Shown: piece after piece, positions 1 to 37,937 of the stretch
Layout: each line of letters starts with the position of its first letter
How positions within the stretch are numbered: position 1 is the stretch's first letter
Assembly (NCBI GenBank): GCA_903897335.1
Contig: CAIUAY010000140.1
Location: forward strand, 1 to 37,937
DNA: 37,937 nt
Source: an uncultured Chromatium sp.
GTDB taxonomy: Bacteria; Pseudomonadota; Gammaproteobacteria; Chromatiales; Chromatiaceae
Reading direction: 5' to 3'
Notes under the pieces: generated by a model
Told to the model about the DNA's origin: nothing
Seen by the model: the letters and a program-made list of their open reading frames with translations, nothing else
Database searches by the model: none
Translations under genes and position numbers: made by a program

Positions 1-906
1 ATCCAGCCACCGCACATGATCCGGCAGCACGACAGCCAACGGCACGCCACCCGGGCTAACGCGCAAGATGCGCTCATCCGAACCCGCATCCCGCGACCAG
101 CATGGCAACAGTTGCAACGGGTCATCGTGCATTTCGCGCACACCAATCCCCGCTGTTTCCGAGGCACCATAGACCTCGATGAGTCGGGTGATGCCAGACG
201 CACCGAGCCGTTCCCAAATCGATTCCGGACAGTGTACTGTTGACGACACGGCCATGACATCGGATGCGACTGACAGTGGAGCGCGGGTGGCTAGATCGAA
301 AAAAGTGGGATGACCGATGATCAGATCGCCAGGCTGCGCCTGTCGGAGAACCGTGACGGGGAGGGCATCACGCACGTCCAGCACGTTAATCTCCAGCCAG
401 GCGGGCAGCATCACCGAAAACAGAAAGCCGTAGATATGATGTGCCGGGACTGCGCTCAGCACACGTTGCCGGTCGTGCAGTTGCCCGGCAAAAAAGGCGA
501 TTTCCTCTTCCAGCAGACGCATCTGATGGGTGCAGAGTTTCGGCTGAGCGGTTGAACCGGAGGTCTGAAAACTGATCGCGTCATCCCAGATGGCGCGACT
601 GTCGAGAACCGTCCCGACCCAGTCCGCCAGATGACGCTGCCTGAAAAGACGATCCTCAAGCCCGGTCTCGTGCAGATGGAATTGCACCACCACCGCCGTG
701 ACCAGATCCAGATACTCCAGCGAGTCAAGCTCCAGCGCTGCGATGTCCTGGCTGAGCGCCAGATTGATCTGGCGCGAATCCGATATCTCCGGGAGTGGCG
801 CGAACCGACGCATCCCTGGCTGGAGCCGCGCCAGCTCAGCGGCAGTCAGATCGATGAGCAGACGCTGGACACCGTTTGCGTTCCACCAGGGTTTCAACGC
901 GCTCAT
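1..906 (-). CDS. AMP-binding (acyl/aryl-CoA ligase-like) enzyme, partial, runs off the window start
   Basis: Open frame by reverse-complement reading from ATG at 906 to the window edge without a stop: MSALKPWWNANGVQRLLIDLTAAELARLQPGMRRF...; contains the adenylation A3-type motif QTSGSTAQPK and HHIYGF. Absent from the ORF track because no stop lies in the window. Confidence 0.75.
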   Translation of the reverse strand, partial: MSALKPWWNANGVQRLLIDLTAAELARLQPGMRRFAPLPEISDSRQINLALSQDIAALELDSLEYLDLVTAVVVQFHLHETGLEDRLFRQRHLADWVGTVLDSRAIWDDAISFQTSGSTAQPKLCTHQMRLLEEEIAFFAGQLHDRQRVLSAVPAHHIYGFLFSVMLPAWLEINVLDVRDALPVTVLRQAQPGDLIIGHPTFFDLATRAPLSVASDVMAVSSTVHCPESIWERLGASGITRLIEVYGASETAGIGVREMHDDPLQLLPCWSRDAGSDERILRVSPGGVPLAVVLPDHVRWLD

Positions 907-924
907 CTCCTCATGACGCCCGTT

Positions 925-2049
<1,125 letters not shown>

Positions 2050-2136
2050 CTACACTTACGCGTTCAGCCGCCAGCGATCAGCTTGAGTGAGAAGCGATCC
2101 AGGCGACATTCTCTGACACTCATCTGGATCTTCGCC

Positions 2137-2526
2137 ATGCTGCACCCCGCAACGCCCAGTCCGTTCATCTTTGATGTCGACACTGATCGCTTTCAGACTG
2201 AGGTCATCGACGCTTCTCAAACGCACCCTGTTCTGGTCGATTTCTGGGCTGACTGGTGCTCACCCTGCCGTGCGCTGTCGCCTCATCTGGAGCGGGTCAT
2301 CCATGAACTCGATGGTCAGGTGCGGCTCGCCAAGCTGGAAGTCGATGAAGGCGACAACATGCGTCTGGCTGGACACTATCGGGTGCGTGGATTCCCGACC
2401 GTGATGCTGTTTCAGCGGGGCGAGGAACTTGGGCGGTTTAGTGGAGCGCGGTCGCGTTATCAGATCCGCGAATGGCTGGCGCAGCAGCTTGGCGACGGAC
2501 TCAGCATTCCGCATGAACCGGCTTGA
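2137..2526 (+). CDS. Thioredoxin-fold protein with WCSPC active site
   Basis: VLVDFWADWCSPCRALSPHLERV...VRGFPTVMLFQRGEELGRFSGA; track ORF starts at 2083 but MLHPAT at 2137 is a more plausible start. Confidence 0.85.
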   Translation: MLHPATPSPFIFDVDTDRFQTEVIDASQTHPVLVDFWADWCSPCRALSPHLERVIHELDGQVRLAKLEVDEGDNMRLAGHYRVRGFPTVMLFQRGEELGRFSGARSRYQIREWLAQQLGDGLSIPHEPA

Positions 2527-2636
2527 CGCCGTTTCGATTAGCGCCCAAGCGCCGCCCTCACCGCGTCGCTGATCAGGTCGAAAGTGATCGAAAATCTGGC
2601 AGTCATCGCCGTCGCGATCTCCTGATGCCCAATCAC

Positions 2637-4118
2637 TCAACGCTTTCCAGACCGTCGCCGATCAAGCCGTTCGACGAACTCAGCGATCAGGCGGGCATAG
2701 AGCTGATCGCCGAGGATCTGGTCTTCGACCCCGGCGTCAAGACTCGGATTATCGTTGACCTCGATGACCACTGGCTCTGCGGGAGTTTCTTTGAGATCGA
2801 CGCCGTACAACCCATCGCCGATCAGATCCGCCGCCCGGAGCGCGGTTTTAATGACGGCTTTTGGCACCTGCTCCACGGCCAGGGTCTCGAAGCCGCCCAC
2901 CTCGTGTTTGCCGTCCAGATCATGCTTGACGATCTGCCAGTGATCACGGCTCATGAAATATTTGCAGGCGTAGAAGGGCTTGCGACCAAGTATGCCGATC
3001 CGCCAGTCAAACGGTGTATAGAGATATTCCTGCGCCAGAATCAGATCAGATTCCTTGAACAGCCGGGTTGCAATCCGCTTTAGTCCGATGCGATCTTCCG
3101 CTTTGAAGACGCCTCGCGAGAAGGATCCCTCGGGGATCTTCAACACGATCGGATAGCCGATCTGGTCTTCGGCATCCATGAGATTCTCCTTGCGCAGAAC
3201 CAGTGTCTTTGGTCGGGGAATGCGATGCGCGGCCATCAGCTCGGCGAGATAAACCTTGTTGGTGCAGCGCAGAATCGAATCCGGGTCATCGATGACGACC
3301 ATGCCCTCGCTGTCAGCCTTTTTCGCAAAGCGGAACGTATGATGACCGATGCGCGTGGTCTCGCGGATAAACAGCGCGTCGTACTCAGCAAGCCGACTGT
3401 AATCCTTGCGCTGGATGAGCTCGACGTTGACGCCCAGCGCTTTGCCGACCTTGACGAAACGGGCAAGCGCCTTAGGATCGGAAGGCGGCATGTCTTCACG
3501 CGGATCGTGCAGGATCGCCAAATCGTAGCGGTATGACAGCCGCGCACGCGGTTGACGCCAGCGTTGGGAGAGATAACCCTCCAGCGCGGCAAACAGTGAG
3601 GTCTCGCCAGCCGCCGTCACGGCCGCCAGCGGCAGTGCCTTGATGGCACCGATGCGCCAGGTGCCATGAAGTCGGAACTCGACTTTGAGGATTGGACAGC
3701 GGAACGTCTCGAAGATCAGCCGCGCCAGTGGCTGCAATTCCTTCACGTCGCACTCACCAAAACAAATGGTCAGTTCATAGGCCGTTGGCGTCAGCGCCGA
3801 GGTCTTGCGCCGCGCCAGCAGACGCTGCGCCAGACCATCGAGTTCTTCAGTCTCCAGACTGTAGATCTCACGGCTGGAGAGCTCCTGAATGGTGCGCACC
3901 GACGGGATCACCTTGTGCCCGCGCGCCTCGGCCAGCAGTGAGCAGTAATAGCCCACCGACAGGTAACGATAGCTCTGGCAGAGGTTGATGACGCGCAGGT
4001 CACGCTTTGCGGCTAGCTCGCCACTTGCCAGATAGTCCCTTGCCGTCACCACCGGCAAATGCGGAAAACCTACTTTCCAGTCGCACTGCTGCTCCACCAG
4101 CAGCAGATGTTCAGCCAT
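2637..4118 (-). CDS. RimK-family ATP-grasp ligase with RimK-like N-terminal domain
   Basis: MAEHLLLVEQQCDWK...; ATP-grasp signatures NKVYLAELMAAHRIPRPKTLVL, YPIVLKIPEGSFSRGVFKAE, VVIEVNDNPSLDAGVED. The longer track ORF (to 4376) overlaps the upstream gene; start at 4118 gives an 8-nt overlap. Confidence 0.88.
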   Translation of the reverse strand: MAEHLLLVEQQCDWKVGFPHLPVVTARDYLASGELAAKRDLRVINLCQSYRYLSVGYYCSLLAEARGHKVIPSVRTIQELSSREIYSLETEELDGLAQRLLARRKTSALTPTAYELTICFGECDVKELQPLARLIFETFRCPILKVEFRLHGTWRIGAIKALPLAAVTAAGETSLFAALEGYLSQRWRQPRARLSYRYDLAILHDPREDMPPSDPKALARFVKVGKALGVNVELIQRKDYSRLAEYDALFIRETTRIGHHTFRFAKKADSEGMVVIDDPDSILRCTNKVYLAELMAAHRIPRPKTLVLRKENLMDAEDQIGYPIVLKIPEGSFSRGVFKAEDRIGLKRIATRLFKESDLILAQEYLYTPFDWRIGILGRKPFYACKYFMSRDHWQIVKHDLDGKHEVGGFETLAVEQVPKAVIKTALRAADLIGDGLYGVDLKETPAEPVVIEVNDNPSLDAGVEDQILGDQLYARLIAEFVERLDRRRSGKR

Positions 4119-5232
4119 CGTGACCACCCGCCGGTTGTGACACCAGGACGACCGCCTGCAAGCCAGCCCGGCCATAGCGAACCATGCGGGTAAACTCATC
4201 GCGTTGAATTGGCATATTGATCGAGTCCAGCCTCGTCTCTCCATTGTCATAGTCAACATAGGGGTCATGGACATAGACGAAGTGTTCGTCAAATCCAGTG
4301 ATGACAACCCAATGTGGGAATTTTTCGCGATAGATGCGATAGGAACTGATGAGAACCAGCGGCACGGCACCAGCATCCCAGTGTCGCTGAAGGTCGTCGA
4401 GGCTGAGGGTTCCCTGAGCGACCGGAATCTTCAGGCGTCCGGCTTCAGCAAGCATGTCCTCATGCACCAGACGCATCACTTCTTTTTTTTCGGGGCTGCG
4501 CACCGAATCGACCAGTGGCACGCCGGGATCGCTGACGAAAACCTCCACGCCGAATCCGCGATGATGCGCTGCCAGCGCCAGACCCAGTGGGCCACAGCCT
4601 CCATGCCCGGAAGTCATGAAAATCGTCGTGGACTCGCGCCAGATGCGAAGCTCCAGCGTGCGGTTTAGTTCAAGAGCTGGGCGCAATGTCTGCATCGCCA
4701 TCATCAGCGATGATGAACCACAAGTGAAATCCAACGTCTGCTCGTAGAAAGGCACCCTTTTTAACTCCGGTTTGAGTCCCGGCGAGAGTGTTTTCTCGTA
4801 GCGCAGCGCCTCCATGTGATCTTCGTAGTAATCCGAGAGCACCCCGAAGCGCCGATAACCCGTGCCTTCGAACAGCGCCTGAGAGGCCAGATTGTCGCGG
4901 CGGATCTCCAGACGCAGATAGGCGCGTTCCTGCTTCCATGCCGTGTCTTCCGCCGCCGCTACCAGCGCCCGACCGATACCCCACCCACGCGCCCTCGGAA
5001 TCACGGCGATCGAGTACAGCCGGGCGACCGAGGTTGCACGACTGAACAGCAACAGGACATAGCCGAGCAGACCCTCATCATCTTCCGCCACCAGCGTCTG
5101 GGCGCGACTGCGGGTCAGCAGATAACGGAACTGGCGGCGGCTGATCCGATCCGTCTCAAAACAGCGATTTTCCAGTCGCAGCAATGCACTGAGATCGGTC
5201 AATAGCGCGAAACGGATGCGTGGTGACGACAC
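4111..5232 (-). CDS. GNAT N-acetyltransferase fused to a C39-like cysteine peptidase domain
   Basis: N-terminal GNAT: YSIAVIPRARGWGIGRALVAAAE; C-terminal papain-like/C39: DFTCGSSSLMMAMQ (Cys) and FPHWVVITGFDEHFVYVHDPY (His/Asp). Confidence 0.85.
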   Translation of the reverse strand: MSSPRIRFALLTDLSALLRLENRCFETDRISRRQFRYLLTRSRAQTLVAEDDEGLLGYVLLLFSRATSVARLYSIAVIPRARGWGIGRALVAAAEDTAWKQERAYLRLEIRRDNLASQALFEGTGYRRFGVLSDYYEDHMEALRYEKTLSPGLKPELKRVPFYEQTLDFTCGSSSLMMAMQTLRPALELNRTLELRIWRESTTIFMTSGHGGCGPLGLALAAHHRGFGVEVFVSDPGVPLVDSVRSPEKKEVMRLVHEDMLAEAGRLKIPVAQGTLSLDDLQRHWDAGAVPLVLISSYRIYREKFPHWVVITGFDEHFVYVHDPYVDYDNGETRLDSINMPIQRDEFTRMVRYGRAGLQAVVLVSQPAGGHDG

Positions 5233-5503
5233 GGCGGCTGGATGGTGACGGGATAACTCGCTGGAGACCGGGGCAAAGAAACACTGGCAACGCGGTCAGA
5301 TGCCATCAATCTACAGGGCGCATTGAAAAATGCAAGACAGAGACACCTTAAATAAGGTGAGTTCTGGTTATTATTCTTTGCAAGTCAGCATTTTAATCTG
5401 ATCTGATGTTTATCGAGGCTTTGCAAGCCGGCCATCAACATCCACATAAATTAGCTCAATGTACTGATTCATATTGAATAATAGACAAAACTCACGTCAG
5501 CTT

Positions 5504-5547
5504 AAAAAACGATGGCAGACTTCGCGATGGATGCGCTGTGAAGTCTG
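5504..5547 (-). terminator. Putative intrinsic terminator downstream of epmB
   Basis: Perfect 8-bp inverted repeat CAGACTTC (5516-5523)/GAAGTCTG (5540-5547); minus-strand T6 at 5504-5509 follows the stem after about 6 nt. Confidence 0.55.
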
Positions 5548-5648
5548 TCTGGATTGACGCGCAGCGCCCGACATTTGATCTGACATTGCGCCAAAAACGG
5601 GGCGTGACCAGGTGTGCTGGAACAGCGCAGAACACATCTGATGCGCCA

Positions 5649-6674
5649 TCACAGCGGCATTTTCGACGCCGCGCCCGGAATCTCGCGCACCAGACGTGGG
5701 AGCAGATAGCCCGGAAGCTGTTGGCGCAGGGTCTCGATCAGTCTGATGGCATCATGGTCGCTGACCTGGAAATGGGCGGCACCGGCAACCGGGTCGAGCT
5801 GATGGAGGTAATAAGGCAAGGTGCCGCACTGCAACAGCCGTTCGCTGAGCTGGCACAAGGTTTCGGGATCGTCATTGACGCCATGCAGCAGGACGCTCTG
5901 ATTCAGCAGCGTTACTCCGGCGCGACGCAGATCGAACAGCGCCTGTTCAGCCGCATCGCCTAATTCACGGGGATGGTTGGCATGGATGACCACGACCGTC
6001 ATCAGACCTGAGCTGGCCAGTATCGCGCAGAGCCGCTCGGTTACGCGGGTTGGTAGCACGACCGGCAAACGGGTGTGGATGCGCAGCCGGCGCATATGTC
6101 CGATGGTCGCAAGTCGCAGGACGATCTGCTCAAGCGTGCGGTCATCGAGCAGCAGCGGGTCGCCGCCGCTGAGGATGAGCTCGGACACGGATGGATCGGC
6201 AGCAATGTGTTCGCTTGCGGCGTCGAGCCGTGACCTGACCGTCCCCAGACTGGCATACGTGAAATGACGCCTGAAACAGTAGCGGCAATGGATCGCACAG
6301 GCACCCGTGGCGATTAAAAGTGATCTCCCGCCATATTTCCGTAGCAGACCATGACCGCAGTCCGCGCTGCGGTCATCGACCGGATCCGTGACATAGCCAT
6401 CCACCTGAGCCTGTTCAATGAGACGCGGCAGCACCTGTCGCAGCAATGGATCATCAGGATCACCCATGCGCATCAAGCCCGCGAAAACAGGGGGAACCAG
6501 CAGACGGAAAGTCGCTGGATTCGGGTCAAGATCGGGAATATCGGCAGCTTTCAGCCCAAGCGCCGCAAGCAGGGCGCTGACTCCAGTAAAGGATGCTGCA
6601 AGCTCCCGCTTCCAGGATTCGGTTTCAGCCGGTTTGCCGCTCACCATTCTCAGTATGGTCTGATAACGACACAT
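5649..6674 (-). CDS. epmB: EF-P beta-lysylation protein, lysine 2,3-aminomutase family (radical SAM)
   Basis: GACAIHCRYCFRRHFTYA radical SAM CxxxCxxC motif, LILSGGDPLLL, HTRLPVVLPTRVT. Confidence 0.92.
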   Translation of the reverse strand: MCRYQTILRMVSGKPAETESWKRELAASFTGVSALLAALGLKAADIPDLDPNPATFRLLVPPVFAGLMRMGDPDDPLLRQVLPRLIEQAQVDGYVTDPVDDRSADCGHGLLRKYGGRSLLIATGACAIHCRYCFRRHFTYASLGTVRSRLDAASEHIAADPSVSELILSGGDPLLLDDRTLEQIVLRLATIGHMRRLRIHTRLPVVLPTRVTERLCAILASSGLMTVVVIHANHPRELGDAAEQALFDLRRAGVTLLNQSVLLHGVNDDPETLCQLSERLLQCGTLPYYLHQLDPVAGAAHFQVSDHDAIRLIETLRQQLPGYLLPRLVREIPGAASKMPL

Positions 6675-6675
6675 C

Positions 6676-7689
6676 TCAGGCCATGTTCAACCACCACCGC
6701 AATCCCTGCCGCCGCCAGAAACGACGCAGTTGACGGCGGGTGACCTGAAAGCGCATCCCCTGACAGGGATGGATGCTGATCTGCGACAGGCCACCATGAC
6801 GAAGCTGGTTTTCAGCGCCCGTTAGACAGGCGTTCAGCGTCAGCAATGACTGGCTCCAGGCCGATAGATCCTGAGCCTGAAGCGCTGCCTGCGAGGCATC
6901 CCAGGCGATCAGTGTGGAACCTGCCGATCCTGACGCGCCCGCGCACCAGACTTGCGGCGTCAGATGCTGACTTCCGGCATAACGCGCCAGACCCCGCGTC
7001 AGTGGATGATCGCCGACAATCAGCGCGGGAGCATCGATCAACGCGCTTGGCAAACGCCCACCACCCCAAGTCCAGATACCGCTGATGACGGGGCGGCGCT
7101 GGCGTTCGCGCTCACGGTTGACCACGCTATCAAAGAAGAGCATTTGCGCCTCATTCAGCATCCCAATCCAGCGCGAGGCATCTGATCCATCAGGCAGCGC
7201 GTCGCTGATCGAGCGAGCAAGCACCTGATGGAGTGGCCGTGCGTGCAGATCCGGCGCACGGTCAACCCGCAGATACCAGCGTCCTGGCGTGGGTGCCAGC
7301 AGGTGTAGACCGTCATCCCTGAAATGCGCGTTGAACAGAGTCACTAGCGCATTGGCCTCGGCGCGATCCGGCGCGATGTCTGCGCCAGCAAAAAGCAGCA
7401 GACGATCCCGATCCGCTCGCAGATGCACCGGATCGGCATGCATCCAATGCGCATTCAGATTAGCGGCGGGATCATCAGCCAACAGACAGAGCAGCGCAGT
7501 CGGGAGATCCTGGTCTGGTTTGACCGGCAGACCAGCGGCAGCCAGCAGAATGGCCTCGGGATCAGAGATAGCGCATGGAATACGCTCCGCACGACCCAGC
7601 AGACGATCCAGCGTCGAGGTTTTTGGAAAAGGGTGTGGCCGTGCCGGGATGGGACCAAGCAGGCCGGGACAAATGAGTTCGAGCGTCAC
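6676..7689 (-). CDS. RpfE-type / cofactor-independent phosphoglycerate mutase-like conserved protein
   Basis: VTLELICPGLLGPIPARPHPFPKTSTLDRLLGRAERI..., WIGMLNEAQMLFFDSVVNRERERQRRPVISGIWTWGGG; GTG start at 7689 overlaps the upstream stop (GTGA). Confidence 0.6.
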   Translation of the reverse strand: MTLELICPGLLGPIPARPHPFPKTSTLDRLLGRAERIPCAISDPEAILLAAAGLPVKPDQDLPTALLCLLADDPAANLNAHWMHADPVHLRADRDRLLLFAGADIAPDRAEANALVTLFNAHFRDDGLHLLAPTPGRWYLRVDRAPDLHARPLHQVLARSISDALPDGSDASRWIGMLNEAQMLFFDSVVNRERERQRRPVISGIWTWGGGRLPSALIDAPALIVGDHPLTRGLARYAGSQHLTPQVWCAGASGSAGSTLIAWDASQAALQAQDLSAWSQSLLTLNACLTGAENQLRHGGLSQISIHPCQGMRFQVTRRQLRRFWRRQGLRWWLNMA

Positions 7690-8066
7690 GCCGCTGACCT
7701 GCCCGCAACGGTTTTTGCCACAACAAAAGTAGAGACCCGATTGAACACAAAGCCAAGCAGCATTGGCAATGCAAATTGGGTAGCGATCAAGGTATCGACC
7801 TGACACTGTGCAAATTCAGGGATCGCAGAGCGCAGCGCAACGACATAGAAGAGGCTCAACCAGAGCGCCGCTGAATCCAGAAACACCGCGATCATAATTC
7901 CCCAAAGCGAATAACCAGCGGTCAGCACCAGACAGACTGCCATGATGGCCATGCTGATCGCCATACTCAGGATCGCGATGGACTTCTGGCCGTTGTACCA
8001 GTAATACCAGTGGCTTTTAAAACGCAACGACCACTGAATCAGCGCCTTTAACTGCGTCAGTGTCAC
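7686..8066 (-). CDS. Small membrane protein, hypothetical
   Basis: 126 aa with several hydrophobic stretches (SIAILSMAISMAIMAVCLVLTAGYSLWGIMIAVFLDSAALWLSLFYVVAL); 4-nt stop/start overlap with downstream CDS. Confidence 0.6.
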   Translation of the reverse strand: MTLTQLKALIQWSLRFKSHWYYWYNGQKSIAILSMAISMAIMAVCLVLTAGYSLWGIMIAVFLDSAALWLSLFYVVALRSAIPEFAQCQVDTLIATQFALPMLLGFVFNRVSTFVVAKTVAGRSAA

Positions 8067-9298
8067 GGATCCGCCAGCTCTGACGCCAGATCGGCCTGAA
8101 TGTCCGCGATGTCCTCAAGTCCTACGGCAATTCGTACCAATCCATCGCCGATTCCAGCCAGCGCCCGTTCAGCGGGAGTCAGGCGACCATGCGTGGTGGT
8201 GGCGGGATGGGTGATCGTGCTTTTGGTATCGCCCAGATTGGCGGTGATGGAGAGCAGTCGGGTGGCATCGATCAGACGCCAGGCCGCCGCCTGACCACCG
8301 CGCACGTCAAACGCGACGATGCCGCCGCCGGTGCGCTGTTGGGTGCCAACCAGATGATGCTGAGGATGTTCGGCCAGACCGGGATAGTAGACGCGCTCGA
8401 TGGCGGGCTGATCACGCAACCAGTTGGCAAGCTGGGCGGCGCTCTGCGAATGCGCTTGCATCCGCAGAGCGAGCGTTTCCAATCCTTTTAGAAAAACCCA
8501 GGCGTTGAATGGGCTAAGCGTCGGGCCTGCGGTGCGCAGGACACCATAGACTTCTTCGCCGACCAGCTTGCGATCACCAACGACCGCGCCGCCGACACAA
8601 CGACCCTGACCGTCGAGATATTTGGTCGCTGAATGGACGACCAGATCGGCACCGAGTTCAAGCGGGCGTTGCAGCGCAGGGGTGCAGAAACAGTTATCGA
8701 CCACCAGCAGACAGTCGTGACGGTGCGCGATATCGGCCAACTGGCGCAGATCGACCATTTCAGTCAGCGGATTGGATGGCGTCTCGCAGAACAGCAGCCG
8801 GGTGCGCGAATCAATCGCGGCTTCCCAGGCAGCGGGATCGCTCAACGTAACATAGCGGGTTTCGATGCCAAACCGTGTCAGATATTTGTTGAACAGCAGC
8901 GTGGTGCTGCCGAACAAACTGCGCGAGGCAAGCATACCGTCGCCGGTCTTCAGTAATCCCATGCAGACCGCCAGGATGGCGGCCATGCCCGACGCGGTCG
9001 CCACGCAGCGCTCGCCACCTTCAAGTGACGCCAGACGTTCTTCAAAGGCGCGTACCGTCGGGTTGGTAAAACGCGAGTAAATATTGCCGACCGTCTCTCC
9101 GGAAAAACGCGCCGCTGCCTCGGCGGCGCTCGCGAAGACATAGCTGGACGTGGTAAAAATCGGCTCGCCGTGCTCGCCTTCAGCGGTGCGCTGATGGCCG
9201 GTGCGGATGGCGCGGGTGGCAAAACCCGCTTCTCTTTCGGCACCGCTCAGGACGGGCAGATCATCAGTCGGTGTTGTAGAGATCAAGTGCGCTCTCAC
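8063..9298 (-). CDS. metZ: O-succinylhomoserine sulfhydrylase (Cys/Met metabolism PLP enzyme)
   Basis: [68 protein letters not shown] (PLP Lys), [20 protein letters not shown]. Adjacent to purF as in many gamma-proteobacteria. Start (GTG 9298 or TTG 9286) uncertain. Confidence 0.9.
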
Positions 9299-10778
9299 AG
9301 CTTGTAAAATGATCCTGCTTGGCGCTGTCGTTGCGCCGCGCTTCCAGAGTTTGCAGATATTCCGGCGTGACGTCGCCCGTGACATAGACGCCATCGAACA
9401 CCGAGGTATCGAAGCGGTCGACGTGGCTCTTGCCTTTTTTCTGCACTGCTTCGATCAAGTCGCCTAGATCCTGGAAAATCAGACCATCAGCACCCAGTTC
9501 GCGCCTGACCTCTTCCTCGGTGCGACCGTGCGCGATGAGTTCGCTAGCGGCTGGCATGTCGATCCCGTAAACATTGGGATAACGCACCGGTGGCGCGGCT
9601 GAGGCGAAATAGACCCGATGCGCTCCGGCGTCACGCGCCATCTGAATGATCTGTTGCGAGGTCGTGCCGCGCACGATGGAGTCATCGACCAGCAGCACGT
9701 TTTTTTTGCGAAACTCCAGGTTGATCGCGTTGAGCTTCTGACGCACCGATTTTTTGCGCACTGTCTGGCCGGGCATGATGAAAGTGCGCCCGATGTAGCG
9801 GTTCTTGATGAAGCCCTCGGCATAATTAACGCCAAGATGGTTGGCCAGTTGCAGCGCGGCCGTGCGGCTGGTGTCGGGCACTGGGATCACGACATCGATA
9901 TCATGGTTCGACCATTCGCGCTTGATCTTGCTCGCCAGCTTTTTGCCCATGCGGGAACGGGCTTTATGCACCGAGATATTGTCGATGATGGAATCCGGGC
10001 GGGCAAAATAGACGAACTCGAAGATACAGGGCGACAGCACCGGTTGGGCGGCGCACTGGTGGGTGTGAAGCTGACCATCGACGGTGATCAGCACCGCCTC
10101 GCCGGGCGCGACATCAGCAACGATCTTAAAACCGAGCGTGTCAAGCGCCACGCTTTCGGAAGCAATCATGTACTCGTTGCCATCCGCAGTCTCGCGGCTG
10201 CCATAGACCAGCGGGCGGATGCCATTGGGATCACGAAACCCGAACACGCCAAAACCGGGAATCATCGCCACCGCCGCATACCCACCCTGACAACGCCGAT
10301 GGACGCCTGCGACCGCATGAAAAACATCCTGCTCGTCGATCCGCAGCTTGCCCTGGATCTGCAACTCGTGGGCGAGAATATTCAGCAGAATCTCGGAATC
10401 CGACTCGGTATTGAGATGACGTAGATCATCGACGAACAGATCGCGCTTGAGCGCCTCGGCGTTGGTCAGATTGCCGTTATGCGCTAGCACGATGCCGTAG
10501 GGCGAGTTGACATAGAACGGCTGCGCCTCGGCTGAACTCGCCGCGCCTGCCGTCGGATAACGCACATGCCCAACCCCAGTATTGCCGCGCAACTGGATCA
10601 TGTGACGGGTCTGGAAGACATCCCGCGCCAGCCCGTTGTCCTTGCGCAGATAGAGTTTATCCCCCTGGCAGGTCACGATTCCTGCGGCATCCTGCCCGCG
10701 ATGCTGCAAGACTAATAGCGCGTCATAGAGCGACTGATTGACTGGACTTTTGCCGACGATGCCAACGATACCGCACAT
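9264..10778 (-). CDS. purF: Amidophosphoribosyltransferase
   Basis: Starts [34 protein letters not shown] (N-terminal nucleophile Cys); PRTase motif [18 protein letters not shown]. Confidence 0.97.
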
Positions 10779-10937
10779 AGGATCCTCGCCTGCGCTACCG
10801 GCGACCATCGAGCAAGGCTTGCTCTGAACGGAGCCGAAGGGATGGAGGTAGATAATTGAGAGACAGCCGATCAAGCTACCCCAGAACGATAGTCAGGATC
10901 AACTCTGGAATGCCATCACGTTCTTGCGCGCCAGACA

Positions 10938-10966
10938 GGACACGCTGCAATATCCGCAGCGTGTCC
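10938..10966. terminator. Strong hairpin just downstream of the EF-G paralog, possible terminator
   Basis: GGACACGCTGC / GCAGCGTGTCC perfect 11-bp stem, 7-nt loop; no clear T-run on the minus side, so terminator role is uncertain. Confidence 0.45.
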
Positions 10967-10976
10967 TGATTTGAGA

Positions 10977-13022
10977 TTAATCGTCCGGGTGTTGGTAAGC
11001 GTCGGCCATCTGTTTCTGGATGTTGCCCGGAACCGGATCGTAGTGGCTCAATTCGATGCTATAGGTGCCTTCACCACCGGTCATCGCCTTGAGCCGGGCG
11101 TCATAACCCGATAGCTCGGCTAAAGGCACCTCGCCTTCGATGAGGATGCGTCCGTGGCTTTGGGTTTCGCTACCGTTGATGCGTCCGCGCCGCCCTGACA
11201 GATCGCCTGCCAGATCGCCCATCGCGCTGTCCTGCGCGGTGATGCGGATCTTGACGATGGGTTCGAGGATCACCGGCTGCGCCTTGAGCACGGCATCGAT
11301 GAACGCCTTGCGACCGGCGGTGGCGAAGGCGATGTCTTTGGAGTCGACCGGGTGGAACTTGCCGTCGTAGACCGTGACCCGGATGTCCTGGAGTGGATAT
11401 CCAGCGACTGCGCCCTCATCCAACACCTGACGCACGCCCTTTTCGATGGACGGAATAAAGTTGCCGGGAATGACGCCGCCGACGACGGCATCAATGAACT
11501 CGAAACCGGCGCCGCGCGTGTTGGGCTCGACCCGCAGATAGACCTCGCCAAACTGCCCCGCCCCGCCAGTCTGCTTTTTGTGCCGATGATGTCCTTCGGC
11601 CTTCCCCTGGATGGTCTCGCGGTAGGGGATGCTTGGTGGATGCGTTTCCACCTCAACATGAAACTGCTCGGAGAGACGGTGCAGCAGCACCCGCAGATGC
11701 AGCTCGCCCAGACCACGGATGATCGTCTCGTTGGCGGCAGCATTGTGTTCGAGATGGAAACAAGGGTCTTCGGCTTCCAGCTTGTGCAGAGCGTCGGTCA
11801 GTTTCTGCTCATCGCCACGCTTGGTCGTGTTGATGGCCAGGCCAAACAGCGGGATCGGGCATTCCATGCTGGAGAGATGGAAGTGATCCTCGTCGTGCGA
11901 ATCGTGCAGGACGGCGTCAAAATGGATGTCATCGACCCGCGCCACCGCGAGGATGTCACCCGGAACGCCTTCGTTCACCTCGATCAGCTCATTGCCATGC
12001 AGCCGGTAAAGATGATTGACCTTAAAGGGTTTGCGGGCATCGCCGATAAACAGTTGACTGGCGGGCGTGATGCGTCCCTGATGGATGCGGAAGATGCCGA
12101 GCTTGCCGCGAAAGGGATCATTGATGATCTTGAAGACATGAGCGACGACATGCCGCGCCGGATCGGGCGTGACCACAGCCGGAACCTGGTCTGCGCCTTC
12201 GCCTTTCTGGAAAGCCGGCGGATTGCCTTCGGATGGATTCGGCATCAGTCGCGCCAGAATCTCCAGAAGCTCAGGGATGCCCGCGCCGGTCTGGGCGGAC
12301 ACGAAGCAGATCGGGATCAGGTGGGTCTCGCGCAATGCCGCCTCAAAGGGAGCATGTAACTGGTCTGGCGCAAGCTCCTGTCCCTGCTCCAGATAAACTT
12401 CCATCAGCGCCTCGTCCAGTTCGACCACTTGATCGATGATGTGGCTGTGCGCATCGTCCACTGAGGTGAAATCGGTCGCCGCGCCGGTCGCCTGGAAAAA
12501 GCAGTCGATCACCTGCTTCCCACCGTTGGCTGGCAGGTTGATCGGGAGACATTCGGCACCGAAGGTATCGCGGATCTGGGCGATCAGACTCTCCAGATCC
12601 AGATCCGGGGCATCGATCTGGTTGACGATGATCAGACGGCACAGGTTGCGATTATCTGCGGCCTTCATCAGCCGCAAACTCATCGGTTCGATCCCGGCCT
12701 GGGCATTAATGACCAGCGCTGCGGTCTCGACTGCTGACAGCACTGAAATGCTGCGACCCAGAAAATCCTGTGCGCCGGGGGTATCAATGCAATTGATATG
12801 TTTACCAGCGGTGCTGAAGCTGGTGATCGCGGTGTCGAGTGAATGTTGCAGTTCTTTTTCGAGTGGGTCGAAATCACAGACCATGTTGCCACGAGCGATG
12901 GTTCCTGGCGTGGGGATAACGCCCGTGGCGACCAGTAGCGCCTCGACCAGGGTGGTTTTGCCTGATCCGGCGTGGCCGATCAGTGCGATATTGCGGACAT
13001 CCTCAGCATTGTAGTCAGACAT
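10977..13022 (-). CDS. Elongation factor G-like translational GTPase (EF-G paralog)
   Basis: 681 aa; GHAGSGKTTLVEAL P-loop, INCIDTPGAQDFLG, NQID, and EF-G-like C-terminal region (RRGRINGSETQSHGRILIEGEVPLAELSGYDARLKAMTGGEGTYSIELSHYDPVP). Confidence 0.9.
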   Translation of the reverse strand: MSDYNAEDVRNIALIGHAGSGKTTLVEALLVATGVIPTPGTIARGNMVCDFDPLEKELQHSLDTAITSFSTAGKHINCIDTPGAQDFLGRSISVLSAVETAALVINAQAGIEPMSLRLMKAADNRNLCRLIIVNQIDAPDLDLESLIAQIRDTFGAECLPINLPANGGKQVIDCFFQATGAATDFTSVDDAHSHIIDQVVELDEALMEVYLEQGQELAPDQLHAPFEAALRETHLIPICFVSAQTGAGIPELLEILARLMPNPSEGNPPAFQKGEGADQVPAVVTPDPARHVVAHVFKIINDPFRGKLGIFRIHQGRITPASQLFIGDARKPFKVNHLYRLHGNELIEVNEGVPGDILAVARVDDIHFDAVLHDSHDEDHFHLSSMECPIPLFGLAINTTKRGDEQKLTDALHKLEAEDPCFHLEHNAAANETIIRGLGELHLRVLLHRLSEQFHVEVETHPPSIPYRETIQGKAEGHHRHKKQTGGAGQFGEVYLRVEPNTRGAGFEFIDAVVGGVIPGNFIPSIEKGVRQVLDEGAVAGYPLQDIRVTVYDGKFHPVDSKDIAFATAGRKAFIDAVLKAQPVILEPIVKIRITAQDSAMGDLAGDLSGRRGRINGSETQSHGRILIEGEVPLAELSGYDARLKAMTGGEGTYSIELSHYDPVPGNIQKQMADAYQHPDD

Positions 13023-13107
13023 CAGTGATCCTGTCGTCGCGCTTGAATGGAAAAAACAGTGCGTTGTCGCACCCCTGCAATGTTTTATCAGTCTCGGAAA
13101 TTATACT

Positions 13108-13165
13108 TTGATGCCTCCCCCGGCTGAAGCCGGGAAATTCCCGGCGACAACCAAAGGGACGTCGT
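13108..13165 (-). ncRNA. Putative TnpB right end / 3' part of an omegaRNA
   Basis: Immediately 3' of tnpB; minus strand ...CCGGGAATTTCCCGGCTTCAGCCGGGGGAGGCATCAA. Hairpin CCCGGCT-TC-AGCCGGG (13119-13134) followed by GGAGGCATCAA, the same layout as the ISDra2 omegaRNA 3' end as I recall it (hairpin then GAGGTTCAA). Confidence 0.6.
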
Positions 13166-14242
13166 CTAACGAGATTGGCATCCCAATCCGACATTGAGGA
13201 TGTTTTGCGCCGCGTTGATATCGCGGTCGTGCGTTGCTCCACAGTCCGAGCACACCCAATGTCTCACTCCAAGCCCGCTCAACCCTTGCGGGCGGCTGTC
13301 GGGAATCGTCCCGCAGCACGAACAGGTTTGGGTACTGTACGCTTCGTTGACTTCCGCAAACACGACTGACTGCCCGATGGCTTTGTACGTCAGTTGTGTC
13401 TTGAGCATGAACCAACCGGCATCCAGGACAGACTTTGCCATCTTGGTTTTGACCAGCTTGGCGCTGCTTACGTCGCCAACGACGATCATCCCGTGCGATT
13501 GCACGATCTTTGACGAGAACTTGTGAATGGAATCCTTGCGACGGTTTTTGATCTTGGCGTGAAGGTTGCGGACTTGCTTTGTGTTGCCTGCCCGTTGCGC
13601 CTTAGCGAGTGTTTCCTCGGCGTTGCGATAGAACTGACTGGCGTCCAGCCTCACGCCATCCGAACAGGTGGCGTAGTCTTTTAGTCCAAGATCAATGCCA
13701 ATCGCCGACGTTTGGCCGTTGTGCCGGATCGGGACGCTGACGGCGACGTTGAAGTACCACCGCCCTCGCGCATCCTCGGAGAAACAGCCGGAACGAAAAT
13801 CGTACTGGCTCAGTCCATAGCTATCCCAGACTTTGAAGAACTGGCCGTGATAGCGCACCTGGCCGTTCTTCCAGACGGCAGACCCAACCTTGAATGGAAT
13901 CCAGCCTAATGCACGTTTCGATCCGCCAGAACACCGCCAGCGCAGTTTGTCTTGCTTGAACTGACGGCGCTTCTTGCCGTGTTCGGCGATGACTTCCTGG
14001 TAGGTGTGCGAATGCAGATGTGGCGCACGTTCGGCGCGCATCGGTTGCAGCGACTTTTGCAGAGCGAAGGCGGAAGTCTCGCCGTTTATCCAGCCGACGC
14101 CGGGGATCGGAATCCTGGAAAACTCTGCCGATTCCGCATTCGCGGCGTTCCAGACCTGATTCACTTCAAACGCGAGTTGCCGCAACCGCTTGGCGTGCTT
14201 GTCGCGGATGCGGACTGAAAGCGTTTTGGTCTGTGTTTCCAT
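13166..14242 (-). CDS. tnpB: TnpB (OrfB) RNA-guided endonuclease family, variant RuvC-II
   Basis: AIGIDLGLKDYATCSDG (RuvC-I Asp), CSCCGTIPDSRPQGLSGLGVRHWVCSDCG zinc ribbon, THDRDINAAQNIL (RuvC-III Asp). Confidence 0.93.
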   Translation of the reverse strand: METQTKTLSVRIRDKHAKRLRQLAFEVNQVWNAANAESAEFSRIPIPGVGWINGETSAFALQKSLQPMRAERAPHLHSHTYQEVIAEHGKKRRQFKQDKLRWRCSGGSKRALGWIPFKVGSAVWKNGQVRYHGQFFKVWDSYGLSQYDFRSGCFSEDARGRWYFNVAVSVPIRHNGQTSAIGIDLGLKDYATCSDGVRLDASQFYRNAEETLAKAQRAGNTKQVRNLHAKIKNRRKDSIHKFSSKIVQSHGMIVVGDVSSAKLVKTKMAKSVLDAGWFMLKTQLTYKAIGQSVVFAEVNEAYSTQTCSCCGTIPDSRPQGLSGLGVRHWVCSDCGATHDRDINAAQNILNVGLGCQSR

Positions 14243-14365
14243 GCACGATAGAATACAAGATCACCGCCCTCAAGGGCGGGCTTGTCGTGGCGGTCACTGA
14301 GCTTGAGCTGTCATTCCGGCAAATTTGTCCGGGCGATTCTTGATCTGTATCTTGGAGGACAAGCG

Positions 14366-14863
14366 ATGACCCTAACGTTGCGATCAAGTGCTTTTCACGA
14401 TGGTGATTCACTGCCCAAGCGTCTGACCTGCGAAGGCGAGGATCGCTCGCCACCGTTAGCATGGGAAAACCTACCAGAAGGCACGGCCAGTCTGGTGCTG
14501 ATTATCGACGATCCGGACGCGCCAGACCCGGCGGCACCCCGGATGGTGTGGGATCACTGGATTCTCTATAACCTGCCGCCAGACTGTCCTGGGCTGGATG
14601 AAGGCGTGACGGGCGCTGAACTGCCGCATGGAACCGGTGAAGGCATCAATAGCTGGGGACGCACCGGCTACGGCGGCCCCTGTCCGCCGGTGGGTCGGCA
14701 CCGCTATTTCCATCGACTCTATGCGCTGGACATCCGTTTGTCGCCGGAACTCGGCACGCCGCAAAAGGATGATCTGCTGCTGGCCATGGACGAGCATATT
14801 CTCGCCCATGCCGTGCTGGTCGGCACCTACGCAGCGCAGACCGATCATCAGGGGCGAACGTGA
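14366..14863 (+). CDS. YbhB/YbcL-type phosphatidylethanolamine-binding (Raf kinase inhibitor-like) protein
   Basis: LTCEGEDRSPPLAWENLPEGTASLVLIIDDPDAPDP...WDHWILYNLP...GPCPPVGRHRYFHRLYALD. Start 14366 preceded by GGAGGACAAGCG. Confidence 0.93.
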   Translation: MTLTLRSSAFHDGDSLPKRLTCEGEDRSPPLAWENLPEGTASLVLIIDDPDAPDPAAPRMVWDHWILYNLPPDCPGLDEGVTGAELPHGTGEGINSWGRTGYGGPCPPVGRHRYFHRLYALDIRLSPELGTPQKDDLLLAMDEHILAHAVLVGTYAAQTDHQGRT

Positions 14864-16140
14864 TCGATGGTAACAGTCACGGAGGCGGTATCGCCTGGAT
14901 GCACCGGCTCGGTTTGGCCTTCGAAATCACCACGTTGCGCCGTAGCCTGACCGGTCAGCGAGATGCGGGCGCCAACCATCACCTCGGCAAAGGCGGATAA
15001 CCGCAATGCCGGGCTCATCGCCAGACTGTCATCCAGGGTGACTGTGCGTGGGAGATCCTGCACACGCAGCCGCTGCACCGCCAGCGGCATCGGTGGTCCC
15101 GATACGGCACGGGCAAAGATAAAGACGGTCTGGTCGGGCGTGGTTTGCGCAGTGAGCGCCGGATCAAGCCTAACCGTGACGTTCAGAGTGCCCCCGGCAA
15201 TCTTCGCTGATGACTGGTCGCTGGCTGCGGTCTTCTGGTCGGGCTGATCAACGCTGTCAGCAGACACCGCTTGCTGACCGACGCGCCCTCTGGCCTCATC
15301 GATCATTTCGCGCAGATTTTTGGCCTCCTCGCTGCCTGGTTCCAACTCATCGAAAATCTTCTGCCAGATGTCTAACGCATCCTGATACTGGCCGTGCTGA
15401 TAGAGAATCATCCCGGACAGCCAGCGGGCGTTGGGATTGGCTGGCTCCTGCGCCAGCGCGGCCTGGATCAGTTCAGCCGGTTTTCCGTCGAGACGCTTGC
15501 CCTGGCCGGACGTGGCGAGTGCTTCGGCATAGGCCAGCATCACCTCGGTTTGATGAGGTGCCAGCTCATAGGCTTTGGTGATGGCATCCAGTCCCTTCTG
15601 CATGTCGTTGATTGCGAAGTAGGTGCGTCCCAGCATTAGCCAACCGTCCAGGTTGGCTGGATTCTTTGCGAGACGCGCTTCCATCCGCTTGACCAGATCC
15701 TCGATGGGTGGCGCATTCTGTTCGGTGGTCGCGGGTTGAGCCTGACCGCTGGCCGCCGCGTCCAGACGGGGGAGGATGTCCTGATTGCCCAGCGTGAGAT
15801 AGAGGAGCACCGCCGCCAGAGGCAGCATCACCGAAAGCACGCTGGCCAGTGCCCAGCGGCCTGCGGCAGAAGTGGGCTTGAGTTCAGGCGCGGCCTGCTC
15901 GTCAAGATCGTGCAGCAGATCGCGCTCCAGATCACGACGGGCAGCGGCGTACTGATCCTGATCCAGAAAACCGGCGGCAAGATCGGCGTCCAGCTCTTTG
16001 AGACGCTGCTGGCAAATGCTGAGATTGAGCGCATCCTGCACCGGTGCATCCGCGCTGGTTTCCTGACGCCACAGCGGGAGAATGATAAACGACAGCGCGA
16101 GCGTGGTCAGGCCGGCGGCGAGAATCCAGAATATGATCAT
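14848..16140 (-). CDS. ccmI: c-type cytochrome biogenesis protein CcmI (TPR)
   Basis: MIIFWILAAGLTTLALSFIILPLWRQ...RLKELDADLAAGFLDQDQYAAARRDLERDLLHD, TPR region, downstream of ccmH. Confidence 0.9.
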   Translation of the reverse strand: MIIFWILAAGLTTLALSFIILPLWRQETSADAPVQDALNLSICQQRLKELDADLAAGFLDQDQYAAARRDLERDLLHDLDEQAAPELKPTSAAGRWALASVLSVMLPLAAVLLYLTLGNQDILPRLDAAASGQAQPATTEQNAPPIEDLVKRMEARLAKNPANLDGWLMLGRTYFAINDMQKGLDAITKAYELAPHQTEVMLAYAEALATSGQGKRLDGKPAELIQAALAQEPANPNARWLSGMILYQHGQYQDALDIWQKIFDELEPGSEEAKNLREMIDEARGRVGQQAVSADSVDQPDQKTAASDQSSAKIAGGTLNVTVRLDPALTAQTTPDQTVFIFARAVSGPPMPLAVQRLRVQDLPRTVTLDDSLAMSPALRLSAFAEVMVGARISLTGQATAQRGDFEGQTEPVHPGDTASVTVTIDHVRP

Positions 16141-16144
16141 TGGC

Positions 16145-16645
16145 TTAAATATCTTGATGGTCGTGTTTTTGGGCAAGGAGCTGGTTCAGGCGGGCGCGTT
16201 CGTCGGCGCTGAGTTCCGCCTGTTCGGGTTCAGACTTCTTGCGTTGCAGTGTGCGCAGCAGACGCCAGCCACCAAACCCGACCAGCAGGAATGGGCCAAA
16301 CCAGAGAATATAGGTCGAAGGCTTGATGGGCGGTTCATAGAGGACAAAATCACCATAGCGGGCAGTCAGAAACGCGATCACCTGCTCACGGCTCTGACCC
16401 TCGCGCAGCATCCGGTAGACCTCCTTACGCAGATCCTCGGCGACCCCGGCCTGCGAACCGGCCAGTGATTCGTTCTGACACACCAGACAGCGCAGCTTGC
16501 CGATCAGGTCGTGAAATTCATTGAACTTGGCGGGATCGTCAAACGTGAATTCTTCGAGCGTGTAAGCCTGTGCCGTGCTGAACACCAGCGCAGTCGCCAG
16601 CAGCACGCCCGACAAAACGGTTTGCATCAGATTGGTTAATCGCAT
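16145..16645 (-). CDS. ccmH: Cytochrome c maturation protein CcmH
   Basis: LIGKLRCLVCQNESLAGSQAGVAEDLRKEVYRMLREGQSREQVIAFLTARYGDFVLYEPP. Confidence 0.95.
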   Translation of the reverse strand: MRLTNLMQTVLSGVLLATALVFSTAQAYTLEEFTFDDPAKFNEFHDLIGKLRCLVCQNESLAGSQAGVAEDLRKEVYRMLREGQSREQVIAFLTARYGDFVLYEPPIKPSTYILWFGPFLLVGFGGWRLLRTLQRKKSEPEQAELSADERARLNQLLAQKHDHQDI

Positions 16646-16648
16646 GGT

Positions 16649-17188
16649 TTATTGTGACCGGTAGCGTTTGATGATGGGGAGAATTTCAGACTCCCAGACA
16701 GCACGATCAATCGGGCCGATCCGTTTGTGACGGATGATGCCCTCGCCGTCCACCACGAAGGTTTCAGGCGCGCCATAGACACCCCAGTCGATCCCCGCCT
16801 TGTTATCAGGATCAAACAGGATTGCGGCGTAGGGGTCGCCGTACTGACGCAGCATCTGCAAGGCTTCCGGGCGCGTGTCTTTCCAATTGAATCCGATCAC
16901 CTGAATGCCCTGTTCGTGGGCGATCTGCATCAGTTCGCCATGCTCCTGACGACAGGATGGACACCAGGATGCCCAGACGTTGACCAGCGAAACCTTGCCG
17001 CGCAGCACCTCCTGAGTGAGGGTCTGGCCGGGGTCTTTGAGCGACTGGAGCGCAAAGGCTGGCGCCGGTTTATCGACCAGTGGCGATGGCACTGTGCGTG
17101 GATCCAGTCCCAATCCGTAAAACAGCAGCGCGGCCAGGGCGATGAAAATGCCTAGCGGGATGAGTGCGCGTGACGCAGATGGACGCAT
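16649..17188 (-). CDS. ccmG: Thiol:disulfide interchange protein CcmG/DsbE
   Basis: VSLVNVWASWCPSCRQEHGELMQIAHEQGIQVIGFNWKD...GVYGAPETFVVDGEGIIRHKRIGPI. Confidence 0.95.
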   Translation of the reverse strand: MRPSASRALIPLGIFIALAALLFYGLGLDPRTVPSPLVDKPAPAFALQSLKDPGQTLTQEVLRGKVSLVNVWASWCPSCRQEHGELMQIAHEQGIQVIGFNWKDTRPEALQMLRQYGDPYAAILFDPDNKAGIDWGVYGAPETFVVDGEGIIRHKRIGPIDRAVWESEILPIIKRYRSQ

Positions 17189-17202
17189 GTGTGTTCTCCA
17201 GC

Positions 17203-19182
17203 TTAGAGCGTGGTCGTGACCGCGCTGTCAGGCACGGCACGCGCAGTACGGTAACGGCGGTCAGTGACAGTCAGCAGACCGCCCAGCGCCATGAAGAGTG
17301 TTCCCAGCCAGATCCAGCGGACATAGGGCTTGTAATAGATTCGCAACGCCCAGTCGCCGCGCACCCCGATGGGTTCGCCAAGCGAGAGATAAATGTCGCG
17401 CAGGAATCCGGCATCAATCGCCGCCTCGGTCATGGGCATCCCGCCTGAAAAATATTTGCGCTTTTCGGGATAGAGCCGGGTGATCTCATGATCGCCCTGA
17501 TAGATCACGAACTCACCCCGGAAGGCGTCATAATTGGAGCCTTTCGTCACCTCGACGCCATTGAACTGGAAGCGATAGCCCGCTTCTTCGTGGATTCCGC
17601 CGGGTGACAGACGGATGTCTGTCTCGGAGCCATGATTGGACACCATGGTGACGCCGACGATAAACACCGCAATGCCCGCATGAGCCAGCCACATGCCGTA
17701 ATAACTGCGGCTGTTGCCAGCGAGATCCGCGCCCAGTCCCTTGAGACCACCGCCCTGGTGCCGCAGACGCTGCGCCAGACTGATGACATGTGCTGCAACC
17801 AGCCATGCGGCCATACCCAGCCCGAAGCCGACAGCTAGATTGCCACCCGGAATAAGCTGAAATGCGGCAGCAAACAGTGTCAACAGACCGAGTGCCAGCG
17901 CCAGCCACAGCGAGCGCAGCAGGCGCTTCGGCTCATCGTGCTTCCAGTGTGTCAGCGGGCCAATCCCCATCGCCAGAATCAGCAATGGCGACAGAAACAC
18001 GAACATCGTGTTGAACCACGGAAACCCAACCGAGATCTTGCCCCAACCGGCGGCATCATAAATCAGCGGCGCAAGCGTGCCGAACAACACCAAGACCGCC
18101 AGTGTCGCGAGCAGCAGATTGTTCACCAGCAGCAGGCTTTCGCGTGACACCAGATCAAAGCGTCCACCGCCCGTGATCGCGGGCGCGCGCCAGGCATAGA
18201 GCGCCAGCGAACCGCCGATGACAATACACAGAAACAGCAGGATAAAGGTGCCACGAGCCGGATCGGTGGCAAACGCATGAACTGATGTCAGCACCCCAGA
18301 GCGCACCAGAAAAGTGCCGAGTAGGGACAGCGAGAAAGCCGAGATTGCCAACAGCACAGTCCAGTTCTTGAACGCGGCGCGTTTTTCGGTAACGGCCAGC
18401 GAATGAATCAGCGCAGTTCCCACCAGCCACGGCATGAACGAGGCATTTTCGACCGGATCCCAAAACCACCAGCCGCCCCAGCCGAGTTCGTAATAAGACC
18501 ACCAGGAGCCGAGCGCGATGCCAATGGTGAGAAACACCCAGGCCACCGTCGTCCAGGGTCGTGACCAGCGTGCCCAGGCCGCATCCAGCTTGCCGCCAAT
18601 CAGTGCCGCGATGGCAAAGGCAAAGGCCACCGAGAACCCGACATAGCCCATATAAAGCATCGGCGGATGGATCGCCAGACCGGGATCTTGAAGCAGCGGA
18701 TTGAGATCGCGCCCTTCGAGTGGTATCGGAAAGATCCGGTCGAACGGGTTTGATGTCAGCAGCATGAACAAGAGAAAGCCGACCGCGATCATGCCCTGCA
18801 CCGAGATCACGCGGGCAATCATGACCAGTGGCAAGTTGCGGCTCAATGCACCCACCGCCGCGCCCCAGCCGGCCAGCATCAGCACCCACAGTAGCAGCGA
18901 GCCTTCATGCGCGCCCCAGATCGCTGACACCTTATAGAGCGTTGGCAGCAGCGAATTCGAGTTGGTTGCCACATAGACGACCGAGAAATCATCGGTCAGA
19001 AAGGCTTGCAGCAGACACAGAAAACTGATTCCGATAAACGTCAGTTGACCCCAGGCGAGCGGACGCGCCAGTTCCATCCAGGAACGATTGCCAGCGAAGG
19101 TGCCAATCAACGGCACCGTTGACTGCACCAGCGCGAGCATCAGCGCCAGAATCAACGTGAAATGACCAAGTTCAGGCACCAT
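17203..19182 (-). CDS. ccmF: Heme lyase CcmF
   Basis: 659 aa polytopic; WGAHEGSLLLWVLML, WSYYELGWGGWWFWDPVENASFMPWL (WWD motif), ERFAFDPARGTF-like region. Confidence 0.96.
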   Translation of the reverse strand: MVPELGHFTLILALMLALVQSTVPLIGTFAGNRSWMELARPLAWGQLTFIGISFLCLLQAFLTDDFSVVYVATNSNSLLPTLYKVSAIWGAHEGSLLLWVLMLAGWGAAVGALSRNLPLVMIARVISVQGMIAVGFLLFMLLTSNPFDRIFPIPLEGRDLNPLLQDPGLAIHPPMLYMGYVGFSVAFAFAIAALIGGKLDAAWARWSRPWTTVAWVFLTIGIALGSWWSYYELGWGGWWFWDPVENASFMPWLVGTALIHSLAVTEKRAAFKNWTVLLAISAFSLSLLGTFLVRSGVLTSVHAFATDPARGTFILLFLCIVIGGSLALYAWRAPAITGGGRFDLVSRESLLLVNNLLLATLAVLVLFGTLAPLIYDAAGWGKISVGFPWFNTMFVFLSPLLILAMGIGPLTHWKHDEPKRLLRSLWLALALGLLTLFAAAFQLIPGGNLAVGFGLGMAAWLVAAHVISLAQRLRHQGGGLKGLGADLAGNSRSYYGMWLAHAGIAVFIVGVTMVSNHGSETDIRLSPGGIHEEAGYRFQFNGVEVTKGSNYDAFRGEFVIYQGDHEITRLYPEKRKYFSGGMPMTEAAIDAGFLRDIYLSLGEPIGVRGDWALRIYYKPYVRWIWLGTLFMALGGLLTVTDRRYRTARAVPDSAVTTTL

Positions 19183-19646
19183 CAGTTGGTTGCTCCGGTC
19201 GTGGCGGATTGAGTCACGCCTTCCGCATGGGCGGTTTTAAGCGTGCTGGCGACTTCAGGCGGAACATAATCCTCATCGTGCTTGGCCAGCACTTCGTCTG
19301 CATAAAAGATTCCGTCAGCACCCAGTTTGCCCTTGGTCACCACGCCTTTTCCTTCGCTGAAGAGATCAGGCAGGATGCCGGTATAGGCCACTTTCACGGT
19401 CTGCGCGTTATCGGTCACATCGAAATAAACCGTGAGGCCATCGGGCTGACGCTTCAGCGTTCCCGTAGTCACCAATCCGCCCAGCCGGAACACATGATCA
19501 GCCGGTGATTCCTTGGCGATCACCTGAGAAGGGCTGAAAAAATAGGAGATATTGCTCTTGAGTGCAGTCAGTGCCAGGGCCGATGCAGTGCCGATGCCAA
19601 GGATTGCCAGACCAACAAAGATCAATCGTTTCTGTCTTGGTTTCAT
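19182..19646 (-). CDS. ccmE: Heme chaperone CcmE
   Basis: FRLGGLVTTGTLKR...YTGILPDLFSEGKGVVTKGKL...ADEVLAKHDEDYVPPEV (heme-binding His motif). Confidence 0.95.
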   Translation of the reverse strand: MKPRQKRLIFVGLAILGIGTASALALTALKSNISYFFSPSQVIAKESPADHVFRLGGLVTTGTLKRQPDGLTVYFDVTDNAQTVKVAYTGILPDLFSEGKGVVTKGKLGADGIFYADEVLAKHDEDYVPPEVASTLKTAHAEGVTQSATTGATN

Positions 19647-19651
19647 GTTTT

Positions 19652-20140
19652 TCAGTGTGCGAGGTTTAAGTCATGAGTAAATGATTCGCCTTGAATTTCC
19701 ATGCTCTGAGGCAATCGACCATCTTTAGAATAGAAAGAGATATTCCCGTTTTCATTCACGATCCAAACTTCGTTTGCTCCCTGAGCAAGATAAAGCTGGA
19801 TTTTTTCATCAATCTCGCCTTTTGAATTCGATGGCGACGTGATTTCAACACAAATTTCAGGCGCTTTTTTATACGGCGTGTCGAAATGATATCTTCCAAT
19901 AAATGAATCTGATGCCCAGGCGACATCAGCAACCTTCACACCATCGCTGGTTTGAATCGAACACTCCATAATGATTTTTCCGCTTTGCTTGCGCTGATCG
20001 ATATATGAACCAATTTCATACTGAAGCCTTCCGTGATGATTTGTTGCGGGACTCATCAGAATCTGACCCCACTTATTGAGTTCGATCTTGAATGGCAAGT
20101 TTTTCAAATAAGGATCGCTGATCGCCTGTTTCCAATCCAT
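19652..20140 (-). CDS. Uma2 family (DUF820) putative restriction-endonuclease-fold protein
   Basis: NHHGRLQYEIGSYIDQ...VKVADVAWASDSF...APEICVEITSPSNSKGEIDEKIQLYLAQGANEVWIVNENG. Confidence 0.87.
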   Translation of the reverse strand: MDWKQAISDPYLKNLPFKIELNKWGQILMSPATNHHGRLQYEIGSYIDQRKQSGKIIMECSIQTSDGVKVADVAWASDSFIGRYHFDTPYKKAPEICVEITSPSNSKGEIDEKIQLYLAQGANEVWIVNENGNISFYSKDGRLPQSMEIQGESFTHDLNLAH

Positions 20141-20207
20141 TTTTGATGACCTTTATCTGATTGCGATGCAATTTTTCTCTGAAAAAATAATACGCTTCAA
20201 GCACTTG

Positions 20208-20239
20208 TTTGATCCCATCGAGCAGGATTTGGCATTTTT
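20208..20239. repeat. Direct repeat copy A (relict of the restriction-modification gene 3' end)
   Basis: tttgatcccatcgagcaggatttggcattttt; 29/32 identical to 20809-20840 by eye; encodes CQILLDGIK on the minus strand. Confidence 0.75.
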
Positions 20240-20296
20240 CTCGAACGCGCCAGATGGCTTCGAAAACGCGGAAACCTCCATACATCACGGATAAAA

Positions 20297-20536
20297 TCAG
20301 GCGACGTCTTGCAACAAATTAACGAGATCTTTGCCGGATGTGACTTTAGGCAGCGGCTTGTTATCCTGTTTATAGAGTTCGACCACCTCTTCCACGATTT
20401 GGCACAGCTCATCAAAAACAGCTTTTTCATCGTTGCCGTGACAGCCACCAAACATGAGTCCAGGGCAACTGCCCACATAGCATCCATCTTCCTCTGACCA
20501 TTCAACGATTTTCGCGTATCGGGCGCTCTCTTTCAT
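20297..20536 (-). CDS. hicB: HicB-family antitoxin (short form)
   Basis: YAKIVEWSEEDGCYVGSCPGLMFGGCHGNDEKAVFDELCQIVEEVVELYKQDNKPLP; follows hicA with 4-nt overlap. Confidence 0.88.
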   Translation of the reverse strand: MKESARYAKIVEWSEEDGCYVGSCPGLMFGGCHGNDEKAVFDELCQIVEEVVELYKQDNKPLPKVTSGKDLVNLLQDVA

Positions 20537-20730
20537 TTCTGTGATTCCGTAATTGCTTTTTGCACCGCCTTAACAAGATACCGCTGGGCGTCATCACCGA
20601 GTTTTCCAGATATTGTGATTGGTTTTGTGACTTTTTGGTGAACGTAATTTCGATGACTGCCTTTCCCGCCACGATCCACAAACCCGGCCTGATCCAACAA
20701 GGCCATCATTTCACGAACTTTCGGAGGCAT
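20533..20730 (-). CDS. hicA: HicA-family mRNA interferase toxin
   Basis: MPPKVREMMALLDQAGFVDRGGKGSHRNYVHQKVTKPITISGKLGDDAQRYLVKAVQKAI; GSHRNY motif with catalytic His. Confidence 0.9.
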   Translation of the reverse strand: MPPKVREMMALLDQAGFVDRGGKGSHRNYVHQKVTKPITISGKLGDDAQRYLVKAVQKAITESQK

Positions 20731-20805
20731 TAAACTGCACTCTTATTATCCTCAGCCGGTGAGTGCCGACTATTTCATTCAGACATCGCGATGAACCCAT
20801 CGTGT

Positions 20806-23800
20806 TTATTTGATCCCATCGAGCAGAATTTGACGTTTTTTATTTTCCAAATCCTTGATTACATAAGTTTTAGCTTTTTCTTCCAATATCTCAATAGCCT
20901 TGACGATCTTCTCTTGCACCTGCAATGGTGGTAGTGGGATGAGTAATTGTCTAAGAATTCGACTGTTCAAACTTTTCCCAAAAGCCTTCCAGCCAGAGTC
21001 AAGGTCAATAAGGCGGGAGTTAAATACAGAAAATAGATACTCTTTAAGGCAAGAATTGTTATTCTTGATAACAAGCCCTGCAATGGCTTCATTTGTGTAA
21101 AGGTTTGTTCCTGCAATAGCAGTTCGTCCTATTGATAATTTAAACGATAGCAGCGTTGTTCCTTCAGGGATTAATTTTACGTTCGAGTTTTTCACCCCTT
21201 GGTCGTTAATTTTCTCTTTTGTGTCAGTTATTATTTGACCGTTCATCTCTGCAATGGAAACCCAGAGATTTATTCCGTTCTCATAGTATTCGGTTTTCTT
21301 CCTACTTGGTGTCCCACCAATACGAACATCACAAATTCCCTCTTCACCACCCAACGGCACCAGCGGATACTGCGTATCGAACACCGGCGCGGTGGTGGCT
21401 TCTGTCGGTGACAGATTGATCGCCAGCTCGCAGCCGGTGCGGCTGAAATCGAAATAGGCAGGCGTGGGTGCAGTGCGGAGTTTGTCGGCAAGCGGCGAGC
21501 CGTCAGGCAGGTCTTCCGGCTCAGTCCCTAAAAAGGCACAGCGAAAATGATGCGCGGCCTTATCTGCTGGTTCGTCGCGGCGGTCGGTGTCTGGCGTGTA
21601 AAGTCGTCCGCCGTCGAATGGCTCGCGCAGAAACACCATGCCCTCAGCACCGCGCCGCTGGCTCCATTTGTAACCAAGAAACGTCTGTTCTTCGGCTTTG
21701 CCGCTGGCACTACGCAGGACGGTTGTGATCTGTGGGATCAGTTCGCCTTTCTCAAAATCCGCGACATGCGCCAGCGCGAAATAGATGAACTTGGTTTTTT
21801 CGGCCTCGCGGCAGTGGCGGAGGAATTTACCGCGCAGTTCGGCCTGCTGTTCAGCTTTCGGTTGTTTTTGGAAACTCTTTTGATCGCGGCGACGCTTGAT
21901 CTCGGCCAAGTCGTCAAATTCGCGCTGATAGGCGTTAAACAGCGTGGCGGCTTCAAGGTCTTCGGGTAATTCGTTGGTGGGGTCGGCCAGCCATTTGCAA
22001 TACAGCTCAAAATCCAGCCCGGCAGTGGCGCAGTAGGCGCGTAGCAGGTCGCTGTCGGCGTAGTCCTCATCACGCAACTGTTTATCTTCATCAAACAGCG
22101 CATCGGCGCGGATGCTGAAATGATCATGATGGGTATCGGGACGGCGCTCCAAGAGCAGAATAACGGTATTGGTGCCGGTGGCGATAAAGGCGCTGCCGCC
22201 CAGTTCGACGATGCCGCGCAGCAGGAATTTCTCCAGCAGCAGTGCGCGGGTGCGCTGGTAGATGCCGCTGTTGCTGAGGATGGACGAGGGCAGGATCAGC
22301 CCGGCCAGTCCACCCACGGTCAGAAGTTGCGCGGTGCGTTCGACAAACAGCGTTTCAATCTCGCCGCTGTTGGCGGTCAGGTGCGCCAGCAGTGCAAACT
22401 GGTTATTGCGTAGATCCAAGTGCTGCTTGAAGTCCTTGACCGAATACGGCGGATTGGCGACCAGCACATCGACCGTGCCAGGCTTGGGCAGCAGTGGGTT
22501 AGCATGATCAAGTCCATCCTCGTGCAGGATGTTGGCATCGCCCGCGCCGTGGAGAAACATGGCGATCTTGGCGGTGCGGGCAAGACGGTAGTCTTTCTCG
22601 ATGCCCCAGACATGATCTCGGGTCCAGGCGGTATTGACGGCTTGCGGGAGACCAAGCGCGGCAAGGTCTTCCTGGATTTCTTCAATGATTTCGGTGAGGA
22701 AATGGGCGCTGCCGCAGGCGTAATCCATAACGCTTGGAATGACGTGGTGCTGGCCGGATTCGTGCGCGGCGGCAATACGTTCGCGTAGCGGCAGACAGCG
22801 CACGATAAAGCGTGCGATAGGAATCGGCGTGAAAAATTGACCTTCGGATTGCTTGAAACCGCTGTTGAGCAGCAACTCGAACAGGTTGCCCAGAAATGCC
22901 TGCTTGCTGGTGTATTTCAGGCGGTAGCCCTGGAACAGCTCGACCACCTCGCGCACCACCTGGGTGTTTTGCTCGAAGAGCTTTTTGTTGTGAACTTCCT
23001 TAAAAGCAAAATCATTGTTGGTATAGAACTTGAGCGCACGGAAGATTTTTTTGACTTCGTTACGCGCCATGTCGCGGCGATGCGCCATGAAAGCGTTGTC
23101 GATGTCACGCTCTTCAAAATAGGTGATGTCCTCGCCAAGCGCGTCTTTCATGCCGCGCTTGTAAAGCCGTTGCAATCGGTCAATCAGATCTTCTGGGGTG
23201 TCCTTGTTGGGAAACCACTGAAAATCGAGAATCTCGTCGGCGGTGCGTGCCTCATCAACCAGCTTGGCGAGGATGATGGCGCACAGACGGTTAAAGGCGT
23301 TTTCCTTGTCGGACACATTGTTGTGCCGCAGGATCTCCATGAACTGATTGAAGACCCGGTTGCTGCCGTTGTCGCCGTTGAATTCTTTGAGATCCTTGAC
23401 GCGCCTGGGCGTGTAGCCGATGGCATAGGGTGTGAATTCGTCCTCGAAGATGCCGACGTTCTGAATGGCCGCGTCGTAAGTGGTTTTCCAGACATGATGC
23501 AGCGTTTCACGGTTGTGGGCGTGTTCAAACAGCGGCACAGACTGACGTGCGGCGCTGTGGTTTTCTGCTTTTTCCTTTCTGGCAAACTTGTCTTTTGCCT
23601 CGGCTGAATCCATGACCTGGATGATGTCGCAGCGATAATCAATGTCGCCCGCAAGTGTGTTGAGCCGGGATGAATAGATGCAAAGATGGGTGGCACTGCG
23701 ATCCTGTTGCAGATAGCCAAAGATCTGCCCGCCGTCTTGCAACGTCCGCAATCGCTCAACATCGTGTTCCACGCCGAAGGTCTTGCATTCGATGATCAGC

Positions 23801-24165
23801 AACGGCGGGGCGTTGTCCTGTTCACTGGGATCGCTGACCCGCCGCCGCACGACGATGTCACTCTTGCCACCTGAAGCCCCGCGCCCGACCTGATAGCGTT
23901 GCTCCAGAATCAGTGTTGCGGGATCGTAGCCTTTCGCCAGCAGGCGGCAGACGCATTCCAGCACGACAAAATTTTCTGGGTGGTCAAAATTGCTGGTGGT
24001 GCGGTCGCCAAGCACGATAGGCCGGGGATAGTCGATGGTGCGTCTGGCGGTATCGACTGTAATGACGTACTCGCCCGTTGCGGAAGACGCAAAGCGGCGT
24101 TCCCAGCAATCAGGGGCGATGCACTCGAAGTGCAAGATGCTGAAAAAGTGTGAATGATTGGTCAC
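20806..24165 (-). CDS. Single-chain restriction-methylase-specificity protein (type IIG-like / type I-related fusion)
   Basis: 1119 aa: N-terminal HsdR_N-like PD-(D/E)xK signature GKSDIVVRRR...LLIIECKT; N6-adenine methylase motifs VMDYACGSAHFLTE and LVANPPYSVKDF; C-terminal single HsdS-like target recognition domain DVRIGGTPSRKKTEYYENGINLWVSIAEMNG...NSRILRQLLIPLPPLQVQEKIVKAIE. Confidence 0.88.
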   Translation of the reverse strand: MTNHSHFFSILHFECIAPDCWERRFASSATGEYVITVDTARRTIDYPRPIVLGDRTTSNFDHPENFVVLECVCRLLAKGYDPATLILEQRYQVGRGASGGKSDIVVRRRVSDPSEQDNAPPLLIIECKTFGVEHDVERLRTLQDGGQIFGYLQQDRSATHLCIYSSRLNTLAGDIDYRCDIIQVMDSAEAKDKFARKEKAENHSAARQSVPLFEHAHNRETLHHVWKTTYDAAIQNVGIFEDEFTPYAIGYTPRRVKDLKEFNGDNGSNRVFNQFMEILRHNNVSDKENAFNRLCAIILAKLVDEARTADEILDFQWFPNKDTPEDLIDRLQRLYKRGMKDALGEDITYFEERDIDNAFMAHRRDMARNEVKKIFRALKFYTNNDFAFKEVHNKKLFEQNTQVVREVVELFQGYRLKYTSKQAFLGNLFELLLNSGFKQSEGQFFTPIPIARFIVRCLPLRERIAAAHESGQHHVIPSVMDYACGSAHFLTEIIEEIQEDLAALGLPQAVNTAWTRDHVWGIEKDYRLARTAKIAMFLHGAGDANILHEDGLDHANPLLPKPGTVDVLVANPPYSVKDFKQHLDLRNNQFALLAHLTANSGEIETLFVERTAQLLTVGGLAGLILPSSILSNSGIYQRTRALLLEKFLLRGIVELGGSAFIATGTNTVILLLERRPDTHHDHFSIRADALFDEDKQLRDEDYADSDLLRAYCATAGLDFELYCKWLADPTNELPEDLEAATLFNAYQREFDDLAEIKRRRDQKSFQKQPKAEQQAELRGKFLRHCREAEKTKFIYFALAHVADFEKGELIPQITTVLRSASGKAEEQTFLGYKWSQRRGAEGMVFLREPFDGGRLYTPDTDRRDEPADKAAHHFRCAFLGTEPEDLPDGSPLADKLRTAPTPAYFDFSRTGCELAINLSPTEATTAPVFDTQYPLVPLGGEEGICDVRIGGTPSRKKTEYYENGINLWVSIAEMNGQIITDTKEKINDQGVKNSNVKLIPEGTTLLSFKLSIGRTAIAGTNLYTNEAIAGLVIKNNNSCLKEYLFSVFNSRLIDLDSGWKAFGKSLNSRILRQLLIPLPPLQVQEKIVKAIEILEEKAKTYVIKDLENKKRQILLDGIK
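20809..20840. repeat. Direct repeat copy B (3' end of the restriction-modification CDS)
   Basis: tttgatcccatcgagcagaatttgacgttttt, encodes RQILLDGIK*. Confidence 0.75.
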
Positions 24166-24186
24166 GTCACGCCGCGTCTAAAGCCA

Positions 24187-24216
24187 CTCTCCCACTGGGA
24201 AGAGGGGAGAGATTTT
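24187..24216. repeat. Inverted repeat at the ccmD / restriction-gene junction (possible plus-direction terminator or REP-like hairpin)
   Basis: CTCTCCC (24187-24193) / GGGAGAG (24205-24211) followed on + by ATTTTT, abutting the ccmD stop codon at 24216. Confidence 0.5.
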
Positions 24217-24383
24217 TACTGGTCATGTTCGCCGCGCAGCCGGATTAAGCGCCCCAGACGCGCCAGAATCGTTCGCTGTTGCGCCCGCAGTTGCAGGATT
24301 TCGGCCAGCAACACCAGCGCAACCATGCCATAGGCACCCCAGACGAAAAAGGCATAGCCGCCTTGTGCAAAAAATTTGGTCAT
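24216..24383 (-). CDS. ccmD: Heme exporter protein CcmD
   Basis: Not in the ORF track (55 aa). Reverse complement reads MTKFFAQGGYAFFVWGAYGMVALVLLAEILQLRAQQRTILARLGRLIRLRGEHDQ*; ATGA overlap with the ccmC stop; FxxGGYAFFVWGAYG is typical of CcmD. Confidence 0.92.
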   Translation of the reverse strand: MTKFFAQGGYAFFVWGAYGMVALVLLAEILQLRAQQRTILARLGRLIRLRGEHDQ

Positions 24384-25138
24384 GCCCGGCCTCCGTCGGT
24401 TAAGAGCTCATGCACCCAGGTACTCTCCGCCTCGCGTGTCAGGATGATGCCGCGCAATCGCATGAATGTGGTGGCAAATGAATACATCCAGAAGGCCAGC
24501 ATCATGGTCAGCATTGCAAAGAGGATGTTGCCGTCGATTTTGGTCAGGTTGGAACGCTGATGCAGCGCGGCGCACTGGTTCGGGTCGGGACAGTTGATCG
24601 ACCAGAAGATGACCGGAACCATGACCAGTCCAACAATTGCCAACAGCGCGGCAGCGCGATCTGCACGACGGATGTCGTCAATGGCTGAATGCAGCGCCAT
24701 GTAACCGATATACATGAACAGCAGCACCAGTTCCGATGTCAGGCGCGGATCCCAGTCCCAATAGGTGCCCCAGCTTGGACGCCCCCAGAACGCACCAGTC
24801 CAGAGCGCCAGGAAGGTGAAGATGGCTCCGGTCGGCGCAATCGCGTTGGCCATCATGAACGACAGCCGGGTGTTGAACACCAGCCCGATGGCGGCCCAGC
24901 CAACCATGACGACATACAACCACATCGACATCCAGGCCGAGGGGACATGGATGAAGATGATGCGGTAATACTCTTTCTGCGGGTTGTTGCCACCGAGTCG
25001 GTCAACGGTCTCGAAAAAGCCCCAATAGAGACCAACGATGAGCAGAACGACCGTCAGAATCCAGAACACCGGAATCAGTCGTCCAGCGGTGGGATAGAAG
25101 GATGCGGGAGATGCGAGTTTAAACCAGTTGGGGGTCAT
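24380..25138 (-). CDS. ccmC: Heme exporter protein CcmC
   Basis: IIFIHVPSAWMSMWLYVVM, FWGRPSWGTYWDWDPRLTSELVLLFMYIGY (WWD-type motif). Confidence 0.96.
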   Translation of the reverse strand: MTPNWFKLASPASFYPTAGRLIPVFWILTVVLLIVGLYWGFFETVDRLGGNNPQKEYYRIIFIHVPSAWMSMWLYVVMVGWAAIGLVFNTRLSFMMANAIAPTGAIFTFLALWTGAFWGRPSWGTYWDWDPRLTSELVLLFMYIGYMALHSAIDDIRRADRAAALLAIVGLVMVPVIFWSINCPDPNQCAALHQRSNLTKIDGNILFAMLTMMLAFWMYSFATTFMRLRGIILTREAESTWVHELLTDGGRA

Positions 25139-25210
25139 GGGATTGAGTAGAGTCGTTGGAAATCTGAAGATGATGAATCGAGACCGATCGTGATGATTTC
25201 TTGATTTCTG

Positions 25211-25697
<487 letters not shown>

Positions 25698-25731
25698 TTT
25701 ATCTATCTCCACAGTCAGTCATGATCGAAGA

Positions 25732-26403
25732 CTATTCGATAGAAATCCGCAACGCTGCCGCCGATGCCACCGGCGCAAAGATCAGCGCAACCATCAGAAA
25801 CGCTCCCAGCAATGTAAGATAAGGCCGGGTATCTGACAAATCGATGACACTGACCTCCACCGCCCCCGCGCCATAGACCAGCACCGGAATATAAAGCGGC
25901 AGAATCAGGAGCGACAGCAGAATGCCTCCACCGCGCAGACCGAGCGTGAGTGCCGCGCCGATGGCACCGATCAGACTCAGAACCGGGGTGCCAAGCAGCA
26001 GCGAGAACATCATGACGCCAATGGCGGTTTCGGTCAGGTGATACTGCATCCCAACCAGTGGTGCGATCAGCACCAGCGGCAGCCCGGTCAGGAGCCAATG
26101 CGCGGCGATCTTGGCCAGCACCAGCAGCCCCAGCGGTTGTGCGGTCAGCAGCATCTGCTCCAGCGTACCGTCGTCATAGTCCGCTGCAAACAGCCGTTCC
26201 AGCGCCAGCATCGAAGCCAGCAGCGCCGCCACCCAGACCACTCCGGGGCCAAGGATGCGCAGAACCTGATGCTCAGTGCTGACGCCAAGCGGGAAGAGGC
26301 TGACCACGATCACGAAAAAAAACAGCGTGGTCAGGACATCGGTACGCCGACGCAGAGCCAGCGTCAGATCGCGTATGAGAATGCACCAGAAAACGCGCAA
26401 CAT
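25732..26403 (-). CDS. ccmB: Heme exporter protein CcmB
   Basis: FWCILIRDLTLALRRRTDVLTTLFFFVIVVSLFPLGV...LGPGVVWVAALLASMLALERLFAADYDDGTLEQML. Confidence 0.95.
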   Translation of the reverse strand: MLRVFWCILIRDLTLALRRRTDVLTTLFFFVIVVSLFPLGVSTEHQVLRILGPGVVWVAALLASMLALERLFAADYDDGTLEQMLLTAQPLGLLVLAKIAAHWLLTGLPLVLIAPLVGMQYHLTETAIGVMMFSLLLGTPVLSLIGAIGAALTLGLRGGGILLSLLILPLYIPVLVYGAGAVEVSVIDLSDTRPYLTLLGAFLMVALIFAPVASAAALRISIE

Positions 26404-26409
26404 GTCGTT

Positions 26410-27039
26410 TCAGTTCCCCAGATCCAGACGTGCGACCTGACCGGATGTCAGGGGCACTTCCTGATGTGTCGTCAGAACCGCCAGCCCGCCATCTGCAACA
26501 TGCGCGGCGATCAAACCCTGTAATAAGGTCACGGCATCCGTGTCCAGCGCGGTAAATGGCTCATCCAGCACCCAGAGTTTTGCCGTGGACAGAATCAGTC
26601 GCGCCAGCGCCACTCGTTTTTTCTGGCCTTGAGACAACATTCGGGTGGGCAGATCCTCAAAACCCTTAAGCCCGATGCGTTGCAGCGCATCCCAAATGGC
26701 TGATCGATCCACCTGATCGCCGTCGAGCGTCGCCGCGACAGCGAGATTTTCGATGCCGGTCAGATCGCCTTTGATGCCGTTGAGATGTCCAAAATAGAGC
26801 AGATTACGACGGTAATCCTCGCCCAGATGACGGATGGATTCACCTTGCCAGCGAATTTCGCCATGCTCCGGCGTAAACAGCCCGCAGAGCGTGCGCAGGA
26901 GCGTGGTTTTACCGCTGCCGTTGCGCCCGCGCACATGCAGCAGGGTACCGGCATCGAGGCTGAAATCGAGTCCGCTAAACAGCCGTCGATCACCGCGTCG
27001 GCATTCGAGTCGGGTCACGTCAAGGATAGAATCGGCCAT
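26410..27039 (-). CDS. ccmA: Heme exporter ATP-binding protein CcmA
   Basis: VRGRNGSGKTTLLRTLCGL (Walker A), LSQGQKKRVALARL signature, LWVLDEPFTALD (Walker B). Confidence 0.95.
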   Translation of the reverse strand: MADSILDVTRLECRRGDRRLFSGLDFSLDAGTLLHVRGRNGSGKTTLLRTLCGLFTPEHGEIRWQGESIRHLGEDYRRNLLYFGHLNGIKGDLTGIENLAVAATLDGDQVDRSAIWDALQRIGLKGFEDLPTRMLSQGQKKRVALARLILSTAKLWVLDEPFTALDTDAVTLLQGLIAAHVADGGLAVLTTHQEVPLTSGQVARLDLGN

Positions 27040-27045
27040 CAGTGG

Positions 27046-27783
27046 CTATTGGGTTCCTGGAGATCCGTTAGGTTTCGGCAGTGTATCAAGGGTTAATTCA
27101 ATCCAGTTCTCGACACGTTCATTGATCTCAGCGGCTTTTTGACCCTGAGTATCCAAGGCTGACCCGGCCACCATGTCGATGGTTCCCGGATATTTGATGA
27201 AGCGTCGCCGTCCCCAAAAATAACCGGCATTGTGCGCAATCGGAACCACGGGGTAGCCGGTCTGTTCAGCAAGGAGTGCGCCGCCGATGGCATAGGGGCG
27301 ACGGGTTCCAGGCGCAACCCGGGTGCCTTCCGGGAAGATGACGACCCAGCGTCCTGCCGCCAGTCGCTGCCCACCCTCACGGACGAGTTGAACGACCGCA
27401 CGACGGCCAGCAGAACGGTCGATGGCAATCGGTTGAAGACAGCCCATGGCCCAGCCAAAAAATGGGAGACGCATGAGTTCCTGTTTCAGAACCCAGCTTT
27501 GTTCAGACGGAAGCAGTCCGCGTAATGCAATCGTTTCCCATGCCGATTGATGTTTTGCCAGCACGATGCTGTTCGTGTCAGGCAGATTTTCAAAGCCATG
27601 CAGTCGGTAATCGAGCCGACAGATCAGGCGCAGTGCGGCTAGATTCGACAGACCCCAGCGACGAGCGAGTTGCGAGACCCAGCGCGGACGCCTGATCCAG
27701 TGTGCCAGCAGCATCGCAATCGAAAACAGGATGCTGGAGAGGAGCAGAAAGAGTTGATAGAGCAGTGAACGCAATAACAGCAT
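27046..27783 (-). CDS. plsC: 1-acyl-sn-glycerol-3-phosphate acyltransferase
   Basis: VLAKHQSAWETIAL acyltransferase block I, VIFPEGTRVAPG block III, PVVPIAHNAG. Confidence 0.88.
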   Translation of the reverse strand: MLLLRSLLYQLFLLLSSILFSIAMLLAHWIRRPRWVSQLARRWGLSNLAALRLICRLDYRLHGFENLPDTNSIVLAKHQSAWETIALRGLLPSEQSWVLKQELMRLPFFGWAMGCLQPIAIDRSAGRRAVVQLVREGGQRLAAGRWVVIFPEGTRVAPGTRRPYAIGGALLAEQTGYPVVPIAHNAGYFWGRRRFIKYPGTIDMVAGSALDTQGQKAAEINERVENWIELTLDTLPKPNGSPGTQ

Positions 27784-27786
27784 GGA

Positions 27787-28359
27787 TTAGCCTCGATCAT
27801 GCAGCAGACGATCAGCAACGGCGCTGAGATCCTGACAGACCGCAACAGCGTCCAGAAGATCCGCGTGTTGCTGCATCGTTGTCAGTGTGCGTTTGCCCTT
27901 GCCGGTCATCACCAGCCATGGCGCGGCGCCAACCTGACGCGCAACGCGGATGTCATTGAGCGTATCGCCAATCACCGGAACTCCGGCTAGGTCGACATTC
28001 ATCCGGCTGGCAATCTCGTCGAACAGCCCGGTTTGCGGTTTGCGGCATGAACACTGATCGTCAGGGCCGTGCGGACAGAAGGCGATCATCTCGATACGTC
28101 CACCCTGTGCTGCGACCAGATCCCGCAATGTTTGGTGCATGGCATTCAGGTCACTGAGCGAAAAGAGTCCACGCGCAATTCCCGATTGATTGGTGGCAAT
28201 CGCAATCCGATAACCGGCCTGGGAGAGCCGTGCAATGGCGGCAATGCTTCCCGGAATAGGCTGCCATTCATCCAGTGATTTGATGTAGTCATCCGAGTCT
28301 TCGTTGATGACGCCATCACGATCCAGAATCAGGACGGGTTCAGCGGTGGATGGAATCAC
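27787..28359 (-). CDS. gmhB: D-glycero-beta-D-manno-heptose 1,7-bisphosphate 7-phosphatase
   Basis: LILDRDGVINEDSDDYIKSLDEWQPIPGSIAAIARL, ATNQSGIARGLF, CPHGPDDQCSCRKPQTGLF (zinc-loop Cys). Confidence 0.93.
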   Translation of the reverse strand: MIPSTAEPVLILDRDGVINEDSDDYIKSLDEWQPIPGSIAAIARLSQAGYRIAIATNQSGIARGLFSLSDLNAMHQTLRDLVAAQGGRIEMIAFCPHGPDDQCSCRKPQTGLFDEIASRMNVDLAGVPVIGDTLNDIRVARQVGAAPWLVMTGKGKRTLTTMQQHADLLDAVAVCQDLSAVADRLLHDRG

Positions 28360-30434
28360 AGTGATTGAAGACGCGACAGATCGGCAACCAGCATCAGAAG
28401 TCCCGCCAGCGATTGCAGAAGCCGCAGACGGTTGTGGCGCACCCGGAGGTCATCTGACATGACCATGACCTCGGTGAAGAACGCATCGACATCCTCTTTC
28501 AGATCTGACAAAGCATCCAGCAGATTTATGTAGTCGCGCTGTTTAACAAGCGGATCAAGGCGTTCGCTTAACTCTCCAATGCGCGCTGCCAGCCGTGCCT
28601 CGGCAGGTTCAGTCAGAAGTGCCGGATCAATGCGTCCTGTATCGATACCATCAACCTTGTTCAGAATGTTGCGGATGCGTTTATTGGCGGCAGCCAGCGA
28701 CGTCGCAGCAGGTAAACGGCGGAAGGCGGTGACAGCGGCCATCCGCTGATCCATGTCCCAAGGATTAGTTAGCCCGGTCTGAATCACGGCCTCGACGGTA
28801 TCACCGGCGATGCCACGGTCACTGTAATACCCCTGCAAACGTTCGAGCATGTAGGCAAACACCGCCGCGACAGTATCCTCAGTCAGCATTCCGGGTGCAT
28901 AACCTTCATAGGCAGTCTGTAGCAGTTCGCTCAAATCGAGATCCAGCGGCGTCTCGATGAGCAGACGCAGCACGGCAATGGATGCTCGCCGCAGGCCGTA
29001 AGGATCACGGGCGCCGGTTGGACGCAGACCGATACCAAAGATGCCGACCAAGGTGTCGATCCGGTCGGCTAGCGCCAGCGCGATGCCACAACTGTTGGAT
29101 GGCAGCCGGTCACCGGCAAACCGTGGCAGATACTGTTCCTGCATCGCGGCGCACAGATCAGGGTCTTCCTTGTCGTGCTGCGCGTAGTAACGCCCCATGA
29201 TCCCTTGTAGATGCGGGAATTCAAACACCATGGAGGTGACGAGATCGCATTTGGCCAGATGCGCGGCGTGTTTAATCAATTGTGGGTCGGCACCCAGCAG
29301 TGGTGCCAGTGTGCGACCCAGACGCGCCACGCGCCGGCTTTTCTCGGCAATCGTGCCCAGTCTGTCCTGAAAGACCACTGTTTCTAAACGTCCCGCGAAG
29401 GCGGAGAGCGGCTGTTTCAGATCGTTCGACCAGAAGAATGCGGCATCCGCGAAGCGCGGACGGATAACCCGTTCATTGCCAGCCCGGATCAGTTCAGGAT
29501 CGCGGCTGACCAGATTGGTGATCGCAATGAAACTGGCCTGGAGGACGCCATTGCCATCATCGACTGGGAAATATTTCTGATGGCTCTGCATGGTCTCGAT
29601 CAGCACTTCTGGCGGCATTTCCAGATAACCAATATCGAAACGACACAGCAGCGCCTGTGGCCATTCCACCAGCGCCGTGACTTCATCAAGCAGGTCGCTG
29701 TCGATTTGAACGTGCAGACCATGCGCCTGCGCCAGTGCCTCAACCTGTTCACAGATCAGGTCACGCCGACGCGCAAAGGATGCCTCGACATAACCCGTGG
29801 CGCGTAGTACTTCGGGGTAGTCGGATGCCGAATACAGTGCAATGGGATCGGGATGATGGAAGCGGTGTCCCCGGGTGGATGGCGTCGCCGCGATGCCCAG
29901 CACGGTTCCAGTGATGGGCTGATCTCCCAGCATCAGACAGATCCATTGCACCGGGCGAACAAACTGCGCTTCCCGATCCCCCCAGCGCATCCGTTTTGGG
30001 ATCGGGAGTGCTGCCAGCGCGGCCTCAGTCATGGCCGGGACAAGTTGAGCAATCTCCATCCCAGGGCACGCGCTGTGATAGCTCAGCCAGGCACCCTTGC
30101 CGGTCTCTTCGCGTCCCAGTTTACTGAACTCAACACCGCAGGAGCGCGCAAAGCCAAGCGCCGCAGGCGTGGGTTGACCATCAGCGGTGAAGGCCGCTTG
30201 GACGGCAGGGCCGCGCCGCTCGATGATCTGGTCAGGCTGGCGGGTCTGCGTCCCGCGCACCAGCAGCGCCAACCGACGTGGCGTGGCAAAGGGCTCAATC
30301 GTTGAGAACGCGATGCGCTGTGACTCAAGCTGAAGCTGAAACTGTTCAGCAAACGCCTGTGACAAGCTGGACAGAGACTTAGGCGGGAGTTCCTCGGTTC
30401 CGATCTCGATCAATAGATCAGCATGGGTGTCCAA
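28356..30434 (-). CDS. glyS: Glycyl-tRNA synthetase beta subunit
   Basis: [21 protein letters not shown] (TTG start 30434 inferred), [48 protein letters not shown]. Confidence 0.95.
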
Positions 30435-31353
30435 GCATCTTCTCCCGCGAAGTTGGCAGCATAGGGAAGCCAAGCGCCTCCCGGCTTTCGTAATAAGTCT
30501 GCGCGACGGCGCGTGACAGTGTGCGCACGCGCAGAATGAAACGCTGGCGCTCGGTGACTGAAATCGCGCCCCGCGCATCCAGCAGATTAAATGAGTGGGA
30601 TGCACGCAAGACCTGCTCGTAAGCTGGCAGGGGCAGACCTTTGGAAATCAGCTCGGTGCTGATGCGCTCGCAGGTATCGAACTGGGCAAACAGTGCGGCG
30701 GTATCGGCGATCTCAAAGTTGTAGGTTGACTGCTCGACCTCGTTCTGATGAAAGACATCGCCATAGGTCACGGTTCCGGTCGCAGCTTTGCTCCATGCCA
30801 GGTCGTAGACACTTTCGACCTCCTGGAGATACATGGCGATGCGTTCGAGTCCGTAGGTAATCTCGCCGGTGACGGGGCGACAGTCCAGACCGCCGACCTG
30901 CTGGAAATAGGTGAACTGGGTGACTTCCATGCCGTTGAGCCAGACTTCCCAACCCAGCCCCCACGCGCCAAGCGTTGGTGATTCCCAGTTGTCTTCTACA
31001 AAGCGGATGTCATGCGCCAGCGGGTCGATTCCCAGATGCCGTAATGAATTCAGATAAAGTTCCTGGATGTCGTCTGGCGAGGGCTTGAGCACGACCTGAA
31101 ACTGGTAATAATGCTGGAGACGGTTGGGATTCTGGCCGTAACGTCCATCAGTTGGACGGCGCGAGGGCTGAACGTAGGCGCAACGCCAGGGTTCCGGCCC
31201 GATCGAGCGCAGAAAGGTCGAAGGATGGAAGGTTCCAGCACCGACCTCCATGTCAAAAGGTTGCACGACGACACAACCGAGATCAGCCCAATAACGTTGC
31301 AGGGCAAAAACAAGACCTTGAAAGGTTGATAAATCCTCGGATGCGAGACTCAC
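30418..31353 (-). CDS. glyQ: Glycyl-tRNA synthetase alpha subunit
   Basis: [46 protein letters not shown]...[31 protein letters not shown]; start (GTG 31353 or ATG 31377) uncertain. Confidence 0.96.
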
Positions 31354-31529
31354 AGCAGGCAGGCTCCCTGGAAACACGGCAGGAACGAAGGCCGATCAGT
31401 ATATCGGTTAGAACCAGGTCAATGCCAATAGGAGAATCTGGCGGTCAGATTGGGGGATTGTGCCAACAAGACGCTCATCGCTGGGACGGTTATCATTATC
31501 AGCAGATTTTGCTAAGTCAGGATAGGATC

Positions 31530-32045
31530 GTGCAGGCGCTAATCATCTTTTTCGCTGAGTTGTGCACGCTTCGCCGTGCGCCGCAGGATTTGCCCGCATC
31601 TGAAATCTTGTTGATGATGGCGCTGCTCGCCAATCTGCTGGCCGGGGTGCTGGTGGGCGTCACTGCGACTGTGCCGATCTGGACAAGTCTGCTTCAGGGG
31701 GTGATTGAGACGGCGACGACGCTGGCTGCGCTCGCTGTCGCACTTTACTTCACCAGGATACCTGGACGTTTTCGCCAGTCGGCAACCGCTCTGCTGGGCA
31801 GTGGCGCACTGCTTGGATGGCTTGCGCTCCTGCCACTCAGTCTCGATCCAGCCGGAGGCCAGGCGTCAAATCTGGCGGCGCTTGGAGCTTTCCTACTGCT
31901 CGGGCTGGTGATCTGGGGATTCGTCGTGACCGGCCATATCCTGCGCCATACCTTTGGTATCTCGCTCGGTTTGGGTTCTGCCATCGCGATGGTGTTTGAG
32001 ATGACCAACATCATGTGGATCACCGCGTTGTTTGGCAGCACCTGA
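31530..32045 (+). CDS. Multi-pass membrane protein, hypothetical (Yip1-like size and topology)
   Basis: VQALIIFFAELCTLRRAPQDLPASEILLMMALLANLLAGVLVGVT... several hydrophobic segments; GTG start inferred at 31530, within the longer track ORF 31152-32045. Confidence 0.6.
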   Translation: MQALIIFFAELCTLRRAPQDLPASEILLMMALLANLLAGVLVGVTATVPIWTSLLQGVIETATTLAALAVALYFTRIPGRFRQSATALLGSGALLGWLALLPLSLDPAGGQASNLAALGAFLLLGLVIWGFVVTGHILRHTFGISLGLGSAIAMVFEMTNIMWITALFGST

Positions 32046-32090
32046 AAACGGTTGGTACGCCACCCGCTACCGGTGACCCAACCATGCTGG

Positions 32091-35000
32091 TTACGTTAAC
32101 CGATTCAGTTGTCGTTCCCGCAGCCAGATGAAGATGACAGGGGTCACGACCAGGATATGCACCAGGCTGGAGACCATGCCGCCGATGACCGGAGTGGCCA
32201 GTGGCTGCATGATCTCAACACCGGTGCGCTGGAGCCAGAACATCGGCGTCAGGGAGGCAATGGTGGTGGCTACCGTCATGACTTTGGGGCGTAGCCGCAG
32301 CCGTGCGCCGGTCTTGACGGCCTCGATCAGCTCGGCGCGGGTCAGCGGGCGACCGAGTTGTTGGCGCATGTCCCGCACCGACTCATCCAGATAGGCGACC
32401 ATGATGATGCCGGTCTGAATGGCTGTGCCAAAGAGCGCGATATAGCCGATCCAGACAGCGACGCTGAAGTTAAAGCCCATCCACGCCTGCAACAGCACGC
32501 CGCCGGTGAGCGCGAAGGGCACCGCCAGAAGAACGTGCGCCGCCTCGCTGATCGAGCGAAAGGCCATCACCAGGGTGACAAAGATGATGAGAATGACGGC
32601 GGGGAAGACATAGAGCAGCGTCTGGCGGGCGCGTAACTGCTGTTCGTATTGTCCTGAATAGTCGATGGTCATGCCGGGCGCCAGAATGATTTCACTGGCA
32701 ATGCGCTCTTTAATCTCCGCGACGAAGGAACCGAGATCCCGGTCGCGGACATTGGCCTGGACAAAGACCCGTAGCCGTCCGTTCTCGCTCTGAATCTCGT
32801 TGGGGCCGACCACCCGCTTGAGATCGGCTACCTGGCGCAACTGCACGGTGGCACCGGACGGGGTGGCGACCAAAATCTCACCCAGCTTGTCGATATCGCT
32901 ACGATCCACCTGTTCCAGTCGCACTTGCAGCGGCCAGCGTTCGCGGCCTTTGATGGTGGTGCCGACGATCACGCCACCGATGCCGGCCTCCACCTGGCGG
33001 AAGACCTCCTGGACGCTGAGTCCATACCGGCCAAGCCGGTCTCGGCGGACTTCAATTTCCAGATAGGGCTTGCCCTGCACCCGCGACGGCGCAACGCCCA
33101 CCGCGCCCTGCACCTGATTGATGACGCGCTCGACTTCAAACGCCTTTTCTTGAAGCGCCGCGAGGTCATCGCCAAAAATTTTCACGCCAACCTGAGCGCG
33201 GATGCCAGTACTGGTCATCAGGATGCGATTTTCAATCGGTTGCAGGAAGCCGGGCACATAGCCGGGCAGTTCCATCAGGCGTGCCGCAAGGTCACTGATG
33301 ATGGACGCCTTGGTGGTTCCGGGCGGCCACTGATCGCGTGGCTTCAGCATGATGGTGGTTTCGATCATCTCGACCGGCGCGGGATCAGTGGCGGTGGTGG
33401 CGCGACCGAGTTTGCCAGCGACCGAGGCGACCGCCGGATGGGCGCGGATCACCTGATCCTGCCAGGCCATGATGCGTTTCACCTCGGTGAGCGAGGTGGC
33501 AGGCAGCAGCACCGGCATGAAGAGCAGCGAGCCCTCCTCCAGGGTGGGCATGAATTCGCTGCCGAATCCCTGGGTATGTCTGGAAACGGATTGAGGCAGG
33601 CGCGCATTGACCGATGACGGCAGACCCCAGGCGATGATGACGCAGACGGCAAGCAGGCTGGCTGCAAGTCCCAGCACTGTTTTACGATGCCACAACGCCC
33701 AGTCAAGCACTGGATCATAGATCCGCAGCAGACCCTGCATCAGCCAGTTCTCCGCTTCCGGTTTCAAAGGGCCACGCACCAGCAGGGTGCAGAACACCGG
33801 CACAGCCGTCACGGCTAACAGCGTGGCACCAATCAGTGCAAAGGTCTTGGTATAGGCCAGCGGATGGAAGAGCTTGCCCTCCTGCCCGGTCAGCAGGAAT
33901 ACCGGCACAAAAGCCAGGATGATGATCAGCATCGAGAAAACCATCGGCCGCCCCACCTGGGTGGCGGCGGTCAAGGTCTGGGCAAAAACCTCGGCGGCAT
34001 CCAGTTGACGCTTGAGCGCGGCCTCGGCACGTGCACAGTGCCGGATGACATTCTCGGTCATGACGATGCCCGCATCGACCAGCACGCCGATGGAGATGGC
34101 AATGCCGGTCAGCGACATGATGTTTGCGGCAATCCCGAACTGATCCATCAGGATCAATGCAATCAGGATCGACGCCGGTAGCGGCAGGGTGACAATCAGG
34201 ATGCTGCGAAAATGGAAGAGAAAGAGGATATGCATGAGGATGACCAGTCCGATCTCCTCGGTCAGCGCCTCCTTGAGCGTTCCGATAGCGCGTCCGATCA
34301 GATCGCTGCGGTCATAGAAGGCGACCACGCTGACGCCCTGCGGCAAGCCGGGAGTTAGGGCCGCGATTCGGCTCTTCACATCCGCAATGACCCGGTAGGC
34401 GTTTTCTCCATAGCGCATCACGACGATGCCGCCGACCACTTCACGTCCATCGACATCCAGTGCGCCACGACGAAAATCACCGCCGATCTGGATGGTCGCG
34501 ACATCGCGCAGATAGAGCGGAGTGCCGTTGCGTGGCAACACCGGAATGACCTCCAGATCGGCGGCATTCTGGATCAGGCCGATTCCGCGCACGATGAACT
34601 CAGCGCCATTTTCTTCAATGGTCTTGCCGCCGACGTTGAGGTTGCTCGCGGCCACGGCGTCCATCACCTCACCCAGGGTGGCACCGTACTGTTTCAGCTT
34701 GAGCGAGGAGACCTCGATCTGATATTGACGCACGAAGCCACCGAGACTGGCAACCTCGGCCACGCCTGACACGGCGGCGAGTTGATAGCGGACAAAGGTA
34801 TCTTGCAAGGTGCGCAGCGATCCCAAATCCTGGGTGCCGGATTCATCCTTGAGGTAATACTGATACACCCAGCCAAGACCGGTCGCATCAGGCCCGAGTC
34901 GCGCCGTCACGCCCTGGGGAAGCAGGTCGCCCAGTGAATTGAGCCGCTCCAGCACCCGGGTGCGGGCAAAGTAGGGATCGAGCGTATCGGCGAAGATAAC

Positions 35001-35282
35001 CGTCAGAAAGGAAAAGCCGAACATCGAACTGGCACGGACGGTCTTGACCCCGGCAAGACCCTGCAAGGAGACCGAGAGCGGGTAGGTGATCTGATCCTCC
35101 ACTTCCTGCGGCGAACGCCCCGGCCAGTCGGCATAGACGATGACCTGATTTTCCGAAAGATCGGGAATCGCGTCGATGGGCACCCGCTGGAGCGCGAACA
35201 GACCCCAGGCGCAGACTGCAAAAAAGCCGCTGATCACCAGAAAGCGGTGATGCAGCGACCAGTGAATGACCCACGCGATCAT
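32091..35282 (-). CDS. CusA/CzcA-family heavy-metal efflux RND permease
   Basis: VPIDAIPDLSENQVIVYADWPGRSPQEVEDQITYPLSVSLQGLAGVKTVRASSMFGFSFLTVIF; GSEFMPTLEEGSLLFMP; RILMTSTGIRAQVGVKIFG. ATGA overlap with the adaptor gene. Confidence 0.94.
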   Translation of the reverse strand: MIAWVIHWSLHHRFLVISGFFAVCAWGLFALQRVPIDAIPDLSENQVIVYADWPGRSPQEVEDQITYPLSVSLQGLAGVKTVRASSMFGFSFLTVIFADTLDPYFARTRVLERLNSLGDLLPQGVTARLGPDATGLGWVYQYYLKDESGTQDLGSLRTLQDTFVRYQLAAVSGVAEVASLGGFVRQYQIEVSSLKLKQYGATLGEVMDAVAASNLNVGGKTIEENGAEFIVRGIGLIQNAADLEVIPVLPRNGTPLYLRDVATIQIGGDFRRGALDVDGREVVGGIVVMRYGENAYRVIADVKSRIAALTPGLPQGVSVVAFYDRSDLIGRAIGTLKEALTEEIGLVILMHILFLFHFRSILIVTLPLPASILIALILMDQFGIAANIMSLTGIAISIGVLVDAGIVMTENVIRHCARAEAALKRQLDAAEVFAQTLTAATQVGRPMVFSMLIIILAFVPVFLLTGQEGKLFHPLAYTKTFALIGATLLAVTAVPVFCTLLVRGPLKPEAENWLMQGLLRIYDPVLDWALWHRKTVLGLAASLLAVCVIIAWGLPSSVNARLPQSVSRHTQGFGSEFMPTLEEGSLLFMPVLLPATSLTEVKRIMAWQDQVIRAHPAVASVAGKLGRATTATDPAPVEMIETTIMLKPRDQWPPGTTKASIISDLAARLMELPGYVPGFLQPIENRILMTSTGIRAQVGVKIFGDDLAALQEKAFEVERVINQVQGAVGVAPSRVQGKPYLEIEVRRDRLGRYGLSVQEVFRQVEAGIGGVIVGTTIKGRERWPLQVRLEQVDRSDIDKLGEILVATPSGATVQLRQVADLKRVVGPNEIQSENGRLRVFVQANVRDRDLGSFVAEIKERIASEIILAPGMTIDYSGQYEQQLRARQTLLYVFPAVILIIFVTLVMAFRSISEAAHVLLAVPFALTGGVLLQAWMGFNFSVAVWIGYIALFGTAIQTGIIMVAYLDESVRDMRQQLGRPLTRAELIEAVKTGARLRLRPKVMTVATTIASLTPMFWLQRTGVEIMQPLATPVIGGMVSSLVHILVVTPVIFIWLRERQLNRLT

Positions 35283-36985
35283 GGAACCGTTGGTTTGATC
35301 TCGTTGCCGCACCGGGGCATGGCCGATCCGAAGAAAGGATTGCGCAGTTCATGGGAACGCGAAAGCCAGCGGCCAGTACCGAGGACAGGACTCATCGGAC
35401 ACTGATAAATCCAGATTTCCTCGCGCTGCGGGAGGTGCTCGGCGCGAGCTAGATCAGCAACCGCCGTGCTGAATGGCTCGAAAGCGCGGCGGGCGGCATC
35501 CAGATCGGGACCATCGACCAGCGTGTCGGTGAATGCCGTCAGTTCGCGACGGGTCGCCGGAGTGCCGCTCGCAAGATAGGCGGCGAATGCCGAGCGCAGG
35601 ATGGGCAGGTTCTGCTGGTAGCCGGGCAGATCATCCGCCGCGAGCGCAGTCGCGGCATCGGCGGCGGCAAAGACCAGAGCACGCAGAAGCGCATAAGCTG
35701 TCTCGCTGTGGGGGGGCGTGTCAGCTGCAACCGTGGCAGGCAGCACTGGCACCGGTGCCGCTGCGGCAACATCGACGGCGGCATGGGCAAGCTGTGCCTG
35801 GGAATCGAGGATCAGGGCGGCCTGCGTGACCACCCGGTCGCCTGCACTCAGACCGCTCAACACTTCGACCTGGCGATCACCCACGCGCCCGAGCCGGATC
35901 GCCTGTGCCCGGTAGCCTTGATCACCCTGGTCGAGATAGACGATCGGTCGGCCACTGTGTTGAAGGACGGCGGCGCGCGGCACCAGCAGGGTATCCGGCG
36001 CGGTAACTGTCACCACTGCCTGCGCGGTCTGGCGGTAGCGCAATTGACGCTCAGGATTCTCCAGCGTGACCCGTACCCTCGCCGTGTGGGTCTGTTCGTT
36101 GAGGCTGGGATCGATGAAGCTGATCGTTGCGGTCAACACCTGGCCGGGCTGGGATGGCACCGAGACCTCCACGGTCTGCCCGAGACGCAACCAGGCCAGA
36201 TCCGGCTCATAGGCGTCGAAGACGAACCACATCCGCGAAAAATCGCCGATCTCGAACAGCGGATCGTTGGTCTTGACATACTGGCCCTCGTAGACCGCTC
36301 GCGAAATGACGGTGCCGGAGAGTGGTGCGCGAATATTGACCATCGCGGTCGGCTTGAGCGTGGCTTCCAGAATACGGATTTCCTCCTCGGTCAGACCCAG
36401 TTCAAGCAGGCGTTCGCGGGCTGACGCACGTTCGGATAAAGGGGTTGCGACCGCGCCGGCCTTGATCCGCTCGACATATTGGCGCTGGGCGGTGAGCATT
36501 TCAGGGCTGAACACGGTGGCGAGTGGTGCTCCGGCTTCAACCTCGGCGCCCACGTAATTGACCTGGAGCTTCTCGATGCGACCCGGCACCCGGGCAGCGA
36601 GGATGCGGTGTCGCGTGTCGTCATCCTCAATGATGCCGCTAACGCGCAGGGTACGGTTGAGCGCGCCCCGGGTGATCTCGCTGGTCTGAACCCCGATCAC
36701 TGCCGACTGGGAGTCGGTCAGCCTGACTAGGTTCGGATCGACCGCTGCCCCCTGATCACTGGCGACGGCCACCAGCTCCATGCCGCAGATGGTGCAGTGG
36801 TCGCCGGGTTGGTCGGATTTAATCCAGGGGTGCATGGGACACTGATACACCTGTATCTTGTGGCGATGCGCGGGGGGTTGGTTAGCGTCGTGCGTTTGGC
36901 TGGCCTGGCTATGATGATTGGGCAGAGCACCACCAACGGCAATCAGCGTCGTGAGTGCGAATAAAAGCGGTTGCTTCGCGTGCAT
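35279..36985 (-). CDS. CusB-type periplasmic adaptor with N-terminal heavy-metal-binding domain and C-terminal extension
   Basis: YQCPMHPWIKSDQPGDHCTICGMELV metal-binding motif; VRLTDSQSAVIGVQTSEITRGALNRTLRVSGIIEDDDTRHRILAARVPGRIEKL; C-terminal IYQCPMSPVLGTGRWLSRSHELRNPFFGSAMPRCGNEI. Confidence 0.92.
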   Translation of the reverse strand: MHAKQPLLFALTTLIAVGGALPNHHSQASQTHDANQPPAHRHKIQVYQCPMHPWIKSDQPGDHCTICGMELVAVASDQGAAVDPNLVRLTDSQSAVIGVQTSEITRGALNRTLRVSGIIEDDDTRHRILAARVPGRIEKLQVNYVGAEVEAGAPLATVFSPEMLTAQRQYVERIKAGAVATPLSERASARERLLELGLTEEEIRILEATLKPTAMVNIRAPLSGTVISRAVYEGQYVKTNDPLFEIGDFSRMWFVFDAYEPDLAWLRLGQTVEVSVPSQPGQVLTATISFIDPSLNEQTHTARVRVTLENPERQLRYRQTAQAVVTVTAPDTLLVPRAAVLQHSGRPIVYLDQGDQGYRAQAIRLGRVGDRQVEVLSGLSAGDRVVTQAALILDSQAQLAHAAVDVAAAAPVPVLPATVAADTPPHSETAYALLRALVFAAADAATALAADDLPGYQQNLPILRSAFAAYLASGTPATRRELTAFTDTLVDGPDLDAARRAFEPFSTAVADLARAEHLPQREEIWIYQCPMSPVLGTGRWLSRSHELRNPFFGSAMPRCGNEIKPTVP

Positions 36986-37049
36986 GACGTTACCAATATA
37001 GACTTGACTCAGTGGAATTGAGATATGCTCAATCGATCAATATGCAAGA

Positions 37050-37220
37050 TCAATTGTCAACGACCCCGCTCTGAAGGGCGGAGCGCGTGAGAGCACGTTC
37101 CGACGTTGACCAGACCAAGCCCTGCAAGGGGCTTCGGGCAACAACGGTTTAATGTGAACCCAGCGTCGGTCGTTCAGATCCGTCGGGTCGCGTTTCTTGA
37201 ATCGGCGTTTTTGGCTGTCA
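37050..37220 (+). ncRNA. Candidate HEARO / IscB-type omegaRNA (orphan)
   Basis: Compact set of stems: CCGCTC-TGAA-GGGCGG (37066-37081), GCGTG-AGAG-CACGT (37085-37098), AAGCCC-TGCAAG-GGGCTT (37117-37134), GGTT/AACC (37146-37160), all but the first two enclosed by long-range CCGACG (37100-37105)/CGTCGG (37164-37169). Overall layout resembles HEARO as remembered; not verified. Confidence 0.5.
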
Positions 37221-37415
37221 TGTCAAAAGATCGAAAGTTGACCTACTTCCTCTGCCCAGAACTTTCAAAACACGCTTTGAGGAATCAAACCATGAACGCC
37301 ATGACCTATCTGGGCGCTGCTGCCCTGGCCGACAGATGCATCCTCTGGCTGGATGTTTGATAGGGATCACTGACATGATCGTATTCCACGGATCAACCTT
37401 AGCCAACGTTTCAGT

Positions 37416-37901
37416 GTGCCGGTGATGACAGCTCAGTTCACTGCGTTCAGCCTGCGCATCGACGCCTTTGGTCGCCTAATCTATGCCGATGCGACGGGCA
37501 TCGAATATCCCGATGCGCTGCCAGTTCGCGCCTATCCACTGAGTGATTCCGAGAAATGGGTGATCCTCTGCGACAGTAAAGGGCGCGAACTGCACTGTAT
37601 CGAGGATTTGACCACCTTGCCCTTGGCACTGCGCGCGCTTCTGGAAGATGAACTGGCGCGGCGTGAATTCGTCCCACGCATCCGGCGCGTGATCCAGGTT
37701 TCCAGTTATCTGGAACCGGCAGAATGGGAGGTCGAGACCGATCGTGGCCTGACCCGTTTCGTTCTCAAGAGCGAGGAGGATGTGCGCCGTCTTGGGCCAT
37801 ACAGCGCCATGATTCTCGATGCACAGGGGGTGCGTTATCTGGTTCCCGACACCCGCGACCTGACAGCCTACGGACGACGGGCAGTTGATCGTTATCTATA
37901 A
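37416..37901 (+). CDS. DUF1854 domain protein (cyanophycin-metabolism-associated family)
   Basis: FSLRIDAFGRLIYADATGIEYPDALPVRAYPLS...SKGRELHCIEDLTTLPLALRALLEDELARREFVPRIRRVIQVSSYLEPAEWEVETDRGLTRFVLKSEEDVRRLGPYSAMILDAQGVRYLVPDTRDL. Confidence 0.8.
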   Translation: MPVMTAQFTAFSLRIDAFGRLIYADATGIEYPDALPVRAYPLSDSEKWVILCDSKGRELHCIEDLTTLPLALRALLEDELARREFVPRIRRVIQVSSYLEPAEWEVETDRGLTRFVLKSEEDVRRLGPYSAMILDAQGVRYLVPDTRDLTAYGRRAVDRYL

Positions 37902-37937
37902 TAACCCAAGTTGCCACCTTGATAGATCGGCGTCCAT

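Follow-up and report, generated by a model that had tools for sequence, protein, structure and literature searches.

Toxin–antitoxin and restriction-modification genes lodged co-directionally at two junctions of a Chromatium cytochrome c maturation operon

The cytochrome c maturation (ccm) operon of an uncultured Chromatium sp., a purple sulfur bacterium, is interrupted at two junctions, ccmB/ccmC and ccmD/ccmE, and both inserts are derived. As a whole, the observations are fairly likely to be explained by co-directional guest genes that occupy a recurrently used site within a core operon and ride on the host transcript. The guest genes at these two junctions differ among close relatives, so this important operon appears to be a recurrent shelter for selfish genes.

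The window, the whole stretch of DNA analyzed, comprises 37,937 nucleotides, and its minus strand carries the ccm genes in canonical order, ccmA-D and then ccmE-I: ccmA (26410..27039), which begins 6 nt past the plsC stop codon, ccmB (25732..26403; TIGR01190, 6e-72), ccmC (24380..25138; TIGR01191), ccmD (24216..24383; PF04995 and TIGR03141), ccmE (19182..19646), and ccmF, ccmG, ccmH and ccmI (14848..19182). The gene order, strand, coordinates and gap of about 4.6 kb between ccmD and ccmE given in the original prediction were all confirmed, and so were the contents of this 4.6-kb block, a fused restriction-methylase-specificity (RM-S) gene, hicA, hicB and a Uma2 gene, all co-directional with the operon; the hicB-like gene has no profile match of its own. 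A second insert, a DUF4160 gene plus a DUF2442 gene between ccmB and ccmC, was overlooked in that prediction, so that ccmA-D is interrupted as well. The probability that an assembly artefact joined unrelated contigs is close to negligible, although the draft genome consists of 277 contigs: open frames continue through both junctions, the same Uma2-ccmE join is found in the relative G003, and the separately assembled genomes of G005 and G004 show disruptions as well. Inserts assembled independently in related genomes at this junction also show that the block is no product of chance.

The RM-S gene (20806..24165, minus strand, GTG start) encodes a Type IIG-like protein of 1119 aa with the R, M and S functions all in one polypeptide (PDLC03624, 7e-233; N6_Mtase; Methylase_S). 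Its motifs are intact, including the D103..E126xK region (SDIVV near 102-106, IIECK at 124-128), DYACG at 481 and NPPY at 571. Enzymes with a single target-recognition domain (TRD) exist, and the present protein has one TRD versus two in its closest Type IIG homologues, the other having been lost. In combining PD-(D/E)XK, N6-methylase and S-type TRD parts in one chain, it resembles known Type IIG enzymes (PADLOC PDLC03624; the BsaXI RM subunit in PDB). The third-position GC content (GC3) of its restriction-methylase part is host-like (0.68), versus 0.37-0.53 for the TRD, hicAB and Uma2, and the 19.5-21.4 kb part of the insert is AT-rich. The 3' end of the gene contains one copy of a 35-nt direct repeat (20806..20840, minus strand), which encodes KRQILLDGIK; the other copy, 89% identical, lies downstream of hicB (20205..20239, minus strand) as a remnant of an RM 3' end. 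Neither a target-site duplication nor terminal inverted repeats were recognized at the insert ends by a repeat search and by eye. This distinguishes the locus from mobile RM units that insert with genome rearrangement (PMC3874152), as does the company of toxin–antitoxin (TA) and Uma2 genes; the likeness to such units consists in a compact RM gene within a conserved locus and a rearrangement of the same junction in the relative G004. A plasmid origin of the insert was rejected, the best plasmid match being of about 30% identity for the RM protein, none for HicB, and five records of at most 42% for Uma2. A hairpin between ccmD and the RM gene (CTCTCCC..GGGAGAG; 24187..24211, minus strand) was likewise rejected as a mobile repeat vehicle: it is one of only 10 such inverted repeats genome-wide and is without terminator features, having no T-run and a stability not above that of shuffled sequences.

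The remaining genes of the ccmD-ccmE block, also on the minus strand, begin with a hicA toxin gene (20533..20730; PF07927, 4e-9), whose HicA domain retains the catalytic His in its GSH motif (GKGSH). It is followed, with a 4-nt overlap, by a HicB-like antitoxin gene for a protein of 79 aa (20297..20536) that has no match of its own to Pfam, NCBIfam or PDB profiles and in which a DNA-binding domain was not found. Its single-sequence structure model (pLDDT 69.7) gave no significant fold match, with HicB ranked first only weakly. Of 210 genomes of the family, 60 encode a homologue, which in the loci examined mostly adjoins hicA. The HicB identity is drawn from the overlap with hicA, the HicB-like sequence, a pairing with hicA that is conserved across many relatives and the weak, non-significant first rank in the fold search. 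HicB domains unfused to a DNA-binding domain have been noted (PMC2701414), and the window HicB is likewise without a detectable one. After a gap of 156 bp comes the Uma2 gene (19652..20140; PD-(D/E)XK, a predicted nuclease; PF05685, 1e-16, 60.9 bits versus a cut-off of 27), which stops 5 nt before the ATG of ccmE.

Between ccmB and ccmC, a DUF4160 gene for a DhiT-type toxin (25464..25712, minus strand; PF13711, 6e-19; weak NF048015 DhiT) overlaps by 17 nt the following DUF2442 gene for a DhiA-type antitoxin (25211..25480, minus strand; PF10387, 4e-14; ATG at 25480 from alignment). DUF4160/DUF2442 is the validated dhiTA TA pair (PMC8198452). The score of 22.8 bits against the DhiT equivalog NF048015 falls below the cut-off of 100, so the window pair shares its domains with DhiTA but includes no close DhiT orthologue. 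Both window pairs resemble the type II families HicAB and DhiTA (PMC2701414, PMC8198452) in having the toxin gene first and short overlaps, and differ from them in being located within a host operon. The RM enzyme and the TA pairs probably keep their usual defence and addiction activities, with nothing specific to haem or cytochromes.

The derived state of the ccmD-ccmE junction follows from a census of 108 genomes of the family in which a single contig holds both ccmC and ccmE. Their median ccmC-ccmE distance is 190 bp, a distance above 500 bp is found only in G000, G005 and G064, and the order is permuted in G004. The empty junction sought in relatives thus exists and is the rule, which supports the proposal that the island is an insertion; an ancestral family origin of the guests was rejected by the same census. 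Of the seven genomes of the same genus, 4 have a broken or filled ccmD/ccmE junction, against 1 of 102 others, and all seven have a ccmB/ccmC junction that is either occupied or broken. The fillings of ccmD/ccmE differ: RM-hicAB-Uma2 in the window, BrnT-HicB-HicA in G005, and PIN, a hicA remnant and Uma2 in G003. The Uma2 protein beside ccmE in G003 is 68% identical to that of the window, and the hicA remnant is in common too (G000/G003), with hicA frameshifted in G003. At ccmB/ccmC, the DUF4160-DUF2442 pair is common to G000, G004 and G039; in G003 and G005 it is replaced by an RHH gene (antitoxin only), the limits of the swap being exactly the ccmB stop and the ccmC start. A 247-bp antitoxin block is 91% identical between G003 and G005, and a 77-bp remnant before ccmE is common to G003, G004 and G005. 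These shared remnants mark an old foothold at the junctions, followed by guest turnover. The 77-bp remnant was rejected as a mobile repeat vehicle, being single-copy in each of the three genomes.

In G000-G005 and G039, the ccm junctions hold about ten TA, RM and Uma2 guest modules, every one of them co-directional with the operon. This orientation, together with the Uma2-ccmE spacing, favours co-transcription, and the guests probably share the transcript of the ccm operon, a reading that also draws on the loss of the usual ribosome-binding site of ccmE and on the negative promoter scan described below. Under this reading, the upstream promoter of ccm would also drive the guests, read-through past them would reach ccmE, and translation of ccmE may be coupled to the Uma2 stop codon. 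The guests would be tolerated because no gene is broken and transcription is not blocked, and they would persist by addiction and because their removal risks damage to ccm. It is rather unlikely that the insert instead splits the operon, with the guests self-expressed and ccmE-I driven by a promoter within the insert, such as one in the AT-rich RM 3' end or in the 156 bp that separate hicB from Uma2. Such a split would agree with the AT-richness of the insert and with G004, in which ccmE-I no longer follows ccmA-D and is preceded by a divergent gene, as well as with G006 and G078, in which ccmC onward is apart from ccmAB; moreover, ccmE has lost the ribosome-binding site of CGGAG type that it has in relatives without the interruption, and this loss implies some new arrangement. 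However, a scan with a crude sigma-70 consensus found no promoter on the coding strand of the ccmD-ccmE insert, Uma2 adjoins ccmE at 5 nt, and the guests are all co-directional. An antisense gene (rlmL by eye) lies between ccmB and ccmC in G078; with the split operons of G004 and G006, it speaks against transcript sharing, as downstream ccm blocks are evidently expressible from elsewhere.

Co-direction also bears on a purely neutral hotspot, in which a single early insertion opened a dispensable landing site and later exchanges occurred by chance, with co-transcription and addiction irrelevant. Most ccmD/ccmE cases are indeed accounted for by shared remnants and a single clade, and the genus is rich in TA and Uma2 genes, an abundance that also counts against the transcript-riding explanation. 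The consistent co-direction and the enrichment of the ccm guests for TA-type over arbitrary genes nevertheless make neutrality alone rather improbable. The original prediction had further suggested that the arrangement would couple an addiction/defence module to cytochrome c maturation. A functional tie of this kind might, for instance, take the form of a sensor firing the toxin upon failure of ccm expression. Addiction modules do recur within one genus at two junctions of ccm, but this coupling found no support and is very improbable: guests turn over while ccm stays, their identity is not conserved, intact relatives have none, remnants decay (the frameshifted hicA of G003, the RHH gene as a lone antitoxin), and unrelated operons harbour hicAB of the same family.

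Core operons are usually thought protected from insertions, and here one operon is found in several successive states: compact in relatives, with two junctions occupied, with guests exchanged and, in sister species, broken at those same junctions. We tentatively suggest, as a possibility well short of probable, that TA modules of Chromatiaceae may have abandoned promoters of their own and may survive lodged co-directionally in core-operon junctions (ccm, V-ATPase, kdsA-eno, MoxR-DUF58). Among them would be a hicAB family in which the antitoxin, having no DNA-binding domain, would not repress its own genes. Host transcription would set their dose, clean loss would endanger a core function, and the footholds may become later operon breakpoints (G004 at D/E, G006 at B/C). 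Two questions become testable in one genus: whether transcription of a host operon can stand in for self-regulation of TA genes, and whether guests of this kind are a first step towards operon break-up. A literature search of partial coverage found no earlier description of a ccm operon that contains TA modules. Chromosomal TA islets such as E. coli ccdAB between folA and apaH (PMC7232551) are similar in that a short intergenic place, empty in relatives, is filled by repeated insertion. In contrast to those islets, the window sites lie within a co-directional core operon, at two of its junctions, and several unrelated TA/RM families alternate at ccm, all co-directional. In other Chromatiaceae, the hicAB family of the window is co-directional in V-ATPase, kdsA-eno, MoxR-DUF58 and acnA-purB junctions; in G002, a copy lies between ntpI and ntpK, 13 nt after ntpI.

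The window comprises contig C140 from a draft genome (3.29 Mb) in the family Chromatiaceae, and the nearest named relative of its CcmF is that of Candidatus Thiodictyon intracellulare (78%). As originally predicted, ccmA-I are encoded on the minus strand and follow the canonical order, and the ccmD-ccmE junction (D/E) holds a restriction-modification (RM) gene, hicA, a HicB-like gene and a Uma2 gene, all co-directional with the operon. The fused RM gene (20806-24165, minus strand) encodes 1119 aa and matches the PADLOC Type IIG model (E 7e-233), the HicB-like gene (79 aa) overlaps hicA by 4 nt, and the Uma2 stop codon is 5 nt upstream of the ccmE start. Judged by sequence, the RM and HicA proteins appear to have intact catalytic motifs, and Uma2 retains its family profile. 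A second insert, absent from the original prediction, consists of DUF4160 and DUF2442 genes at the ccmB-ccmC junction (B/C); this domain pair was shown experimentally in Dickeya to be the dhiTA toxin-antitoxin (TA) system (PMC8198452). A TnpB-like ORF of the IS200/IS605 family, named by eye, is located close to the 3' end of the operon (13166-14242, minus strand).

The D/E insert of the window is derived. Into a family census of the ccmC-ccmE region, 112 of about 197 positive genomes were entered, 108 of them with both genes on one contig. A search of these relatives for an empty junction revealed compactness as the norm: among the matches listed for the 108 genomes, the median ccmC-ccmE distance is 190 bp and 500 bp is exceeded only in G000 (the window's genome), its congener G005 and G064 from another genus. 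Across 112 loci, ccmD and ccmE are separated by a median of 2 bp. In the congener G003, D/E spans two contig ends with extra genes on both sides, and in G004 the order is permuted, ccmE-I preceding ccmA-D. Counting G003, D/E is affected in 4/7 same-genus genomes versus 1/102 others. At B/C, six of the same-genus genomes carry inserted genes, and in the seventh (G006) the neighbouring genes indicate a break. The account with the best support is an insertion place within a core operon that has been occupied repeatedly, its occupants being addiction and defence genes oriented with the operon; the predicted island is real and somewhat wider than first claimed.

The guests differ between genomes. 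D/E holds BrnT, a gene in the BrnA position, two unassigned ORFs, HicB and HicA in G005, and a PIN toxin, a small partner, an orphan antitoxin-like gene, a frameshifted hicA remnant and Uma2 in G003. At B/C, G000, G004 and G039 (another genus) carry the DUF4160-DUF2442 pair, G003 and G005 an RHH gene of 85 aa, and G001 and G002 PIN together with a small gene; these exchanges are confined to the stretch from the ccmB stop to the ccmC start. Uma2 (68%) and the hicA remnant of G003 have counterparts in the window, a 247-bp block is common to G003 and G005 (91%), and a 77-bp single-copy remnant immediately before ccmE is common to G003, G004 and G005. The simplest reading of these sequences is that an old foothold would have persisted while its modules were swapped. 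Since G000 joins G003-5 only weakly in the ccm tree (61), the D/E foothold may represent one event or two. TA islets at plastic intergenic places, such as ccdAB at folA-apaH (PMC7232551), and RM units whose movement is accompanied by rearrangement (PMC3874152) are known precedents; the literature searched yielded no description of one core operon with two junctions reused by alternating TA/RM families.

Several further arrangements were observed at these junctions. Locus L183 (G004, 5431-13511) reads ccmE-F-G-H-I followed directly by ccmA-B-(DUF4160-DUF2442)-C-D. In G064 (L150/L187), ccmC and ccmE are 12.8 kb apart, and two ORFs of unknown function, both co-directional, separate a ccmD from ccmE. 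Two further gammaproteobacterial genomes, one of them labelled Methylobacter, have a co-directional ORF of ~300 aa without assigned function between ccmB and ccmC (L052, 4967-5866; L056, 7567-8460), so B/C is used elsewhere too.

The composition of the D/E insert is mosaic in GC3: the RM gene is host-like in its R and M parts (0.68; ccm genes, 0.59-0.74) but not in its recognition domain (0.37), and neither hicA (0.42), hicB (0.53) nor Uma2 (0.42) is host-like. Two recognition domains are present in the closest RM homologue (67%, at a different locus of G005) and in two that are more distant; the window protein has a single one, followed by the shared C-terminus KRQILLDGIK. A 35-nt piece of the RM 3' end is repeated downstream of hicB (89% identical, 601 nt away), so that a copy of an RM 3' end lies on either side of hicAB; this suggests that the pair either recombined in at such an end or arrived along with one.

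All TA, RM and Uma2 guests at the ccm junctions are co-directional with the operon (G000-G005, G039), and a consensus scan, itself weak evidence, detected no coding-strand promoter in the window's D/E insert. Most likely, the guests ride on the host ccm transcript. A CGGAG-type site precedes ccmE in uninterrupted relatives and is missing in G000, G003, G004 and G005; given the 5-nt spacing, ccmE translation is plausibly coupled to Uma2. Strict dependence on the upstream promoter is argued against by the separation of ccmE-I from ccmA-D in G004, that of ccmC onward from ccmAB in G006, and an antisense gene, rlmL by eye, at B/C in G078 (L132, about 8800-11100). The proposed specific link between defence and cytochrome maturation is unsupported. 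At 26410-31377 (minus strand), the genes glyQ-glyS-gmhB-plsC (named by eye) lead into ccmA in the operon's direction, plsC ending 6 nt before ccmA, and the ccm promoter may therefore be far upstream.

Relatives of the window hicB occur in 60/210 family genomes, and the surroundings of 20 of the 60 were inspected and their neighbours named. The hicAB pair was found at the V-ATPase subunit I/K junction, 13 nt after ntpI (G002; hicB alone is retained at ntpI/ntpK in G001), at kdsA/eno with a DUF486 gene alongside (G032), at MoxR/DUF58 (G142), at acnA/purB (G149) and upstream of ilvC (G005 and G037), in each case in the operon's orientation. In G044 the pair is oriented towards the end of an ATPase operon, and most of the remaining loci among the 20 have non-core or mixed surroundings. 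No description of a single hicAB family spread over several core operons was found in the literature searched. No DNA-binding domain was detected in the window HicB, and HicB domains probably do not bind DNA themselves unless fused to such a domain (PMC2701414); a pair that cannot repress itself would benefit if a host operon controlled its expression. The loci of the hicAB insertions in other core operons and upstream of ilvC are L217 (about 4406-7253), L216, L205, L211, L219, L203 and L204.
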